Shown here: one piece after another, positions 1 to 64,000 of the stretch
Layout: each line of letters opens with the position of its first letter
How positions within the stretch are numbered: position 1 is the stretch's first letter
From: Chryseobacterium sp. StRB126
GTDB lineage: Bacteria > Bacteroidota > Bacteroidia > Flavobacteriales > Weeksellaceae
NCBI RefSeq assembly: GCF_000829375.1
Contig: NZ_AP014624.1
Coordinates: forward strand, 1,178,001 to 1,242,000
Length of the DNA: 64,000 bases
Reading direction: 5' to 3'
Notes under the pieces: model-generated
The model's database searches: none
What the model was told of the DNA's origin: nothing
Seen by the model: only the letters and a program-made list of their open reading frames with translations
Made by a program: the position numbers and the translations under genes

Positions 1-2
1 TG

Positions 3-659
3 AAAGAAATTACGGATGTCGGAGGAAAAGGAATTACTTATCAATGTGATGTTTCGCAGGAAGATCAGGTGGTAAAGATGTTCCGGGATGTAGTTTCTGA
101 ATTTGGTACTGTAGATATCCTGATTAACAATGCCGGAATTCAAAAAGATGCAAAATTCACTGAAATGACTTTAGATCAGTGGAATGCCGTAATAGGTGTT
201 AATCTTACTGGGCAGTTTCTTTGCGCAAGGGAAGCTATCAAAGAATTCCTTCGCCGTGGAATAGATCTGTCCCGCTCCATAGCTTGTGGAAAGATTATTC
301 ATATCAGTTCCGTACATGAAATTATCCCATGGACCGGACATGCTAATTATGCCTCCAGTAAAGGTGCTATCAGAATGCTGATGCAGACATTAGCTCAGGA
401 ATATGGTGCTGATAAGATCCGTGTTAATTCTATTTGTCCGGGAGCTATTCAAACACCCATCAATAAAAACGCATGGAGTACACCGGAAGCCCTTAATTCA
501 CTTCTCACACTTATTCCTTATAACAGAATTGGACAACCAGAGGATATAGGAAACCTGGCAGCATTTCTGGCCAGTGACCTTGCGGATTACATTACCGGTA
601 CCAGTATTTTCGTGGATGGTGGGATGACTACGTTTGAGAGTTTCTCTACAGGAGGGTAG
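3..659 (+). CDS. SDR family oxidoreductase, 5' end outside window
   Basis: This is the C-terminal part of a classical short-chain dehydrogenase/reductase, which would oxidise or reduce an alcohol/carbonyl using NAD(P)(H) in the cytoplasm. The open frame reaches the left edge, so the N-terminal glycine-rich cofactor loop is missing. A GTG at 69 is not a credible start because in-frame homologous-looking sequence (a CDVSQ motif after a beta strand) precedes it. Visible signatures are the NNAG motif near base 126, the catalytic Ser in IHISS, and YASSK with Tyr at 348-350 and Lys at 360-362, then the CPGAIQTP loop and the C-terminal FVDGGM typical of glucose 1-dehydrogenase-like SDRs. The GH63-like gene begins 71 bases downstream on the same strand, so the two may share a transcript and a sugar substrate, which is inference. 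Confidence 0.9.
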   Translation, partial: KEITDVGGKGITYQCDVSQEDQVVKMFRDVVSEFGTVDILINNAGIQKDAKFTEMTLDQWNAVIGVNLTGQFLCAREAIKEFLRRGIDLSRSIACGKIIHISSVHEIIPWTGHANYASSKGAIRMLMQTLAQEYGADKIRVNSICPGAIQTPINKNAWSTPEALNSLLTLIPYNRIGQPEDIGNLAAFLASDLADYITGTSIFVDGGMTTFESFSTGG

Positions 660-730
660 AGTTTCTGGTTCAAAGTTATTGTTGTAAATTTTGAATATTA
701 TACATTACTTATTACTCATAATTAACGCTT

Positions 731-3406
731 ATGTCAGAAAAACAGAGAGTTTCAGATATTTCATGGAAAAAATGGGGACCTTATGTAAGTAACCGTGAAT
801 GGGGACTTGTTCGGGAAGATTATAGCGAAAATGGAGACGCCTGGAATTATACCAGCCACAACACCGCAGAAGCCAAAACTTACCGTTGGGGTGAGGAAGG
901 TATCTGTGGAATATGTGATGATCTCCAAAAACTTGTATTCTCTGTTGGCTTCTGGAACAAGAAGGATAAAATGGTAAAGGAAAGATTCTTTGGCCTTACC
1001 AATGGACAAGGAAATCACGGTGAGGATGTGAAGGAGTATTTTTATTATCTGGATTCGACACCTACCCATTCTTATATGAAGATGTTATATAAATATCCTC
1101 AAAAGGCTTTTCCTTATGATGATCTGATAAAAACCAATGCAGAAAAAAGCAAAGATGACCCTGAGTACGAATTAATTGATACCGGAATTTTTGAAGATAA
1201 TGAATACTTCGATATTTTTATTGAATATGCCAAAGAGGACCAGAATGATATTCTTATCAGACTAACGATAATTAATAAAGCTGAAACAGATACAGCCCTT
1301 ATAATTTTACCAACAGTCTGGTTTAGGAATACCTGGAACTGGGGATATAATGATTACAAGCCCCAATTGTCTGCGGAAGAAGCAAATCATATCAGAATAA
1401 ACCATCAGGATCTTGAAGTAAAGAATTTCTATGCAAAACAATCTTCAAAAATACTATTCTGTGATAACGAGACCAACAATCAAAGACTGTATCAGTCTTC
1501 CAATGCGTCAAGATACTGCAAGGATGGAATTAATGATTTTGTGCTGACAGGAAATTCTCAAGCAGTTAATCCTAAAAATACCGGTACAAAAGCATCGTTT
1601 TTTATTGATGAATATTTTAAAGCTAAAGAATCCAAAGTATATGAGTTTAGAATTTCTGATAAGGAACTAAAAGACCCGTTCAGTGATTTTGAAGCTACTT
1701 TTGAAACACGGCATAAGGAAGCAGATGAATTTTATGCCGAGATTCAGAAAGGAATTCAGTCGGAGGATGAAAAACTAGTACAAAGACAGGCATTTGCCGG
1801 TATGCTTTGGAACAAAATGTTTTACCATTACAATGTTGAGAAGTGGCTGAAAGGCGATCCTACAGAGATGCCGCCCCCAAAATCCAGAGAAAGAATAAGA
1901 AATTATGAATGGAAACATCTCAATAATGAACATATTATCTCTATGCCCGATAAATGGGAATATCCTTGGTATGCCACCTGGGATCTGGCTTTTCATACCA
2001 TCAGCTTTTCATTAATTGATCCGGATTTTGCTAAACATCAACTGAAACTCTTCTTATTTGAATGGTACATGCATCCTAACGGACAACTCCCTGCCTATGA
2101 ATGGAACTTAAGTGATGTAAACCCTCCAATACATGCCTGGGCAGTGTTCAGAGTTTTTAAGATTGATGAATATTTAAGAGAAAAACCCGACCTGGAATTT
2201 TTAGAAAGTGCTTTTCAGAAGTTACTGATGAACTTTACCTGGTGGGTAAATAAAAAAGATATCAATGGCAATAACATTTTTGAAGGGGGCTTTTTAGGTC
2301 TTGATAATATTGGAGTTTTTGATCGAAATTCAGTCCTTCCTAATGGAGAGCAGCTGGAACAATCAGATGGAACGAGCTGGATGGCTATGTTTGCTTTAAA
2401 TATGATGCGTATTGCCTTGGAACTTGCATTGTATAATAATGTATATGAAGAAATGGCGATGAAGTTTTTTGAACATTTTCTGGCCATTGCCAATTCATTA
2501 GACAATATGGGAGATGAAAATTTCAGTCTTTGGGATGAAGAGGATGAGTTTTTCTATGATGCTATTAGCTCCAGTGACGGAACTCATATGTATTTAAGAC
2601 TAAAAACCATTGTAGGGTTAATTCCCATGTTTGCCGTTGAGGTAATAGATGATGAAATGATTGAAAACCTACCTAATTTCAAGAAAAGAATGAAATGGGT
2701 ATTAGAAAATAAACCAGAATTAGCAGCTTTGGTTTCAAGGTGGGAGGTGAAAGGACAGGATTCTAAACATCTTTTGTCTCTACTTCGAGGGCATAGATTA
2801 AAAAGATTGTTGGCAAAAATGCTGAATCCTGCTGAATTCCTAAGCGAGTATGGAATAAGGGCTCTTTCTAAGGAATATGAACAAAATCCTTATACCCTGA
2901 GTATCAATGAAACTAATTATTCTGTGAAATATGCTCCCGCAGAAAGTGACAGCGGATTATTTGGAGGAAACAGCAACTGGAGAGGACCAATTTGGTTTCC
3001 TATCAATTTTTTGATTATTGATAGCCTCCAACGTTTTTTCTTCTATTACAGTCCTGACTTTTTAATTGAATATCCTACTGGAAGCGGAAGCTATTCCAAT
3101 CTGGATCAGATAGCAAATTCTTTAAATAAACGACTGGCAAAGATATTTTTAAAAGATGATAGCGGAAAACGCCCTGTAAATGGACAATATGAAAGATTTC
3201 AAACTGATCCTGATTTTAAAGATTATATTTTATTCTACGAATATTTTCATGGAGATAATGGGCGTGGAGTAGGAGCCTCCCATCAAACAGGCTGGACAGG
3301 GCTTATTGCAAAAATACTCCAACCAAGATTTTCCAAGAAAGAAATGGTAGAATCTGAGACAAAAATGCCGGAAGATGCTGAGAAAATAAAAAGTAAAGAA
3401 AATTAG
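731..3406 (+). CDS. GH63-like glucosidase (MGH1-like glycoside hydrolase)
   Basis: An 891-residue protein with the features of bacterial GH63-type inverting glycosidases. The N-terminus carries the WGPYVSNREWG and VREDYSENGDAWNY motifs of the family usually annotated as glucosidase. The (alpha/alpha)6 barrel includes YPWYATWDLAFH (Asp418 is the candidate general acid) and, near the C-terminus, HQTGWTGL from His851, a GH15/GH63 signature. No signal peptide is seen, so it is probably cytoplasmic. Family members act on alpha-glucosides or mannosyl/glucosyl-glycerate; the sequence does not fix the substrate. The charged C-terminal tail after residue 860 is probably disordered. It follows an SDR gene on the same strand. 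Confidence 0.85.
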   Translation: MSEKQRVSDISWKKWGPYVSNREWGLVREDYSENGDAWNYTSHNTAEAKTYRWGEEGICGICDDLQKLVFSVGFWNKKDKMVKERFFGLTNGQGNHGEDVKEYFYYLDSTPTHSYMKMLYKYPQKAFPYDDLIKTNAEKSKDDPEYELIDTGIFEDNEYFDIFIEYAKEDQNDILIRLTIINKAETDTALIILPTVWFRNTWNWGYNDYKPQLSAEEANHIRINHQDLEVKNFYAKQSSKILFCDNETNNQRLYQSSNASRYCKDGINDFVLTGNSQAVNPKNTGTKASFFIDEYFKAKESKVYEFRISDKELKDPFSDFEATFETRHKEADEFYAEIQKGIQSEDEKLVQRQAFAGMLWNKMFYHYNVEKWLKGDPTEMPPPKSRERIRNYEWKHLNNEHIISMPDKWEYPWYATWDLAFHTISFSLIDPDFAKHQLKLFLFEWYMHPNGQLPAYEWNLSDVNPPIHAWAVFRVFKIDEYLREKPDLEFLESAFQKLLMNFTWWVNKKDINGNNIFEGGFLGLDNIGVFDRNSVLPNGEQLEQSDGTSWMAMFALNMMRIALELALYNNVYEEMAMKFFEHFLAIANSLDNMGDENFSLWDEEDEFFYDAISSSDGTHMYLRLKTIVGLIPMFAVEVIDDEMIENLPNFKKRMKWVLENKPELAALVSRWEVKGQDSKHLLSLLRGHRLKRLLAKMLNPAEFLSEYGIRALSKEYEQNPYTLSINETNYSVKYAPAESDSGLFGGNSNWRGPIWFPINFLIIDSLQRFFFYYSPDFLIEYPTGSGSYSNLDQIANSLNKRLAKIFLKDDSGKRPVNGQYERFQTDPDFKDYILFYEYFHGDNGRGVGASHQTGWTGLIAKILQPRFSKKEMVESETKMPEDAEKIKSKEN

Positions 3407-3408
3407 AT

Positions 3409-3508
3409 AACGAAGAATGCTGATATAGCTGAGGTTGTAAAAAGTAAAATATCATCAATAAGAATACTGTATCTACTTTTTATGCTTTACCAGGCTTTCT
3501 TCGTTTTT
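3409..3508 (+). terminator. Nested inverted repeats, probable 3' end of the GH63 transcript
   Basis: The 103-base gap between convergent genes holds an outer inverted repeat (AACGAAGAATGC at 3409-3420 with GCTTTCTTCGTT at 3494-3505, one mismatch) and an inner one (GTAAAAAGTA at 3437-3446 with TACTTTTTAT at 3474-3483). A T-run follows the outer right arm, so it reads as a + strand terminator, though longer than usual. Confidence 0.45.
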
Positions 3509-3509
3509 A

Positions 3510-4196
3510 TTATTCAAAAATTTGCTGGATCACTTCCAGCGATGCAGGAGTTTTAAAATCTGTAATATGATAATGATAATAAACAAGCAGACTGTCCAGG
3601 AAATCTTTTCTTAGAGAAGAATGTATTTTTACACTATAAAGATTTTCAGCAGTGAGAATGTTTTTCCAAATCATAGAAATTTCTTCACTGAATAGCTGAT
3701 GCGAGGGAACTGTAGAAAAAGTTCCGGTTTCCGGATCTAAAAAGTTTCCTTCACCTATTAAAGGAGCAACTCCCTGTACTTTTAGTATAACAAACAGAAA
3801 CAATAAATGACACTGATAATTTTGTTGTTCCAGCTCAGCAATAAATCTTTCAATACTGAAGAATATAGTAAGGTTTTTATTTTCTAGTTTGAGAACCTGA
3901 TTAAGGAAGTCTGAAATAAAGAATATGACAGTACCTGCCTTGATATCGGAATAAGCATCATTTCCTTTTATTAGCTCAAATTTTGAGATGGTGGGTATTC
4001 CATTGCCTCTTACAGGACTAATGGAGAAGTTCAGCTTATTCAAGGGTTGCAGGAAGGCTTTCTTTTTATTTTTTCGGGAATAAATTCCTTTCAGAAAATA
4101 AGACTGAAAACCATCCTCCTCAGTAAAACAATGTAACACAGCATCATTTTCCCCGTATTTGATGAATGAAAGTAAAAAACCGTTTTGTGTATTCAT
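3510..4196 (-). CDS. recO: DNA repair protein RecO
   Basis: A 228-residue protein, usual RecO length. RecO binds single-stranded DNA and SSB and, with RecR, loads RecA at gaps in the RecFOR pathway. The N-terminal OB-fold region shows the family pattern of an opening strand (GFLLSFIKYGENDAVLHCFT), a glycine-rich turn (YFLKGIYS) and the basic KNKKKAFLQPLN segment. The helical C-terminal part has the Leu/Phe-rich CHLLFLFVILKVQG helix. No zinc-finger Cys quartet is present. The start codon overlaps the porZ stop by one base (TAATG), implying translational coupling. Confidence 0.9.
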   Translation of the reverse strand: MNTQNGFLLSFIKYGENDAVLHCFTEEDGFQSYFLKGIYSRKNKKKAFLQPLNKLNFSISPVRGNGIPTISKFELIKGNDAYSDIKAGTVIFFISDFLNQVLKLENKNLTIFFSIERFIAELEQQNYQCHLLFLFVILKVQGVAPLIGEGNFLDPETGTFSTVPSHQLFSEEISMIWKNILTAENLYSVKIHSSLRKDFLDSLLVYYHYHITDFKTPASLEVIQQIFE

Positions 4197-6451
4197 TAAT
4201 TGACTACGCCTATTTTGGCTGTCGCTTTATCAGAGCCATCTTCATTGGTCATGAGTACAAAGTAAATTCCCGATGCCACTCTGGTTCCTCGTTGGTTGTT
4301 AAGATCCCATTCATAAGTTCCTCCTCGTGCTATCGAAGAATGTACAACATTTCCTGCAGCATCAACGATTCTTATGTTGGTTTTTTCTGCTAATCCCTTA
4401 ATGGTAACTTTCCCTTTGAAATTAGAATAAACCACTGGATTAGGATACACCATTACTTCCCCAAAGTTGGATGTTACATCTGTTACATCTCCCTGATAAG
4501 TTACAATACCGTTATAGGTTACAAAATATACTTTTCCTGTTTTTCTGTCTACTTTTATGTCAGTAACAGTATTGGTAGGAAGAGGAGAGTTTTCCATGGT
4601 AAAATGTTTGATGGTCCTTTGACCATCTGCAGAAAGGTAATATACACCGCCTCCGTCTACAGAAACCCATTTATAATTTCCTCCGTCTGTTTCTATCTGA
4701 AGAATGCTGGAATCTCTGAAAAGCTCTTCACCAAGCCCGTTTTGTTCTATAATTATAGGATTAACTTTAGGTTCAGGAGCTTTTATTGCAGCAGCGGCAT
4801 TAGATAAAACTCTTACCCCTTTGTCTGTACTAATCCATACATCACCGGATTTGTCCGCCGCTACAGATAATGTCCCGGAGGCAGTAGATGGAAACCCGTT
4901 TTTTTCATCTAATATATAATCGGTATCATCAGAAAAGTTAAGTGGATCTTTATAATCATACACCCAGAAAGCATTTGATCTTGATAAAGGTATCCATAAC
5001 ATATTTTCATAAATGATAGGCTTTTGTACGGATGCACTTTTAAAATTAGATATTTTTAGATTGAAGTCATCTTTAGCCTTGTCATAGACAGCCACTGCGG
5101 GACCCGCGTTATTATATGAAAATACAGCGAAAATATTGTTTTGAGTGTCAGTTGTAAGGCCTACTGCTCGTCTATCTCCACCAGTAGCTTGTACTGGGTA
5201 GTATTTTACAAAATCAAAGTCTTTATTTGACGCATTATATTTCAGTTTATAGATTCCCTGAGCACTTAATGTATAGTTTGCAAAGAGAGCTTCACTATTA
5301 TCAAGAGGATTCAGGATAGCATCTAATACATTGATAGGTCCGGTGAAAGTTTTAAAGTAAGAAGGATAAATCCATTCTGTTCCATTAAAATAGTAAAAGC
5401 CAGGTCTTTTAGGGTTATTTACTGGGGTATTATATCTTCCAACTCTTGCTCCGGTGGAAACCAATAACTGATTGTTATCGTGTATGCTTATTTTATATGC
5501 AAAATTAAATTCTGGGCCTGAAGGTCTATAAGTATGATTGCTTTCATCCTTTATTCCTGATAATACAGTTCCGCCAAATAATTTTCCGCCGGCCATCGTA
5601 GCGGTATTACACTGTTCTCCGAAATCTGTAGCATTCGAATTGGTTCCATTAAGGCCAAAAGTATATACTCTGCTGTCTGTAACTACAATATTATTTTCCG
5701 TTACAACAACATCCTGAATATTTCCAAGGTTAATAGGCAACTGAATAGGAGCTCCGTTATTATAGATGAATGCAGCGGTAGCAGAAGAAAAGGCTAATTC
5801 CGATTCGGAATCAATATGTTTGAAAGTTCCAGGAATTTCAGTAACCCATGTAGAATATGCCGGGAAAGTATTATTTATTTCATGGCTCTTCAAACCTGAA
5901 TTAGTAACAGAGTATACCTTATTGCCGAATATGGTTGCTTCGTTACTTGCCTCAAATGTTCCTCCATTCAGGAAAAATACAGAATCAATGAATTCTTTCT
6001 TTTTTATATTAAAAATAGATACTCCATAACCTACGGAAATTGTAGCTCTATCTCCTGTGATAGAGATATGATTGATTTTCTTATTTCCATTATACCCAGT
6101 AGCGATAGGAATATCAACAATGTATTTAACCTCATTGGGAGTAAACACATCTATGGCTCCGTTTTCATAACCAATAACTCCTGTTTTGCTTTTGGGATCA
6201 TAATCGAAAGCTGTTATGCCTATATTATGAAGACCATTTGCTTTAGACAACTTTGTAATTTCTCCTGTTGATATAGTATAATAGAATATCCCGTTTTCTG
6301 TGGCAGCTACTATTCTTCCATTGTCTTCCTTCATGGCCAAGACATTATTATAGGAAAAGAGATCTGCCCATTTTTTTGATGAAATGACCTGAGCTTTTGT
6401 AAACTGCAGGGAGGCTAAAATACCAAGAGAAATTAGAGAGAGTTTTTTCAT
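4196..6451 (-). CDS. porZ: T9SS surface protein PorZ-like (beta-propeller with sorting tail)
   Basis: A 751-residue exported protein. Residues 1-20 form a signal peptide ending in FTKAQ. The body has repeated blade-like strands of the two-component-regulator propeller type (for example WISTDKGVRVLS and VYFVTYNGIVTY). The last ~80 residues form a T9SS type A sorting domain starting at VMVYPNPVV, with the IRIVDAAGNVV and ASGIYFVLMT strands. Known PorZ sits on the cell surface next to the PorU sortase and helps attach anionic LPS to T9SS cargo. Assignment as PorZ rests on domain order, length and the neighbouring recO, which I recall as a conserved arrangement; another T9SS propeller protein is possible. 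It starts one base beyond the stop of the metallophosphatase gene, suggesting one transcript. Confidence 0.78.
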   Translation of the reverse strand: MKKLSLISLGILASLQFTKAQVISSKKWADLFSYNNVLAMKEDNGRIVAATENGIFYYTISTGEITKLSKANGLHNIGITAFDYDPKSKTGVIGYENGAIDVFTPNEVKYIVDIPIATGYNGNKKINHISITGDRATISVGYGVSIFNIKKKEFIDSVFFLNGGTFEASNEATIFGNKVYSVTNSGLKSHEINNTFPAYSTWVTEIPGTFKHIDSESELAFSSATAAFIYNNGAPIQLPINLGNIQDVVVTENNIVVTDSRVYTFGLNGTNSNATDFGEQCNTATMAGGKLFGGTVLSGIKDESNHTYRPSGPEFNFAYKISIHDNNQLLVSTGARVGRYNTPVNNPKRPGFYYFNGTEWIYPSYFKTFTGPINVLDAILNPLDNSEALFANYTLSAQGIYKLKYNASNKDFDFVKYYPVQATGGDRRAVGLTTDTQNNIFAVFSYNNAGPAVAVYDKAKDDFNLKISNFKSASVQKPIIYENMLWIPLSRSNAFWVYDYKDPLNFSDDTDYILDEKNGFPSTASGTLSVAADKSGDVWISTDKGVRVLSNAAAAIKAPEPKVNPIIIEQNGLGEELFRDSSILQIETDGGNYKWVSVDGGGVYYLSADGQRTIKHFTMENSPLPTNTVTDIKVDRKTGKVYFVTYNGIVTYQGDVTDVTSNFGEVMVYPNPVVYSNFKGKVTIKGLAEKTNIRIVDAAGNVVHSSIARGGTYEWDLNNQRGTRVASGIYFVLMTNEDGSDKATAKIGVVN

Positions 6452-6452
6452 G

Positions 6453-7403
6453 TTATGCTATTATGCTGCTGTCTATTACCTGATTGTTCCAGGAAATATG
6501 TTGTATGTTTTTGTTTGTATCAAAATAAAAATCTATCCTACCTAAAAGAAGTCCAGCCCATCCCACTTGGTTTACAAGAACGTTTTTGCCCTGTCTATTG
6601 GTGAATGTCTGGGGTTCCGGTAAGAATGTATGGGTGTGTCCACCAAGGATAATATCTATATTTTCCGTGCTGGCGGCTAAAATTTTATCACTTACTTTAT
6701 TCGGTTCATCCTTGTAATCGTATCCAATATGTGAAAGGCAAATGACAAGGTCACATTTCTGGTCTTTTTTCAAGAAGGTGGAATAATGCTGAGCTACATC
6801 AATGGGATTAGAATATATGGTTTCTGCATATTGCTTTTTACCTACTAGACCATCTAACTGGATTCCTACGCCAAAAATTCCAACTTTGATTCCGTTTTTG
6901 TTGAAGATCTTATAAGGAGATGTTTTACCATCCAGAATGGTATTTTTAAAATCATAATTGGAACAGATGAAGGGGAACTTCGCATTCGGAAGAACTTTTA
7001 AAAATCCTTCAAGTCCGTTATCAAAATCATGATTTCCCATGGTAGAAGCATCATACTTCATCATAGACATTAATTTGAATTCCAGTTCGCCACCAAAAAA
7101 GTTAAAATAAGGGGTTCCCTGAAAAATATCACCGGAATCAAGAAGAAGTACATTGCTTTCCTGATTTCTGATTTGCTGAATTAAGCTGGCCCTTCTTGCA
7201 AAGCCTCCCTGATTAGGATTCTTTGTATAGCTTGCATCGAAAGGTTCTATTCTGCTATGTTGATCGTTAGTATGAAGAATGGTTAGTTTATTCGCGGATT
7301 TTAAGTTGGGAATTTTTAATTCTTCCGCCATCATCATATTGGGAGCTAAAGCCATTGCCAAAGATCCACCACTTATTGCCTTTAAAAAACTTTTTCTATC
7401 CAT
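6453..7403 (-). CDS. Metallophosphatase half of a 5'-nucleotidase
   Basis: A 316-residue exported calcineurin-like phosphoesterase equivalent to the N-terminal domain of UshA/5'-nucleotidase. An N-terminal signal (RKSFLKAISGGSLAMALA) precedes the enzyme; it lacks the twin Arg of a Tat signal. Metal ligands are visible in order: Asp47/His49 in HTNDQHS, Asp89 or Asp92 in LLLDSGDIFQG, Asn124/His125 in MGNHDFD, His in CLSHIGYD, and GGHTHTF. The substrate-binding C-terminal domain is absent here but is encoded by the preceding gene, whose stop codon overlaps this start (TAATG at 7401-7405). The pair probably forms a periplasmic two-subunit nucleotidase or sugar-phosphatase. Confidence 0.88.
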   Translation of the reverse strand: MDRKSFLKAISGGSLAMALAPNMMMAEELKIPNLKSANKLTILHTNDQHSRIEPFDASYTKNPNQGGFARRASLIQQIRNQESNVLLLDSGDIFQGTPYFNFFGGELEFKLMSMMKYDASTMGNHDFDNGLEGFLKVLPNAKFPFICSNYDFKNTILDGKTSPYKIFNKNGIKVGIFGVGIQLDGLVGKKQYAETIYSNPIDVAQHYSTFLKKDQKCDLVICLSHIGYDYKDEPNKVSDKILAASTENIDIILGGHTHTFLPEPQTFTNRQGKNVLVNQVGWAGLLLGRIDFYFDTNKNIQHISWNNQVIDSSIIA

Positions 7404-8161
7404 TACTTTTTACCGATAAAATTTAAACGAACATCTGTAGGAGAAACAATTTCAGGATTTCTCTTGAAATAATCAATGTATAAATCTCTAAGTTTGACTC
7501 CTGTAGGAATTGCTTCGCCTTTAGAAAAGAACTTCATATTATCACCTCCTAAAGCCAGATAGTCTGAAGTAGCAATATAGTAGTCCTTGTTAGGATCTAC
7601 TTCTTTTCCGTTAATTAATGATTGGGTTAATTGTCCGTTTTTTGTTTCAATATATAATTGAGAGACCGGATTATTAACCTGTGTTTTGGCATAATATTCA
7701 AAAAGTCCCGGTAAATCTGCACCTTTCATTTTTACAATGATGAGTTCATTTTCGAAAGGCATTACCTCAAAAATATTTTTCAGCATGATGTCACCTTGTC
7801 CAATTGTAGTACGGATTCCTCCGATATTGATTAATGCGGCATCTACATTTTGTTTAAGGTGGGCTTTTGTCCATTCATTACCGCCTTCAAGGGTATAGTC
7901 TGCTAAAAGATTTCCCAAATTGCTGTTGTCCCCTTGCTTAGTAAGGTCTGTATTGGTGTGTGAGATTTTTTGATTCATCTCTTTATCCAATTTCTGCTTA
8001 TAAGGTTCAATAAATTTTACAAACTCCTCATCATTCTTTAGCTCATTATTAATAGAAATATTTTTCTGGGCCTTTACATTCGCAAGCTGTGGCGTAGAAG
8101 CCGTTTTGCATGCGGTAAGAGATGCCAGAGCAATTCCTAGTAACAAGAATTTATTTTTCAT
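7403..8161 (-). CDS. 5'-nucleotidase C-terminal domain lipoprotein
   Basis: A 252-residue lipoprotein carrying the 5'_nucleotid_C fold. I place the start at ATG 8161 rather than the in-frame ATG at 8197, because from 8161 the protein opens with a compact SPII signal whose lipobox is LTAC (Cys18). Family strands include NLLADYTLEGG, ALINIGGIRTTIGQGDI (the substrate-binding GGIR motif), FEVMPFENELIIVKMKG and YYIATSDYLALGGDNM. This domain normally forms the nucleotide-binding half of UshA-type enzymes; here it is a separate gene directly upstream of, and overlapping, the metallophosphatase half. A TATATTTG -7 box lies ~105 bases upstream. Confidence 0.88.
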   Translation of the reverse strand: MKNKFLLLGIALASLTACKTASTPQLANVKAQKNISINNELKNDEEFVKFIEPYKQKLDKEMNQKISHTNTDLTKQGDNSNLGNLLADYTLEGGNEWTKAHLKQNVDAALINIGGIRTTIGQGDIMLKNIFEVMPFENELIIVKMKGADLPGLFEYYAKTQVNNPVSQLYIETKNGQLTQSLINGKEVDPNKDYYIATSDYLALGGDNMKFFSKGEAIPTGVKLRDLYIDYFKRNPEIVSPTDVRLNFIGKK

Positions 8162-8266
8162 ATGCTGTAAATTATTTTTATAAAGGTCATATGCCATTGC
8201 TAGTTATTTCGGTGTTTTTATAAACAATTTCTGTTATAGCGATTTCATAATATCTTTTAGTATATG

Positions 8267-8274
8267 CAAATATA
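8267..8274 (-). promoter_or_regulatory. Bacteroidota -7 element for the nucleotidase/porZ/recO run
   Basis: The minus strand reads TATATTTG, matching TAnnTTTG. It is placed to drive the lipoprotein start at 8161. No clear -33 TTG is seen at the usual spacing, so the call is tentative. Confidence 0.4.
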
Positions 8275-8328
8275 ACTATATGTATAATAAAACATTATTA
8301 TTTATTACAAATTCTTATTGTAAATGAT

Positions 8329-8336
8329 TAAATTTG
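8329..8336 (+). promoter_or_regulatory. Bacteroidota -7 element for dapA
   Basis: TAAATTTG matches the TAnnTTTG consensus and lies 19 bases before the dapA ATG, giving a short leader. A well-spaced -33 TTG is not obvious. Confidence 0.45.
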
Positions 8337-8355
8337 GCAAAAATAATTCGAACAG

Positions 8356-9228
8356 ATGAGCATTTTAAAAGGAGTAGGTGTTGCATTGGTAACACCCTTT
8401 AATGAAGATTTATCCGTTGACTTCGACAGTTTAACAAAACTGATTGATTATAACATTGATAACGGAACCAATTATTTGGTAGTATTAGGAACTACAGCTG
8501 AGGCTGCAACGCTTTCTGATGATGAGAAGAAACAGGTAATTGAACATATCATTAAGGTAAATAATAAACGTCTTCCTTTGGTTTTAGGAATTGGCGGGAA
8601 CAATACTCTTGAAGTCAAGAAACAGATTGAAGAAGCAGACCTTTCTGCATTTGAAGCAGTACTTTCTGTATCTCCATATTATAATAAACCTAATCAGGAA
8701 GGTCTATACCAACATTATAAAGCTTTAGCTTCTACAGGGAAAAATATCATCATTTATAATGTTCCGTCTAGAACTGGGCAGAATGTTGATGCAGATACTA
8801 CACTTCGTCTTGCAAAAGAATTCCCGAATTTATTCATGATTAAAGAGGCGTCTCCAAATATTTTACAGTATTTTGATATCCTTAGAAAGAAACCGGAAGG
8901 ATTCTCTTTAGTTTCTGGAGATGATGAATATACACTTCCTGTAACTTTAGCCGGAGGTGGTGGAGTAATTTCTGTAATCGGGCAGGGGTATCCAAAAGAA
9001 TTTTCTACAATGGTGCAATTGGCTTTTGAAGGAAAGGTAAAAGAGGCTTATGAGATCCACAATAAACTGGTTGATATTACACGCCTTATTTTTGCAGAAG
9101 GTAACCCTTGTGGTATTAAAGTAGTATTAGCTGAAAAAGGAATCATTAAGAATTATCTGAGACTTCCTTTAGTTCAGGCATCAGAAGGACTTTACGCTAA
9201 AATTAAAGCTGAAATGGATAGGATTTAA
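8356..9228 (+). CDS. dapA: 4-hydroxy-tetrahydrodipicolinate synthase
   Basis: A 290-residue class I aldolase of normal DapA length. It condenses pyruvate with aspartate semialdehyde, the first committed step to diaminopimelate and lysine, in the cytoplasm. Catalytic elements are all visible: Thr46/Thr47 in LGTTAEAATL, the YYNKP loop (Tyr108-Tyr109), Tyr134 and Arg139 in YNVPSRTGQN, and the Schiff-base Lys163 in MIKEASPN. The GDDEYTLP motif of the family follows. It is transcribed alone, with a promoter-like -7 box upstream and a strong terminator at 9262-9293. Confidence 0.96.
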   Translation: MSILKGVGVALVTPFNEDLSVDFDSLTKLIDYNIDNGTNYLVVLGTTAEAATLSDDEKKQVIEHIIKVNNKRLPLVLGIGGNNTLEVKKQIEEADLSAFEAVLSVSPYYNKPNQEGLYQHYKALASTGKNIIIYNVPSRTGQNVDADTTLRLAKEFPNLFMIKEASPNILQYFDILRKKPEGFSLVSGDDEYTLPVTLAGGGGVISVIGQGYPKEFSTMVQLAFEGKVKEAYEIHNKLVDITRLIFAEGNPCGIKVVLAEKGIIKNYLRLPLVQASEGLYAKIKAEMDRI

Positions 9229-9261
9229 TAACCTGTCCACTAAACATCATACAATACAACA

Positions 9262-9293
9262 AAGTGAAAAGTTCTGGCTTTTCACTTTTTTTA
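9262..9293 (+). terminator. Rho-independent terminator of dapA
   Basis: Ten-base arms AAGTGAAAAG / CTTTTCACTT around a TTCTGG loop, followed by a T-run. Confidence 0.85.
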
Positions 9294-9310
9294 ATCATAA
9301 TCCATAAAAT

Positions 9311-9811
9311 ATGAAATTAATACAAGCAACAGCGAAGGATATTCCCCTGATTCAGAACCTAGCAAGAAGATCGTGGAAAAATGCTTATGCAGAGATCCTT
9401 TCAGAAGAACAAATGGAGTATATGCTCTCTGAAATGTATTCAGAAGTGGAAATTGAAAATCAACTTCAGAATCCCAATTATCATTATTATCTGATTGAAG
9501 ATGAAAGTAGTAATTCTTATGAAGGGTTTATTGGATATGAGCACAATTATGAAGATCAAACTACAAAACTTCACCGCATTTATCTGGTTCCGGAAAGTAA
9601 AGGAAAAGGATTTGGGAAAGGGGCGCTTTTATTTTTAAATGAGAAAGTTTCTGAGAACGGAAATAAAAGAATTATTCTTAATGTGAATAAAAATAATGCG
9701 GCCAGAAACTTTTATGAATCGCAAGGTTACAAGGTTTACAGCGAGGGTATTTTCGATATAGGAAACGGTTTTGTAATGGATGATTTTTTAATGGAATTCC
9801 TAATTCACTGA
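9311..9811 (+). CDS. GNAT family N-acetyltransferase
   Basis: A 166-residue GNAT-fold acetyltransferase using acetyl-CoA on an unidentified amine. The N-terminus has the strand-helix pattern KLIQATAKDIPLIQNLARR. Motif A is LHRIYLVPESKGKGFGKGALLFL, whose KGKGFGKG pyrophosphate-binding loop matches Q/RxxGxG/A. Motif B is the IILNVNKNNAARNFYESQGY segment, with the usual Asn and Tyr. Its start is 82 bases after dapA and beyond the dapA terminator, so it has its own transcript. Substrate unknown. Confidence 0.88.
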   Translation: MKLIQATAKDIPLIQNLARRSWKNAYAEILSEEQMEYMLSEMYSEVEIENQLQNPNYHYYLIEDESSNSYEGFIGYEHNYEDQTTKLHRIYLVPESKGKGFGKGALLFLNEKVSENGNKRIILNVNKNNAARNFYESQGYKVYSEGIFDIGNGFVMDDFLMEFLIH

Positions 9812-9839
9812 CCATTGACTTAAAATTCTGTAACTTTAT

Positions 9840-9872
9840 CCCGTAATTCTATAACGGGTGATTTCTTTTTTT
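9840..9872 (+). terminator. Terminator after the GNAT gene
   Basis: CCCGT / ACGGG arms with an AATTCTATA loop, then TGATTTCTTTTTTT. Confidence 0.6.
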
Positions 9873-9984
9873 GAATCATCTTTGTTTCAGAACCAAATCA
9901 CTTATTAATAATACATTCATATGCTTGGTTTTGAGCTGACATAGCTTTTTATCAGTATATTTTTTTCATCCTTAGTGTTTAAAT

Positions 9985-10013
9985 TCCTGTATTTTCGGAT
10001 ACAGGAGTTTTTT
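9985..10013 (+). terminator. Second terminator in the GNAT-AraC gap
   Basis: CCTGTAT / ATACAGG arms with a TTTCGG loop, followed by AGTTTTTT. Together with 9840-9872 it isolates the regulator pair downstream. The rest of the 298-base gap 9812-10109 shows no gene. Confidence 0.7.
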
Positions 10014-10109
10014 GTGTATTTATATTAAGTTAAAAAAATATTCCCTATTTCACATTTACTTGAAATAAATTATTATATTTACTAAAAAAATAGGCTTACT
10101 TATACTAGG

Positions 10110-10691
10110 ATGAAAATGTATGTTAAATTTGATTTCAATGCCCTTTGTAAAAAGGTATTGGACGAAAAACTGAAGGAGCATGGGGTGAAATACCGCCTGC
10201 TGAACTTCGGTGAGGTGGAGTTCTATGAACCCTTTACACAAGAGCAACGTAATCTTTTCAAGAAGAATCTTGGGGATTATGGTATTGAGATCATAGAAAG
10301 CCAGAAAACGGCTTTGGTACAGAAGATAAAAGATGCTATTGTAGAACTTGTCTTTTCTGAAGAAATTATTCCTGTAAAAGCATCCATTTATATTTCTGAA
10401 AAACTGAATCACAGCTATGGATATCTTTCCAATCTATTTTCAGAGGTGGCTTATACTTCCATAGAGAATTTTATTATTCTCCAGAAAATAGAGTATGCAA
10501 AAGCTCTCATTATAAGAAATAAGCAAAGTCTTACCGAAATTGCTCATAAGCTGAATTATTCTAGTGTGGCGCATTTAAGTACGCAATTTAAAAATACGAC
10601 AGGAATTACCCCCTCACAGTTTCAAAAGATCATAGGAAAAAGAAGAAGAGCCCAAAGCATGGTAATAAATCCTAAAATGCAGTATGAATAA
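10110..10691 (+). CDS. AraC-type regulator with HMA-like N-terminus
   Basis: A 193-residue DNA-binding protein. Residues ~95-180 are an AraC-type double helix-turn-helix, clearest in SLTEIAHKLNYSSVAHLSTQF and TTGITPSQFQK, with FIILQKIEYAKALI as the linker helix. Residues 1-80 look like a small alpha/beta (ferredoxin/HMA-like) domain. In relatives I recall from Bacteroidota this domain carries a CxxC metal motif near the start; here the equivalent stretch reads ALCKKV with one Cys, so metal sensing is doubtful. The gene overlaps the following receiver-like gene by 8 bases, implying coupled translation and a joint function. Targets unknown. Confidence 0.82.
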   Translation: MKMYVKFDFNALCKKVLDEKLKEHGVKYRLLNFGEVEFYEPFTQEQRNLFKKNLGDYGIEIIESQKTALVQKIKDAIVELVFSEEIIPVKASIYISEKLNHSYGYLSNLFSEVAYTSIENFIILQKIEYAKALIIRNKQSLTEIAHKLNYSSVAHLSTQFKNTTGITPSQFQKIIGKRRRAQSMVINPKMQYE

Positions 10692-11130
10692 AGAATTTCT
10701 GAACATAATTGTAACAGATAATGATGAAAACACTTTAATTTTTTTTAAAAGTATATTTAAAGAGCTGAGGATCTCTATAAAAGTTCAATGTTTCAACAAT
10801 GGAAAAAATTTGATGGAGTATCTCAATAATAATGATGCTGTAGTTCCTGAAATCATTTTTATTAATTACACTATTCCCGGAAGAGACAGCATGGAATGTA
10901 TTGATGAACTGAAAGCAAATCCAAAGTTCAGCAATATAGTGACAGTCATTTATAGTGAAGAAATCTCTGAGAGTGAAATTGAAGAAACCTTTGTAAAAGG
11001 AAACAATATTTTTATGAGAAAACCCTCCGATTTTGGAACTTTAAAAAAAGTACTTACAGAGGTTATTACAATAAACTGGCAATATCATACTTCAGGGTTG
11101 AATAAAGATAATTTTATTCTAAAAGTATGA
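10684..11130 (+). CDS. Atypical receiver-domain protein lacking the phospho-acceptor Asp
   Basis: A 148-residue stand-alone response-regulator receiver domain. The acidic pair (Asp12, Asp14 in VTDNDENT), the switch-region Ser91 and the conserved Lys113-Pro114 (FMRKPSDF) are present, and the fold pattern EIIFINYTIPGRDSMECIDEL matches strand 3 onward. At the position of the phosphorylated Asp the protein has Asn61 (codon AAT at 10864), so classical phosphorelay is unlikely. There is no output domain. Start ATG lies inside the last codons of the AraC-type gene. It may be a partner or constitutive-state regulator of that protein; this is inference. Confidence 0.8.
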   Translation: MNKEFLNIIVTDNDENTLIFFKSIFKELRISIKVQCFNNGKNLMEYLNNNDAVVPEIIFINYTIPGRDSMECIDELKANPKFSNIVTVIYSEEISESEIEETFVKGNNIFMRKPSDFGTLKKVLTEVITINWQYHTSGLNKDNFILKV

Positions 11131-11694
11131 TTAGTAGCTTGTTTATGGTTTCCATTTTAAAAGAATAGAATGTTATTTATTACGTAATATTCACAATAAA
11201 GTGAAAATTTTATAACTAATAACTGAAATAATATAAAAAAGAAGACCCTTACTATTCAGACATTTGTAAATGTAAACTTAGTGACACAAATTAGATTATA
11301 TACATAAAGATACAGATGAATGAGGAGTAATTGTTTCTATAGTAAAAATATATAAATCACGATGTAAACAAAATGAGTTATATTCATTTCCAATTTTAAA
11401 GCATAGAAGATCTTTAAACAAAACGGTACAATCATGAAAACTCGAAATAGTTGGAGATATTTTTTATTCGTTTCATTCCCTTATCTCCGCTAGACACAGT
11501 TAGTTTTTATAATAAGCAAGTTGGAAAAATAATTCATTTTGTTTTTTATAATTTATTTTAATAGTGACGACTTATCTTCAAATAATATATAGATATTTTC
11601 ACACCACATCACAAAATATTAAGTATAAGCTATTAAAATAAATTTTTTTAAGCAGACCAAAAAAGTAATTTCTTCTAAATAACAGTTTTATAAG
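11131..11694. other. AT-rich intergenic stretch without recognised genes
   Basis: About 560 bases of very AT-rich sequence between the receiver gene and the terminator at 11695. Only tiny open frames occur (for example 19 codons from ATG 11434) with no homology I recognise. No tRNA-like or clear promoter motif was found. Confidence 0.6.
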
Positions 11695-11727
11695 GGGACC
11701 GCAGGAAAATTTTTCTGCGGTTTTTTT
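11695..11727 (+). terminator. Strong + strand terminator abutting the recG stop
   Basis: CCGCAG / CTGCGG arms closed by GAAAATTTTT, followed by seven Ts; the recG stop codon (11726-11728 on the minus strand) lies within the T-run. The orientation terminates rightward transcription, protecting recG from readthrough, though it is 565 bases from the nearest + gene. Confidence 0.75.
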
Positions 11728-13813
11728 ATGAAATTTTACCCCATTTGTTTTTTCCTTTATAGTATTTTATATAGTAATTTTTAATAATCAGATGGTCTTG
11801 TCTTGTCAGCATAGGATCAGCTTCAAGGATCTTATCGATAGTATTTTTGGTAGTCTTAATAATGGCAGAATCTTTGATCAGATCCAGCCTTTTAAAATCA
11901 ACCACCCCACTTTGCTGGGTTCCTAAAATATCACCAGGGCCACGAAGCTGCATATCAACCTCAGAAATTTTAAACCCATCATTAGTCTCGGTCATTGTTT
12001 TAATACGGGTTCTGCTTTCCTTCGATAATTTATCGGAAGTCATCAGAATACAATAACTCTGTTCAGCTCCTCTTCCTACACGTCCTCTGAGCTGATGAAG
12101 CTGTGAAAGGCCAAACCTCTCAGAACTTTCAATAACCATTACGGAAGCATTCGGAACGTTTACTCCTACTTCAATAACGGTAGTAGCTACCATTATCTCT
12201 GCCTTTCCTGAGGCGAAATAAGCCATAGCAGCATCCTTTTCGTCCGGTTTCATCTTCCCATGGAGCATGGTCACATTATAGTCAGAGAAAAAATCCATGA
12301 CATGCTCCAAGCCTTCCATCAGATTTTTGTAATCCAACGTTTCAGATTCTTCAATTAATGGATAAACAAAATACACCTGTCTTCCTTTTTTAATTTCATC
12401 TTTACAGAAATTATACACATATAATCTATCTTTTTCCCGTCTGTGAGCTGTGATAATTGGTTTTCTTCCCACAGGCATTTCATCAATTACAGAAACATCC
12501 AGATCAGAATAAAAGCTCATTGCCAATGTTCTAGGAATAGGAGTTGCGGTCATCACCAGAATATGAGGCGGGATCTTATTTTTAGCCCATAGTTTTGCCC
12601 GTTGTGCCACTCCAAATCTATGCTGTTCATCAATAATAGACAGCCCAAGGTTTTTGAATTTAACTTTATCTTCCAGAACAGCATGAGTCCCCACAAGAAT
12701 AGAAAGCGTACCATTTTCCAGCTCTTCGTGAATAACTCTTCTTTCCTTTATTTTGGTGGAACCAGTCAGCAATCGGACATTGATTCCCGTTTTTTCCAAT
12801 AAATCTTTTATTCCGTTATAATGCTGCTGAGCAAGAATTTCAGTAGGAGCCATCAGGCAGCTTTGAAAACCATTATCCATGGCAATAAGCATGGTTAATA
12901 AAGCAACCATTGTTTTTCCGGAACCTACATCACCCTGTAAAAGCCTGTTCATCTGAATAGGTCTTTTCATATCCATCCTGATTTCCTTTAAAACCCTTTT
13001 TTGGGCACCGGTAAGTTCAAACGGAAGGTGTTTTTCATAAAAATCATTGAAATGATCGCCTATAATGGGGAAGGGATTACCATAAGACTGTGCTTTATGA
13101 TGAAGCTTTTTTAAACCATATCCTAATTGAAAAAAGAAAGATTCTTCAAATTTTAGTCTGAAATCTGCTTTATCAAAGTGTTCCTGATCTTTAGGAAAAT
13201 GTACATTCAGGAAAGCGTGTTGGCGTGACATAAACTTGAAGGTTTTCATCAGATATTCCGGGAAATTTTCCTCAATAAGATTCGGGATTTCCCTGCAGAT
13301 ATTTCTTAAAGCATTTTGGAAGAACCTCTGATTGAGCCCTCTTTTTGTCAGTTTTTCAGAACTTGGATAAATGGGTTTTAAGCGGCTTTCACCTTCTTTT
13401 TTTTCCTCGGCCTCAATTTCAGGATGTGGCATTGAAAATTGGCGGTTAAATACATTGATCTTTCCGAAAATATAAACCTCACGGTTAGTGGGAAGCTGTT
13501 CTTTCAACCATTTTGAATACTGAAACCATACAAGATCCATACTTCCCGTATCATCATTGAATTTAGCCGTTAATCTCTTGGTTTTTCCGGTCTGAATTTC
13601 CTGAACCTGGGTAATTCTTCCTTTAAACTGAATTTCCTGACTGGTTTCTTCATGAAGCTGAGAGATTTTATAGAGCTTACTTTTATCCAGATAGCGGATA
13701 GGATAGAAGTTTAGCATGTCTTCTACAGTGGATAATCCTAACACATTTTTAATGAGTTTGGCTCTTTCCGGACCTATTCCTTTTACATATTCTATGGAAG
13801 TTTCTAAAGTCAT
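11726..13813 (-). CDS. recG: ATP-dependent DNA helicase RecG
   Basis: A 695-residue SF2 helicase of normal RecG length that remodels stalled replication forks and Holliday junctions. Order of parts: N-terminal helix-hairpin region (YVKGIGPERAKLI), an OB-fold wedge domain (residues ~60-150), Walker A GDVGSGKTMVAL, motif II DEQHRFGV (DEQH box), motif III TATPIPRTLA, motif V TTVIEVGVNVPNA and motif VI QLRGRVGRG, then the TRG region ERFGLSQLHQ and LRGPGDILGTQQSG. The start ATG at 13813 lies 137 bases from the thioredoxin gene, with a terminator between, so recG has its own promoter. Confidence 0.97.
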   Translation of the reverse strand: MTLETSIEYVKGIGPERAKLIKNVLGLSTVEDMLNFYPIRYLDKSKLYKISQLHEETSQEIQFKGRITQVQEIQTGKTKRLTAKFNDDTGSMDLVWFQYSKWLKEQLPTNREVYIFGKINVFNRQFSMPHPEIEAEEKKEGESRLKPIYPSSEKLTKRGLNQRFFQNALRNICREIPNLIEENFPEYLMKTFKFMSRQHAFLNVHFPKDQEHFDKADFRLKFEESFFFQLGYGLKKLHHKAQSYGNPFPIIGDHFNDFYEKHLPFELTGAQKRVLKEIRMDMKRPIQMNRLLQGDVGSGKTMVALLTMLIAMDNGFQSCLMAPTEILAQQHYNGIKDLLEKTGINVRLLTGSTKIKERRVIHEELENGTLSILVGTHAVLEDKVKFKNLGLSIIDEQHRFGVAQRAKLWAKNKIPPHILVMTATPIPRTLAMSFYSDLDVSVIDEMPVGRKPIITAHRREKDRLYVYNFCKDEIKKGRQVYFVYPLIEESETLDYKNLMEGLEHVMDFFSDYNVTMLHGKMKPDEKDAAMAYFASGKAEIMVATTVIEVGVNVPNASVMVIESSERFGLSQLHQLRGRVGRGAEQSYCILMTSDKLSKESRTRIKTMTETNDGFKISEVDMQLRGPGDILGTQQSGVVDFKRLDLIKDSAIIKTTKNTIDKILEADPMLTRQDHLIIKNYYIKYYKGKNKWGKIS

Positions 13814-13874
13814 TTCTTATCTGAGATTCGGGAATCGAATGTTGTATGAAAAACAAAGGTTCGAATTTCGGTAA

Positions 13875-13909
13875 AATAAAAAAGACTTCCAAAAAAAATT
13901 GAAAGTCTT
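13875..13909 (-). terminator. Terminator of the thioredoxin-like gene
   Basis: On the minus strand AAGACTTTC pairs with GGAAGTCTT across a T-rich loop and is followed by TTTTTATTTT. Confidence 0.7.
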
Positions 13910-13949
13910 AGTTTATATAAACCATTAAAATTTGAAAATTTAATGGCGA

Positions 13950-14483
13950 TTATTCTTTGATTTTAGATTTGAACTTTTTCTGATAATCTTCCCACTGTTC
14001 TCGGGTACGGATCTTTTTAAAGAGATCTTTTGAGATCAGTTCCAGATAAGGTTCCAGCTCTTTGGCAGATAATTCTCCCTGAAGAATTGTGATAGGATCA
14101 CCATGTTCATCCAAAAATACGGTACTTGGAACAGCTCCTACATTCATATACTGAGTGAATTCATGTAGTGAGTTACGTCCTTTTTTCTGTTCTGTATTAG
14201 GATTGGAAAATGTTCTTCCAAAAATTTCAATATTCTTTTTTTCCTCTGCATTAAATTTTACAGGATAGAAATTATCATTTAAAATCTGCGAAAGTACCAG
14301 ATGTCCGTAAGTTTTTTTATCCATAATCTTGCAGGGGCCACACCAGTCTGCATAAAAATCAATAAGAATCTTTTTAGGATTTTCTTTCTGTGCTTTTAAA
14401 GCCTCTTCGATAGTCATCCATTTAGTCTGTGCAAAACTAAAATTTAATAATAATAAGAGAACTATGCTTAAAATTTTCTTCAT
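13950..14483 (-). CDS. Exported thioredoxin-fold protein
   Basis: A 177-residue periplasmic thioredoxin-family protein. Residues 1-18 are a signal peptide ending in NFSFA before Gln19. The active site is DFYADWCGPCKIM with Cys48 and Cys51; the cis-proline is in GAVPSTVFLD. The layout (mature N-terminus KWMTIEEALKAQKENPKKILIDFYADWCG) resembles DsbD-gamma/thioredoxin_7 proteins of Bacteroidota that reduce or isomerise disulfides of exported proteins. It is alone between a POT transporter gene (42 bases upstream, same strand) and recG; it may share the transporter transcript. Confidence 0.88.
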   Translation of the reverse strand: MKKILSIVLLLLLNFSFAQTKWMTIEEALKAQKENPKKILIDFYADWCGPCKIMDKKTYGHLVLSQILNDNFYPVKFNAEEKKNIEIFGRTFSNPNTEQKKGRNSLHEFTQYMNVGAVPSTVFLDEHGDPITILQGELSAKELEPYLELISKDLFKKIRTREQWEDYQKKFKSKIKE

Positions 14484-14525
14484 AATTTGATATTTACGTA
14501 AAAATAAGCATAATTACTTATTTTT

Positions 14526-16037
14526 TTATTTTACATCCTGCATTAATTTTTTCACAAACGGAGATATCAAAATTAATACCACTCCGGCAATTATCGCATA
14601 CAATCCCAATTGTTTATATCCATCAGTATAAGTGATAAGTTCATCATAATTGGTAGAACCCTCTTTAGCTGTAGCAAGACTTGCTCCTATGATTCCCGCA
14701 ACATACTGTCCGTATGCTGAAGCAAGGAACCACATTCCCATCATCATTCCCTGAAGATTTTTCGTGGAAAGTTTCGTCATGATAGATAATCCGATAGGGG
14801 AGAGGCATAGCTCCCCAAGTGTAATAATTAATAATGCCAGGGTAAAGAAATTCAATGAAGTAATTCCTTGAAGATCTGCAAATAATCGGGTTGCAAATAA
14901 AACGTAATATCCTGCTCCTAAGAAAATAAATCCTAATCCGAATTTAATGATTGTATTGGGTTCAATCTTTCTCTTATTCAACCAAATCCAAAGAAGACCC
15001 ACTAATGGAGCAAGGAAAATGATGAAGAACGCACCTCCTGAGTTATTCACACCATTCGGGTCCAATCCGAAAAGATCTTTATTAAGGTTTTTTGCAGCGA
15101 AAATACTTAATGAACCTCCACTTTGTTCATAAATCCCCCAGAATATAATCGAGAAGATAATGAATACTAAGGCTGCCCAAAGTTTCTTACGTTCAGCAGC
15201 TGTTACTTTAGACATTTCATAGAATAAATAGATCAGGGTCAATGGCCCGATAGTCCACATGAAATAATCTGTATATTCTGTTTTGGCAACCATTGTCATA
15301 ATGATTGGGATGAATAGTAAAGACAGAGCATACACTCCATACTCTTTCCATTTTGGGATAGGAGCGCTTTTGATTTCTGCTAATGGATGCCCTGGCTGTA
15401 AGCCAATCGTTCCCAATCTTCTTTGTGTAAATACAAAGTTGATTAAGCTGATAACCATTACTACTGAAGCTAACCCAAACGCAATATGCCATCTCATTTC
15501 TTCAGCAATCATATTGCCTAAAAATTCACCTTTACCAATAGCAATACATAAATAACCACCTAATAATGCACCAAGGTTAATTCCTGCATAGAACAGAGAA
15601 AAACCTGCATCTGCTCTTGAATCATTTGGCTTATAAAGTTGGCCCACCATGGATGAAATATTAGGCTTGAAGAAACCTGTCCCCACTACAGTAAATGCAA
15701 TTCCAAGGAAAAAGAATTTATGTGGATCGGTTGCCAGAATTAAACTTCCGAGAATCATCAGAAGTCCTCCCCAAAACAGAGATTTTCTGAATCCTAAGAT
15801 TTTATCGGCAAAAAGTCCCCCTATAAAGGTAAAGGCATATACGAAAGCCTGTGTGGCGCCATATTGAAGGTTGGCTTCTTTTTCGTGGAAATTAAGCTGT
15901 GAGATCATAAAGAAAACCAGCATTCCGCGCATTCCGTAGAAACAGAAGCGTTCCCACATTTCAGAGAAAAACAGACTCCAGATTTGTCTGGGGTATTTTC
16001 CTTTGAAATTTTGTATTTCATCTAAAGTTAAGCTCAT
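14526..16037 (-). CDS. POT/PTR family di- and tripeptide transporter (copy 1)
   Basis: A 503-residue MFS protein of the proton-dependent oligopeptide transporter family, inner membrane. The TM1 proton-coupling motif ExxER is present (Glu26, Glu29, Arg30 in SEMWERFCFYGMRG). The family signatures FFKPNISSMVGQLY and FSLFYAGINLGALLGG follow, and GELCLSPIGLS in the C-terminal half. Around 12-14 hydrophobic segments are visible. It lies 21 bases after the DUF1016 gene on the same strand, so the two are probably cotranscribed. Two paralogues lie just upstream, and an exported dipeptidyl peptidase is nearby, fitting peptide scavenging. Confidence 0.94.
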   Translation of the reverse strand: MSLTLDEIQNFKGKYPRQIWSLFFSEMWERFCFYGMRGMLVFFMISQLNFHEKEANLQYGATQAFVYAFTFIGGLFADKILGFRKSLFWGGLLMILGSLILATDPHKFFFLGIAFTVVGTGFFKPNISSMVGQLYKPNDSRADAGFSLFYAGINLGALLGGYLCIAIGKGEFLGNMIAEEMRWHIAFGLASVVMVISLINFVFTQRRLGTIGLQPGHPLAEIKSAPIPKWKEYGVYALSLLFIPIIMTMVAKTEYTDYFMWTIGPLTLIYLFYEMSKVTAAERKKLWAALVFIIFSIIFWGIYEQSGGSLSIFAAKNLNKDLFGLDPNGVNNSGGAFFIIFLAPLVGLLWIWLNKRKIEPNTIIKFGLGFIFLGAGYYVLFATRLFADLQGITSLNFFTLALLIITLGELCLSPIGLSIMTKLSTKNLQGMMMGMWFLASAYGQYVAGIIGASLATAKEGSTNYDELITYTDGYKQLGLYAIIAGVVLILISPFVKKLMQDVK

Positions 16038-16058
16038 AATGATATATGATTATTTTAA

Positions 16059-17051
16059 TTAAGGGTTTTTATTATCCTGATCCAGTTCAAAACGGATTCT
16101 GTCCTGATCGATGATTTGTTTTAATTCTTCTTCTTTGGGGAGGTACAGCAGATATTTGCTGGCAAATAAATTATTTTTATCATTGAGTACGGAGTATTTT
16201 ACAATGGTTTCATCTTTTTCAGAACATAGTAAAATACCTATAGTTGGATTATCTCCTTCGCCACGTTTCAGGTCATCATACATTCTTACATACATATCAA
16301 TTTGCCCAATATCCTGGTGAGAAAGTTCTCCTGTTTTCAGGTCGATGATGACAAAACATTTTAGGATGTAGTTGTAAAAAACCAGGTCAATATAAAAATC
16401 TGAAGTATCTGTGGAGATATGTTGTTGTCTTGCCACAAAAGCGAATCCTTTTCCAAATTCCAATAAGAATTTTTGGATATGGTCAATGATGGCGGTTTCA
16501 ATTTCTTTTTCAGAAAACTGTTCATCAGCTTTTAATCCCAGAAATTCAAAAATGTAAGGGTCTTTTAAAACGCTGTGGATGTTTTCAGGTGAAGACTCTT
16601 TATGTTTTAAGACTCTTTCGTAGGCAAGGGAATTGATTTGTCTTTTTAAATCTCTTACATTCCAATTATTTTGTACTGCTTCATTCAGGTAATATTGCCT
16701 TTTATTCTTATTATCCTGACTGGAAAGCAGCCGATAATGAGACCAGCTCAATTGTTGAGACAATGTGTCAACAATTGGAAAAGCGATGTAAAACTTACGC
16801 ATATTGGAAAGATTGGTATAGTCATACCCTTTTCCAAACTCCAAAGTAAGCTTCTGAGAAAGATTTTTTAATGTATATTTTCCGTATTCAGCGCGTTCTT
16901 TTCCCTGTTGTTCATCTTCAACAATAAGTTTTCCAATCTGCCAGTAAGTAAGCAGTAGCGTAGAATTCGCTATTCGAAAAACCTTTTCGCGCGACAGTCT
17001 AATGATCTCCTTTACGGATTGGAATAAAGAATCTTCGGAAATTTCCATCAT
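16059..17051 (-). CDS. DUF1016 / YhcG-type PD-(D/E)XK nuclease-like protein
   Basis: A 330-residue protein with the two-part YhcG layout. The N-terminal half (to ~170) has the YWQIGKLIVE, LSQKLTLEFGKGY and LSWSHYRLL motifs of the DUF1016 N-terminal domain. The C-terminal half is a PD-(D/E)XK fold with candidate catalytic residues Glu198, Asp222 (FYIDLVFYN) and Asp237-x-Lys239 (VIIDLKTGEL), followed by GQIDMYVRMYDD. Such proteins occur with mobile elements and restriction systems, but no partner is seen here. It sits between two peptide transporters, after a terminator and with 21 bases to the next gene. Its start ATG at 17051 (or the adjacent ATG) is only 4 bases from the terminator stem region. 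Cellular role unknown. Confidence 0.88.
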   Translation of the reverse strand: MMEISEDSLFQSVKEIIRLSREKVFRIANSTLLLTYWQIGKLIVEDEQQGKERAEYGKYTLKNLSQKLTLEFGKGYDYTNLSNMRKFYIAFPIVDTLSQQLSWSHYRLLSSQDNKNKRQYYLNEAVQNNWNVRDLKRQINSLAYERVLKHKESSPENIHSVLKDPYIFEFLGLKADEQFSEKEIETAIIDHIQKFLLEFGKGFAFVARQQHISTDTSDFYIDLVFYNYILKCFVIIDLKTGELSHQDIGQIDMYVRMYDDLKRGEGDNPTIGILLCSEKDETIVKYSVLNDKNNLFASKYLLYLPKEEELKQIIDQDRIRFELDQDNKNP

Positions 17052-17054
17052 ACG

Positions 17055-17090
17055 AAAATAAAAAAAACCTCTGACTTAGCAGAGGTTTTA
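17055..17090 (-). terminator. Terminator of POT transporter copy 2
   Basis: Minus strand: AACCTCTG / CAGAGGTT arms with a CTAAGT-type loop, then eight Ts. It separates copy 2 from the DUF1016 gene. Confidence 0.8.
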
Positions 17091-17110
17091 TTCATATTTT
17101 GTTAATGCAA

Positions 17111-18865
17111 TTAGTTTACACCGTGCATCATTTTCTTTAAGATAGGTGAAAGTAGACCTAATATTACAGAAGCAATACCACAAAGTACAACGAATACCAT
17201 GAAGAATTCAAATAAATTGTGAATCTCAAATCCTACGAAAGTAGGGTTGTGTAATGGTAATTGAGCTTTTTCAAATGCGGCAACCTGCTCTGTAGTCAAG
17301 GTTACTTTTTTATCTAAAACATCCTGTAAATTCACTCCAATTTCCTGAGCTTTCTTAAACTTATCACCTGTAGCAGGGATAAGAGCTCCTAACGAACCTG
17401 CTAAAGCATATCCGGCAGCATTAGAGATGAAGAAAACACCATATAATAATGAAGCAAATCTTTTTGGGGCTAATTTACCTACCAAAGAAAGTCCGATTGG
17501 AGATAAACAAAGCTCACCACAAGTTTGGATGAAGTATAGAAGCATTAACCATTTGATGGCTAATAAACCTGAACTTCCAAGATCTTTTACATTGTGTGCA
17601 ATGATGAAATAAGAAAGAGCAATTACAGCAAGACCAATAGCTTGTTTAAGAGGAGATACAGGCTCTTTTCCGTTAGCTCTTAATTTATCCCACATCAAAC
17701 TGAAAGGGAAAGCCAGTAAAACTACGAAAATCCCATTGAAGATCTGAACCATTGAAGGGGGCATATTCCATCCAAAGATGTTTCTGTCTGTCTGGTTATC
17801 CGCAATAAACGTTAATGAAGAACCTGCCTGTTCAAAAGCAGCCCAGAAGAAGATAATGAAGAATGAAACAATATAAATTACCCAGATTCTCTGTCTTTCC
17901 ACTTTATTTTCAGCAGAAGTCATAATCAGGAATGCAAGGGAAATACCTGCTGCATAGATGAACGGATAAATAATTCCTTTAATCATTTGCCCCATTTCCA
18001 CAGAGTTAAATCCAAGTTGTCCTACCAGTAAATATCTGAATACAAAGAAAAGAACAGCAAAGATAACTACCGTGATACCTAAAGACATCCCTGAGAATTT
18101 AGCTGTTTGAGATTCCCCTTCTTCGAAATCTGCAGTACTGTTATTTTTTGGTAACCCTCCGATAGGTCTTCCTTCTGGAGTTACAACGTATTTGTTTTTA
18201 AGGATAAAGAATGTTATAGTTCCGATTAGCATTGCTATTGAAGCTGCCAAGAACCCCCATTTGAAAGCAAAAATATCTCTTACTCCGGTGGTAGCATCTT
18301 TTACGTCTCCTACGTAAGGACAGATAAACTGTCCTAAGAATGCTCCAATGTTGATCCCCATATAGAAAATGGTGAACGCAGAGTCCAGTTTAGATTTTTC
18401 CTGTTTTGGATATAGACTTCCTACCATTGAGGAAATGTTCGGTTTGAAGAATCCATTACCAAAAATGATAACAAATAATGCCAACCACATAATCATTTTA
18501 GCACTTCCAATATCCGCAGAGAAAGTTGAAGCACTGATGAATAATAAAAACTGACCAATGGCCATCAATGATCCACCTACGATGATGGCAAATCTATTTC
18601 CTATATATTTATCAGCAATAAACCCTCCTAGAAGCGGGGTCAAATAACATAAAGCTAAAAATCCACCATAGATAATCGCTGCATCAGCTTCTTTTATCAA
18701 TAAGGAATTTACCATAAAGAGCGTTAAAAGTGCTCTCATTCCGTAAAAGTTGAAACGCTCCCACATTTCCGTTCCGAATAGAACCCATAATCCTTTCGGG
18801 TGCCTGGTGCTCTTATTCTCTACCAATTCATCCGGTTTCGGACTTATTGCTTCAATATTATCCAT
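17111..18865 (-). CDS. POT/PTR family peptide transporter (copy 2)
   Basis: A 584-residue inner-membrane POT transporter. The N-terminus has RHPKGLWVLFGTEMWERFNFYG with the ExxER proton site at Glu33, Glu36, Arg37. Also visible are FFKPNISSMVGSLYP, FTIFYMGINIGAFLGQ, and GELCLSPIGLSLVGKLAP. It has a polar insert of ~45 residues near residue 480-530 (between the SLGALIPATG and LPLHNPTF segments) not present in copy 1. The gene has its own terminator downstream and a 133-base gap with another terminator upstream, so it is probably monocistronic. Confidence 0.94.
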   Translation of the reverse strand: MDNIEAISPKPDELVENKSTRHPKGLWVLFGTEMWERFNFYGMRALLTLFMVNSLLIKEADAAIIYGGFLALCYLTPLLGGFIADKYIGNRFAIIVGGSLMAIGQFLLFISASTFSADIGSAKMIMWLALFVIIFGNGFFKPNISSMVGSLYPKQEKSKLDSAFTIFYMGINIGAFLGQFICPYVGDVKDATTGVRDIFAFKWGFLAASIAMLIGTITFFILKNKYVVTPEGRPIGGLPKNNSTADFEEGESQTAKFSGMSLGITVVIFAVLFFVFRYLLVGQLGFNSVEMGQMIKGIIYPFIYAAGISLAFLIMTSAENKVERQRIWVIYIVSFFIIFFWAAFEQAGSSLTFIADNQTDRNIFGWNMPPSMVQIFNGIFVVLLAFPFSLMWDKLRANGKEPVSPLKQAIGLAVIALSYFIIAHNVKDLGSSGLLAIKWLMLLYFIQTCGELCLSPIGLSLVGKLAPKRFASLLYGVFFISNAAGYALAGSLGALIPATGDKFKKAQEIGVNLQDVLDKKVTLTTEQVAAFEKAQLPLHNPTFVGFEIHNLFEFFMVFVVLCGIASVILGLLSPILKKMMHGVN

Positions 18866-18942
18866 TTTCTATTGTTAATTTTTGTTAAGACTGACAAATA
18901 TAGTTTATTTTGGGTTTTTGGCAAGGTTTTAATTTTATTTTT

Positions 18943-18977
18943 AAATAAAAAAGCTGCGGACCTGGTCTGCAGCTTTC
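18943..18977 (-). terminator. Terminator of POT transporter copy 3
   Basis: Minus strand: AAAGCTGC / GCAGCTTT arms around AGACCAGGTCC, followed by TTTTAT. Confidence 0.8.
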
Positions 18978-18998
18978 TATTCTTTATAAGATCAAGGT

Positions 18999-20654
18999 TT
19001 AATGCCCTTTTTCCTTCATAATTTTATTTAATCTTTTTAACATGGAAAGACCTAAAAGTGTAGCAAATATTAACAAAGCGAAATTCACAAGGAAATAATT
19101 CGTCTTGTTTTCGTAGCTGTACCATGTACTTGCCAGAATTCCTGAAAGCTTGTTTCCTACAGAGTTGGCAAGGAAAAATCCACCCATCATTAAAGCTGTA
19201 ATTCTTGCAGGAGAAAGCTTGGAAACGAATGAAAGTCCCATTGGTGAAAGACATAATTCTCCAATGGTAATCACTCCGTAACTTGCTACCAGCCATAAAG
19301 GAGAAACCTTTACAGAACCGTTATCTCCGGCCATTACCGCTAAAACCATTACCAGACACGATAATCCTGAAATAAATAGTCCTAAAACGATTTTGGTAGG
19401 TGTTAAAGGTTCTTTTCCTTTTCTTCTCAACAAAGCCCAGAATCCTACTACAACCGGAGTTAATGCAATTACCCAGAATGGATTAATGGATTGAAATAGC
19501 TCCGTATTGTATAAGTAAACTTTATTTTCAGGATTTTTCTCCAGAGCAGCACGCTGTTCCGGAGAGATGTTTTTAAAGTAAACATCCTTTCCTGTTTCTT
19601 TTTTAGTATCTCCCTTATCATCTTTCTGAGAACGGAACTGGTTGTCATACACAGGAACTTCTTTGTCTTCGTAGCTCTTCCCGTCAACCATATAGATTCC
19701 TTCCAAAGGTTTTTCTAAAGATGCAGGAACGCTTCTGTCCGTATAATAATTAGCCCACCTCGTTAAAGCAGTACCATTCTGCTTGAAAACCGCCCAGAAA
19801 AACATACTGATAAGAAATACAGAAAGCAATGCTCCAATGGATGCTTTTTCGTCAGGTTTAGCTTTAAAGTAAAGAGAAGCATAGAAATAAATAACAGGAA
19901 CACATGCAAAAATGAAGGCATCTGTACTATCACTTCCAAAAATATTGTTAGGAATAAACCAACCGATAGCTCCAGCAGCAATGGCAGGGATAAATACTTT
20001 AAGCATGATTTCAGAAAGCTTGGTATCTCCTTCCTGTACAGGTTTCATTTGCGCAGCATGGATATAATGTTTTCTTCCGATGGTAAAAATAACCATACCA
20101 ATCAACATCCCAACTCCGGCAGTGATGAAAGCTTCACCCCATCCGAATTTATTACGCATAAATGCAGCAATAATGTTACAGATAAATGCCCCGATATTGA
20201 TTCCCATGTAGAAAATATTGTATCCGGAGTCTTTGTTGGCTTTATAGGGTTCTTCAGAATAAAGATTTCCTAAAAGGGTTGAAATGGTAGGTTTAAAGAA
20301 ACCGTTTCCTATGATAATTAATGCCAGAGAGGCATAAAATAAAGGTAAATCCTTGAAAACACCCATTCCAATATATCCGGCAGCCATCAAAATACCTCCA
20401 AGATAAATAGACTTAATATATCCTAAAACTCTATCGGCTAAAAAACCACCAATAAAAGGAGTTAAATAAGTTAATGCGATGTAAGTTCCGAAAATGTCAT
20501 CAGCAGTTTTGTCCGGTAGTCCCAGACCTCCTTTCATACCGGCAGGTTCAATGACATACAGAACAAAGATTCCAAGAATCAGGTAGTACCCGAAACGCTC
20601 CCACATTTCTGTAAAGAAAAGGTAAGGCAGCCCTTTAGGATGTTTTGTCTTCAT
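18999..20654 (-). CDS. POT/PTR family peptide transporter (copy 3)
   Basis: A 551-residue inner-membrane POT transporter. I choose ATG 20654 (MKTKHPKGLPY) over an in-frame TTG at 20678, since the conserved KHPKGL segment lies just after this Met and the TTG adds only eight residues. ExxER is present (Glu16, Glu19, Arg20), but the motif continues FGYYLILG instead of the FxYYGMR of copies 1 and 2. FFKPTISTLLGNLY, YNIFYMGINIGAF and GELCLSPMGLSFVSKLSP follow. A hydrophilic loop of ~90 residues (around 310-400, rich in Lys, Asp and Glu) is larger than in the other copies and may be an extracytoplasmic domain. It is the most divergent copy and could have a different substrate range. Confidence 0.92.
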   Translation of the reverse strand: MKTKHPKGLPYLFFTEMWERFGYYLILGIFVLYVIEPAGMKGGLGLPDKTADDIFGTYIALTYLTPFIGGFLADRVLGYIKSIYLGGILMAAGYIGMGVFKDLPLFYASLALIIIGNGFFKPTISTLLGNLYSEEPYKANKDSGYNIFYMGINIGAFICNIIAAFMRNKFGWGEAFITAGVGMLIGMVIFTIGRKHYIHAAQMKPVQEGDTKLSEIMLKVFIPAIAAGAIGWFIPNNIFGSDSTDAFIFACVPVIYFYASLYFKAKPDEKASIGALLSVFLISMFFWAVFKQNGTALTRWANYYTDRSVPASLEKPLEGIYMVDGKSYEDKEVPVYDNQFRSQKDDKGDTKKETGKDVYFKNISPEQRAALEKNPENKVYLYNTELFQSINPFWVIALTPVVVGFWALLRRKGKEPLTPTKIVLGLFISGLSCLVMVLAVMAGDNGSVKVSPLWLVASYGVITIGELCLSPMGLSFVSKLSPARITALMMGGFFLANSVGNKLSGILASTWYSYENKTNYFLVNFALLIFATLLGLSMLKRLNKIMKEKGH

Positions 20655-20796
20655 ATATTCAAATTTCAATTGCCCCAAAAATAGGTTTTTAATTCCAATT
20701 GATAAAATAAATAATATGGCCTCAAATGATTAATGAAATAAATATAAAAGTTTTGATAAAAGCTGGATATTTTATAATATTGATAGAATTTAAACT

Positions 20797-21621
20797 ATGA
20801 AAAAGCTACTATTTTTACTATTGGGAACATTCATCTGTTCATCTCAGAGCAATAGATTTGTGTATGATGTTGTATATAAGAAAGATTCTACTTCAAATAA
20901 CCTGACCAGAGAAAACTATAATCTGGATATTACAGGGGAAGATCTAGCTTATTATAACAGGATATATTACATTAATGATTCAGTATTTGCTGCTAAAAAT
21001 CAGTATGGAGGAAAAGGATATCGGTTAACTTCATTTTTAACCAAAAAAATAAATAATGATACCTATCAAAATTATGAATATATCGGAGATGTGAATTTTT
21101 ATAGGATATCTGAAACTCCCAAACAGCAATGGACCATTACAGACAATATAAAAAAGGTAGATCAAATTACGCTTCAGAAAGCAACCGCTAAATTTGGAGG
21201 ACGATTCTGGACAGCATGGTTCTGCAAAGATATTCCTTTTCCTTATGGACCTTATAAGTTCAATGGACTGCCAGGATTAATCATGGAATTATATGATACG
21301 GAAAAGGATTATTATTTTAAAGTTATTAAAAGTGATAAGATTCCGGATGATTATAAACGTATCTCCTTGTCAAATGCTATTAGTAACATGATTCCTGCAG
21401 ATCAGAATAAACTAAATAAACTTAAAATAGAGTTATTTAACAGCCCATTTAAATATGTTCTGAATGGAAGACTTTCTTTGTCGGAAGGGAAGAGATTGCA
21501 GCTTGAGGATGGTACAATTCTTACCAAAGAAGAACTTAAACCTGCTGAGGAAAATGAAAGGAAGAAGATAAGGTCTTTTAATAATCCTATTGAGCTGGAT
21601 AAAGCGATAAAGTATCCTTAA
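20797..21621 (+). CDS. GLPGLI family exported protein
   Basis: A 274-residue protein of the Bacteroidota-specific GLPGLI family (TIGR01200). A short signal peptide (residues 1-16, ending FICSS) precedes a beta-rich body. The defining motif is FNGLPGLIMELYD, preceded by the WTAWFCKDIPFPYGPYKF strand pair. Function is not known; members are exported and often sit near T9SS-linked or peptidase genes. It is convergent with the dipeptidyl peptidase gene and shares the bidirectional terminator at 21646. Confidence 0.9.
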   Translation: MKKLLFLLLGTFICSSQSNRFVYDVVYKKDSTSNNLTRENYNLDITGEDLAYYNRIYYINDSVFAAKNQYGGKGYRLTSFLTKKINNDTYQNYEYIGDVNFYRISETPKQQWTITDNIKKVDQITLQKATAKFGGRFWTAWFCKDIPFPYGPYKFNGLPGLIMELYDTEKDYYFKVIKSDKIPDDYKRISLSNAISNMIPADQNKLNKLKIELFNSPFKYVLNGRLSLSEGKRLQLEDGTILTKEELKPAEENERKKIRSFNNPIELDKAIKYP

Positions 21622-21645
21622 TACTCAGTAAGTGTATTGCTGATA

Positions 21646-21684
21646 TAAAAATACCTTCCAAATACTTGGAAGGTATTTTTTATT
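21646..21684. terminator. Bidirectional terminator between GLPGLI and DPP IV genes
   Basis: ATACCTTCCA / TGGAAGGTAT arms with loop AATACT, flanked by A-rich sequence on the left and a T-run on the right; serves both converging genes. Confidence 0.85.
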
Positions 21685-21700
21685 TTAACCTGTAATGTGA

Positions 21701-23830
21701 TTATAAATTTTCTAAGATAAAATCTGTCATTTTCTGATACAACTGAGGCCTTGTCTGGCCGCCATTAATTCCGTGGTTTTTGTCCGGATATGCCATAAAG
21801 TCGAACTGCTTTTTATTTTGAATCAAAGCTTCAGAGAATTCCATAGAATTTTGGAAATGTACGTTATCATCAGCTGTTCCGTGGATTAAAAGAAATTTAC
21901 CTTTCAATAATTTTGCATACTCTGTAGGAGAATTCTTATCATATCCGTCAGGGTTTTCCTGAGGAGTTCTCATAAATCTTTCTGTATATACAGAATCATA
22001 ATATCTCCAGTTGGTTACCGGTGCTACCGCAATACCCATTTTGAAAACATCCGCTCCTTTTGTCATGGCTAAACTGGTCATATACCCCCCAAAGCTCCAT
22101 CCGAACATTCCGATTCTGCTCTTATCAATATAAGATTGATTTCCGAACCATTTCGCGGCTGTAATCTGGTCTTCGATCTCATATTTTCCAAGGTTCATAT
22201 AAGTAACTTTCTTATACTTTGCTCCTTTGTAACCTGTTCCACGTCCATCCACACAAGCAACAATATATCCTTTTTGTACAAGGTGATTGAACCACATGGC
22301 ATTTCCATTATCCCAAGAGTTCGCAACCTGTTGAGATCCCGGTCCCGAATATTGGAACATAAACAACGGATATTTTTTATTTGGATCAAAGTTTTTAGGC
22401 TTCATTACCCAAGCATTCATTTGATCGCCTACTGCATTAGGAATAGTAATAAATTCTTTTTCAACAAAATTATCTGCTTTTAATTTTTGAAGCTGATCAT
22501 TATTGTTTTGAAGCTCTTTCACTGTTTTACCGTTTCCGTCTTTCAAAACATACGTGTGAGGTTTTGCAGCAGTAGAAGAGGTTTCAATGAAATAACTGTA
22601 GTTTTTGCTGAAATTTGCAGCATTATTTCCTTCCGCATTGGAGATCAGCTGAGACTTCCCGTTTTCGATATTTACTTTAGAAACTACTTTATTGATGCTT
22701 CCTTTCTCGGTAGTCTGAACATAAATTTCCTTAGATTTTGGGTTGAAACCATAGTAGTCAGTTACCTCCCAATTTCCTTTAGTAATCTGTTTCTTAAGTT
22801 TTCCATCTTTATCATACCAGTATAAATGACGGTTTCCATCTCTTTCAGAAGCCCAAAGGAAAGAATCATCATCAAGGAATTCAATGGTTGGACTGTCTGT
22901 TTCAATCCACTTATCATCAGTTTCTGTAAATAATTTCTGTACTGCTCCTGTTTTAGTATTTACCTTTAAAACATCGGAAGCATTTTGAATTCTCTCCGAA
23001 GTAATCAAAACCATTTCGTCTGCTTTCGCAGTCGGGAAAACATTCTGGATATAATAGTTTTTAAAAGAACTTAAGTTCAATGGTATTACTTTTTCCGTAT
23101 CAAGACGGTATAACTGTGCAGAAACTACAGAGTTTTTTTCTCCTGCTTTAGGATATTTGTAGCGCATTTCTGCTGGATAAAGATTCTTTCCATAAATTGG
23201 AATATAAATCTCCGGAACCTGGCTTTCGTCAGATTTTACAAATACAAGAGCATCGGAATTCTTCGTCCATTCATATTGTTTTGCATGTCCAAATTCTTCC
23301 TCATAAACCCAGTCTGCCAAACCGTTAAGAATAGCATTTTTCTTACCATCAGTAGTAATTTGAGTAATTTTTCCTGATGATAAATCCTGGTAATATAAAT
23401 TGTTATCAGCAATAAAAGCTACTTTTGTGGCATCAGGTGAAAAAGCAGGCTCCTGAACAGGTTTTCCGTCATTTAAACTGATTACTTTCCCTGATTTTAA
23501 ATCTTTTACCTCAAATTTTCCAAGGAAAGAACGCCTATAGATAGGCTGGCTTTCTTTCAGTAAAAGAATTTTAGACTCATCATCAGAAAATACATAGCTT
23601 TTAAAACTTCCATCTACAATATTTCCTTCTTTTTGAGAGGTTTTGTAAGAGTACTTTGCAATTCCTGAAGGCTCGATAACAAGATAGTTTTCCCCGTTTT
23701 TCATAGAAGTAATCCCGGCAATACCTTTACCGCGGTAGTATCCTGAGTATATTTTGTCTAAAGTGATTTCTTGTGCTGACACATTATGAAATGCCGCTGC
23801 TATAGTAAGAGTTAAGAGTAGTTTTTTCAT
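21701..23830 (-). CDS. Dipeptidyl peptidase IV (S9B)
   Basis: A 709-residue exported serine peptidase that removes Xaa-Pro or Xaa-Ala dipeptides from peptide N-termini. Start set at ATG 23830, where a signal peptide (MKKLLLTLTIAAAF..VSAQ) begins, rather than the upstream ATG at 23851 that adds seven residues. The N-terminal half is the DPPIV beta-propeller and includes the DWVYEEEFG motif, whose Glu pair binds the substrate amino terminus. The alpha/beta hydrolase domain has the triad Ser579 (GWSFGGY), Asp654 (GTADDNVH) and His686 (KNHGI). It acts in the periplasm or at the outer surface. With three POT transporters nearby, it fits di- and tripeptide supply. Confidence 0.95.
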   Translation of the reverse strand: MKKLLLTLTIAAAFHNVSAQEITLDKIYSGYYRGKGIAGITSMKNGENYLVIEPSGIAKYSYKTSQKEGNIVDGSFKSYVFSDDESKILLLKESQPIYRRSFLGKFEVKDLKSGKVISLNDGKPVQEPAFSPDATKVAFIADNNLYYQDLSSGKITQITTDGKKNAILNGLADWVYEEEFGHAKQYEWTKNSDALVFVKSDESQVPEIYIPIYGKNLYPAEMRYKYPKAGEKNSVVSAQLYRLDTEKVIPLNLSSFKNYYIQNVFPTAKADEMVLITSERIQNASDVLKVNTKTGAVQKLFTETDDKWIETDSPTIEFLDDDSFLWASERDGNRHLYWYDKDGKLKKQITKGNWEVTDYYGFNPKSKEIYVQTTEKGSINKVVSKVNIENGKSQLISNAEGNNAANFSKNYSYFIETSSTAAKPHTYVLKDGNGKTVKELQNNNDQLQKLKADNFVEKEFITIPNAVGDQMNAWVMKPKNFDPNKKYPLFMFQYSGPGSQQVANSWDNGNAMWFNHLVQKGYIVACVDGRGTGYKGAKYKKVTYMNLGKYEIEDQITAAKWFGNQSYIDKSRIGMFGWSFGGYMTSLAMTKGADVFKMGIAVAPVTNWRYYDSVYTERFMRTPQENPDGYDKNSPTEYAKLLKGKFLLIHGTADDNVHFQNSMEFSEALIQNKKQFDFMAYPDKNHGINGGQTRPQLYQKMTDFILENL

Positions 23831-23885
23831 TTCTAATTTTAATGCTTCCAAATTTAATGAATCTTACTTATATAACCATATAAAA

Positions 23886-23912
23886 CAAAAATCAGGACGA
23901 AGTGTCCTGATT
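23886..23912 (-). terminator. Hairpin with minus-strand T-run upstream of DPP IV
   Basis: AAATCAGGAC / GTCCTGATTT arms; on the minus strand TTTTTGTTTTA follows. It would end a transcript entering from the right, consistent with a former small gene at 23914-24053. Confidence 0.6.
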
Positions 23913-23913
23913 T

Positions 23914-24053
23914 GCATGGAATTTCTTCCAGTCCTCCAATCCACCAGATTCTAAGTTTACATGCTTGCCTGTCTACAGATCTTCTCATTCCCGGTAAAAC
24001 ACCTCCTTATACTTCTTTTAATTGTACTCTTGAAATTTTTTTAAATTTTTCAT
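23914..24053 (-). pseudogene. Possible decayed double-glycine leader peptide gene
   Basis: Within the 349-base gap 23831-24179, the minus strand from ATG 24053 reads MKNLKKFQEYN then stops. If one base is restored after the sixth codon, the frame reads MKNLKK-x-SRVQLKEV, a stop, then GGVLPG. This closely resembles the MKNLKKLSRxxLKxxxGG leaders of bacteriocin-like peptides common in Chryseobacterium. Two lesions (a one-base deletion and TAA just before Gly-Gly) would inactivate it. A terminator hairpin lies at the expected downstream end. The core region after Gly-Gly is not recognised. Chance similarity in AT-rich DNA cannot be excluded. Confidence 0.4.
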
Positions 24054-24179
24054 GGTAAATATTTTTGATTGAACATTTAAGGACGTTAAAAAAACATCTG
24101 ATGTGAAATTTTCAAAAAAAGGCAATTTGGCAAAAGAATTGAATGTATATAACTACCAATCAAATCAAAAAGAATAATT

Positions 24180-24653
24180 ATGGAAACGAATGCATACAAC
24201 CAGAAACTGAACCGTTATGTATTAAACGACCGAATTGTTTATACAGGTTTTTCCAGCTTTGATGACGCTCAGCAATGCGCCGGCAAAAAAGGTGGAATAT
24301 TAGTGGAAGTGGGGTTTAAAGACGGAAACGATAACCCAGAAATTACAGATGAAGCCGGTTTGATAGAGAAAAAACTTCATTACTATGTGTATGCAGGCGA
24401 TGAGTATAAATTTATCCATTCATCTGATCCCGGATTTAGAAAATATGCAGACGAACTGCAGAAAATTAAAGCAAATAATGATAAAACAAGTCCGGATGAA
24501 AGGTATTTTGCCAATTTTGAGATCGAAAATACAGAAGACCCGATTATTGTGCTCAAAAATGATCATTTTCAATCGGTAACATCAAGAGAACGTTCAAAAT
24601 ATTTGAAACACGCCAGAGTTTATGAACTAGGGGTATCCCTGCCAAAATATTAA
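24180..24653 (+). CDS. Hypothetical protein, 157 aa
   Basis: I do not recognise this family. The protein is soluble, with no signal peptide or membrane segment, mixed alpha/beta in composition, and rich in Asp, Glu and Lys. Visible stretches include a KKGGILVEVGFKDG strand-turn-strand, HYYVYAGDEYKFIH and a C-terminal RSKYLKHARVYELG. It is followed after 11 bases by the small DUF6496 gene, and the shared terminator after that gene suggests a two-gene transcript. The open frame, its normal codon use and its neighbour support a real gene. Confidence 0.7.
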   Translation: METNAYNQKLNRYVLNDRIVYTGFSSFDDAQQCAGKKGGILVEVGFKDGNDNPEITDEAGLIEKKLHYYVYAGDEYKFIHSSDPGFRKYADELQKIKANNDKTSPDERYFANFEIENTEDPIIVLKNDHFQSVTSRERSKYLKHARVYELGVSLPKY

Positions 24654-24664
24654 AAATTCTTATC

Positions 24665-24853
24665 ATGAGCAAAACCAAATATTCCGATAAAGCTCAGGAC
24701 AAAGTAGGAAAAGTAATGCACGAATTCAAGGAAGGAAAACTGAAGTCTTCTTCCGGGAAAAAAGTGACAGACAGAAAACAAGCCATAGCTATTGGTATTT
24801 CTGAAGCAAGAGAAGAAGGCCTGAAAGTGCCGCCGAAAAAGAAAAGTAAATAA
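24665..24853 (+). CDS. Small DUF6496-like basic protein
   Basis: A 62-residue, Lys-rich cytoplasmic protein. The sequence runs KVGKVMHEFKEGKLKSSSGKK, then VTDRKQAIAIGISEAREEG and a basic tail VPPKKKSK. The KVMHEFKxGxLKSGSGxKVxxRKQAIAIALSEAR pattern is typical of the DUF6496 family found in many bacteria; function unknown, with nucleic-acid binding plausible from its charge. It lies 11 bases after the 157-residue hypothetical gene and ahead of a terminator. Confidence 0.85.
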   Translation: MSKTKYSDKAQDKVGKVMHEFKEGKLKSSSGKKVTDRKQAIAIGISEAREEGLKVPPKKKSK

Positions 24854-24863
24854 TTTTAATACA

Positions 24864-24894
24864 AAATACCCGGACAACTTCCGGGCATTTTTAT
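24864..24894. terminator. Bidirectional terminator
   Basis: CCCGGA / TCCGGG arms with loop CAACT, T-run on the right and (minus strand) TATTTTG on the left; it can serve both the DUF6496 transcript and the converging glgP-like gene. Confidence 0.8.
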
Positions 24895-24913
24895 AAGGTA
24901 AAGTGAATAACGA

Positions 24914-26581
24914 CTAGCTATTGGTTTGATTATAAAGTATTCTGTAATATTCATCCGCCATTCTATCGCTGTTGAACTGATCTTTTACATCGTTCATCGC
25001 ATTGTGCTGGATTTTTCTCCATTGGTCCGGATGATCATAATACATTGGCAGAATTTCCTTTTCAAGGATCTCATATAATGTATTTAAATCATAATTGTCC
25101 TGTTCGTAGATACTCATATTCAGATAATCTGCTTTTGGAACAACAAAAGAATTTTCTCCATGCTTGGCAAATTCCGGGATCCAGCCGTCATCTGTAGATA
25201 AGTTGACAGATCCGTTCATCGCAGCCGTCATTCCTGAAGTTCCGGATGCCTCTCTTGGAACCCTTGGATTGTTTAGCCAAAGATCAGAACCCTGTTTTAA
25301 TGATTTGCTTAAAGAAAGTTCATATCCTGTAAGAACAGCCATGTTTTTATGATTTCTACTTTCTTCCACCAAAGTATTGAAGGTGGAAATTGCTGAATAA
25401 TCCATTGGATAAGGCTTTCCTGCCCAAATGATCTGTACCGGATATTTTGGGTTATTCAGAAGTCTATAGAATCTGTCTTTATCATGTAAAAGAAGATCAG
25501 CACGCTTATATTCTGCAAATCTTCTCGCCCATACAATAGTGAAAATATTAGGATTGAAAAGGTTACCGGTTTGGTCTGCAACAATGCTGAACAGTTTTTT
25601 CTTTAAATGCTTTTTACGATAATCGAAAACAGTATCATCATTTTCATCTTTCGCATTGTAAAGCGGCTTGTCTGCCCAATATTTGAACTCCTGTGCGTTG
25701 GTAATAGAAATGATTTCGCAGATTCCTGGATATTTATTCCACATGGTACGGGAAACCACTCCGTGAAGCTGAGAAACACCATTGGCAATTCTTGCCATTT
25801 TCAGAGCACAAAGAGAATGATTGAAACGGTTATCGTCGGTACCTCCAATAGCTTTTACTTCTTCCATGCTATAGCCGGAGAAATACGTCATGTCGTAGCA
25901 TAATTTGAAATTATGTTTTTCATTTCCTGCTTCTTCCGGAGTATGGGTGGTGAAGACCAGTTTTTCTTTAACCTTATTCAGGTCTCCATTGTATTTTCTT
26001 AACAAGTAAAATGCTGCCGGAAGTCCGTGAGCCTCATTTAAATGGTAAACCTCCCTTTCGATGTTCATTTCATCCAGTAATTTAGCACCACCTTTTCCAA
26101 GTAGAATATATTGAGCCAGTTTAGTAGATTCATTAGCATCATAGAGCTTGTGACAGATAGTCTTTGAAACATGATCGTTTTCAGGAACATCTGTGGACAA
26201 GAAAAACATGGGTGCTGTATTGAAAATTTCAGGATCAAGATACCATACTTTTACCCAAACAGGAGCACTATGAATTTCAATTTGAAATTTTATTCCCGTA
26301 TCTTCAAGAAAGCTGTACATTTTTCGGGTCCATACAGGCTGAAGAGTCTGATCGTGGTTTCTTGCCTGGTCATAATATCCGAATTTCCAGAGAATACCAA
26401 TTCCGATAAGATCCTGCTTCAGGTTATAAGCACTTCTCATATGAGATCCTGCCAAGAATCCAAGTCCTCCGGAATATATTTTCAACACCTGCTCAAGGGC
26501 AAATTCCATTGAGAAATAGGCAGTTTTTTTTGAATATTGGGGATTGATGCTATAAGGTATTTTAAAATTCCTAAAATCCAT
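24914..26581 (-). CDS. Alpha-glucan phosphorylase family protein lacking the PLP lysine
   Basis: A 555-residue GT35-like protein of the short alpha-glucan phosphorylase type. Family motifs are visible: AYFSMEFALEQVLKIYSGGLGFLAGSH at the N-terminus (the GGLG loop), VYHLNEAHGLPA, TTHTPEEAGNEKH, VWARRFAEYKRADL, and LWLNNPRVPREASGTSGM. In active phosphorylases the last motif is followed by the Lys that binds pyridoxal phosphate (EASGTxxMK). Here the residue is Thr452 (ACG, 25226-25228). Phosphorolysis by the normal PLP mechanism is therefore uncertain; it may be a glucan-binding or altered enzyme. No signal peptide. The gene is monocistronic. Confidence 0.85.
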   Translation of the reverse strand: MDFRNFKIPYSINPQYSKKTAYFSMEFALEQVLKIYSGGLGFLAGSHMRSAYNLKQDLIGIGILWKFGYYDQARNHDQTLQPVWTRKMYSFLEDTGIKFQIEIHSAPVWVKVWYLDPEIFNTAPMFFLSTDVPENDHVSKTICHKLYDANESTKLAQYILLGKGGAKLLDEMNIEREVYHLNEAHGLPAAFYLLRKYNGDLNKVKEKLVFTTHTPEEAGNEKHNFKLCYDMTYFSGYSMEEVKAIGGTDDNRFNHSLCALKMARIANGVSQLHGVVSRTMWNKYPGICEIISITNAQEFKYWADKPLYNAKDENDDTVFDYRKKHLKKKLFSIVADQTGNLFNPNIFTIVWARRFAEYKRADLLLHDKDRFYRLLNNPKYPVQIIWAGKPYPMDYSAISTFNTLVEESRNHKNMAVLTGYELSLSKSLKQGSDLWLNNPRVPREASGTSGMTAAMNGSVNLSTDDGWIPEFAKHGENSFVVPKADYLNMSIYEQDNYDLNTLYEILEKEILPMYYDHPDQWRKIQHNAMNDVKDQFNSDRMADEYYRILYNQTNS

Positions 26582-26785
26582 AGAATGTGGGTTTGTGTTT
26601 GAAAAGGCAAAGGTATTAATAATGAAAATAAACTCTATGTTAAATAATGGATAAATTAATTTAAAAAAGTAAGCGTTGAATAGTTTTTTTACTTATCTTT
26701 AAGAGTGTAAAATTTTGATTATCAAAAACTTTTAACGGTGAAAGCCAATGGCTGCATGTGTTTAATTCAATAAAAAAAATCACAC

Positions 26786-27583
26786 ATGAAAAAGACATTT
26801 TCTGATGAAGATCTGATAAAGAATCTGAGTTTATATTACCTGAATCGGCATTTGAAAAAAAAGCCCATAGAAAAGTATCACCGTACCATAGATGAGTCTC
26901 CGCTTCATGATCGTGAAAAATACCGGAAAAAATCAGAGATTCTTCTTCTCAACTCCTTTATGCACCATTTTCCTGATGTTAAATTTGAAAACTTCACCTG
27001 CGAAAGCCCAGACTTTATCGCAAAACTAAACGACAAAAAAATTGGAATAGAACTTACCGAAGTTATCAACCATCTGGAAATGAAAAAAGTGGAGAGCACT
27101 TTGAATAAAATGTTCCGTCAGGCAGAAATATTATTAGAACAGGAAGACACTACGAAATATCGTGGTGTTTATTTTTTAGAATTCCACCCGAATATAAAGT
27201 TTGATAACCTTGAAGAACAGGAAGAAAATATTATTAATATCTATAAAAGCATTAAAAAAAATAAAGGAATAGGCTGTGTAAAAAGTGTGAGGAAATCTTT
27301 TCACCGCAGAAATGTTTTTATTACACACGAGTACAGTATGAACCTTTTTGACGAACTCTGTTCAGATAAAATCCTTGATCTTATTGAAAAGAAGAATGAA
27401 AAATTTCCTTATTATGATACTTCAGTGGATGAATGCTGGCTGGTTATTGTTTCTGATATGAACTCTATTGCCTCAAGATATACATTTATTCAGAATAAAG
27501 ACCATTTGAAAGAAGTGAAAAGCCCCTTCCATAAAATTTTTCACCTGGAAAATCTCTGTGGGAATATTACAAGTATAAAATAA
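26786..27583 (+). CDS. Hypothetical protein with a possible PD-(D/E)XK-like core
   Basis: A 265-residue soluble protein I cannot assign to a named family. The N-terminal 50 residues are helical and basic. A nuclease-like pattern follows: Glu51 in a helix, Asp76 in ESPDFIAKL, and Glu89 in KKIGIELTEV, giving PD-x12-ExT in place of ExK, then a helix with Gln112. A later strand is DECWLVIVSD. This spacing fits the PD-(D/E)XK fold with a Thr at the Lys position, as in several uncharacterised bacterial proteins. It stands alone between divergent and unrelated genes, which suits an accessory or defence-type gene, but no partner is visible. Confidence 0.65.
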   Translation: MKKTFSDEDLIKNLSLYYLNRHLKKKPIEKYHRTIDESPLHDREKYRKKSEILLLNSFMHHFPDVKFENFTCESPDFIAKLNDKKIGIELTEVINHLEMKKVESTLNKMFRQAEILLEQEDTTKYRGVYFLEFHPNIKFDNLEEQEENIINIYKSIKKNKGIGCVKSVRKSFHRRNVFITHEYSMNLFDELCSDKILDLIEKKNEKFPYYDTSVDECWLVIVSDMNSIASRYTFIQNKDHLKEVKSPFHKIFHLENLCGNITSIK

Positions 27584-27742
27584 CAATTTTAAATATTGAT
27601 TTTTTAATTAAATAGGGTGTTTTTTTTAAATATAATATAAAATACTGCTTTTTGTTATTTGTAATTAAATAATAGGTATATTTGGTATACGTTGGATATT
27701 AATCTGACTCAAAACGACTTAACCATAAAAACAAATATATCT

Positions 27743-29842
27743 ATGAGAAGAATTTTACTATTTACTTTTTTATACATTTCCCATTTCTTATACTCTCAAC
27801 AAGATTGTGCTACGGCGCTGGCTGTTTGCGGAAATTCGAATATTACTTACAGCCCTTCAGGGTATGGTAATATCAAAGAAATGGTAAATTCCGGAACATG
27901 TATAGATGCATCAGGAGAGCACAATTCGATCTGGTATAAAATTACAATTGCTACGGGAGGTACTTTGACATTTAATTTGGTGCCCAATAATCAGGATGCA
28001 GATTATGACTGGGCTATCTTCGGACCTAACGTGAATTGCGGAAGTCTGGGACCCGCTATACGCTGTAATGCTGCAACAGTTGTTGGAGTGGGGGCAGCTA
28101 CCGGATTAAACATGACGAGCACCATTACAAACGCAATTGGAGGATCAACAACTCCTTATTGCAAATATTTGGATGTACTACCAGGGGAAACTTATTATTT
28201 ATTTATTGACAACTGGGTGAGCAGTACGAGCAGTACAACAGCGCCTTTCTCTTTAACATGGGGTGGAACAGCTACGTTGGCTTCCCCGTTCACAGATCCT
28301 ACTATTCAGCCTAATCCTTTCATGCCACCGGGAATTCCAGCAGCTAATCCTGCTGATCCAAGAGAAGTTATTATCTGTGGAAACCCCGTTGTATTTGATT
28401 TTACAACGTTATCCGCAGGTATTGTTAATGGAAATCCCGGTTTTAGCGTAAGTTATCATACCAGTGCTAACGATGCATTGACAGTAAATAACCCCATTAC
28501 AGCTCCCCTATCAGTAAATACTACAACTGTTTATTATTATAGTATAAGTTATACTGATCCAACTAATCCCAATAGCCCTCTCAATAAATGTAAACAGACA
28601 GGGACATTTAAATTTAAGGATGGGACTATTGCTGTAAAAGATGCCACATTAATAGGATGTAACAATAACAATGCTGGGACAGCTCTTTTTGATCTCACAT
28701 TGGCAGACGTTACAGCATCTACAAATGTTTTTAAGAAATACTATAACAGCATGTTTGATCTTAATGCTGGAATTAATGAGATTATCAATCCTACAGCATT
28801 TACTTCTGCAGAAGGAACTATTTATGTAAAAGTAACTTCCGAGTATGGATGTAGCGGAATAGCAAAGATTACTTTAACATTTCATCCCATCGTTGTTGTT
28901 CATGAGGCTACCCTTACAGAATGCTTCTTAGAATCCAATCCGAGTACCGGATCTTTTAATCTTGCAAACGCTCCGGTAACGACTCCGGACAACACTAAAA
29001 AATACTATCCATCCGAAGCAGATGCTATCAATCAGACCAATGAAATTCTGAATCCAATGACTTATATTGCTCCTAACGGAGTGGTATATGTTAGAGTTAC
29101 CAATGGCAGAGGATGTTATGCTATTGTGAAAGTTACTTTAGTGGTAACCCCGCCAAAATATTCTGGTGTACTTAAAGATAAAACGATATGTGTGGAAAGT
29201 AAAACTACTTTGGATGCCGGGCCTGGATTCAAAAGCTATCAATGGAGTACTGGTGCAACCACTCAAACTGTTACTGTTGGGGTTGGGGTGTATTGGGTGA
29301 AACTCAAAACCGGAGAGTGTTATACTATGCAGACAGTAAAGGTAATGTCATCTGAGTTGCCTGTTATTTCTGATATTGAGGTGGGCAATAATATCATAAC
29401 AGTATCTGTAATAGGAGGTACACCTCCTTATAAATATTCGTTGGATAATATTACCTGGCAGGATTCCAATGTTTTCAACAATCTTCCAAGAGGAGAGTAT
29501 AAGATCTATGTGAAAGATGATTATAATTGTACTCCTATAAAAGTTGAATTTGTTGTTCCCAATCTGGTTAATGTTATCACTCCAAATGCTGACGGTGTGA
29601 ATGATGTGATTGATTATTCTGCATTATCCGGTAAACAAAATCTTGTGATTAATATTTTCGACAGATACGGAACCAAGATCCATCAGGCTGATAAACTTAA
29701 CGGCTATAAGTGGGACGGAACGGTAAGCGGAAGAAGAGTGCCTACAGGAACCTATTGGTATTCTATATTATGGAATGAAAATAATACTAAGAATACCCCT
29801 GTTAAATTTACCGGTTGGGTATTGGTTAAAAATCGGGAATAA
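27743..29842 (+). CDS. T9SS type B sorting domain surface protein
   Basis: A 699-residue secreted protein. I set the start at ATG 27743, where a clear signal peptide (MRRILLFTFLYISHFLYSQ) begins; the upstream in-frame ATG at 27692 adds 17 polar residues. The first ~180 residues form a jelly-roll-like domain with paired Cys (DCATALAVCG, GTCIDASGEHNSIWYKI). Two to three repeats follow, each with the pattern LTECxxxxxxxGxFxLxxA and ending near VYVRVTNGRGC. The last ~90 residues are the gliding-motility/type B sorting domain: NVITPNADGVNDV, INIFDRYGTKI, WDGTVSGRRVPTGTYWYSI. It is exported by the T9SS and likely displayed on the surface, possibly as an adhesin. Confidence 0.92.
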   Translation: MRRILLFTFLYISHFLYSQQDCATALAVCGNSNITYSPSGYGNIKEMVNSGTCIDASGEHNSIWYKITIATGGTLTFNLVPNNQDADYDWAIFGPNVNCGSLGPAIRCNAATVVGVGAATGLNMTSTITNAIGGSTTPYCKYLDVLPGETYYLFIDNWVSSTSSTTAPFSLTWGGTATLASPFTDPTIQPNPFMPPGIPAANPADPREVIICGNPVVFDFTTLSAGIVNGNPGFSVSYHTSANDALTVNNPITAPLSVNTTTVYYYSISYTDPTNPNSPLNKCKQTGTFKFKDGTIAVKDATLIGCNNNNAGTALFDLTLADVTASTNVFKKYYNSMFDLNAGINEIINPTAFTSAEGTIYVKVTSEYGCSGIAKITLTFHPIVVVHEATLTECFLESNPSTGSFNLANAPVTTPDNTKKYYPSEADAINQTNEILNPMTYIAPNGVVYVRVTNGRGCYAIVKVTLVVTPPKYSGVLKDKTICVESKTTLDAGPGFKSYQWSTGATTQTVTVGVGVYWVKLKTGECYTMQTVKVMSSELPVISDIEVGNNIITVSVIGGTPPYKYSLDNITWQDSNVFNNLPRGEYKIYVKDDYNCTPIKVEFVVPNLVNVITPNADGVNDVIDYSALSGKQNLVINIFDRYGTKIHQADKLNGYKWDGTVSGRRVPTGTYWYSILWNENNTKNTPVKFTGWVLVKNRE

Positions 29843-29871
29843 TCATATAATGTAAATAAATAGCATAGATA

Positions 29872-29897
29872 AAACCACTTCTGAAGAGGTGGTTTTT
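29872..29897 (+). terminator. Terminator of the T9SS type B gene
   Basis: AACCACTTC / GAGGTGGTT arms with loop TGAA and a T-run. It overlaps the GTG (29889) start of the longer reading of the next gene, which argues for the later ATG start there. Confidence 0.75.
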
Positions 29898-29936
29898 CTA
29901 ATTGATTTTTTTACATTAGTTATCAAAATAGAAAAA

Positions 29937-30527
29937 ATGAAAGACCTGTTTGTAAAACGCTTTGAATATTATAAATCCCTTGGAGATAAATCATTTAGTC
30001 AGTTATCAGATGAACAGATTTTCTGGCAGTATAACGATGAAAGTAATTCCATTGCAGTCATAGTACACCATATCGCAGGAAATATGCTGTCAAGATGGAC
30101 TAATTTTCTTACTGAAGACGGAGAAAAATCATGGCGCCACCGTGATGAAGAATTTGTGAATACTTTTAAATCCAAAGATGAGGTTCTTGAATTCTGGGAA
30201 AAAGGATGGAAATGTTTTTTTGAAGCTTTAGAACAAATCAATGAAGAAAATCTTTATTCTACAATTTATATAAGAGGAGAGGCACATTCTGTTATTGATG
30301 CTGTTTTAAGGCAACTTGCTCATTATCCATATCATATCGGGCAGATTGTTTATATCGCTAAAATGATTAAAAATGAAGATTGGAAAACATTGTCTATTGC
30401 CAGAAACAAATCTCAGGAGTTTAATACTGAAATGAAAAACAAATTTTCCAGAGAAGAAACGGAGGGAAACTCATCACCCGTTTGTTTTCAAAACAGCCTG
30501 GAAGTAAGGGACGAATATAAACAATAG
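29937..30527 (+). CDS. DinB-superfamily protein (DUF1572)
   Basis: A 196-residue four-helix-bundle protein. Start ATG 29937 is preferred to GTG 29889, which lies in a terminator hairpin. Candidate metal-ligand histidines occur in IAVIVHHIAGNM and in the C-terminal helix LAHYPYHIGQIVYIAKMI, as in DUF1572/DinB proteins, which are putative metal-dependent transferases or hydrolases. LSDEQIFWQYNDESNSIAV is the usual family opening. Specific reaction unknown. It is followed by mtaB with its own promoter. Confidence 0.85.
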   Translation: MKDLFVKRFEYYKSLGDKSFSQLSDEQIFWQYNDESNSIAVIVHHIAGNMLSRWTNFLTEDGEKSWRHRDEEFVNTFKSKDEVLEFWEKGWKCFFEALEQINEENLYSTIYIRGEAHSVIDAVLRQLAHYPYHIGQIVYIAKMIKNEDWKTLSIARNKSQEFNTEMKNKFSREETEGNSSPVCFQNSLEVRDEYKQ

Positions 30528-30539
30528 ATTGAATCAATC

Positions 30540-30568
30540 TTGGATTATTATTAAAATTACTATCTTTG
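30540..30568 (+). promoter_or_regulatory. Bacteroidota housekeeping promoter of mtaB
   Basis: TTG at 30540-30542 and TATCTTTG at 30561-30568 with an 18-base spacer; the -7 box ends 25 bases before the mtaB ATG. Confidence 0.7.
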
Positions 30569-30593
30569 CACCCATAAAATTCAGAAGTAACAT

Positions 30594-31940
30594 ATGTCTA
30601 CTTTTCAAAGAACTGCCGCGTATCATACACTTGGCTGCAAATTAAATTTTGCAGAAACATCTACTATTGCCCGTCAATTAACAGATGCAGGTTACGATAA
30701 GGTGAGCTTTGATGAGAAGGCTAACGTTTACGTAATCAATACATGCTCTGTTACTGAAAATGCTGATCGTGAGTGTAAGCTTCATGTAAAAAGAGCCATG
30801 AAAGCCAATCCTGATGGGCTGGTGGTTATTGTTGGATGCTATGCACAGCTGAAGCCTGAGGAAATTTCACAGATTGAAGGAGTAGATCTTGTTTTAGGAG
30901 CAAAAGAAAAATTTAATATTCTAAGCTACCTTGATGATTTGGAAAAATCAGACAACGAGGGAATCGTTCATTCATGTGAGATTGAAGAAACAGATTTTTT
31001 TATCGGAAGTTATTCTATTGGTGACAGAACAAGAGCATTCCTGAAAGTTCAGGACGGATGTGATTACAAATGTACTTACTGTACCATTCCATTGGCAAGA
31101 GGAATCTCTCGTTCGGATACCATCGAAAATGTTCTTAAAAATGCTTCAGAAATTGCGGCAAAAGATATTAAAGAAATTGTTCTTACCGGAGTAAACATCG
31201 GTGATTACGGTAAAGGTGAGTTTGGAAACAAACGACATGAGCATACTTTCCTGGATCTTATTTCAGAACTTGATAAAGTAGAAGGGATTGAAAGAATCCG
31301 TATTTCTTCCATTGAACCTAATCTTTTAAAGGATGAAAGTATTGAACTGGTTTCTAAAAGTAAAAGCTTTGTTCCACATTTTCATATTCCATTACAATCC
31401 GGAAGTGATGATTTATTGAAAAAAATGAAACGTCGTTACCTGACTAAACTTTACAATGACAGGGTAAACAAAATCCGTGAGGTAATGCCTGATGCTGCTA
31501 TTGGTGTGGATGTTATTGTTGGATTTCCTGGAGAAACAGAAGAAACATTCATGGAAACCTATAATTTCCTTAATGAACTTCCTATTACTTACCTTCATGT
31601 ATTTACTTATTCTGAAAGAGAAAATACAGAGGCTGCTGCAATGGAAGGAGTAGTTCCGGTAGCTGAAAGAAAAAAACGTAATAAAATGCTGAGAATTCTT
31701 TCTGAAAAGAAAAAAATGGCATTTTATCAGGCTCAACTTGGAAAAACACTTCCTGTACTTTGGGAGCATGAAAATAAGGATGGAAAAATGTTTGGCTTCA
31801 CAGAAAACTATGTGAGAGTCCAGAAAGACTTTGATCCTGCATTCGTAAATCAAATCGAATTTCTAAATTTAGAAAAAATCCTGTCAGATGGCACAGTTTC
31901 TGTGCAATCTTCCTACCAAAATTTTTTAGCAAAAGCATAG
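30594..31940 (+). CDS. mtaB: tRNA (ct6A37/t6A37) methylthiotransferase MtaB
   Basis: A 448-residue radical-SAM methylthiotransferase that adds a methylthio group to t6A37 of tRNAs reading ANN codons. The N-terminal UPF0004 domain holds the three auxiliary-cluster cysteines Cys15 (HTLGCKLN), Cys51 (INTCSVTE) and Cys82 (VGCYAQL). The radical-SAM cluster is Cys156, Cys160, Cys163 in QDGCDYKCTYCTIPLARG. HIPLQSGSDDLLKKMKRRY and DVIVGFPGETEETF follow, then a TRAM-like C-terminal segment. The HTLGCKLN opening separates MtaB from MiaB and RimO. It is transcribed from the promoter just upstream. Confidence 0.94.
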   Translation: MSTFQRTAAYHTLGCKLNFAETSTIARQLTDAGYDKVSFDEKANVYVINTCSVTENADRECKLHVKRAMKANPDGLVVIVGCYAQLKPEEISQIEGVDLVLGAKEKFNILSYLDDLEKSDNEGIVHSCEIEETDFFIGSYSIGDRTRAFLKVQDGCDYKCTYCTIPLARGISRSDTIENVLKNASEIAAKDIKEIVLTGVNIGDYGKGEFGNKRHEHTFLDLISELDKVEGIERIRISSIEPNLLKDESIELVSKSKSFVPHFHIPLQSGSDDLLKKMKRRYLTKLYNDRVNKIREVMPDAAIGVDVIVGFPGETEETFMETYNFLNELPITYLHVFTYSERENTEAAAMEGVVPVAERKKRNKMLRILSEKKKMAFYQAQLGKTLPVLWEHENKDGKMFGFTENYVRVQKDFDPAFVNQIEFLNLEKILSDGTVSVQSSYQNFLAKA

Positions 31941-31993
31941 GCTCTTTGCAAAATTTCCACTAAATTTATTTTTAAACTTTAAATACTACATTC

Positions 31994-33511
31994 ATGAGAG
32001 ATAAGTTTTTATCTTGGGGAATTGTATTAGTAGTCGCTACCTGGGTTGTAGCACTGCTGATAAAAGCGCATTACTGGATACCGACGCTGCTATCCGCTAT
32101 TTATGCATTGGGTGTTTACAATGCTTACCAATCGAAACATGCTATTCTGAGGAACTTCCCGGTACTGGGTTACTTCAGATATTTTTTCGAAAGTATTTCA
32201 CCCGAAATGCAGCAATATTTCATTGAAAGGGAAACTGACGGGAAGCCGTTCCCAAGAAATCAGCGTTCTGCAGTATACAGGAGAGCTAAAAATATAAGTG
32301 ATACGGTAGCTTTTGGAACACAGCTGGAAGTAAATCACAGAAAATATGAAGGTATCAAGCATTCTATTTATGCAAAATCCCCATCAGAAGAACTTCCGAG
32401 AGTTTGGGTAGGAGGAGAACAGTGTACACAGCCTTATCATGCTTCTTTATTTAATATTTCAGCAATGAGTTTTGGGGCATTAAGTGACAGGGCTCAGATT
32501 TCCCTGAACAGAGGAGCTAAAAAAGGAAATTTTTTCCATAATACAGGAGAGGGTGGTATTTCGCCTTATCATCTCGAAGGAGGAGACTTATGCTGGCAGA
32601 TCGGGACAGGATATTTTGGATGTCGTGATGATGAAGGAAAATTTAATGCGGAATTATTTACAAAATATGCAACACTTCCTAACGTGAAAATGATTGAGAT
32701 CAAATTGTCACAGGGAGCAAAACCAGGCCACGGTGGGGTACTTCCCGGAGTGAAAAATACACCGGAAATTGCAGCCATTCGTCACGTAACGCCGGGAATG
32801 ACCGTTATTTCACCACCATCACATACTGCATTCTCTGATGCTGCCGGACTGTTGAGGTTCGTACAGGAATTAAGAGAGCTTTCAGGGGGAAAACCTGTTG
32901 GGTTTAAACTTTGTATTGGGGATACTAAAGAATTTGAGGATGTCTGCGTACAAATGAATGTATTGAAGATCTATCCTGATTTTATAACTATTGACGGAGC
33001 TGAAGGAGGAACAGGTGCAGCACCACCGGAATTCTCAGATGGAGTAGGGATGCCTTTGGAGCCAGCCTTAATCTTTGTCAACAGGACTCTTAATAATTAT
33101 AATCTGAGAAATAAGCTGAGAGTTATTGCCAGTGGTAAAGTCCTTACAAGTTTAGATATCTTAAGAGCTGTAGCAATGGGAGCTGATATGTGTAACAATG
33201 CGAGAGGATTTATGTTCTCGTTAGGATGTATCCAGGCTTTAAGATGTAACTCTAACAATTGTCCTACGGGAGTGGCTACTCAGGATAAAATGTTAATCAA
33301 AGGATTGGATGTTACAGATAAAAGTGAAAGAGTATATCATTTCCACAAAAATACTCTTCATACCTGCAATGAACTGATCGCAGCAGCAGGAAGAAGTTCT
33401 TATGAAGAAGTAGATGCTACCATGTTCATGAGAGGAGACGAATTTGACCACCTTGCAGATCTTTATTTCCCTGATATTTTAGGAAATGTAAAACAGAAGG
33501 CAAGATTTTAA
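31994..33511 (+). CDS. FMN-binding glutamate synthase family protein
   Basis: A 505-residue protein with the central FMN-binding TIM-barrel domain of glutamate synthase large subunit but without its glutaminase or C-terminal domains. Two membrane segments near residues 7-45 (WGIVLVVATWVVALLI; IPTLLSAIYALGVYNAY) anchor it. Barrel motifs include SAMSFGALSDRAQISLNRGAK, NTGEGGISPYH, IEIKLSQGAKPGHGG, and the Fe-S Cys cluster region LGCIQALRCNSNNCPTGVATQ. Stand-alone members of this family are common in bacteria and their reaction is not settled; they may use other electron donors. Own terminator downstream at 33555. Confidence 0.9.
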   Translation: MRDKFLSWGIVLVVATWVVALLIKAHYWIPTLLSAIYALGVYNAYQSKHAILRNFPVLGYFRYFFESISPEMQQYFIERETDGKPFPRNQRSAVYRRAKNISDTVAFGTQLEVNHRKYEGIKHSIYAKSPSEELPRVWVGGEQCTQPYHASLFNISAMSFGALSDRAQISLNRGAKKGNFFHNTGEGGISPYHLEGGDLCWQIGTGYFGCRDDEGKFNAELFTKYATLPNVKMIEIKLSQGAKPGHGGVLPGVKNTPEIAAIRHVTPGMTVISPPSHTAFSDAAGLLRFVQELRELSGGKPVGFKLCIGDTKEFEDVCVQMNVLKIYPDFITIDGAEGGTGAAPPEFSDGVGMPLEPALIFVNRTLNNYNLRNKLRVIASGKVLTSLDILRAVAMGADMCNNARGFMFSLGCIQALRCNSNNCPTGVATQDKMLIKGLDVTDKSERVYHFHKNTLHTCNELIAAAGRSSYEEVDATMFMRGDEFDHLADLYFPDILGNVKQKARF

Positions 33512-33554
33512 TAATTGAGATAAATAAGTAGCTTAAAGGCTACTGTGATAAATA

Positions 33555-33592
33555 AAAAATCAGATTAGAGATCTATTCTAATCTGATTTTTT
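33555..33592 (+). terminator. Terminator of the FMN glutamate synthase-like gene
   Basis: Thirteen-base arms AAATCAGATTAGA / TCTAATCTGATTT with loop GATCTAT and a T-run. Confidence 0.9.
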
Positions 33593-33725
33593 ATGTTTAA
33601 GGTTTGGTAGACTTGAAAAGCAGTACTATTTGATTTGATGAATTTTTTATGACCTTGAAAATAAGGGGTTTCTTAACTTTAAAATTCTGATTGGTACTAG
33701 TCAGCTTTCAAGAGTGTTTCGCGAA

Positions 33726-33752
33726 TAAAAAACCGTCTGTTATAGACGGCTT
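33726..33752 (-). terminator. Terminator of the FKBP-like lipoprotein gene
   Basis: Minus strand: GCCGTCTA / AGACGGT-type arms with a TAACA loop, followed by TTTTTTATT. Confidence 0.8.
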
Positions 33753-33756
33753 GTTT

Positions 33757-34491
33757 TTATTTATCATCAGTAGGTCGTGTCTCGGTTCCATATATCTGGA
33801 AGTTGAAAACAAATGATTTATTTCTATAAGAGGTTCCTAAGTAAGGATAGTGTGCGTTTCTTGCAAATGCAGCTCTTGATGGAACAATAATTACACCCTG
33901 CAGGTTGTAAGGAGTTGAATTTGGTATATCTTTAAAAGCTGTAAACTTTTGTAATGCCTCTCTGAATCCAGGTATCTCAAAGTAAGATCTTTCTTGCTTG
34001 TTGGCTTCTCTTACACTTTTCTTTGCATAGTAATACGCAGGATCAACGAACGGAATTGTACTATCATCTATCGTGTTTAAAAATTGAGATTTGGAAGAAA
34101 ATAAAACGGTACCGTTATTATCAATAGCCTGATAAGTATAAATTCTACCCATTATTTTAATAATATCATCCGTAGCAATTACTTTACCATTGTCTGGAGC
34201 AGGCTGTGCACCGTCTCTCATAATATAGATTGTTCCAGAAGGAAGGGTTTTATAATCTAATTGTGATAGTTTCTTTTCATTATCATCAGAAGTATCCGTA
34301 GTACTGAAAGCTTTTATATTTCCCTGAGCATCCAGATAATTTTCATCCATGAATCTTTTAATAGATTGATCATCATAGCTGTTTTGAACATTGATGTCTT
34401 CCGGCTCCTGATACGTAGGTACTTCATCATCTTTTTTACATGCAGTAAAACACAAAGATCCAGCAAGGATATATAAAAATATTTTTTTCAT
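33757..34491 (-). CDS. Lipoprotein, FKBP-like peptidyl-prolyl isomerase relative
   Basis: A 244-residue lipoprotein; the lipobox is FTAC with Cys18 followed by KKDDE, which in Bacteroidota often marks export to the outer membrane. The C-terminal ~140 residues resemble the FKBP fold as seen in GldI-like lipoproteins of flavobacteria: a DDIIKIMGRIYTYQ strand, the segment PGFREALQKF, LQGVIIVPSRAAFARNAHYPY, and a final KSFVFNFQIY strand. Canonical FKBP active-site aromatic residues are only partly conserved, so isomerase activity is uncertain. Divergent from the S4-domain gene. Confidence 0.7.
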   Translation of the reverse strand: MKKIFLYILAGSLCFTACKKDDEVPTYQEPEDINVQNSYDDQSIKRFMDENYLDAQGNIKAFSTTDTSDDNEKKLSQLDYKTLPSGTIYIMRDGAQPAPDNGKVIATDDIIKIMGRIYTYQAIDNNGTVLFSSKSQFLNTIDDSTIPFVDPAYYYAKKSVREANKQERSYFEIPGFREALQKFTAFKDIPNSTPYNLQGVIIVPSRAAFARNAHYPYLGTSYRNKSFVFNFQIYGTETRPTDDK

Positions 34492-34545
34492 TTCAAAAAC
34501 TTTAATTACTTTACAAATAATATAACGGCAAAAGTATAAAAAAAT

Positions 34546-34983
34546 ATGAGAATAGATAAATTTTTGTGGAGCATTCGTTTTTATAAAACGAGAAGTATTG
34601 CAACTGAGGAGATTAAAAAGAATAGAGTTTCTATAGGAACGTCTGCCGTAAAGTCATCTAAGGAGGTAAAAGAAGGGGATATTATTAAAGTCCGAAAGAA
34701 TCAGATAGATTATAAAATAAAGGTCTTGCAGATTCCTAAGAGCAGAATTGGAGCCAAATTGGTGCCACTTCATATACAGGATGTAACAGATAAGGAACAA
34801 TATGAACTTCTGAAACTTCGTAAAATGTCTCAGGACTATTACAGAAATAAAGGAGAGGGAAGACCTACGAAGAAAGACAGAAGGGATATGGATGATTATG
34901 TAGGCAACGATATTGATGCTGATTTTACGGATTGGGACGATTTCTTCGGAGAAACTGGCGATGAAACAAAAGACGAAGATTAG
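34546..34983 (+). CDS. S4-domain RNA-binding protein, Hsp15-like
   Basis: A 145-residue cytoplasmic protein. Residues 1-60 are an S4 domain: MRIDKFLWSIRFYKTRSIA, IKKNRVSIGTSAVKSSKEV and EGDIIKVRKN. E. coli Hsp15 (HslR) binds stalled 50S subunits carrying nascent chains; a similar ribosome-rescue role is plausible. A basic GRPTKKDRR segment precedes a strongly acidic tail rich in Asp (residues ~115-145), longer than in E. coli Hsp15. Convergent with aroK and separated by a hairpin. Confidence 0.88.
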   Translation: MRIDKFLWSIRFYKTRSIATEEIKKNRVSIGTSAVKSSKEVKEGDIIKVRKNQIDYKIKVLQIPKSRIGAKLVPLHIQDVTDKEQYELLKLRKMSQDYYRNKGEGRPTKKDRRDMDDYVGNDIDADFTDWDDFFGETGDETKDED

Positions 34984-35018
34984 AATAGAAAAGCTCTAGA
35001 GATAGAGCTTTTCTATTA
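34984..35018. terminator. Bidirectional terminator overlapping the aroK 3' end
   Basis: AATAGAAAAGCTCTA / AGAGCTTTTCTATT arms form a long hairpin between convergent genes; the aroK stop (34996-34998, minus strand) lies inside it. Confidence 0.75.
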
Positions 35019-35511
35019 TTTCCTTAACTATATCTTCAGGTTCTCTGTCATCAGTCCCTACACTAATTTGAGCTTTACTATAAAACTGATTTCTTTCAAA
35101 TAAATGCTTGGCAATAAATTCCGGAAGGTCTTTATCTGAAATATTGGCAATTAATGGCCTTTTTTCCTTTTGTTTAGAAAGTCTTTCAACCAATGTCCCT
35201 ACGGAAGTCCTTAAAAAGACACTTCTGGAATTATGATTGATGATCTCCATATTATTATAGTAAACAGGAGTTCCGCCCCCAAGACTTAATATTACATTCT
35301 CTTCTGAAGCTAATATTTCTTCAAGAGCCTCTCTTTCCAGTTTTCTAAAGTGAATTTCTCCTTTTTTTTCAAAAATTTCAGGAATGGTTAATTTATTTCT
35401 TCTGGAAATTTCTTTATCAAGATCTATCAATTTAAAATCTATTTTGTCGCTTAATATTTTGGAAATGTGAGATTTGCCACTTCCCATGTATCCAATTAGT
35501 GAAATTATCAT
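34996..35511 (-). CDS. aroK: Shikimate kinase
   Basis: A 171-residue P-loop kinase of normal AroK length that phosphorylates shikimate at O3, in aromatic amino-acid synthesis. Walker A is GYMGSGKSHI; DLDKEISRRNKLTIPEIFEKKGEIHFRKLE carries the shikimate-binding Asp and Arg residues; LSLGGGTPVY is the GGG substrate loop; and the lid region includes KRPLI. Monocistronic, with its final codons folded into the terminator hairpin. Confidence 0.95.
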   Translation of the reverse strand: MIISLIGYMGSGKSHISKILSDKIDFKLIDLDKEISRRNKLTIPEIFEKKGEIHFRKLEREALEEILASEENVILSLGGGTPVYYNNMEIINHNSRSVFLRTSVGTLVERLSKQKEKRPLIANISDKDLPEFIAKHLFERNQFYSKAQISVGTDDREPEDIVKEIIEKLYL

Positions 35512-35543
35512 GAATTTTTTTTAAACAAATTTGCGAAAAAGTT

Positions 35544-35572
35544 TTGAGATAAAGAAAAAAGTCATATCTTTG
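35544..35572 (+). promoter_or_regulatory. Promoter of the tRNA cluster
   Basis: TTG at 35544-35546 and TATCTTTG at 35565-35572 with an 18-base spacer, 54 bases before the first tRNA. Confidence 0.75.
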
Positions 35573-35626
35573 CACCACTTAAAACAAGGGACATTGCTTA
35601 AATGAAAACTTGTTTAATAAGTGGCC

Positions 35627-35699
35627 GACTCGGTAGCTCAGCTGGTAGAGCAATACACTTTTAATGTATGGGTCCTGGGTTCGAATCCCAGCCGGGTCA
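35627..35699 (+). tRNA. tRNA-Lys (anticodon TTT)
   Basis: A 73-base cloverleaf. The acceptor arms GACTCGG / CCGGGTC pair with one G-T, and A35699 is the discriminator base. The anticodon stem ATACA / TGTAT closes loop CTTTTAA, giving anticodon TTT. The T arm contains GGTTCGAATCC. CCA is not encoded. Confidence 0.97.
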
Positions 35700-35734
35700 C
35701 TAGCAATAAAAATTACAGATTTTGTAATTTTATT

Positions 35735-35817
35735 GCCTGCGTGGTGAAATTGGTAGACACGCCATCTTGAGGGGGTGGTTTCCTAAGGATGTGCTGGTTC
35801 GAGTCCAGTCGCAGGCA
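35735..35817 (+). tRNA. tRNA-Leu (anticodon GAG)
   Basis: An 83-base class II tRNA. The acceptor arms GCCTGCG / CGCAGGC pair perfectly, with A35817 as discriminator. The anticodon stem CCATC / GGTGG closes loop TTGAGGG, giving GAG. A long variable arm (TTTCCTAAGGATGT region) precedes the GGTTCGAGTCC T arm. Confidence 0.96.
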
Positions 35818-35865
35818 CTGCAAAGAAAATTTTATAATTAAGAATATTTATTCCTAATTGTGGCC

Positions 35866-35938
35866 GACTCGGTAGCTCAGCTGGTAGAGCAATACACTTT
35901 TAATGTATGGGTCCTGGGTTCGAATCCCAGCCGGGTCA
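35866..35938 (+). tRNA. tRNA-Lys (anticodon TTT), second copy
   Basis: Identical to the tRNA at 35627-35699. The identity extends to 80 bases (35621-35700 versus 35860-35939), including a few flanking bases, which suggests recent duplication or gene conversion. Confidence 0.97.
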
Positions 35939-35992
35939 CAAGTTTACTGAAAAGTAAATTTTTTTCATATTAATATTTTGTGATTTGGTGTT

Positions 35993-36028
35993 TCAAAGGC
36001 TTCCTTCCGGAGGCCTTTGATTTTTTTT
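35993..36028 (+). terminator. Terminator of the tRNA cluster
   Basis: CAAAGGC / GCCTTTG arms (with further pairing of TTCC and GGAG inside) followed by ATTTTTTTT. Confidence 0.85.
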
Positions 36029-36071
36029 GCATGTAATCTAAAATAAATATTGGGAGTAAAGCATTTAAATG

Positions 36072-36100
36072 AAAAACTCTGACCATTCAAATGATCAGAG
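36072..36100 (-). terminator. Terminator of panC
   Basis: Minus strand: CTCTGATCATT / AATGGTCAGAG arms with a TG loop, then TTTTTC. Confidence 0.8.
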
Positions 36101-36137
36101 CTGTATTTTATTAAGGAATAACCTTTGTGAATGTCTA

Positions 36138-36986
36138 TTAATCCAAATGCATATTGTCAATTAATCGGACTCCATCCACAACTACTACGATAAATGCTCT
36201 GAACTTTCTGTCTTTATAGAAGAAGTCGGTTTCCTGTAATGTGTTTTCATCGGCAATCAGGAAATATTCCAATTGCATCCCTTTCTGATTGTTAAAAATA
36301 TCAGTTACTCTTTCTTTAATTTCAGGAATACTAACCGTTCTGAACCAATCATTTACTTTCTTTAAGGTTTCGTAAATGATTTTTGAAGCTTCTTTGCGGT
36401 CTTCATGAAGTCTTTGGTTTCTTGAGCTTAATGCGAGTCCATTGTCTGCTCTGTAAATAGAAACTCCTTTTATTTTAACCGGAAGATGTTTTTTATCAAC
36501 CATTTTCCTGATGATGGCCAGCTGCTGGAAGTCTTTTTCTCCAAAATAAGCATTATCAGGCTTTACTTGTCTGAATAATTCCTCTACAACGGTTCCTACG
36601 CCGTCAAAATGCCCGGGTCTGGATTTTCCTTCCATTTCATTTTCCAATCCATCAAAATCATAGTGTTGGCTTTCTGCTTTTTCAGGATAAATATCGGTAA
36701 CTTCAGGAATATAAACCGCGTCTACCAATCCAGATTTTTCCAGAATCAGGATGTCCCTGTTGATGTCTCTCGGATATTTTTCCAGATCTTCAGGATTGTT
36801 AAATTGAGTTGGATTTACAAAAATTGAAGAAATCACAAGGTCATTCTCCTTTTTTGCTTCCTCATACAGGGAAAGATGTCCCTTGTGCAGAGCTCCCATC
36901 GTAGGGGCAAAGCCAATTCTTTTTCCCATTTCCTTCTGTCTTTCAATGAAATCCTGAAGGGTTTTCCTGTTTTTTATAACTTCCAT
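36138..36986 (-). CDS. panC: Pantothenate synthetase
   Basis: A 282-residue ATP-dependent ligase that joins pantoate and beta-alanine, the last step of pantothenate synthesis. Motifs: PTMGALHKGHLSL (the HIGH-type ATP loop), SIFVNPTQFNNPEDLEKYPR, GKSRPGHFDGVGTVVEELF, KPDNAYFGEKDFQQL and the KMSKS-like ALSSRNQRL. Length is normal. Divergent from the glycogen-synthase-like gene. No panB or panD is seen beside it. Confidence 0.96.
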   Translation of the reverse strand: MEVIKNRKTLQDFIERQKEMGKRIGFAPTMGALHKGHLSLYEEAKKENDLVISSIFVNPTQFNNPEDLEKYPRDINRDILILEKSGLVDAVYIPEVTDIYPEKAESQHYDFDGLENEMEGKSRPGHFDGVGTVVEELFRQVKPDNAYFGEKDFQQLAIIRKMVDKKHLPVKIKGVSIYRADNGLALSSRNQRLHEDRKEASKIIYETLKKVNDWFRTVSIPEIKERVTDIFNNQKGMQLEYFLIADENTLQETDFFYKDRKFRAFIVVVVDGVRLIDNMHLD

Positions 36987-37110
36987 AGTTTATTTTAATA
37001 CTTATTCAAAAATACTAAAAATATCATATAATAAAATGTGTTTTTACCAATTTGAGAAAGGGAATTTTCGTAAAAAAATGTTAATTAAAATAATGTTGGA
37101 TGTTTTTTTG

Positions 37111-37118
37111 TAATTTTG
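37111..37118 (+). promoter_or_regulatory. -7 box of the glycogen-synthase-like gene
   Basis: TAATTTTG matches TAnnTTTG. The alternative TTG start at 37116 lies inside this element, which supports the ATG at 37158 as the real start. Confidence 0.5.
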
Positions 37119-37157
37119 CACATTAAAGCATTTTTACAAAAATTAGATAGAAAGTTT

Positions 37158-37928
37158 ATGCCGAATCAAAAAATACTGTACATTACTACAGAGATGTATC
37201 CGTACCAGGAAGATACAAATATGGCCGCTGTGGTAAACAAAATGGCGCTTAAGATGCACAATGAAGGCAATGATGTAAGAGTTTTTATGCCAAGATTTGG
37301 ACAAATAAGTGAGAGGAAATTCCAACTTCATGAGGTGATCCGTCTTTCAGGGATGAATATTATCATCAACGACCTGGATCAGCCGCTTATCATTAAAGTA
37401 GCGTCTCTTCCGGGGGAAAGACTGCAGGTTTACTTTATAGACAACGAAGAATACTTCAAAAGAAAACAATATTATTTCGATGATGAAGGAAACCCCTTCG
37501 ACGATAATGATGAAAGAGCTATTTTCTTTGCAAGAGGAGTAATTGAAACCATCAAAAAACTGAACTGGGTACCGGATGTTATTCATTTGAATGGGTGGAT
37601 GTCTTCATTTGTCCCAATTTATCTTAAAACTTACTACGAATCAGATACTTATTTCAAGGATGCGAAAATTGTTCTTTCTCTATACAACGAGAAAGAGGCT
37701 GAGCTTGATAAAAAGATCGATGAAAAGCTGAAGTTTGATAATATTTCAGGCTTAAAAGCGTTAGATAACCCAACAATCAAAAATTTCGTTATCGAAAGTA
37801 TGAACTATGTAGATACTGTTGTAAAAGGAGACGAATTCCTGGATGAAGATCTGGATAAGGCTTTCAATGAAACAGCGACTCTAAAGTCGGAGTATCTTGA
37901 CGTAGATTCTATAAATCAACTTTATTAA
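37158..37928 (+). CDS. Truncated glycogen/starch synthase-like protein (GT5 N-domain)
   Basis: A 256-residue protein equal to the N-terminal Rossmann domain of GlgA-type synthases, roughly half the ~480-residue enzyme. Recognisable parts are KILYITTEMYPYQEDTNMAAVVNKMA, GNDVRVFMPRFGQI, LQVYFIDNEEYFKRKQYY, DERAIFFARGVIETI and WVPDVIHLNGWMSSFVPIYLKT. The ADP-glucose-binding KxGGL motif is replaced (EDTNMA), and the C-terminal GT-B domain is absent, so sugar transfer is unlikely. I recall such short proteins between panC and a DUF4270 gene in flavobacteria, so it is probably a conserved non-catalytic derivative rather than a fresh truncation. ATG 37158 chosen because the upstream TTG start falls in the promoter. 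The DUF4270 gene starts 14 bases after it. Confidence 0.82.
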   Translation: MPNQKILYITTEMYPYQEDTNMAAVVNKMALKMHNEGNDVRVFMPRFGQISERKFQLHEVIRLSGMNIIINDLDQPLIIKVASLPGERLQVYFIDNEEYFKRKQYYFDDEGNPFDDNDERAIFFARGVIETIKKLNWVPDVIHLNGWMSSFVPIYLKTYYESDTYFKDAKIVLSLYNEKEAELDKKIDEKLKFDNISGLKALDNPTIKNFVIESMNYVDTVVKGDEFLDEDLDKAFNETATLKSEYLDVDSINQLY

Positions 37929-37942
37929 AAAACACATTTTTA

Positions 37943-39562
37943 ATGACTCATACTCTTAAAAGAACTTTCGCCATGCTTCTATTGGCGGTTTTCGGAAGTG
38001 CAATTCTTTATAACTGTGAACCGGATCCGGATTCTCTTGGTCAGCAGCTCTTTGATAAAGATGGAGCAACAGGTAATGAAACTTCATATCGTGTTATTGC
38101 CTACAATATCAATAATAATGACTCTATCAAAAGTGATGGGACAAGGCTTTTTGCTACAGGAGGAACTTCTGTAGCTGTTCTGGGAGCTTTTAAAGATGAC
38201 CAGTTCGGAATGCAGAAAGCATCTTATATTACTCAACTGAGGATGCCGGCCAGTTTTGATTTTGGAGATAAACCAGTAGTGGATTCTGTTGTGTTGGTAG
38301 TAAGAACACCCGCGAATACAGCTGATGATACTTATTATTTTGCAGACAAAGTAGTAGCACCCGGTGCTTATGATAAAAATGATTTCCTAGTCGGTAATGA
38401 TAAAGTAACCGTTTCAATAGAAAAGAAAACATATCCGGTTCGTAGATACGGTAATACAGATGGAAATTTTAAGTCTATGAAAATTAATGTACAGCAAGTT
38501 ACTGATTTCATAGATGCAAGCAAAACACAGTTCACATACTCTAATGGGCAAATCGGAACAGATAATAAATTACTTGGATCTGCTACTTTTGATGGAAATG
38601 TAAGCACAGTAACCATTACCAAAAAATCAGATAACACCAATGTATTTGATGGTAAACTAGGTTTTAGAATAAATTTGGATAAAACTTTTTTCCAAGAAAA
38701 TATTCTTGATCAAAAAGGAAAACCTGTACTTCAGGATGCAGCTAACTTTACAAGATTTTTTAAAGGAATCAAACTTTCTGTAGAGAATAATGATGGTTAT
38801 CTTTTCCAGTTTGCTCCTAATGATATGCAGCTTATAATGTACTATAAATCTGATAAAACAGATAATGGTACGGTAACCAGATCACAATCAATACTTAATT
38901 TTGATTTGGGAAGCCAGAATGCTCATTTAGGACAGTATGAATATACTAGAGCAAACTCTGGTTATGATCAGGCGAAGAAATACAATACAACAGAAGGTGA
39001 TGAAGCGCTTTTTGTTCAGGGAATGGGAGGTCCTTCAATTGGATTGAAAATTGAAAAATCTACAATTGAACTTTTGAAGAGCAAATTTAGCACAGATAAA
39101 GCGGGTATTGTAGGGGCTAAAATAAGAGTGTTTGTAGATAAAAATAAAACATTTGCTAATGCAGAGTCTGTAGCAGCTGATCGTAAATTTACTCTTCTAC
39201 CAGTAACAAATACTACTGCAGACAAAGACCTTGCACTTACAGCAGATATGTCAAAAGGGTTTCCAATGTATTATTATGGTAAAACAACCATAGAAAATGT
39301 TGAATATGAATATTATGATTTTGTAGTTACACAAACTCTTAAGGATATTGTTGAAAAACCTGAAGTATCTGCGGTAGATAAAATACTATACCTTAATTTA
39401 GGAGCATTTGTGAAAAACCCTAATGGAGGTATTTATGGACCCAAATATACAACCAGAGCTACTGACATGAACAGAGTTGTTCTTATAGGATCGGATAAAA
39501 CTGAAACGAATAAAACGAGAGTTCAGCTTAAGGTTACTTATTCAACAGCTAATAATAAATAA
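37943..39562 (+). CDS. DUF4270 lipoprotein
   Basis: A 539-residue exported lipoprotein; the lipobox-like LYNC gives Cys25, followed by the acidic EPDPDSLG typical of DUF4270 proteins. The body is beta-rich, with patterns such as VDSVVLVVRTP, GFRINLDKTFFQENIL and FFKGIKLSVENNDGYLFQF recognised in the family. Function is unknown; members are found throughout flavobacteria upstream of glmS. It follows the glycogen-synthase-like gene by 14 bases and precedes glmS by 29, so all three are probably one operon. Confidence 0.9.
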   Translation: MTHTLKRTFAMLLLAVFGSAILYNCEPDPDSLGQQLFDKDGATGNETSYRVIAYNINNNDSIKSDGTRLFATGGTSVAVLGAFKDDQFGMQKASYITQLRMPASFDFGDKPVVDSVVLVVRTPANTADDTYYFADKVVAPGAYDKNDFLVGNDKVTVSIEKKTYPVRRYGNTDGNFKSMKINVQQVTDFIDASKTQFTYSNGQIGTDNKLLGSATFDGNVSTVTITKKSDNTNVFDGKLGFRINLDKTFFQENILDQKGKPVLQDAANFTRFFKGIKLSVENNDGYLFQFAPNDMQLIMYYKSDKTDNGTVTRSQSILNFDLGSQNAHLGQYEYTRANSGYDQAKKYNTTEGDEALFVQGMGGPSIGLKIEKSTIELLKSKFSTDKAGIVGAKIRVFVDKNKTFANAESVAADRKFTLLPVTNTTADKDLALTADMSKGFPMYYYGKTTIENVEYEYYDFVVTQTLKDIVEKPEVSAVDKILYLNLGAFVKNPNGGIYGPKYTTRATDMNRVVLIGSDKTETNKTRVQLKVTYSTANNK

Positions 39563-39591
39563 AAACACAATAAACACAAGACAAAATAAAT

Positions 39592-41445
39592 ATGTGCGGA
39601 ATAGTAGGATATACAGGTTTTCAGGATGCTTATGAGATCGTAATTAACGGTCTTAGAAGACTTGAATACAGAGGATATGACAGTGCCGGAATTGTTTTAG
39701 AAGGTTCAAACAACAAATTTGAAGTAGAAAAAACAAAAGGTAAAGTAGAGGATTTGGTGAATATTTCGAAGCAATTAAAAGGAACAGCCAAAATTGGTAT
39801 GGGACACACCCGTTGGGCTACCCATGGAGTTCCGAGCGACAGAAATTCCCACCCGCATTTGTCAAATAATGGAAAAATAGCACTAGTGCATAATGGTATT
39901 ATTGAAAATTACGATACCATTAAAACAATGCTTACTGAAAAAGGATTTACTTTCAAATCAGAAACAGATACTGAAGTATTGGTAAACCTTATTCAATATT
40001 TTATGGATCTTAATCCGGAGATTGATTTCCCGGCAGCAGTAAGATATGCCTTAAATGAAGTATATGGAGCATATGCTATAACAGTACTTCACGAAGATTA
40101 TCCAGGAGTATTGGTTGTAGGAAGATTAGGCTCTCCTTTAGCTATCGGACTTGGGGAAAATGAATATTTTATTGCTTCTGATGCTTCTCCTTTTGTAGAA
40201 TTTACGAAAGAAGCTATTTATCTTGAAGAAGGTCATATGGCAACTATTTCTTTAGAAACCGGAGTAGATATCAGAACAATTAATGAAAACTCTAAGATTG
40301 AACCTGAAATTCAGGAGCTTAAATTAAGCTTAGAGCAGATCGAAAAAGGAGGATACGAGCACTTCATGTTGAAAGAAATCTTTGAACAGCCTAAATCTAT
40401 TCATGATACCATGAGAGGGAGACTTATTGTAGATGAGGGAGTTATCAAAATGGCGGGAATTTGGGATCATGTAGAAAAGTTCAAAAATGCTAATAGAATT
40501 ATTATCATTGCTTGTGGAACTTCATGGCATGCAGGTCTTATCGGAGAATATCTTATCGAAGAATATGCAAGAATTCCGGTAGAGGTAGAATATGCTTCAG
40601 AATTTAGATACAGAAATCCTATCATTACTGATAAAGATGTTGTAATTGCGATTTCTCAATCAGGAGAAACGGCAGATACAATGGCCGCTTTAAAACTTGC
40701 CAAAGAAAAAGGTGCATTTATATATGGTATTTGTAACGTAGTAGATTCATCTATTGCAAGAATTACAGATGCTGGTTCATATACCCATGCAGGTCCTGAA
40801 ATTGGGGTTGCTTCTACAAAAGCATTTACAGCACAGCTTACTATCCTTACTTTAATTGCATTTAAATTAGGTAAGCATAACGGAAATCTAGGAAATGCCG
40901 AATTTATGAGCTTAATTGCAGAGCTTGAAGCTATTCCTAAGAAGATTGAAGAAGTATTGAATACCACTCATGAGTTGGCTCAGAATATTGCAAAAGATTT
41001 TGTGAAAGCGACCAACTTCCTTTACTTAGGAAGAGGGTATAATTATCCTGCTGCCTTAGAAGGAGCATTAAAACTAAAAGAAATTTCTTATATCCATGCA
41101 GAAGGGTATCCTGCAGCAGAAATGAAGCACGGACCTATCGCTCTGATTGATGAAAATATGCCAATTGTTATTATAGCACCTAAAAAAGGACACTATGATA
41201 AAATTGTAAGCAATGTTCAGGAAATCAAAGCAAGAAAAGGGAAAATTATAGCTGTTGTTAACAAAGGTGACCGTCAGGTTAGTGAAATGGCAGATTATGT
41301 TATTGAAATTCCTGAAACCTCAGAATGTTTCTCTCCAATTGTGGCTTCAGTGCCGTTACAGCTGCTTGCCTATTACATTGCTGTATATAGAGGAGCGAAC
41401 GTAGATCAGCCAAGAAATTTGGCAAAATCTGTAACTGTAGAATAA
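39592..41445 (+). CDS. glmS: Glutamine--fructose-6-phosphate aminotransferase
   Basis: A 617-residue enzyme making glucosamine-6-phosphate from fructose-6-phosphate and glutamine, the first step toward UDP-GlcNAc for peptidoglycan and LPS. The N-terminal Ntn glutaminase begins MCGIVGYTG with Cys2 as nucleophile; RWATHG and HNGIIEN are present. Two SIS domains follow with ACGTSWHAG, SQSGETADT, STKAFTAQ and HAEGYPAAEMKHGPIALI. The C-terminus LAKSVTVE carries the catalytic Lys. No upstream glmS ribozyme-like structure is seen in the 29-base gap. Confidence 0.98.
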   Translation: MCGIVGYTGFQDAYEIVINGLRRLEYRGYDSAGIVLEGSNNKFEVEKTKGKVEDLVNISKQLKGTAKIGMGHTRWATHGVPSDRNSHPHLSNNGKIALVHNGIIENYDTIKTMLTEKGFTFKSETDTEVLVNLIQYFMDLNPEIDFPAAVRYALNEVYGAYAITVLHEDYPGVLVVGRLGSPLAIGLGENEYFIASDASPFVEFTKEAIYLEEGHMATISLETGVDIRTINENSKIEPEIQELKLSLEQIEKGGYEHFMLKEIFEQPKSIHDTMRGRLIVDEGVIKMAGIWDHVEKFKNANRIIIIACGTSWHAGLIGEYLIEEYARIPVEVEYASEFRYRNPIITDKDVVIAISQSGETADTMAALKLAKEKGAFIYGICNVVDSSIARITDAGSYTHAGPEIGVASTKAFTAQLTILTLIAFKLGKHNGNLGNAEFMSLIAELEAIPKKIEEVLNTTHELAQNIAKDFVKATNFLYLGRGYNYPAALEGALKLKEISYIHAEGYPAAEMKHGPIALIDENMPIVIIAPKKGHYDKIVSNVQEIKARKGKIIAVVNKGDRQVSEMADYVIEIPETSECFSPIVASVPLQLLAYYIAVYRGANVDQPRNLAKSVTVE

Positions 41446-41553
41446 AAATTAGGTGTAAATAAAATAAATTTAGATTTCTTTCGTTATTTCAAAATAAATC
41501 TTAAAAGTTTCTTAAAAAAATTATATATTTACGGCTTAATTATAAAAATTAAC

Positions 41554-42975
41554 ATGAAAAGGATATTTCTTTTATTATTGTCTGCGTCGGTAGCATCGGT
41601 ATCTTGTTCAGGTGGTGGCAGCTCTTCTGTAGGGAAGCCAGGAACAAAAGGAGAATTGATACCAAGAGAAAAAACGAAATCATTTGTTGCGGAGCGACCA
41701 TACGGAATGGTTGCAATTCCTGCAGGTTCATTTGTTGCTGGTTTAGCAGACCAGGACCCAACAAATACACCTGAAAAAGCATCATTGAAGACAGTTACTG
41801 TTTCTTCTTTCTTCATGGATGAAGCAGAAACTACCAATGCAGAATACAGGGTATTTATCAACTATGTAAGAGATTCTATCGCAAGAACTCTACTCGCTGA
41901 AGCAGCCGGAGAAGGTGGTGATGAAGGCGGTCGTAGAGGAGCAAGCATAGGAGATTATGCATACCTTGCTAAAAAAGAAGAAAATTTAACACCTTATCAG
42001 GAATATATGGAAGGGCAGGGTGGCCGTGAAGACGGTACCTATGATGCAAGCAAAAGATTAGATTGGAAAATTCCTTTACACTGGAGTACTACAAAGTATC
42101 CGGATGTAGAATACGCAGAAGTTCTGGAATCTATGTATCTGCCTGCTTCTTCAAGAATTGGAAACGAAAGAATTTTAGATGTTAGTAAACTGAAGTATAC
42201 TTACCGTTGGGGGGATATGGATGCAGCACTTGCAGATAACGAAAGAGGAGCGAATTACCTTAAGAGCCAGAGTATCGCGATTTATCCCGATACTACGGTT
42301 TGGGTAAAAGATTTCCACTTTGCTTACAATGAGCCATTATTTGAACAATATTTTTGGCATAAAGCTTACAAAAACTACCCTGTAGTTGGTGTTACCTGGG
42401 ATCAGGCAAGAGCTTATTGTAACTTCAGATCTAAATTGAAAACTGACTATAACGAAAGTTTAAAAAGAAAGAAACAAAGACCATTGCAGTTCCGTCTTCC
42501 AACAGAAATCGAATGGGAATATGCTGCAAGAGGAGGTATGCAAAATGCCACTTACCCTTGGGGAGGTCCATATTTAATGGATGATAGAGGTTGCTACTTA
42601 GCTAACTTCAAACCTAAGAGAGGTAACTACATGGAAGACGAGAAAAAAGGTACTTATACATATACAGCTCCAGTTAAGAAATTTAAGAAAAATGGATTTG
42701 GGTTATTTGATATGGCTGGAAACGTTTCTGAATGGACAGAATCTGCGTATAACAACTCTTCTTATGGATTCTCTTCTACATTAAATCCTTCTACTAAAGA
42801 TAAAAAGGATACTAAAAAATCTGTAAGAGGTGGATCTTGGAAAGATATAGGATATGCGTTAATGACGGGTGCAAGAGATTGGGAGAGAAAAGATTCAGCA
42901 AGAAGCTATATCGGATTTAGAACTGTACAGGACATTCCTGAAGCAGCTGTTAAGCCAAGAAGAGTTAACAGATAA
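41554..42975 (+). CDS. gldK: Gliding motility/T9SS lipoprotein GldK
   Basis: A 473-residue outer-membrane lipoprotein (lipobox ASVSC, Cys18). The body is a formylglycine-generating-enzyme-like (FGE-sulfatase) domain: GMVAIPAGSFVAG, FFMDEAETTNAEYRVF, PVVGVTWDQARAYCNFRS, FRLPTEIEWEYAARGG, FGLFDMAGNVSEWTES and SVRGGSWKD, ending in SYIGFRTV. With GldN it forms the large ring of the T9SS at the outer membrane and periplasm (PorK/PorN). An insert of ~70 residues near 130-200 is Glu/Gly rich. First gene of the gldKLMN operon; a weak TATATTTA box at 41524-41531 may be its promoter. Confidence 0.96.
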   Translation: MKRIFLLLLSASVASVSCSGGGSSSVGKPGTKGELIPREKTKSFVAERPYGMVAIPAGSFVAGLADQDPTNTPEKASLKTVTVSSFFMDEAETTNAEYRVFINYVRDSIARTLLAEAAGEGGDEGGRRGASIGDYAYLAKKEENLTPYQEYMEGQGGREDGTYDASKRLDWKIPLHWSTTKYPDVEYAEVLESMYLPASSRIGNERILDVSKLKYTYRWGDMDAALADNERGANYLKSQSIAIYPDTTVWVKDFHFAYNEPLFEQYFWHKAYKNYPVVGVTWDQARAYCNFRSKLKTDYNESLKRKKQRPLQFRLPTEIEWEYAARGGMQNATYPWGGPYLMDDRGCYLANFKPKRGNYMEDEKKGTYTYTAPVKKFKKNGFGLFDMAGNVSEWTESAYNNSSYGFSSTLNPSTKDKKDTKKSVRGGSWKDIGYALMTGARDWERKDSARSYIGFRTVQDIPEAAVKPRRVNR

Positions 42976-43036
42976 CAAAACCAAAACAATTATTTTTCAA
43001 TACAATTTTATTTAACATTAAAAAAACTAACTCAAT

Positions 43037-43729
43037 ATGTTTAAGACGAAAGATGCTTGGATGAATTTCTTCTATTCATTCGGTGCTGCAATTGTAATTC
43101 TTGGAGCTTGGCTTAAAATTACTCACATTACTTTGGGACCAATTAACGGTAATATTGCTCTTACGGTAGGGCTTATTACAGAAGCGATTATCTTTATTAT
43201 TTTCGCTTTCGACCCTCCAAAAACTGAAGAGTCTTATGCTTGGGAAAATGTTTACCCTGAATTATTAGATAAACATGCTAACCCAAACCCATTACACTCA
43301 AATGTAACAACTAGAAATACAGGTAACCACTTTGCAGAATTAGAAAATTCTCTTTCTACTAAATTGGATAAAATGCTTGAAGATGCGAGATTAGATGTTC
43401 AACTATTCGAAAGACTAAGAACTGGAATTGACAAGTTTTCAAGTTCTGTAGATCAAATCAACCAAACTGTTGACGTTTCTGCTTCGACCCATAAATATAA
43501 CGATCAGTTGAACAAGGCTGCTCAGCATATGGAAAGTATGAATGCATTATATGCGATGCAGTTGGAAAGCGGTAAGAAGCAAGCAGAATTTGCTACTAAA
43601 TATGTTTCAGACATGCAGAAATCTGTTGAACATTCTGAGAAATTCAATCAAGAGCTACAAGGTTTAACCTCTAATCTTAATAATTTAAATAGAGTTTATG
43701 GTGGTATGCTAACTGCTATGAAGTCTTAA
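43037..43729 (+). CDS. gldL: Gliding motility/T9SS motor protein GldL
   Basis: A 230-residue inner-membrane protein. Two membrane helices occupy residues ~10-32 (FFYSFGAAIVILGAWLKI) and ~40-62 (IALTVGLITEAIIFIIFAF), with the conserved Glu in the second helix (ITEAI) that is proposed to carry protons. A long cytoplasmic coiled-coil tail follows (ENSLSTKLDKML to the C-terminus). GldL forms a ring around two GldM subunits and drives T9SS and gliding. 61 bases after gldK, 53 before gldM. Confidence 0.96.
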   Translation: MFKTKDAWMNFFYSFGAAIVILGAWLKITHITLGPINGNIALTVGLITEAIIFIIFAFDPPKTEESYAWENVYPELLDKHANPNPLHSNVTTRNTGNHFAELENSLSTKLDKMLEDARLDVQLFERLRTGIDKFSSSVDQINQTVDVSASTHKYNDQLNKAAQHMESMNALYAMQLESGKKQAEFATKYVSDMQKSVEHSEKFNQELQGLTSNLNNLNRVYGGMLTAMKS

Positions 43730-43782
43730 TTCCTAACCATTTCTGAACTTAAACTATTTAATCAAAAAACAAAGAAAAGAGA

Positions 43783-45375
43783 ATGGCACAAGGAAAACAG
43801 ACCCCTCGTCAGAAGATGATCAACCTGATGTATCTGGTGTTCATCGCGATGATGGCCCTAAACATTGACGCAGAAATCATCAGATCATATTACGACTCTA
43901 CCCGAGCGTTAAATGAAACAAGAACTCTAACAGAGAAGAAGAACGAAAAGATCTTTGAAAAAACGCTTGAAGCTAAGGCTCAGCAAGTTCCGGATACGTA
44001 TTCAAAACCTTGGCAAGATTACAAGACTTTAAAAGGTAAAATTGATGCATTGGTAGAACATGCTCAAAAGATCAAGGATTTGTTGAAAAAACAATCTGAA
44101 TTTCATGATAAAGATCCTAAAACAGGAAAAGATATTGATGTAAGTGAAAATTTCGCTGCCCTTAACAATAACGAAGCCACTACAGAATACTTCTTTAAAG
44201 AAGGAGACGAAAATACACCATCGAAAAATGCATTAGACTTAAAAGCTAAAATTGATGATGTAAGAAATTATATTAATGCAACTTTTGGTAACAACCCTCA
44301 GCTTACGGATTTAGTTGAGAGAGCTAACAAGTCTCTTATCGCGGAATATCCTAAAGGAAAATCTCCAAACGAAAAGACTTGGTTCCAAAATAAATTCTAT
44401 CATCAGCCATTAATTGCTGCAATATCTAATTTGGAAATTATCCAAAATGATGCCAGAAATGTACAATCCGATGCATTAGCTTTAATGCTTCAGGAAAAAG
44501 TAGATGCTAGTATTAAGTTTACAAGCTATGAGCCAATTGTTTCCGGACCTACGGATATTCAGGCTGGTAAGCAGGCTGAAGTAAAAGTAATGCTGGGTAC
44601 TTATTCTAACAGTAATAAGATCAATATCTCTGGAGTAAGCAAGCAGGAAAATGGTAAAGGAATCATTCCTATTTCAGGAGCTGGTATTGGTGAACATAAA
44701 CTAGCCGGAACTATTACATTAACAGATGCTTCAGGTAAGCCACAATCTTTCCCTTGGACGCATACTTACAATGTAATTGCAGGACCTAGAGAAGTGAAAC
44801 TTGAAAAAGGATTATTACTTTCTGCTGATAAAATGAATGTAATGTATAGAGGATTAGAGAACCCTGTATCAGGATCTATCTTAGGTGCAGACAACTCTAA
44901 ACTTTCATTATCAGCTCCGGGAGCTTCTGTAAGAAATACAGGTCCTGGTAAGTGGATTGTAAAACCTTCAACAGGAACTACAGTGAAAATTACATTATCT
45001 GGTGTAGATCCTTATGGAAAAACAGTATCTCAGGTATTTGAATATAGAATCAAGAATGTTCCGCCACCTCAGGGTCAGATGAGAGGACAGAATGTATTGT
45101 CGATGCCGGCATCTTCTATTCCTAACCAATCTGTACAGGCTGCTATTCCTGACTTCGATTTCCCTGTTTCGTTCAACGTAACACAATTCATGGTAAGAGT
45201 ACCAGGTAGAGCTGCACTATTAATCCATGGGAATACATTAAATGATGCAGCAGGATTAATCAAGAATCTGAGAACAGGAGATGTAGTATCTATCTTCGAT
45301 ATCAAAGCAACAGCACAAGGATTGGAAGGTCAGCAGATTAAAAACATTACTCCTATAATTATTAATGTTCAATAG
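43783..45375 (+). CDS. gldM: Gliding motility/T9SS motor protein GldM
   Basis: A 530-residue protein with one N-terminal membrane helix (residues ~12-32, INLMYLVFIAMMALNID) and a large periplasmic part. The family opening QTPRQKMINLMYLVFIAMMALN is near invariant. Four periplasmic beta-rich domains span the periplasm and reach GldK/GldN; the last has the DFDFPVSFNVTQFMV and LRTGDVVSIFDIKA strands. GldLM is the rotary motor energising protein export and adhesin movement. Confidence 0.97.
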   Translation: MAQGKQTPRQKMINLMYLVFIAMMALNIDAEIIRSYYDSTRALNETRTLTEKKNEKIFEKTLEAKAQQVPDTYSKPWQDYKTLKGKIDALVEHAQKIKDLLKKQSEFHDKDPKTGKDIDVSENFAALNNNEATTEYFFKEGDENTPSKNALDLKAKIDDVRNYINATFGNNPQLTDLVERANKSLIAEYPKGKSPNEKTWFQNKFYHQPLIAAISNLEIIQNDARNVQSDALALMLQEKVDASIKFTSYEPIVSGPTDIQAGKQAEVKVMLGTYSNSNKINISGVSKQENGKGIIPISGAGIGEHKLAGTITLTDASGKPQSFPWTHTYNVIAGPREVKLEKGLLLSADKMNVMYRGLENPVSGSILGADNSKLSLSAPGASVRNTGPGKWIVKPSTGTTVKITLSGVDPYGKTVSQVFEYRIKNVPPPQGQMRGQNVLSMPASSIPNQSVQAAIPDFDFPVSFNVTQFMVRVPGRAALLIHGNTLNDAAGLIKNLRTGDVVSIFDIKATAQGLEGQQIKNITPIIINVQ

Positions 45376-45395
45376 GACTAAAATTGTAATTTATT

Positions 45396-46334
45396 ATGAA
45401 AAAATATATTAGCACCCTTTTAGTAGTAGTCTCGGGATTTGCATTTTCCCAGACTATTCTGAACGCTTCTTCTCCAGAAGAGTTTAGACAGATGAGAGCG
45501 GAGAACAAACAAAAAGTTGGTGATACTATTATTGATAAAACAGTAAAGCCTCTTGAATATGGATTTGTGGAAGACAAAGACATCCTTAAGAGTATGTTTG
45601 TTTGGGAAATCATCGATATGAATGATAAGATCAATCAGCCATTTTACTATGATAATCCGGATGGTCTTCTTTCTACCCCTACAAGATCTCTATACCAGTT
45701 ACTGTTAGATGCAGCTTTAAGTGGTAAAATTGAGCAGGTGTATGACGATGAAAACTTTACGGTGAAGCTTTCACCGGAAGGAATCCAGAAAAGATTGGAG
45801 AACGTTAGAATCAACGATGCAGCTATCGATATTCTAAACTCTGGAAGACAATTAACTGAACAGGAGAAAAAAGAATATACCGACGTATTTAAGACGACTA
45901 CTGAGAAAGTGAAAGTTCTTAAAATTATGGGTATGTGGTTCATAGATAAGAGAGACGGACAAATGAAATACAGACCTCTAGGTATTGCAGCAATGGGGCC
46001 AGACCCTGCAGTACAGGGAGTTATAGGACCAGATGGGAAGCCAATTGCTAGCAATGATGACCTTATCGACCTATTCTGGATTTTCTATCCGAATGCAAGA
46101 GATATCTTAGCAAACAATTATGTTTACAACAGAAAAAATTCTTCTGCAGATCTATCTTTTGATGATATCATCAATGCAAGAAGATTCTCTTCTGTTATCT
46201 ATAAATCTTCAAGCGGTTTAGGAGACGGTACTATTAAAGACTATATCCCTAAAGATGCTGACGATCAGTTAGAAGAAAGTGACAGAATTAAGTCGCAGAT
46301 CCTTGAAATGGAAAATGATATGTGGAATTACTAA
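45396..46334 (+). CDS. gldN: Gliding motility/T9SS protein GldN
   Basis: A 312-residue periplasmic protein. A signal peptide (residues 1-18, ending AFS) precedes motifs of GldN/PorN: DKDILKSMFVWEIIDMNDKINQPFYY, RSLYQLLLDAALSG, KVLKIMGMWFIDKRDGQMKYRPLGIAAMGP and DLFWIFYPNARDILA. It partners GldK in the T9SS ring. Last gene of the gldKLMN run, 20 bases after gldM and followed by a strong terminator. Confidence 0.96.
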   Translation: MKKYISTLLVVVSGFAFSQTILNASSPEEFRQMRAENKQKVGDTIIDKTVKPLEYGFVEDKDILKSMFVWEIIDMNDKINQPFYYDNPDGLLSTPTRSLYQLLLDAALSGKIEQVYDDENFTVKLSPEGIQKRLENVRINDAAIDILNSGRQLTEQEKKEYTDVFKTTTEKVKVLKIMGMWFIDKRDGQMKYRPLGIAAMGPDPAVQGVIGPDGKPIASNDDLIDLFWIFYPNARDILANNYVYNRKNSSADLSFDDIINARRFSSVIYKSSSGLGDGTIKDYIPKDADDQLEESDRIKSQILEMENDMWNY

Positions 46335-46356
46335 ATTTCATTTGATATTTATACAA

Positions 46357-46388
46357 AACCTGAGTATTTTTACTCAGGTTTTTTTTAT
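46357..46388 (+). terminator. Terminator of the gldKLMN operon
   Basis: Ten-base arms AACCTGAGTA / TACTCAGGTT with loop TTTT and a T-run; it ends 1 base before the next start codon. Confidence 0.9.
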
Positions 46389-46389
46389 T

Positions 46390-47424
46390 ATGAGAAATGT
46401 AGATTATATTATTGTAGGAGATGGATATGCTGGGCTTTTTTTAGCTCATCAGCTAATTAAAAATAACAAATCATTTGTCATTTTTTCCGAAGGAAGAAAA
46501 AGCGCTTCGCAGGTTTCTGCAGGGATTATCAATCCTGTGGTTCTTAAAAAGTTTACCACATTTTGGAAGGCTCAGGAGCAAATTGATTTTCTGAAGAACA
46601 GTTTGAAGGAGATAGAATCGTATACTGGTGAAAATTATTTGATTGATGCCTCTATTCATAGAATTTTTCATGATGAGAATGAACAGAAGCTTTGGCTTAA
46701 AAAATCCGGAAATGAAGAATTATCAAAGTTTTTGAATGAAAAATTTGAGTCTTTAAATGTGGTAAAAAATGATTTTCTCACAGGAAAGGTGAATCAGTCT
46801 GCCAGGTTGAATGTTAATGGATTTTTCATAGGTCTATTCAATTATTTCGAAAAAGGAGGTTTTCTTATCAGTGAAAAATTTGAATATGCTAAATTGAACC
46901 CTTCGGAAGGAATTTACAACGATTTTAATTTCAAAAATATTATTTTCTGTGAAGGAATGGGAGTAAAAAATAATCCCTACTTTTCAGATATCAATGTGAC
47001 CCCCAATAAAGGACACCACATAAAAGTTGAGCTTTCTCAACCTATCCCGGAAAATATAACCATTAAAAAGAAACACTTCCTTTTTCCAACGGGGAACAGA
47101 CTTTATTTCTATGGTGGAACTTATGACCGTGAGCAGCTTCACCACCACATTGATGAATCTGCAGTGAATCAGTTAGTCAATGGGTTGTCAGAATTCTACC
47201 CTTATGATTTTGAAGTGAAAGAAGTAAATTTTGGGTTTAGGCCTACGGTAAAAGATAGGAGACCGATTATTGGAAGACATGAAATTCATAGCAATTTATA
47301 TGTTTTCAATGGGCTGGGAGCAAGAGGGATTCTGAACGGTTGTTACTTTGCAAGAGATTTATTCCGTTTTATTGAAGAAGATATTCCATTGCATGAAGAA
47401 GTTTCACTGAATAGATTTAAGTAA
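46390..47424 (+). CDS. FAD-dependent oxidoreductase (DAO family)
   Basis: A 344-residue flavoprotein. ATG 46390 (MRNVDYIIVGDGYAGL) is chosen because an upstream in-frame start would lie in gldN and across a terminator. The Rossmann motif is IIVGDGYAGLFLAHQL (GxGxxG), followed by SAGIINPVVLKKF. The C-terminal FAD-contact region is GFRPTVKDRRPIIGRH and FNGLGARGILNG, typical of the glycine/D-amino-acid oxidase (DAO) superfamily. Substrate unknown. It starts right after the gldN terminator; its leader must therefore begin inside or after the hairpin, or it depends on readthrough. Confidence 0.88.
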   Translation: MRNVDYIIVGDGYAGLFLAHQLIKNNKSFVIFSEGRKSASQVSAGIINPVVLKKFTTFWKAQEQIDFLKNSLKEIESYTGENYLIDASIHRIFHDENEQKLWLKKSGNEELSKFLNEKFESLNVVKNDFLTGKVNQSARLNVNGFFIGLFNYFEKGGFLISEKFEYAKLNPSEGIYNDFNFKNIIFCEGMGVKNNPYFSDINVTPNKGHHIKVELSQPIPENITIKKKHFLFPTGNRLYFYGGTYDREQLHHHIDESAVNQLVNGLSEFYPYDFEVKEVNFGFRPTVKDRRPIIGRHEIHSNLYVFNGLGARGILNGCYFARDLFRFIEEDIPLHEEVSLNRFK

Positions 47425-47461
47425 TTTTCATCAGAATATAAATCTTAAAAGACTACAATGT

Positions 47462-47719
47462 ATGAATGATAACCTATTAGGAATCATTGCAGGAGTACTC
47501 ACTTCCATATACATGATTCCGCAGCTTATAAAAGTGGTTCGGGAGAAAAATGTGGAAGATATTTCTCTGCTTATGCTTTTGATCCTTATTTCCGGGTTAT
47601 CTTTATGGGTGTGGTATGGTTTTGTAAAAAATGAACTTCCTATTATTTTATCAAACTCATTTGCTGTTTTGGTGAATATCAGTCTTTTGATTTGCTATAT
47701 GATATATCACAAAAAGTAA
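47462..47719 (+). CDS. SemiSWEET sugar transporter
   Basis: An 85-residue protein with three membrane helices, the normal size for a SemiSWEET half-transporter that dimerises to carry sugars. The PQ motif is SIYMIPQLIKVVREKNVEDIS in the first helix-loop; LSLWVWYGFVKNELPIILSN forms the second helix and substrate Asn region, and the last helix is AVLVNISLLICYMIY. It lies 37 bases after the FAD oxidoreductase, probably cotranscribed, and is followed by a bidirectional terminator. Confidence 0.92.
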   Translation: MNDNLLGIIAGVLTSIYMIPQLIKVVREKNVEDISLLMLLILISGLSLWVWYGFVKNELPIILSNSFAVLVNISLLICYMIYHKK

Positions 47720-47751
47720 AAAAGACGTCCCCATAGAAGGACGTCTTTTTA
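47718..47751. terminator. Bidirectional terminator after SemiSWEET
   Basis: AAAGACGTCC / GGACGTCTTT arms with a CCATAGAA-type loop, flanked by A-run left and T-run right; serves the converging META-domain gene as well. Confidence 0.85.
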
Positions 47752-47773
47752 TATTAAATCTAATTATTTTTTC

Positions 47774-48205
47774 TTATTCAAGAACAAATTTAGCTAAAGG
47801 AGCCATTCTTGCTTTGTTCAATGTTAGCGTATTTCCGTTCACAGAATAGTTATCAGCTGCAAGGATAGCCTTTGTAAACTGATTTTCGATATCAAGATCT
47901 TCGCAAGCCATCATGGTAGACATTCCTTGGTTGAATTTGATTCTCATGATGTCCTGTTTAATCTCAAAAGTACCTCCTAATCCATTACATCCTGCATTAC
48001 CTTCATATCTCATCCCATTCATATTAAGTTTGAAATAAGGGTTGCTTTTTGGATTTTTTAACTTGATCGGCTGACCATTAAGTTCCGTTAATTTCCAGGT
48101 CTTTCCTGTAATATCTGTTGTTGGTTTCTGTGCAGTCTGTGTCTGGCAAGATACAAGAAATACAGCTAGGAAAAGAGCGGATAAATAGTAATACAAGCTT
48201 TTCAT
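47774..48205 (-). CDS. META-domain lipoprotein (HslJ-like)
   Basis: A 143-residue lipoprotein (lipobox FLVSC, Cys20). The META domain is evident from GKTWKLTELNGQPI, GNAGCNGLGGTFEI and STMMACEDLDIENQF, with NTLTLNKARMAPLAKFVLE at the end. META/HslJ proteins lie at the outer membrane and have been linked to stress and antibiotic tolerance; exact function is unknown. It follows the next-listed small lipoprotein by 36 bases on the same strand, so the two form an operon. Confidence 0.92.
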   Translation of the reverse strand: MKSLYYYLSALFLAVFLVSCQTQTAQKPTTDITGKTWKLTELNGQPIKLKNPKSNPYFKLNMNGMRYEGNAGCNGLGGTFEIKQDIMRIKFNQGMSTMMACEDLDIENQFTKAILAADNYSVNGNTLTLNKARMAPLAKFVLE

Positions 48206-48241
48206 AAATTTTAAATTTTAAATTTTCTGTTTGTACTTATG

Positions 48242-48634
48242 CTAATACGATGCCATTTTTGCAGGACCTGATTCTTTTTTTGCCTGTTTAAGATGGAAAA
48301 GTACCATATCTACATTCTTCTTTAAAAAAGTGATATTCCCTTTAATTTCAGAGTATTGATACTCCTCATTAGAGGCTGTGTAGTCTGGCAAAGCATCACT
48401 CTTTTTAAGGTCGTAAGTTTTACCGTTTAAATGTACCGTTGCTGTATTTTTAGAACGGTTGATAGTTACTTCTATTTTTTCTCCGTAGCTGTCAACATAT
48501 ACATTTTTCGAAATGTCATCTGTATTTTCAGGAGTAGCAGTGGTAACGGTTTCAGCATCTTTTCCGGGATGTTTACACGCTGTTGAGGAAAGAACGGCCA
48601 ATCCCAAAAGAACTGTTGGTAATAATTTTTTCAT
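48242..48634 (-). CDS. Small lipoprotein, possibly MliC-like
   Basis: A 130-residue lipoprotein (lipobox SSTAC, Cys20). The mature part has a pattern similar to the MliC lysozyme-inhibitor fold: VDSYGEKIEVTINRSKNTATVHLNGKTYDLKK, then TASNEEYQYSEIKGNITFLKKN. MliC proteins block c-type lysozyme in the periplasm, but the conserved SGxxY loop is not exact here (TASNEEYQY) and there are no disulfide Cys, so the assignment is weak. First gene of a probable two-gene operon with the META lipoprotein. Upstream, on its 5' side, is ~600 bases of non-coding DNA. Confidence 0.6.
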   Translation of the reverse strand: MKKLLPTVLLGLAVLSSTACKHPGKDAETVTTATPENTDDISKNVYVDSYGEKIEVTINRSKNTATVHLNGKTYDLKKSDALPDYTASNEEYQYSEIKGNITFLKKNVDMVLFHLKQAKKESGPAKMASY

Positions 48635-49230
48635 AGTGATAAGTGATTTTAAAGTGTTTCATGAATCATGATATTAATGCTATATAAAAATACAAATATT
48701 TTTAATAAATATGTGTTAATTTTTCATAAACTAACATGATGTTTTAAACGTTTTGGTTTTTTCCATTATTTTTAAAACATTCTTCAGAGAAACAAAAACT
48801 GATTATTTAGAGTAAGAAATTTGTGATTGAGAGGATTGGGGTTGTTTTTTTAACCGATTTATTCTCAGTTGGATAGAGGAAAGTTTTTTCATTGTTCATT
48901 TGTTGTTTAAATTTTCGGCAAAAATAATTCAAAATTAAGAGAATAACAATACGCTTGTATTAATAATTTGAAATCATGATAAAGTTTAGTTTTTTAGGTT
49001 GATATTTTCCCTGAATCGTAAGTATGTTCGAAATAAAATGTCGAAAAACAAAACATAGCTCAATGGCAAAAGAAAGAAACAAAAGGTATTATTGTATTGA
49101 TAAGAGGCTTTGTTAATTGATAAATGTCTGTTTTTCATGGTGTTTAATATTTAATAAGATTTTATATTCAGGTTATTTAAAGAAGCGTTAAATTTTGTTA
49201 ATCTATTATGATGATATAACAATCTAAGTG
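48635..49230. other. AT-rich intergenic region, no gene found
   Basis: About 596 bases separating divergent genes. Sequence is strongly AT-biased with scattered stop codons in all frames and no tRNA-like or terminator structure; it must hold promoters for both sides. The only motif I can support is the TACATTTG at its right edge. Confidence 0.6.
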
Positions 49231-49238
49231 TACATTTG
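49231..49238 (+). promoter_or_regulatory. -7 box of the small membrane protein/efflux region
   Basis: TACATTTG matches TAnnTTTG and ends 10 bases before ATG 49249, so the transcript would be nearly leaderless. The GTG at 49228 lies outside any such transcript and is rejected as a start. Confidence 0.5.
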
Positions 49239-49248
49239 CGACTTCAAA

Positions 49249-49635
49249 ATGAGAAACTTTATAGTATATTTTTTAACCGGTCTTTTTCTGCTCTTTGTAG
49301 TAGAAAGCAGATTGAATGTTAAAACACTGCGAAATGACTATTCCGGTCATGTTTCTCATCATCTCCCTAAAAGAGCCAATAAGCTGAATCAGACATTTGA
49401 AAAGCTTACTGTTCAGCAAATGGCCGATTCTGTAGATAATTCAACTTTAGAACTTGCCGAAAATGACTTTCAGCTGTCTGATGTATTTCAGGCTATCGTT
49501 GTTCTTGCCGGAGTTTTCAGTCTTGTCTATATTTTTGGATTAAAAAGCAACAAGCAGTTTAAACCGGATATTCATGGGTTTATTTGGGGGCTTACTGCTA
49601 AAAAATTCATTCTGATCCGTTCCATTAGAATTTAA
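49249..49635 (+). CDS. Hypothetical small membrane protein, 128 aa
   Basis: I do not recognise a family. From ATG 49249 it opens with a hydrophobic segment (NFIVYFLTGLFLLFVVES) that could be a signal anchor, has a polar middle (residues ~25-75), and a second hydrophobic stretch (VFQAIVVLAGVFSLVYIFGL). A basic C-terminus follows (KSNKQFKPD to RSIRI). The upstream -7 box decides the start. It precedes the RND efflux operon by 145 bases on the same strand; it could be a cotranscribed accessory, but that is inference. Confidence 0.65.
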   Translation: MRNFIVYFLTGLFLLFVVESRLNVKTLRNDYSGHVSHHLPKRANKLNQTFEKLTVQQMADSVDNSTLELAENDFQLSDVFQAIVVLAGVFSLVYIFGLKSNKQFKPDIHGFIWGLTAKKFILIRSIRI

Positions 49636-49780
49636 AATTTCATTTTTCCTAGTGAAGTTCTGCCTGATTTCAGGTGGGAATGCTTTTCGTTGTGTATGTT
49701 GGTAATCATCACTTCGTACTATTCTTTAATTACCATTTATTTCTATTCAAAACATTAACGATTTATAAAACTCTCGAATT

Positions 49781-50866
49781 ATGATAAAAAGAGTTGCCTC
49801 AGGTATTGCATTGAGTATCCTTTTACTGGCTGTAAGCTGCAATAAGAAAAAAGAGGAGAAAGAAGAAGTAACCACTTATCCGGTAACATCACCGGTAGTG
49901 ATGGACACTGTGATTAATAAGGAATATGTAGCTCAGATCCAGTCTGTAAAGAACATTGAAGTTCGGGCTCAGGAAAAAGGATTCCTTGAGAAAATTTTTG
50001 TTGATGAAGGTCAGTATGTACAGGCAGGGCAAACCCTGTTCCGTATCATGCCTAAACTTTATCAGGCAGAATTATTAAAGGCAAAAGCAGAGGTAGAACA
50101 GGCTTCTATTGAACTGAAAAATGCAAGTACATTAGCCGGAAACAATATCGTATCAAAGAATGAAAAGGCTATGGCTAAAGCTAAGTTGGATGCAGCCAAT
50201 GCAGAAATGAAATTAGCACAAATCCATTTGTCTTTTACCGATATTAAAGCTCCGTTTTCAGGGATTATCAATAGAATTCCTTTAAAGTTGGGTAGCTTGG
50301 TAGATGAAGGAGATTTGTTGACCTCTTTGTCAGACAATACAAGTATCTACACATATTTCAACGTTTCTGAACCGGAATATCTGAGCTATCAGACGCATGC
50401 TGCAGACAGAGGAAGCAATCAGGTATCTCTGATTACAGCAAATGGAGAAACGTATTCTCAAAAAGGAGAAATTCAGACTATTGAAGGGGAATTTGACAAT
50501 GAAACCGGAAATATTGCTTTCCGAGCAAAGTTTCCAAACCCGGATAAGCTTCTGAGAAACGGAGAAACCGGAAAAGTGCAAATGACAATGCCGGTTCACA
50601 ATGCTCTTATTATTCCTCAGAAAGCTACCTACGAAATTCAGGATCAGAAATATGTATTTGTTATTGATAAAAACGGTACAGCGAAATCCAGAAATATTAA
50701 AGTTGCTTATGAGCTTCCGGATCTGTATGTGGTAGGTTCGGGAATCTCAAAAGGAGATCAGATTCTTTTGGAAGGCGTTCAGAAGGTGAAGGATGATCAA
50801 AAAGTAAAAACAAAGTTCCAGGATCCTAAAAAGGTTCTTCAATCATTGAAATTAAAAGCAGAGTAA
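49781..50866 (+). CDS. RND efflux periplasmic adaptor (MFP)
   Basis: A 361-residue lipoprotein adaptor (lipobox LAVSC, Cys20) that links the inner-membrane pump to the outer-membrane channel. Visible parts: beta-barrel/lipoyl halves with VRAQEKGFLEKIFVDEGQYVQAGQTLFRI, a helical hairpin (residues ~105-150, ELLKAKAEVEQASIEL to AKLDAANAEMKLAQI), FTDIKAPFSGIINRIPLKLGSLVDEG, and RNGETGKVQMTMPVHNALIIPQKATYE. This is the AcrA/MexA type. 21 bases before the permease gene. Confidence 0.94.
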   Translation: MIKRVASGIALSILLLAVSCNKKKEEKEEVTTYPVTSPVVMDTVINKEYVAQIQSVKNIEVRAQEKGFLEKIFVDEGQYVQAGQTLFRIMPKLYQAELLKAKAEVEQASIELKNASTLAGNNIVSKNEKAMAKAKLDAANAEMKLAQIHLSFTDIKAPFSGIINRIPLKLGSLVDEGDLLTSLSDNTSIYTYFNVSEPEYLSYQTHAADRGSNQVSLITANGETYSQKGEIQTIEGEFDNETGNIAFRAKFPNPDKLLRNGETGKVQMTMPVHNALIIPQKATYEIQDQKYVFVIDKNGTAKSRNIKVAYELPDLYVVGSGISKGDQILLEGVQKVKDDQKVKTKFQDPKKVLQSLKLKAE

Positions 50867-50887
50867 TGGTCTCTAAAGTGAAGTAGT

Positions 50888-53800
50888 ATGTTTAAGAAAT
50901 TCATCCGCAGACCTGTTCTGTCTATTGTAATCTCATTGATTATTGTGTTTATGGGAATTCTGTCATTGGTAAAACTTCCGGTGACTCAGTTTCCCTCAAT
51001 TTCTCCACCTAAAGTAAATATTACCGCAGAATATCCCGGAGCTAACAACGAATTATTGATTAAATCTGTTGTTATTCCCTTGGAAAGAGGGTTAAATGGG
51101 GTTCCGGGTATGAAATATATGACCTCAGATGCCGGAAATGATGGAGAGGCATCCATTCAGGTGGTATTCGACCTGGGAACAGATCCCAATGTTGCAGCGG
51201 TAAACGTTCAGAACCGTGTATCTTCCGTGGTTAATAAATTACCTCCTCTGGTAGTTCGTGAAGGGGTGAAAATTACCCGTGAAGAACCAAATATGTTGAT
51301 GTACATTAACCTGTACAGTGACGATCCTAAAGCCGATCAGAAATTCCTGTTCAATTATGCAGATATTAACGTAATGTCTGAATTGAGAAGGGTAAGTGGA
51401 GTAGGCTTTGCTGATATCTTGGGAACCCGTGAATATGCAATGCGTATCTGGCTTAAGCCTGATAGGTTAACAGCTTATAACATTTCCGCAGATGAAGTGA
51501 TGGAGTCTTTAAATGACCAGAGTTTGGAAGCTTCTCCGGGAAAAACCGGGGAAAGTTCAGGGAAACGTTCTCAGTCATTTGAATATGTATTGAAATATCC
51601 AGGTCGTTTTAATAATGAAAAAGATTATGGAAATATTATCTTAAGGGCAAAACCAGATGGTGAATCGATCAGGTTAAAAGATGTTGCTGATATTGAATTC
51701 GGAAGTTCAATGTATGATATTTATTCTACATTGAATGGGAAGCCTTCTGCGGCAATTACCGTAAAACAGTCTTATGGATCTAATGCCAGCGACGTTATCA
51801 AAAACGTAAAAGCTTTAATGGCGGATCTTGAAAAGAATACTTTCCCTAAAGGAATGCATTATGATATCAGCTATGATGTTTCCAGATTCCTGGATGCTTC
51901 TATGGAAAAAGTAATCCATACCTTATTTGAAGCCTTTATACTGGTTGCTATTGTGGTATTTCTTTTCCTTGGAGACTGGCGTTCAACCTTAATTCCGGCA
52001 TTAGCGGTTCCGGTTTCATTGGTAGGAACATTTGCTGTGATGTCAGCATTTGGTATTACCTTGAATATGATCTCACTCTTTGCCCTTGTAATGGCCATTG
52101 GGGTCGTCGTTGATGATGCCATTGTAGTTATTGAAGCCGTCCATGCCAAGATGGAAGAAAAAAATCTTTCCCCTTTAAAAGCTACGGAAGAAGCCATGCA
52201 TGAGATCAGCGGGGCCATTATCGCAATTACTTTGGTAATGGCATCGGTATTCATTCCGATTGCGTTTATGTCTGGACCTGTAGGGGTATTTTATCGTCAA
52301 TTCTCGATTACCATGGCATCGTCCATTATTCTATCGGGGGTTGTGGCTTTAACTCTGACGCCAGCTTTATGTGCTTTAATCCTGAAAAATAACCACGGAA
52401 AAGCTAAGAAGAAGACTCCGATTACTGTTTTCCTTGATAAATTCAATAACCTGTTTACAAAAGGTGCTGGGAAATATGAAGGAATGCTGAAGAAAACAGT
52501 TACCAAAAAGGGAATCACATTGCCGTTATTATTGGCATTTTGTGCCTGTACATTCTTCCTGAGTAACTCTCTTCCATCAGGGTTTATTCCTGCTGAAGAC
52601 CAAGGGATGATTTATGCGATTATTCAGACTCCGCCTGGATCTACCTTGGAAAGAACCAATCAGATTGCTAAAGAGCTGTTGAGAGAATCTGAAGATGTTG
52701 ACGGAGTGAAATCTGTTTCTTCACTGGCGGGTTATGAGATCTTAACAGAGGGGACAGGATCCAACTCAGGAACCTGCTTGATCAACCTTAAAAGTTGGGA
52801 TGAACGTAAAGAATCTGCCGCTGAAATTATTGAAAAGCTTGAAGAAAAAGCCAAAAATATTCCGGGAGCCAATATTGAGTTTTTCCAACCACCATCTATT
52901 CCTGGTTATGGAGCTGCCGGAGGTTTTGAACTTCGTTTACTGGATAAAGCAGGAAGTGGTGATTATCATAAAATGGAGCAGGTGAGTAATGATTTTGTGA
53001 AGGAGCTGAAGAAACGCCCGGAACTGGGTTCTGCATTTACCTTCTATTCTGCGAGTTTCCCTCAGTATATGCTTCGTGTGGATAATGATCTTGCAGAGCA
53101 GAAAGGGGTAACTATTGCAAAGGCGATGGATAACCTGTCAACCCTTATCGGTTCAAACTATGAAACCAGTTTTATCCGGTTTGACAGGCCTTATAAGGTG
53201 ATTGTTCAGGCAGGGCCTCAATATCGGGCATTGCCAACGGATCTTTTAAAATTGTATGTGAAGAATGATAAGGATCAGATGGTGCCGTATTCAGACTTTA
53301 TGCATCTTGAAAAAGTATATGGACTGTCTGAGATTACAAGACATAATATGTACAATTCTGCAGAGGTGAGTGGAACTCCGGCACCGGGATACAGTAGCGG
53401 GCAGGCTATTAAAGCCATTCAGGAAGTTGCGGATAAAACCCTTCCTAGAGGGTTTGGTATTGATTGGGCTGGGATTTCTAAAGATGAAGTGAGCCGTGGA
53501 AATGAAGCGGTATTTATCTTCCTGGTGTGTCTTGGATTTGTATACCTGATCCTTGCTGCCCAGTATGAAAGCTTTATTCTTCCGTTACCGGTGATCTTAT
53601 CTCTTCCTACTGGTATTTTTGGGGCATTTTTATGCTTAAAATTGTTAGGATTGGAAAACAATATTTATGCTCAGGTAGCGATGGTAATGCTTATTGGGCT
53701 TTTAGGAAAGAATGCTGTATTGATTGTTGAATTTGCGGTACAGAAGAAAGCAGAAGAGGGAATTTCTGTGGCAAAAGCTGCTATTGAAGGTGCTGCCATT

Positions 53801-54079
53801 CGTTTCCGTCCGATCCTGATGACCTCATTTGCCTTTATTGCCGGATTGATTCCGTTAGTGATTGCAACAGGTCCCGGAGCCATTGGAAACCGTACCATTG
53901 GAACAGCTGCAGCTGGAGGGATGTTGATAGGAACTGTTTTCGGGCTGATGATTATTCCAGGATTGTATTACATTTTCGGAACCATTGCTGAAAAGTCGAG
54001 GCTGGCAAGATATGAAGAAGAAAATCCTTTAACAGAACAAACTGAACCTTATGAACACGATGGAAAATTCGAAGACTAA
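50888..54079 (+). CDS. RND efflux permease (HAE1 family)
   Basis: A 1063-residue inner-membrane pump, normal AcrB-type length, exporting hydrophobic or amphiphilic compounds using the proton gradient. N-terminal FIRRPVLSIVISLIIVFMGILSLVKLPVTQFPSI is the standard opening. The TM4 proton-relay aspartates are in IGVVVDDAIVVIEAV. Two repeats of six TM segments and two large periplasmic loops are visible, with PAEDQGMIYAIIQTPPGSTLERT starting the second and GLLGKNAVLIVEFA and RFRPILMTSFAFIAGLIPL near the end. Substrate range cannot be read from sequence. It overlaps the outer-membrane gene. Confidence 0.96.
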   Translation: MFKKFIRRPVLSIVISLIIVFMGILSLVKLPVTQFPSISPPKVNITAEYPGANNELLIKSVVIPLERGLNGVPGMKYMTSDAGNDGEASIQVVFDLGTDPNVAAVNVQNRVSSVVNKLPPLVVREGVKITREEPNMLMYINLYSDDPKADQKFLFNYADINVMSELRRVSGVGFADILGTREYAMRIWLKPDRLTAYNISADEVMESLNDQSLEASPGKTGESSGKRSQSFEYVLKYPGRFNNEKDYGNIILRAKPDGESIRLKDVADIEFGSSMYDIYSTLNGKPSAAITVKQSYGSNASDVIKNVKALMADLEKNTFPKGMHYDISYDVSRFLDASMEKVIHTLFEAFILVAIVVFLFLGDWRSTLIPALAVPVSLVGTFAVMSAFGITLNMISLFALVMAIGVVVDDAIVVIEAVHAKMEEKNLSPLKATEEAMHEISGAIIAITLVMASVFIPIAFMSGPVGVFYRQFSITMASSIILSGVVALTLTPALCALILKNNHGKAKKKTPITVFLDKFNNLFTKGAGKYEGMLKKTVTKKGITLPLLLAFCACTFFLSNSLPSGFIPAEDQGMIYAIIQTPPGSTLERTNQIAKELLRESEDVDGVKSVSSLAGYEILTEGTGSNSGTCLINLKSWDERKESAAEIIEKLEEKAKNIPGANIEFFQPPSIPGYGAAGGFELRLLDKAGSGDYHKMEQVSNDFVKELKKRPELGSAFTFYSASFPQYMLRVDNDLAEQKGVTIAKAMDNLSTLIGSNYETSFIRFDRPYKVIVQAGPQYRALPTDLLKLYVKNDKDQMVPYSDFMHLEKVYGLSEITRHNMYNSAEVSGTPAPGYSSGQAIKAIQEVADKTLPRGFGIDWAGISKDEVSRGNEAVFIFLVCLGFVYLILAAQYESFILPLPVILSLPTGIFGAFLCLKLLGLENNIYAQVAMVMLIGLLGKNAVLIVEFAVQKKAEEGISVAKAAIEGAAIRFRPILMTSFAFIAGLIPLVIATGPGAIGNRTIGTAAAGGMLIGTVFGLMIIPGLYYIFGTIAEKSRLARYEEENPLTEQTEPYEHDGKFED

Positions 54080-55508
54080 AAATATAATAACAGCCATTGC
54101 CTTATCTCTTGTGTTAGCAAGTTGTAAGGCGCCAATGGCGACCGTCATAAAAGACGAGGTAAAAGAAAATATACCTCAGAACTTCAATCAGGAAGAGCAG
54201 CAGGATGCAAATAACAACAGCGGAACAACTCCCTGGAGACAGTTCTTCACGGATCCGAATCTGGTAAGCCTTATTGAAACTGCTTTAAAGAACAATCAGG
54301 AGCTAATGATTACTCTTCAGGAAATTGAAATAGCCAAGAGCGGAGTTTTAGCTAAAAAAGGAAGACTTAGCCCTACTGTTTCTGCCGGAATAGGAGCAGG
54401 ACTGAAAAAAGCAGGCCGTTATACGAGTGAAGGTGCCGGAGATGCCAGTACAGAAATGGAGGCGGGTAAAGCAATACCAGATCCTCTTGGGAACTTTGAA
54501 GGTGGTTTGATGGCTAATTGGGAAATTGATATCTGGAAAAAGCTGAGAACAGAAAAAGAGTCTGCAGTGGCTCATTATCTTTCTACGGTAGAAGGGAAAA
54601 ACTTTGTATTGTCTAATCTTATTGAGGAAGTTGCGGATAATTACTATGAATTGTTGGCTCTGGATAATCAATTGGATATTATTCAACAGTATATCAAGCT
54701 TCAGCAAAGAGCATTGGAAATTTCCAAAATTCAGAAAGAAGCTGCAGCTGCAACGGAATTGGCGGTGAAGAAATTTGAAGCTGAATTGGCAAAATCCAAA
54801 GCTTCAGAATATACCATTCGTCAGCAGATTACGGAAAAAGAAAATGAGATCAATGCTCTGTTAGGAAGATATCCACAACCGATTGTCAGAACAAAGGAAA
54901 ACTTTATGTCAACCATTCCGCCAACGGTGTATACGGGAATTCCGTCACAATTATTGGCCAATCGTCCTGATATCAAGCAGGCAGAATTGGAATTGAAAGC
55001 ATCAAAGCTGGATGTGGAGGCTGCAAGAAAAGAATTTTATCCATCATTGGAAATTTCGGCTACCTTAGGATTGGAAGCTTTTAAACCTTCTTATCTGGTG
55101 AAAATGCCGGAGTCTATTGCTTATAATCTTGTAGGTGAACTGGCTGGACCATTGATTAATAAAAGTGCGATTAAAGCTAATTTTCAGACTGCGGATGCCA
55201 AACAGGTACAAGCATTATATGAATACGATAAAACCATTTTAAATGCTTATCTGGATGTAGCCAACCTGATGTCGAAGATTAAAAATATAGACCAGTATTA
55301 TCAATTGAAATCTCAGGAAACAAAAGCCCTGGATCAGTCTATTGATATTGCCAACCAGTTGTTCAGAAATTCCAGAGCAGATTATCTTGAGGTTCTTCTG
55401 AATCAAAGAGATGCTTTGGATGCTAAAATGGAGCTGATAGAAGCGAAACAAAAACAGTTAAGTACTGTTGTAGATATCTATAAGAGTCTTGGCGGTGGCT
55501 GGAAATAA
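54051..55508 (+). CDS. RND efflux outer-membrane channel (TolC/NodT family lipoprotein)
   Basis: A 485-residue outer-membrane factor. N-terminal lipobox LVLASC with Cys25 (from the first Met; Cys22 if the ATG at 54060 is used). WRQFFTDPNLVSLIETALKNNQEL starts the first OEP repeat and LLANRPDIKQAELELKASKLDVEAARKEFYPSL the second; long helices make up the periplasmic tunnel. Completes the adaptor-permease-channel operon; the start overlaps the permease end by up to 29 bases. Downstream terminator at 55550. Confidence 0.93.
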   Translation: MNTMENSKTKNIITAIALSLVLASCKAPMATVIKDEVKENIPQNFNQEEQQDANNNSGTTPWRQFFTDPNLVSLIETALKNNQELMITLQEIEIAKSGVLAKKGRLSPTVSAGIGAGLKKAGRYTSEGAGDASTEMEAGKAIPDPLGNFEGGLMANWEIDIWKKLRTEKESAVAHYLSTVEGKNFVLSNLIEEVADNYYELLALDNQLDIIQQYIKLQQRALEISKIQKEAAAATELAVKKFEAELAKSKASEYTIRQQITEKENEINALLGRYPQPIVRTKENFMSTIPPTVYTGIPSQLLANRPDIKQAELELKASKLDVEAARKEFYPSLEISATLGLEAFKPSYLVKMPESIAYNLVGELAGPLINKSAIKANFQTADAKQVQALYEYDKTILNAYLDVANLMSKIKNIDQYYQLKSQETKALDQSIDIANQLFRNSRADYLEVLLNQRDALDAKMELIEAKQKQLSTVVDIYKSLGGGWK

Positions 55509-55524
55509 AGAAACATCATAATTC

Positions 55525-55605
55525 AATCAATAAACAGTTAATGTTTTGAGGGTTGGCTCTTCGGAGCTGGCCCTTTTTTGTTTTTAATACGTCGAGTTCT
55601 GTCGC
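55525..55605 (+). repeat. 81-bp repeat, copy 1 (terminator with UUCG hairpin plus conserved tail)
   Basis: 76 of 81 bases match copy 2 at 57525-57605, exactly 2000 bases away. It contains a rho-independent terminator: GGGTTGGCTC / GAGCTGGCCC arms with a TTCG tetraloop at 55550-55573, then TTTTTT. The conservation continues ~30 bases past the T-run (TTAATACGTCGAGTTCTGTCGC region), so more than the hairpin is shared. Sits after the efflux operon. Confidence 0.85.
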
Positions 55606-55648
55606 TTTGATGGGATAGCTTTGTCCTGAATCATTAAAATAATTAATT

Positions 55649-57505
55649 ATGACATTAAATTCAATTGTAGACTTAAAAACTAAAAATGGAAATACGGATG
55701 CCGATTTCTATATTGTAAGAGGGTATCATGCTGCCAATGATGGTGGTGGTGGTGAATTTTATTGGGATGGGGCATATTCTGGTACCGGAAATAATGGGAC
55801 TATTATAACTGTTGGGGGGATAGGTGCCTGGAGAAGATCTTACGAAGGACCAGTAAATTTATTATGGTTTGGAGCAAAAGGGGATGATATTGCTGATGAT
55901 ACTATAGCTTATAAGTTGGCAACAGATTACTGTGGAGAACAGAAGAAATTTCTCTTAGTACCAGAAGGGAAAGTGTTTAGAATTAGTCAAAAAATAGAAG
56001 CTAAGTGTAGTATAACTGGGACAGGGACGTTAAGAACAACCAATGCAGGAGTTCTCATTGTAGTTAAACTTAAAGATGATGCCATTGTTGAAAATATTAC
56101 GGTGACAGGTGCTGGCACTGGAGACAGTATTATTGGGGGAGGATTGTATGTGGAGTCTAGTGAAAATTGTCTTATTAGGAATGTAAAAGTAAATAGTGTT
56201 CAGGGAGCTGGAATTACAGCATTGAAATCCTCTTATGCTCATATTGATCATTGTAAAACAACTAAAACGAGAGGACAAAATGGTGATGGAATTATTGTGA
56301 TGTCAGCTTTTGGTTGTAAAATCACAAATAACTATTGTTTGGACTACCAGAGAATTGGGATTGTATGTGATAGGTACGCTACCCAAAGTGGGGAAGTTTA
56401 TATTGCCGGAAATATTTGTAAAGAAGGGCATAATGCTATTGGAGGAGAATTTAACGCAGGAATTTGGGTGGAGAAAACGCATGGTGCCCAAATTGTGAAT
56501 AACTATGTAGAAAATCATGATAAGAAAGGAATTATTGTGGCTCCCGCTATTGAAGGAGATTTAACTTATACCTACTTGGTTCATGGAAATACGATTAAGA
56601 ATTCTCGTGAAGGAATTAATATTACGGCTGGGAGAAATGCTAAAGTCATAGTAAGTGATAATTTCCTTTTCAATTACAGCAAAGGCATTGAAGTGGGGGA
56701 TGCGGAGACTGTTATTCTTTCAAATATTTACTTTGGTGAAAGAGTAGAGCAGCCTATAAAAGATAGTTTAGTAAGTATTGCAAATGGTATACAAAAGCCC
56801 ACAAATGTTATTATTCAAGATTGTATTAATGATACTTCTTTTGATGCTGGGCTTTCTCCAATCTCTTTTCCTGACGTTTATGGGATGCAGTGTAGTGTAA
56901 CAGTAAGAGATTGCAAAGGAAACTGGGCCTATAGAAATTTTTCGGCAGCCACTATTTTGGGGTCTATTAAGTACTTCAATACTTTATTTGATCTTAATAG
57001 CCTTGGGTATGCACCTAAAACACTCCTTTATCTTACCAATACAGATCATGAACAGTTATTTGATAGCTGTGAAATTCGTTTACCTGTAGATATGGATATC
57101 CGAAGCCAGTCTCCAACGGTTATTTTCAGAAATTGTCATGTGGAGTCTTCGGGCCCAATGAATCTTCTTATTGGAACGTATGGCTCACAGAAAGTGATTA
57201 TAGATAACAGTACATTTAAAAATCTTACCTTCCTGAATCCAAAATCGAATTTTGAAATGGTAATCAAAAATAGTGATATCAATAATTATAGTGCCAATGG
57301 ATTTTTAGATACACCTTTTGGGCAGCTGGGGGTTTTGGAAGTATTAAATAGTAAATTTATTTCAGCAAATTCTGCGGTTCCTTTTAATCTACCATTAAAT
57401 GTTAACTATTCTTTGTTTAAAGGAAATATTTTTAAAGCTTCAGCTTTGTTTTCAAATATTACTACTGTTCCTAAAATTAATGATAGTAATTCTTTATTAC
57501 AATAA
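55649..57505 (+). CDS. Right-handed beta-helix protein resembling phage tailspike / pectate-lyase-like
   Basis: A 618-residue protein without signal peptide or membrane segment. The N-terminus has the tailspike-type pattern GYHAANDGGGGEFYWD then GIGAWRRSYEGPVNLLWFGAKGDDIADDT, where the WFGAKGDDxxDDT motif starts the pectate_lyase_3-like beta-helix. The rest is a repeated short-strand solenoid with Asn, Gly and Val-rich turns (for example GGLYVESSENCLIRNVKV, AQIVNNYVENHDKKGIIV, NTIKNSREGINITAG). Family members are polysaccharide-binding or -cleaving. The lack of a signal and of other phage genes is unusual: it may be a released phage-derived protein or be exported some other way. Flanked by two 81-bp repeats. 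Confidence 0.82.
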   Translation: MTLNSIVDLKTKNGNTDADFYIVRGYHAANDGGGGEFYWDGAYSGTGNNGTIITVGGIGAWRRSYEGPVNLLWFGAKGDDIADDTIAYKLATDYCGEQKKFLLVPEGKVFRISQKIEAKCSITGTGTLRTTNAGVLIVVKLKDDAIVENITVTGAGTGDSIIGGGLYVESSENCLIRNVKVNSVQGAGITALKSSYAHIDHCKTTKTRGQNGDGIIVMSAFGCKITNNYCLDYQRIGIVCDRYATQSGEVYIAGNICKEGHNAIGGEFNAGIWVEKTHGAQIVNNYVENHDKKGIIVAPAIEGDLTYTYLVHGNTIKNSREGINITAGRNAKVIVSDNFLFNYSKGIEVGDAETVILSNIYFGERVEQPIKDSLVSIANGIQKPTNVIIQDCINDTSFDAGLSPISFPDVYGMQCSVTVRDCKGNWAYRNFSAATILGSIKYFNTLFDLNSLGYAPKTLLYLTNTDHEQLFDSCEIRLPVDMDIRSQSPTVIFRNCHVESSGPMNLLIGTYGSQKVIIDNSTFKNLTFLNPKSNFEMVIKNSDINNYSANGFLDTPFGQLGVLEVLNSKFISANSAVPFNLPLNVNYSLFKGNIFKASALFSNITTVPKINDSNSLLQ

Positions 57506-57524
57506 GAGAAAGTATAAGCATAAT

Positions 57525-57605
57525 AATCAATAAACAGTTAATTTTTTGAAGGTTAGCTCTTCGGAGCTGGCCCTTTTTTGTTGTTAATACGTCGAGTTTT
57601 GTCGC
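57525..57605 (+). repeat. 81-bp repeat, copy 2 (terminator with UUCG hairpin plus conserved tail)
   Basis: Matches copy 1 at 76 of 81 bases. The hairpin base pairs are largely kept: one G-T pair of copy 1 is A-T here. The end of the beta-helix gene is 20 bases upstream, so it also terminates that gene. Confidence 0.85.
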
Positions 57606-57705
57606 AGTGCTGTAGTAGATTTGTAGGATCAATGAAGGGTCATAGAAGCACAATAAAACAGCCATGTAGTTGAAAATAAATCATATTAAATCACATTAAT
57701 ATGAT

Positions 57706-57733
57706 TTGTGTGAATGAAAAAAAACTAAATTTG
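57706..57733 (+). promoter_or_regulatory. Promoter of the T9SS type A / YD-repeat run
   Basis: TTG at 57706-57708 and TAAATTTG at 57726-57733 with a 17-base spacer, 47 bases before the ATG at 57781 region of the next gene. Confidence 0.6.
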
Positions 57734-57777
57734 CGCAAAATTTGAAAAGCTAATCATTAAACTCAAATAACACGGGA

Positions 57778-59397
57778 ATGAAAAAGATTTATCTCAGTGC
57801 ATGTACTGTATGCACCATTCTTGGGCTTTCTGCCCAGGAAGTTCTGTGGCAAAAAGACATAAAATCCTCTACTCAGGATTTTCTAAGCCAGGTCACTACC
57901 ACCATCGATGAGCAGTATCTCATTACAGGAAGCTCTATACAGAGCGACAAACTCCAACAAGGAAACAAACAGAATAACGGTTATGATTTCCATCTGATTA
58001 AACTGAACCAGCAGGGAGAAGAAGCCTGGGAAAAGTATTTCTCAGGAAATAACCATGATTACTTATCCGCAACGGTAACCACTCAGGATGGTGGATTTTT
58101 ATTGGCCGGAACCTCTTACTCAGGAAAAGGACTGGAGAAGAAAGACGATTCTAAAGGAGGATCAGATATCTGGCTGATCAGGATCAATGAATTCGGGGAT
58201 GAATTATGGCAGAAAACGTTGGGAACCTCTTCTGATGAAGAAGCCAGAGCAGTCATTCAAAGTACAGACTTGGGCTTTTTTGTTGCCGGAAATGTACAAG
58301 GCTCTTCCCAAGGCTATGGATCCAAAGATGTCTGGATCACCCGACTGGATAAAGACGGAAAGGAAATTTCTCAATTGATCTTAGGCGGAAAAGGGTTGGA
58401 CGAAGTAGAGAAAATGATTCCAACAAAAGACGGTGGAGCCTTATTGGGAATTTACTCAAGGAGTTCCGAGGTCCGTGTTTCGGGATCCGGAGATAGCCCT
58501 CGTGGAACTGCATCATCTTCTGAACCTCGCACTTCGAATCCCGCATCCCGCACCGCAAAATCTACAGAAAACTTAGGTGAAGGTGACTACTGGATCATCA
58601 AACTGGACAAAACCGGAAAAGTAGAATGGGAAAAGAACTTTGGCGGGAAAGGAGATGATCATATCAGAACACTGGCTTTAACTGCAAACGGTTATATCAT
58701 CGGTGGCGAATCCAGATCCGAAAGATCCGGAAACAAAACCGTAGGCATTGAAGAAGGTACAGACCTTTGGTTGATTGCTCTTAATGAAAGAGGCGATGAG
58801 CAGTGGCAGAAGTCCTACAATTTTAAAAACCGTGATATTCTGATGGGAATGAGTGTCATTCATTCTTCAGATGACAAATCTTCAAAAGGAATTCTGTTAG
58901 GTGGTTACACTCAGGCCGAAGGAAGAATAGAAAAAGATGATGAGACTTTCTGGATGCTGTATCTGGATGGCAACGGAAATGAACAGTGGCGAAAACATGT
59001 AGCAGGAGAGTCCAGACAAAAAGAAGAAAGGCTTTCAGATTTGAAACTGAACCGTGATGGCTCGATTGTTTTAGCGGGAACCAGTGCCAAAGAATTAGGC
59101 AAGGAGAACTGGAAGATTGTAAAGCTGGGAGATAAACAAGTGAATGATCTGATAGAAAAATATGACATTAAGATTTATCCAAACCCGGTATCAGATTATG
59201 CCTATGTAGAAATCGGCTTTGACTTTAAAGAAGCTGATATTATGCTGTATGATATGAGTGGAAGACAGCTTCAGAACTTTAAGACGAAGAATAGGGTGAC
59301 TAAGATGAATACCCAGGCTTTGATACAGGGAGCTTATCTGGTAACGGTAAAAATTGATAACAACAAAACAGCCAATGCAAAGCTGATTAAGAAATAA
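57778..59397 (+). CDS. T9SS type A sorting domain protein with repeated propeller-like strands
   Basis: A 539-residue secreted protein: signal peptide (residues 1-19, ending LGLSA), then at least six repeats of the form DGGFLLAGTS..GSDIWLIRINEFGDELWQKTLG, typical of delta-60/kelch-like propeller proteins of Bacteroidota. The C-terminus is a type A sorting domain (YDIKIYPNPVSDYAYVEI, IMLYDMSGRQLQNF, GAYLVTVKID). A ~34-residue, Ser/Arg-rich, GC-rich insert sits between two blades (around residues 228-262) and looks foreign. First of three consecutive genes; the YD-repeat gene follows by 13 bases. Confidence 0.9.
   Translation: MKKIYLSACTVCTILGLSAQEVLWQKDIKSSTQDFLSQVTTTIDEQYLITGSSIQSDKLQQGNKQNNGYDFHLIKLNQQGEEAWEKYFSGNNHDYLSATVTTQDGGFLLAGTSYSGKGLEKKDDSKGGSDIWLIRINEFGDELWQKTLGTSSDEEARAVIQSTDLGFFVAGNVQGSSQGYGSKDVWITRLDKDGKEISQLILGGKGLDEVEKMIPTKDGGALLGIYSRSSEVRVSGSGDSPRGTASSSEPRTSNPASRTAKSTENLGEGDYWIIKLDKTGKVEWEKNFGGKGDDHIRTLALTANGYIIGGESRSERSGNKTVGIEEGTDLWLIALNERGDEQWQKSYNFKNRDILMGMSVIHSSDDKSSKGILLGGYTQAEGRIEKDDETFWMLYLDGNGNEQWRKHVAGESRQKEERLSDLKLNRDGSIVLAGTSAKELGKENWKIVKLGDKQVNDLIEKYDIKIYPNPVSDYAYVEIGFDFKEADIMLYDMSGRQLQNFKTKNRVTKMNTQALIQGAYLVTVKIDNNKTANAKLIKK
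58461..58560 (+). other. GC-rich in-frame insertion within the T9SS type A gene
   Basis: This 100-base stretch is 57% G+C by count, against clearly AT-rich flanks. It encodes a Ser/Arg/Pro-rich linker (EVRVSGSGDSPRGTASSSEP onward) that interrupts the regular propeller repeat. Read on the minus strand it has a repeated GGGATxCGG/GAAGTGCGAGG texture seen in short dispersed repeats of this group; this comparison is from memory. Confidence 0.55.
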
Positions 59398-59410
59398 AAA
59401 AATAGTAATC

Positions 59411-62400
59411 ATGAAAAAAATAATACTATTATTACTAGTGGGAATGCTTTGTAAAGCACAGCTTACTATTGGTGATGAACAAAATAAACAGATCGTTCCG
59501 TTACCAGCCAGTGCGGAGTCTTATAGTCTTTCCAAAGTGGAAGCTATACCTATGGATTACTTCAGAGGAAAGGCCAATATCAATATCCCAATTTATACGA
59601 TAAGCGTTAATGGAATTAGTATTCCGATTTCTCTGGCCTATAATACAGGTGGAATAAAATTAAACGAAGTTGCTACTACCGTAGGATTAGGTTGGTCGCT
59701 TAGTATCCCCGGCACTATTTCTCATAATGTTGTAGGTTTAGATGATCTGGATGTTCCGTTTTTTAAAAAAAATATAGCTGATTATGGAGCCTATAGTGGG
59801 ACTATTGATGAGTCATATATGAATAATCAGCTGCGGGCTGATCTTGAAAGTATATATAATGGTAATTATGATACCCAAAAAGATATTTTTGATTACAATT
59901 TACCTACTGCATCAGGTTCTTTTCTGATGAAAGAGAATAATCAGACCTTTTTGATTCCCAATGATGATGTGGTTATCATAAAAAATAATGATAAGTTTTA
60001 TGTAAAAGATACGCAGGGTACTGAATATTGGATATCTCCCAGAAACGGGGTTATGCCTGGTAGTATAGGAGGACCCACAGTGACACATAAAACGTTATAT
60101 AATCTTGATGAACTTAAAATTAATAATAAATCAGTTTTATTTTATTATAATAAAACCCATGGTTATGGAGAAAGAAATATTAACCAGATTGCTAATTTTA
60201 AAATAAGTCCTAAATTAATCGGGAATTATGAACAGTTGGTTCCGCTTCCCAAATATGAAAAAACAGAAACATCTACTTCCTTCTACGAATCCTTGATTAG
60301 TAAAATCGGCTTTGATAATGGGAATGTTAACTTTTTATATTCCAATGACACTAATGCAGCATTTACTGATGGATCATCATACAGAAAAGATCTGAGTGGA
60401 GGCAATGGAGTGGCACTTCGCAGAGTAATAGTGACCAATAAAGCAGGGGTTATTGTAAAGGATATCAGTCTTAATTATAGTTATTTTGAAACAGATAATG
60501 TGAACAAAACCTATGAAGATTATAGGCTTAAACTCTTGAGTGTTCGTGATAATTTGCAAAACACAGAGTATTCATTTGAATATAACGAGCAGTACAAAAT
60601 GCCTAAACGAAGCAGCAGTAACGATGATTACTGGGGCTATATCAATAGTATTCATAACGGAGAAACAACGAATATACCATATAACCTTTTTGATGATAGT
60701 ATACCTACGACAGAATTAAATGCTGTTGCTAGAAGAGATAGAGAACCTAACGAAGATTATGCTGTTTTAGGGACCCTAACCTCTATAAAATATCCTACAG
60801 GAGCAAAGAAAAATTTTTATTATGAACTTCCATACAATACAGCAAGGAAATCTACAGGATATACTTGGGGGTATTTAGGAATAGGAGGAATGGAAACTGA
60901 TTCATCAGAAGAAGATTTTTATGAAAAAAAAATCTTGCCGATTACTTCTGCGCACATACAGCAAATAGTCAATCTGGGAATTGATGCTTTTCCTGACAAA
61001 CTTGAAGTAACATTTAGTAATGCTTGTTTAAATGCCAGTAATCCGGGAGACAATCAGACTATAGCAGAAACCCAGTGCACGGGAACAGCATCATATCCCC
61101 CAAATTATTTTTCTGAGTGGCGTTCAAAAACTGTAGACTGGAATATATCACCAGGCAAAAATCTTGTACTATATCTGCAAAAAATAGGTAACTGTAAATG
61201 TATGATTGGCGGAGCAATTAGGTATAAATATCCTACTTATATTGATGAAACTAAAAAATATGGTGGACCTCGCATCCGGAAAATAGAAGATATTGATGCT
61301 AATAATGTTTCAAATGTCTATGAATATGCTTACGGAAACTATAACAACGAAGTTTTTGTTCCTGACTTTCAGTTGAAACAAAAATATAATTTTTCATCTT
61401 TTATTAAAAGACAGGTAAGAGAATTTGCCAGTATTGGTGATGGCACACAGACTGGATATACTTTTGAAAGATATTATCGTCTTCACAACTCCAGCCAGGC
61501 TAATACCAGCTATGGAAGTTCGGAGGTCATTAATTATCCTTCTGTAGTTGAAATTACAGGAAAAGGGAAAATTGTAAGAGAATATGAAATTTCTGACAGT
61601 TCAAATTATGTGTATAATAAATGGAAAGGCGGAAGGCTTAAAAGAGAAATTTATCTGAATACAGCCAATGATACACTAAAAATAGTAAAAAATACTTATG
61701 AGATTAACACGCTGAAAAATGGTTTATCCGAGTTTACAACAAGTAATCCGAAAATAGCTGCTTTTTCTACCGATTTTAGCATTACAAAAGGAACCGCCAT
61801 TGTTCTGGATGTTCCAGTGGAGATTTATGCTGTTGACCAGAAAATGTCCATGATTGAATCTGCAAAAGTAGAGCATGTAGCAACCACAACAAAAGAATTT
61901 TTTGGAAATAAATCTGTTGTAACCAAAGTGTTAAATAATTATTGGGATACTGATATTAATAAACCTTTTAATGTAAGAAGTACTGAAAATATTTTACCCT
62001 CCGGTGAAAGTATAAAAACAGAGTATCAGTATGCGCATCAGACCGGGAATCAGCTTTTAATCGACAAAAATATGATTGCAACGCCATTAGAGACAGAAAC
62101 AAAACAGACTATCAATGGAACAACCAATATATTGTCAAAATCCAAAACAGTTTTTCCTACAGCACTTCCAACTCCTCAAACAGGAGATTTGGTACTTCCT
62201 ATGTCAGTATTATCTTACGATCTCCAGAATCCTGCCACAGTGGCTAATGAAGTAAAATATGATAAGTATGACCCTAAGGGAAATATTCAGCAGTATACTA
62301 CAAAAGATGGAGTTTCAACAGTAATTATCTGGGGCTATAATGGGACCCAGCCAATTGCCAAGATTGAAAATGCAAAACTGGAGGGCATTGGACAATCATT

Positions 62401-62683
62401 CATAGACAGTATTGTAAATGCCTCTAATACAGATGCCGCAGCAGAAAGTAATAATGATGAAACCAATTTGTTAAATGCTTTTAAAATTTTTAGAGACAAT
62501 CTATACGGCTATCAGATCACCACCTACAGTTATGACCCTTTAATTGGAGTAAGAAGTATTACTCCACCATCCGGAATCAGGGAAGTATATCTTTATGACG
62601 ATGCTGGCAGACTTAAAGAAGTCAGAGAAAATAACCAGACTGGAAAACTATTAAAAGAATTTAACTACCATTACAAAAACTAA
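59411..62683 (+). CDS. YD-repeat / RHS-type secreted protein, first gene of pair
   Basis: A 1090-residue exported protein. Signal peptide residues 1-16 (ending LCKA). The N-terminal 120 residues ([45 protein letters not shown]) match the opening domain of flavobacterial RHS-like proteins. Long stretches of YD-type strands follow ([23 protein letters not shown] [48 protein letters not shown]). It ends in YD repeats without a T9SS sorting tail or a toxin-like domain. The next gene starts 4 bases after its stop, so the two are translationally linked. Confidence 0.82.
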
Positions 62684-62687
62684 GACG

Positions 62688-64000
62688 ATGAAAAAAATAC
62701 TCATTCCCGTAGGCATATTGCTGATAAGTCATTCAGCCTATGCCCAGCTCACTCAGGGAGAAAACTATATTCAATCCAAAACTTATCTGGATTATAATGG
62801 AACTACACCTTCCAAAACCTCAGAAACCGTTCAATATTTTGACGGTTTGGGAAGACCCAAGCAAGTAGTTAATGTAAAAGCATCTCCGCTGGGACGAGAT
62901 GTAGCCACGCATATTGAATATGATAGCCTTGGAAGACAGGTTAAAGATTATCTACCTGTTCCTCAGGGAGGAACTTTAAATGGAGCCCTAATTCCCAACC
63001 CATTATCTAATGCAGCCAATACCGCTTATGGTTCAGAAAAGATCTATTCAGAGAAAGTATTAGAAAACTCTCCGTTGAACAGACTTCAACAGCAGATTCA
63101 GGTAGGTAATGACTGGAGTACTAAACCCGTAAAATTTGATTATGAAGCCAATGTTGATGGTGAAGTAAAAAAATATGTTGCCACTTTTGATTATTCAACC
63201 TTTAAATCCGAGATTAATGTATCAGGCAATTATGGAGGTGGTCAGTTATATAAAAATACCGTTACAGATGAAGATGGAAACAAAACCATTGAATTTAAAA
63301 ATGGGAAAGGCCAGGTTTTACTGGTAAGAAAAGAAATAAATGCAACAGAAAAAGCTGATACTTATTATGTTTATAATAATTACGATCAGCTGGCTTTTGT
63401 AATTCCACCTTTAGCCTCTGTCTTGCCGGCAATAGATACCACTACATTAGATACCCTTTGTTATCAGTATAAATATGATGGGAAAAATCGCCTGGTAGAA
63501 AAGAAACTCCCGGGCAAAGGCTGGGAATTAATGGTATATGATAAATCAGACAGGTTAGTTCTCTCTCAGGATGCCAATCTCAGTGTCTCCAATAAATGGC
63601 TCATTACCAAGTATGACAAGTTGGGGAGAATTGCTTATACCGGTTTTTTAACTGGCGGTGATAGAGCTGGAAGGCAGAATCAGATCAAGGATCTGGTGAT
63701 TACTGAAGATAGAAGCACCACAGGATTTACCCGAAATGGCATCACAGTGTACTATACTGATAGTGCCTTTGTTGGAGAAATCCCTACCATTTTAAGTATC
63801 AATTATTACGATACCTATCCGGGGTATAACTTTAACCCATCATTTCCATCATCTATTCAGGGTGAAGAAACTTTAAAAGAAGCGGTATCTGCTGAAGGAA
63901 AAAGCACAAAAGGGCTTCCAGTGATGAGTTTGATAAAGAACATTGAAGATGATAACTGGACAAAGAATTATACCTATTACGATACCAAAGGAAGAGTGAT
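62688..64000 (+). CDS. DUF6443-type RHS/YD protein, 3' end beyond window
   Basis: An open frame of 437 codons running off the right edge. It starts with a signal peptide ([20 protein letters not shown]), then the DUF6443 opening: [46 protein letters not shown], and [17 protein letters not shown]. Further YD-like strands follow ([27 protein letters not shown]). DUF6443 proteins of this size normally continue into an RHS-associated core domain and a variable C-terminal region, which lies outside the window and cannot be judged here. It is 4 bases downstream of the partner YD-repeat gene. Confidence 0.85.

Follow-up and report, generated by a model that had tools for sequence, protein, structure and literature searches.

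In the window, that is, the whole stretch of 64,000 nucleotides analysed (C1:1178001-1242000 of the source genome, Chryseobacterium sp. StRB126, G000), a tailspike-like gene lies between two copies of an 81-bp direct repeat. We consider it likely that each copy is a terminator joined to a promoter under a DriD-like WYL-domain activator, and that the tailspike gene is a late member of the regulon of this activator. The repeat copies occupy positions 55525-55605 and 57525-57605, and 76 of the 81 bases are identical; compared over 100 bases, the copies are 88% identical. Alignment and folding bore out the preliminary description of this pair (76 of 81 bases, starts 2000 apart, a UUCG hairpin and a T-run). 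The spacing of exactly 2000 bases is true in the source genome, but it is incidental and without meaning, because the terminator spacing is 1991 and 1997 in two relatives. As had been proposed, a BLASTn-type search with the 81-bp unit was performed on the genome, a single contig of 5,503,743 bases: there were two full copies and one third match, which covered the last 21 bases only. This partial match elsewhere showed that the repeat is composed of two parts with separate histories. A dispersed repeat family was rejected, because only two full copies exist and the last 20 bases recur as promoters. An Rfam scan of the window gave three tRNAs and no match at the repeat. A cluster of tRNA-Lys, tRNA-Leu and tRNA-Lys genes lies at 35627-35939, and both Lys genes have the same anticodon. 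As judged from sequence, each repeat is one terminator-promoter unit, made of the efflux-operon terminator and a predicted promoter. The features are listed in Table 1.

Table 1. Features of the tailspike locus and the candidate regulator gene
Feature	Position	Strand	Evidence or remark
tolC-like outer membrane efflux gene, last of RND efflux operon, site anchor	54051..55508	+	PF02321 6e-37
Terminator hairpin and T-run, copy 1 (efflux operon terminator)	55548..55579	+	fold -19.0 kcal/mol, z -4.71; covariation
Operator copy 1, AATACGTC-N7-GTCGC	55586..55605	+	pattern match, 1 mismatch, 0 expected in window; DriD-like half-sites
-7 box TAGCTTTG of predicted tailspike promoter	55616..55623	+	10 bases behind operator copy 1
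Tailspike-like right-handed beta-helix protein, 618 aa, the insertion	55649..57505	+	domain, PHROG, model
Terminator hairpin and T-run, copy 2	57548..57579	+	fold -14.6 kcal/mol, z -3.02; one broken pair
Operator copy 2, AATACGTC-N7-GTCGC	57586..57605	+	pattern match
-7 box TAGATTTG of predicted propeller promoter (ancestral promoter)	57616..57623	+	
T9SS-sorted propeller-like protein, first gene of neighbouring operon, multi-copy	57778..59397	+	PF18962 1.6e-10
YD-repeat-like protein (named by eye) behind propeller	59411..62683	+	ORF
WYL-domain regulator gene (outside window)	G000:C1:402965-403882		operator at 402914

Both hairpin copies possess a UUCG loop and a T-run. In nine hairpin rows, which were chosen by hand and are not a full sample of the genus, 6 of the 11 pairs were changed on both sides and 99.0% of the cells were paired; the sole unpaired cell belongs to copy 2. 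These compensatory changes among the nine chosen rows agree with the earlier suggestion that the RNA structure is under selection. The earlier statement that a G-T to A-T change keeps the hairpin was correct in part: the G-U to A-U change does preserve a pair, but a second difference, which had been overlooked, is a G to A change at base 26 of the unit that breaks a pair and leaves an A-C mismatch. The element possesses the properties of an intrinsic terminator, namely a stable G+C-rich hairpin, a T-run and, in the nine chosen rows, compensatory change. The tolC ortholog is present in 166 of 173 genus genomes, and 68 of these 166 loci were surveyed, mostly from the closest genomes and with some loci cut by contig ends. 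When the terminator motif AAACAGTTAATGTTTT was searched behind tolC with at most 2 mismatches, one copy was found in 56 of the 68 loci, none in 9 and two in 3. The loci with two motifs are exactly the three tailspike genomes. From the position of the motif behind tolC and from the covarying pairs, we conclude that the element terminates the efflux operon and is maintained by selection within the genus.

The preliminary description treated the rest of the repeat as about 30 further bases behind the terminator. It missed a predicted regulated promoter, which is common to a genome-wide regulon and to the neighbouring propeller gene. The architecture of this promoter is ATACGWC-N7-GWCGY followed, exactly 10 bases on, by TAnnTTTG, which is the -7 box of this phylum. 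The full pattern occurred twice in the window, as compared with 0 expected, and both times at the repeats. At 3 mismatches and with at least 4 of 6 box bases, the window gave three sites, of which two are the repeats, and the shuffled sequence gave 0.5 per shuffle. A search of seven genomes for the operator pattern AATACGTCGAGTTCTGTCGC, in which up to 3 mismatches were allowed, found 3-13 sites per genome, as compared with 0 or 1 for the reversed pattern. The spacing was then examined at 33 distinct sites, fetched by the operator alone with no downstream requirement: at 32 of them, a box with at least 5 of the 6 fixed bases follows at a distance of exactly 10 bases, and at 25 sites the box is perfect. 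A further, weaker box stands at 38 in three of the 32, and boxes at any other spacing were absent. The consensus of 137 non-redundant sites was AATACGWCAAGTTYTGTCGCTT-N8-TAnnTTTG, with AATACGWC-N7-GTCGYT as its operator part and the box at 10 in 131 of the 137 sites. It should be mentioned that, for some loci of this larger set, the search pattern already contained the box, and therefore the 33-site set is the unbiased spacing test. At the normal spacing of a -33 box, the site consensus has no TTG. The predicted promoter architecture and its recurrence are thus established at the sequence level.

The half-sites, the N7 spacer, the fixed distance (N10 at 32 of 33 sites) and the absence of TTG at -33 led us to propose a DriD-like activator. 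DriD is a DNA-damage WYL activator of Caulobacter crescentus (PMC12340889, PMC4211646). The consensus published for DriD is ATACGAC(X)7GTCGTAT; the DriD sites cover part of the -35 region at one distance from the -10 box, and the -35 boxes are poor (PMC12340889). The site consensus described here matches the published ATACGAC-N7-GTCGTAT in half-sites and in N7 spacing, and the operator likewise covers a poor -33 element (-35 in DriD) at a single distance from the -7 box (-10 in DriD).

The candidate regulator contains WYL (2.3e-13) and WCX (1.9e-8) domains, and an operator stands 50-90 bases in front of its gene in all eight genomes listed. Within the genus, a close ortholog, with a best E of at most 6.3e-145, occurs together with two or more sites in 147 of 149 genomes; the remaining two, G073 and G084, have neither the ortholog (best E 2.5e-31 and 3.8e-15) nor any site. 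Of the 147 genomes outside the genus, 22 possess the ortholog at E below 1e-100, a cut-off chosen once the gap from 1e-64, approximately the next best value, to 1e-111 was known. At least three sites were found in 15 of these 22 genomes and in 0 of the 125 others (Fisher 1.4e-15), and at least two sites in 19 of 22 as against 5 of 125 (Fisher 1.6e-16); these values overstate independence because the genomes are related. The exceptions are G304, which has the ortholog and no site, and 24 of the 125 ortholog-less genomes, which have one or two sites. By co-occurrence and by its own upstream site, the WYL gene is tied to the predicted promoters. An alternative sigma factor would also give a fixed spacing to the -7 box, and a tie made of co-occurrence plus an upstream site might arise if the motif were the element of such a factor or of another activator and the WYL gene a target that travels with the set. 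We regard this explanation as quite improbable, because the motif forms a nearly symmetric dyad whose half-sites and N7 spacer are those of a WYL activator, and because two members of the genus are without both the ortholog and the sites.

By sequence profile, the regulator protein matched PafBC (5e-15) and DriD (4.9e-11) over the WYL/WCX part only (positions 149-299); the helix-turn-helix gave no DriD match by sequence profile. In a Foldseek search with the structural model (pLDDT 77.6, pTM 0.43), DriD was the best match, with a low TM of 0.33, PafBC was next, and BrxR and CapW followed. Thus, the regulator resembles DriD as a WYL plus WCX protein with DriD as the best fold match, and the DriD-type layout of helix-turn-helix, WYL and WCX is supported by the domain matches and the model, but the sequence match differs from full DriD likeness in that the helix-turn-helix is unmatched. 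BrxR and CapW, lower in this list, are described as WYL repressors at inverted repeats or palindromes of promoters. The WYL protein might therefore be a repressor of this type, and a damage- or phage-derived ligand would derepress an anti-phage or suicide arsenal. This is unlikely: the described BrxR and CapW sites lie over or behind the -10 box, whereas here the centre of the operator falls near -33, at a single distance from the -7 box. In addition, the consensus leaves no -33 box, at the normal spacing, for unaided polymerase, and BrxR and CapW come below both DriD and PafBC among the regulator matches. As a DriD-like activator, the WYL-domain protein would bind the predicted operator in the -33 region, where a dimer would grip the half-sites ACGWC and GWCGY flanking the seat of sigma region 4, and it would aid RNA polymerase at promoters where a good -7 box stands without a -33 box. 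Operator binding and activation are what we infer from the sites and the domains.

Several differences from known systems should be described. DriD is reported not to activate its own promoter, whereas here a site precedes the regulator gene. Moreover, the targets given for DriD are didA, bapE, recJ and dnaG; the predicted targets here are tailspike-, toxin- and lysis-like genes. PafBC is a mycobacterial heterodimer WYL activator with an asymmetric -26 element (PMC11804915). The candidate regulator resembles PafBC, which works with the housekeeping polymerase, in the type of activator, in a special element in the -35 region and in the profile match given above; unlike the heterodimer, it is encoded by one gene and has a near-symmetric operator.

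The survey of 296 family genomes, 149 of them from the genus, used a pattern with the box included and at most 1 mismatch. Promoter sites were found in 192 of the 296 genomes and control counts were 0; in the genus, 147 of 149 genomes have 2-30 sites. When up to 3 mismatches were allowed in twelve genomes, there were 15-24 sites as compared with 1-5 in the control. In the source genome, the first genes behind the sites include the tailspike gene of the window, two further tailspike-like genes (L175, L176), an M15 endolysin-like peptidase, a patatin and a DUF285 protein with a T9SS tail. One site precedes an LRR protein gene, which is followed by tail-fibre-like, 1244-aa and Tle1-phospholipase-like genes. 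Sites also precede four propeller operons, including that of the window, several genes of no named family and the WYL regulator. In seven other genomes, 40 regulon loci were hand-picked from the listed sites, with cluster sites left out: 7 of the 40 are tailspike-like (with Pfam or PHROG support for those tested), and the remainder include M15, DinB, HNH-like, Tox-MPTase4, DUF285-like and propeller genes. The relatives of the 1244-aa protein (best 120 of 210) are mostly unnamed Chryseobacterium proteins, and two of those listed have UniRef names of TcA-C-terminal and MACPF type.

Genome-wide operator sets are also known from the non-canonical LexA regulons of the same phylum, for which dinB and umuC would be possible targets (PMC8565304). 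The Bacteroidetes LexA-like boxes are GGA-N5-TCC and CTAA-N5-TTAG, and TTAC-N5-GTAA in Elizabethkingia (PMC8565304). The site consensus described here differs from all three. Furthermore, no site was found upstream of recA within 3 mismatches in any of 8 genomes; there were only 4-mismatch matches without a box. A plain SOS regulon was therefore rejected. DinB was dropped as a regulon target, as its gene follows the operator in G020, whereas this is not so at the corresponding site of the source genome. The umuC gene was also dropped: a palindrome about 100 bp upstream is conserved, and there is no good box toward umuC. At one umuC-like gene (L098 8929-10350), the best -7 box of the upstream palindrome faces away. 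A PF01726 search of the source genome gave no match; this is weak evidence, because LexA of this phylum is non-canonical and a Bacteroides control genome was likewise without a match. A trigger by single-stranded DNA or DNA damage is plausible, but solely by analogy, because recA is without a site in all eight genomes and dinB and umuC are weak cases.

The site behind tolC was compared among relatives. The tailspike gene is present in 3 of 173 genus genomes, always at this site, and a close homolog is recorded from C. gallinarum. In 35 of the 68 surveyed loci, by ORF reading, the propeller gene is next behind tolC; by tblastn, it was found in 38 loci, with fragments included and the three tailspike loci left out. 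The proposed mapping in relatives thus gave the efflux operon with a single block, often followed by the propeller gene, and the empty site with a single block is a sequence-level observation. The tailspike gene is accordingly a rare addition, as had been supposed. The idea that different genes occupy the site was supported: a gene for a 1110-aa protein stands behind the operator in 3 of the 68 loci. Most of the loci with neither this gene nor the propeller gene have other genes and no operator. The 1110-aa protein (one copy searched) has no Pfam or PHROG match. This gene lies at L118 640-3972, and G064 and G010 have it at the corresponding site. In G007, the tolC ortholog (G007:C1:1491664-1493043) matched over only 460 of 485 residues and contains an in-frame TAG.

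In the tailspike genomes, copy 1 continues into the short tailspike leader, and copy 2 starts after the tailspike stop codon and continues into the ancestral propeller leader. Identity along the locus among the three genomes is a mosaic, and behind position 59450 it drops to 24-51%, so that the YD region differs between them. The tailspike gene would have been inserted ahead of the propeller/YD operon with duplication of the terminator-operator block, after which each gene would keep a terminator in front and the same switch. Recombination at the terminator or within the block would fit as the route of insertion. Direct repeats flanking a gene, an empty site with one copy and a protein resembling phage tailspikes are also what a self-mobile cassette or a prophage remnant integrated at the terminator would give. 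Such an origin is very improbable. Both halves of the repeat occur in relatives without the gene, that is, they are not confined to the element; the repeat is 81-100 bp of a native operon end and not a short target duplication; and no recombinase or virion gene was recognised by eye among the ORFs of 46000-64000. A plasmid or phage origin was also dropped, because there was no plasmid match and only one weak match to a phage (Aeromonas phage PS, at 26.9% across 38% of the query). The modular cassette that the preliminary description proposed, formed by duplication or replacement, was thus supported in part: the gene is a rare insertion, and the empty sites have a single block. Neither of the two outcomes named as speaking against it was seen.

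The propeller family has 8 matches in the source genome and, with E 0.001 as the limit, matches in 172 of the 173 genus genomes. Paralogs lie at G000:C1:2832899, 3592118, 3965843, 386402 and 4695334, in addition to window 57778-62683. At three paralogs of the source genome, the upstream homology begins at the operator, and differing YD-type genes follow.

The tailspike gene product matches a right-handed beta-helix, and its N-terminus matches tail-fibre/EPS-depolymerase PHROGs. The structural model (pLDDT 72.7, weak C-terminus) is likewise a right-handed beta-helix, and its top Foldseek matches in the PDB are phage tailspike depolymerases (CBA120 TSP2; 6w4q, 5w6p). The earlier assignment as a phage-tailspike-type protein, for which structure prediction had been proposed as a check, was therefore supported. 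The likeness to phage tailspikes is limited, in that the TM values of the 20 best matches are low (0.26-0.35), the model is weak at the C-terminus, and the predicted promoter of the gene recurs before cellular genes. The earlier description had noted no other phage genes nearby, and no virion gene was recognised among the ORFs of the region given above; other tail-like genes lie elsewhere in the regulon. In contrast, the gene does not look specially foreign by GC3, because the value of the YD gene (0.26) is close to that of the tailspike gene (0.24; tolC, 0.35). Among the three genomes, the ends of the tailspike gene are about 89-100% identical and parts of the middle (window 55850-56900) 68-77% identical. 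The divergent middle resembles a receptor- or substrate-binding region that is diversifying.

Seven distant homologs were fetched by protein similarity alone, and signal peptides were judged by eye. The motif is upstream of all five genes without a signal peptide, and within 4 mismatches it is absent from both genes with one. The five motifs have 1, 1, 1, 2 and 3 mismatches, and the boxes, in the same order, are GATTTTTG, GATATTTG, TACTTTTG, TATCTTCG and TACTTTTG; thus, 3 of the 5 boxes are imperfect and 2 of the 5 motifs have 2-3 mismatches. The tailspike protein of the window also has no visible signal peptide. Because a secretion signal is not visible and the regulon contains lysis-like genes, release at cell lysis would be the simplest route, and we infer that the protein may then act on the surface glycans of neighbours.

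A literature search of open-licence PMC papers found no paper on this regulon. Our broader proposal is tentative. Chryseobacterium and some neighbouring genera might possess a LexA-independent, single-stranded-DNA-activated WYL regulon, which would provide a dispersed and exchangeable arsenal after genome damage. The arsenal would comprise tailspikes without secretion signals, YD-repeat/polymorphic-toxin-like proteins, phospholipases and an endolysin-like enzyme; genes would join it behind a copy of the operator, and release might be colicin- or tailocin-like without a known particle. How WYL activators such as DriD and PafBC work has been established in a proteobacterium and in mycobacteria. 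With an operator like that of DriD at up to 30 predicted promoters per genome, LexA-independent control driven by single-stranded DNA would become testable in a further phylum, Bacteroidota. Furthermore, orphan tailspike-like genes gain a common predicted switch and, with it, a handle on their purpose. The rule of operator, N10 and TAnnTTTG predicts further members. In several genomes (L216, L221, L100), a protein of 93-96 aa is encoded behind the operator, with the box GATNTTTG instead of TANNTTTG.
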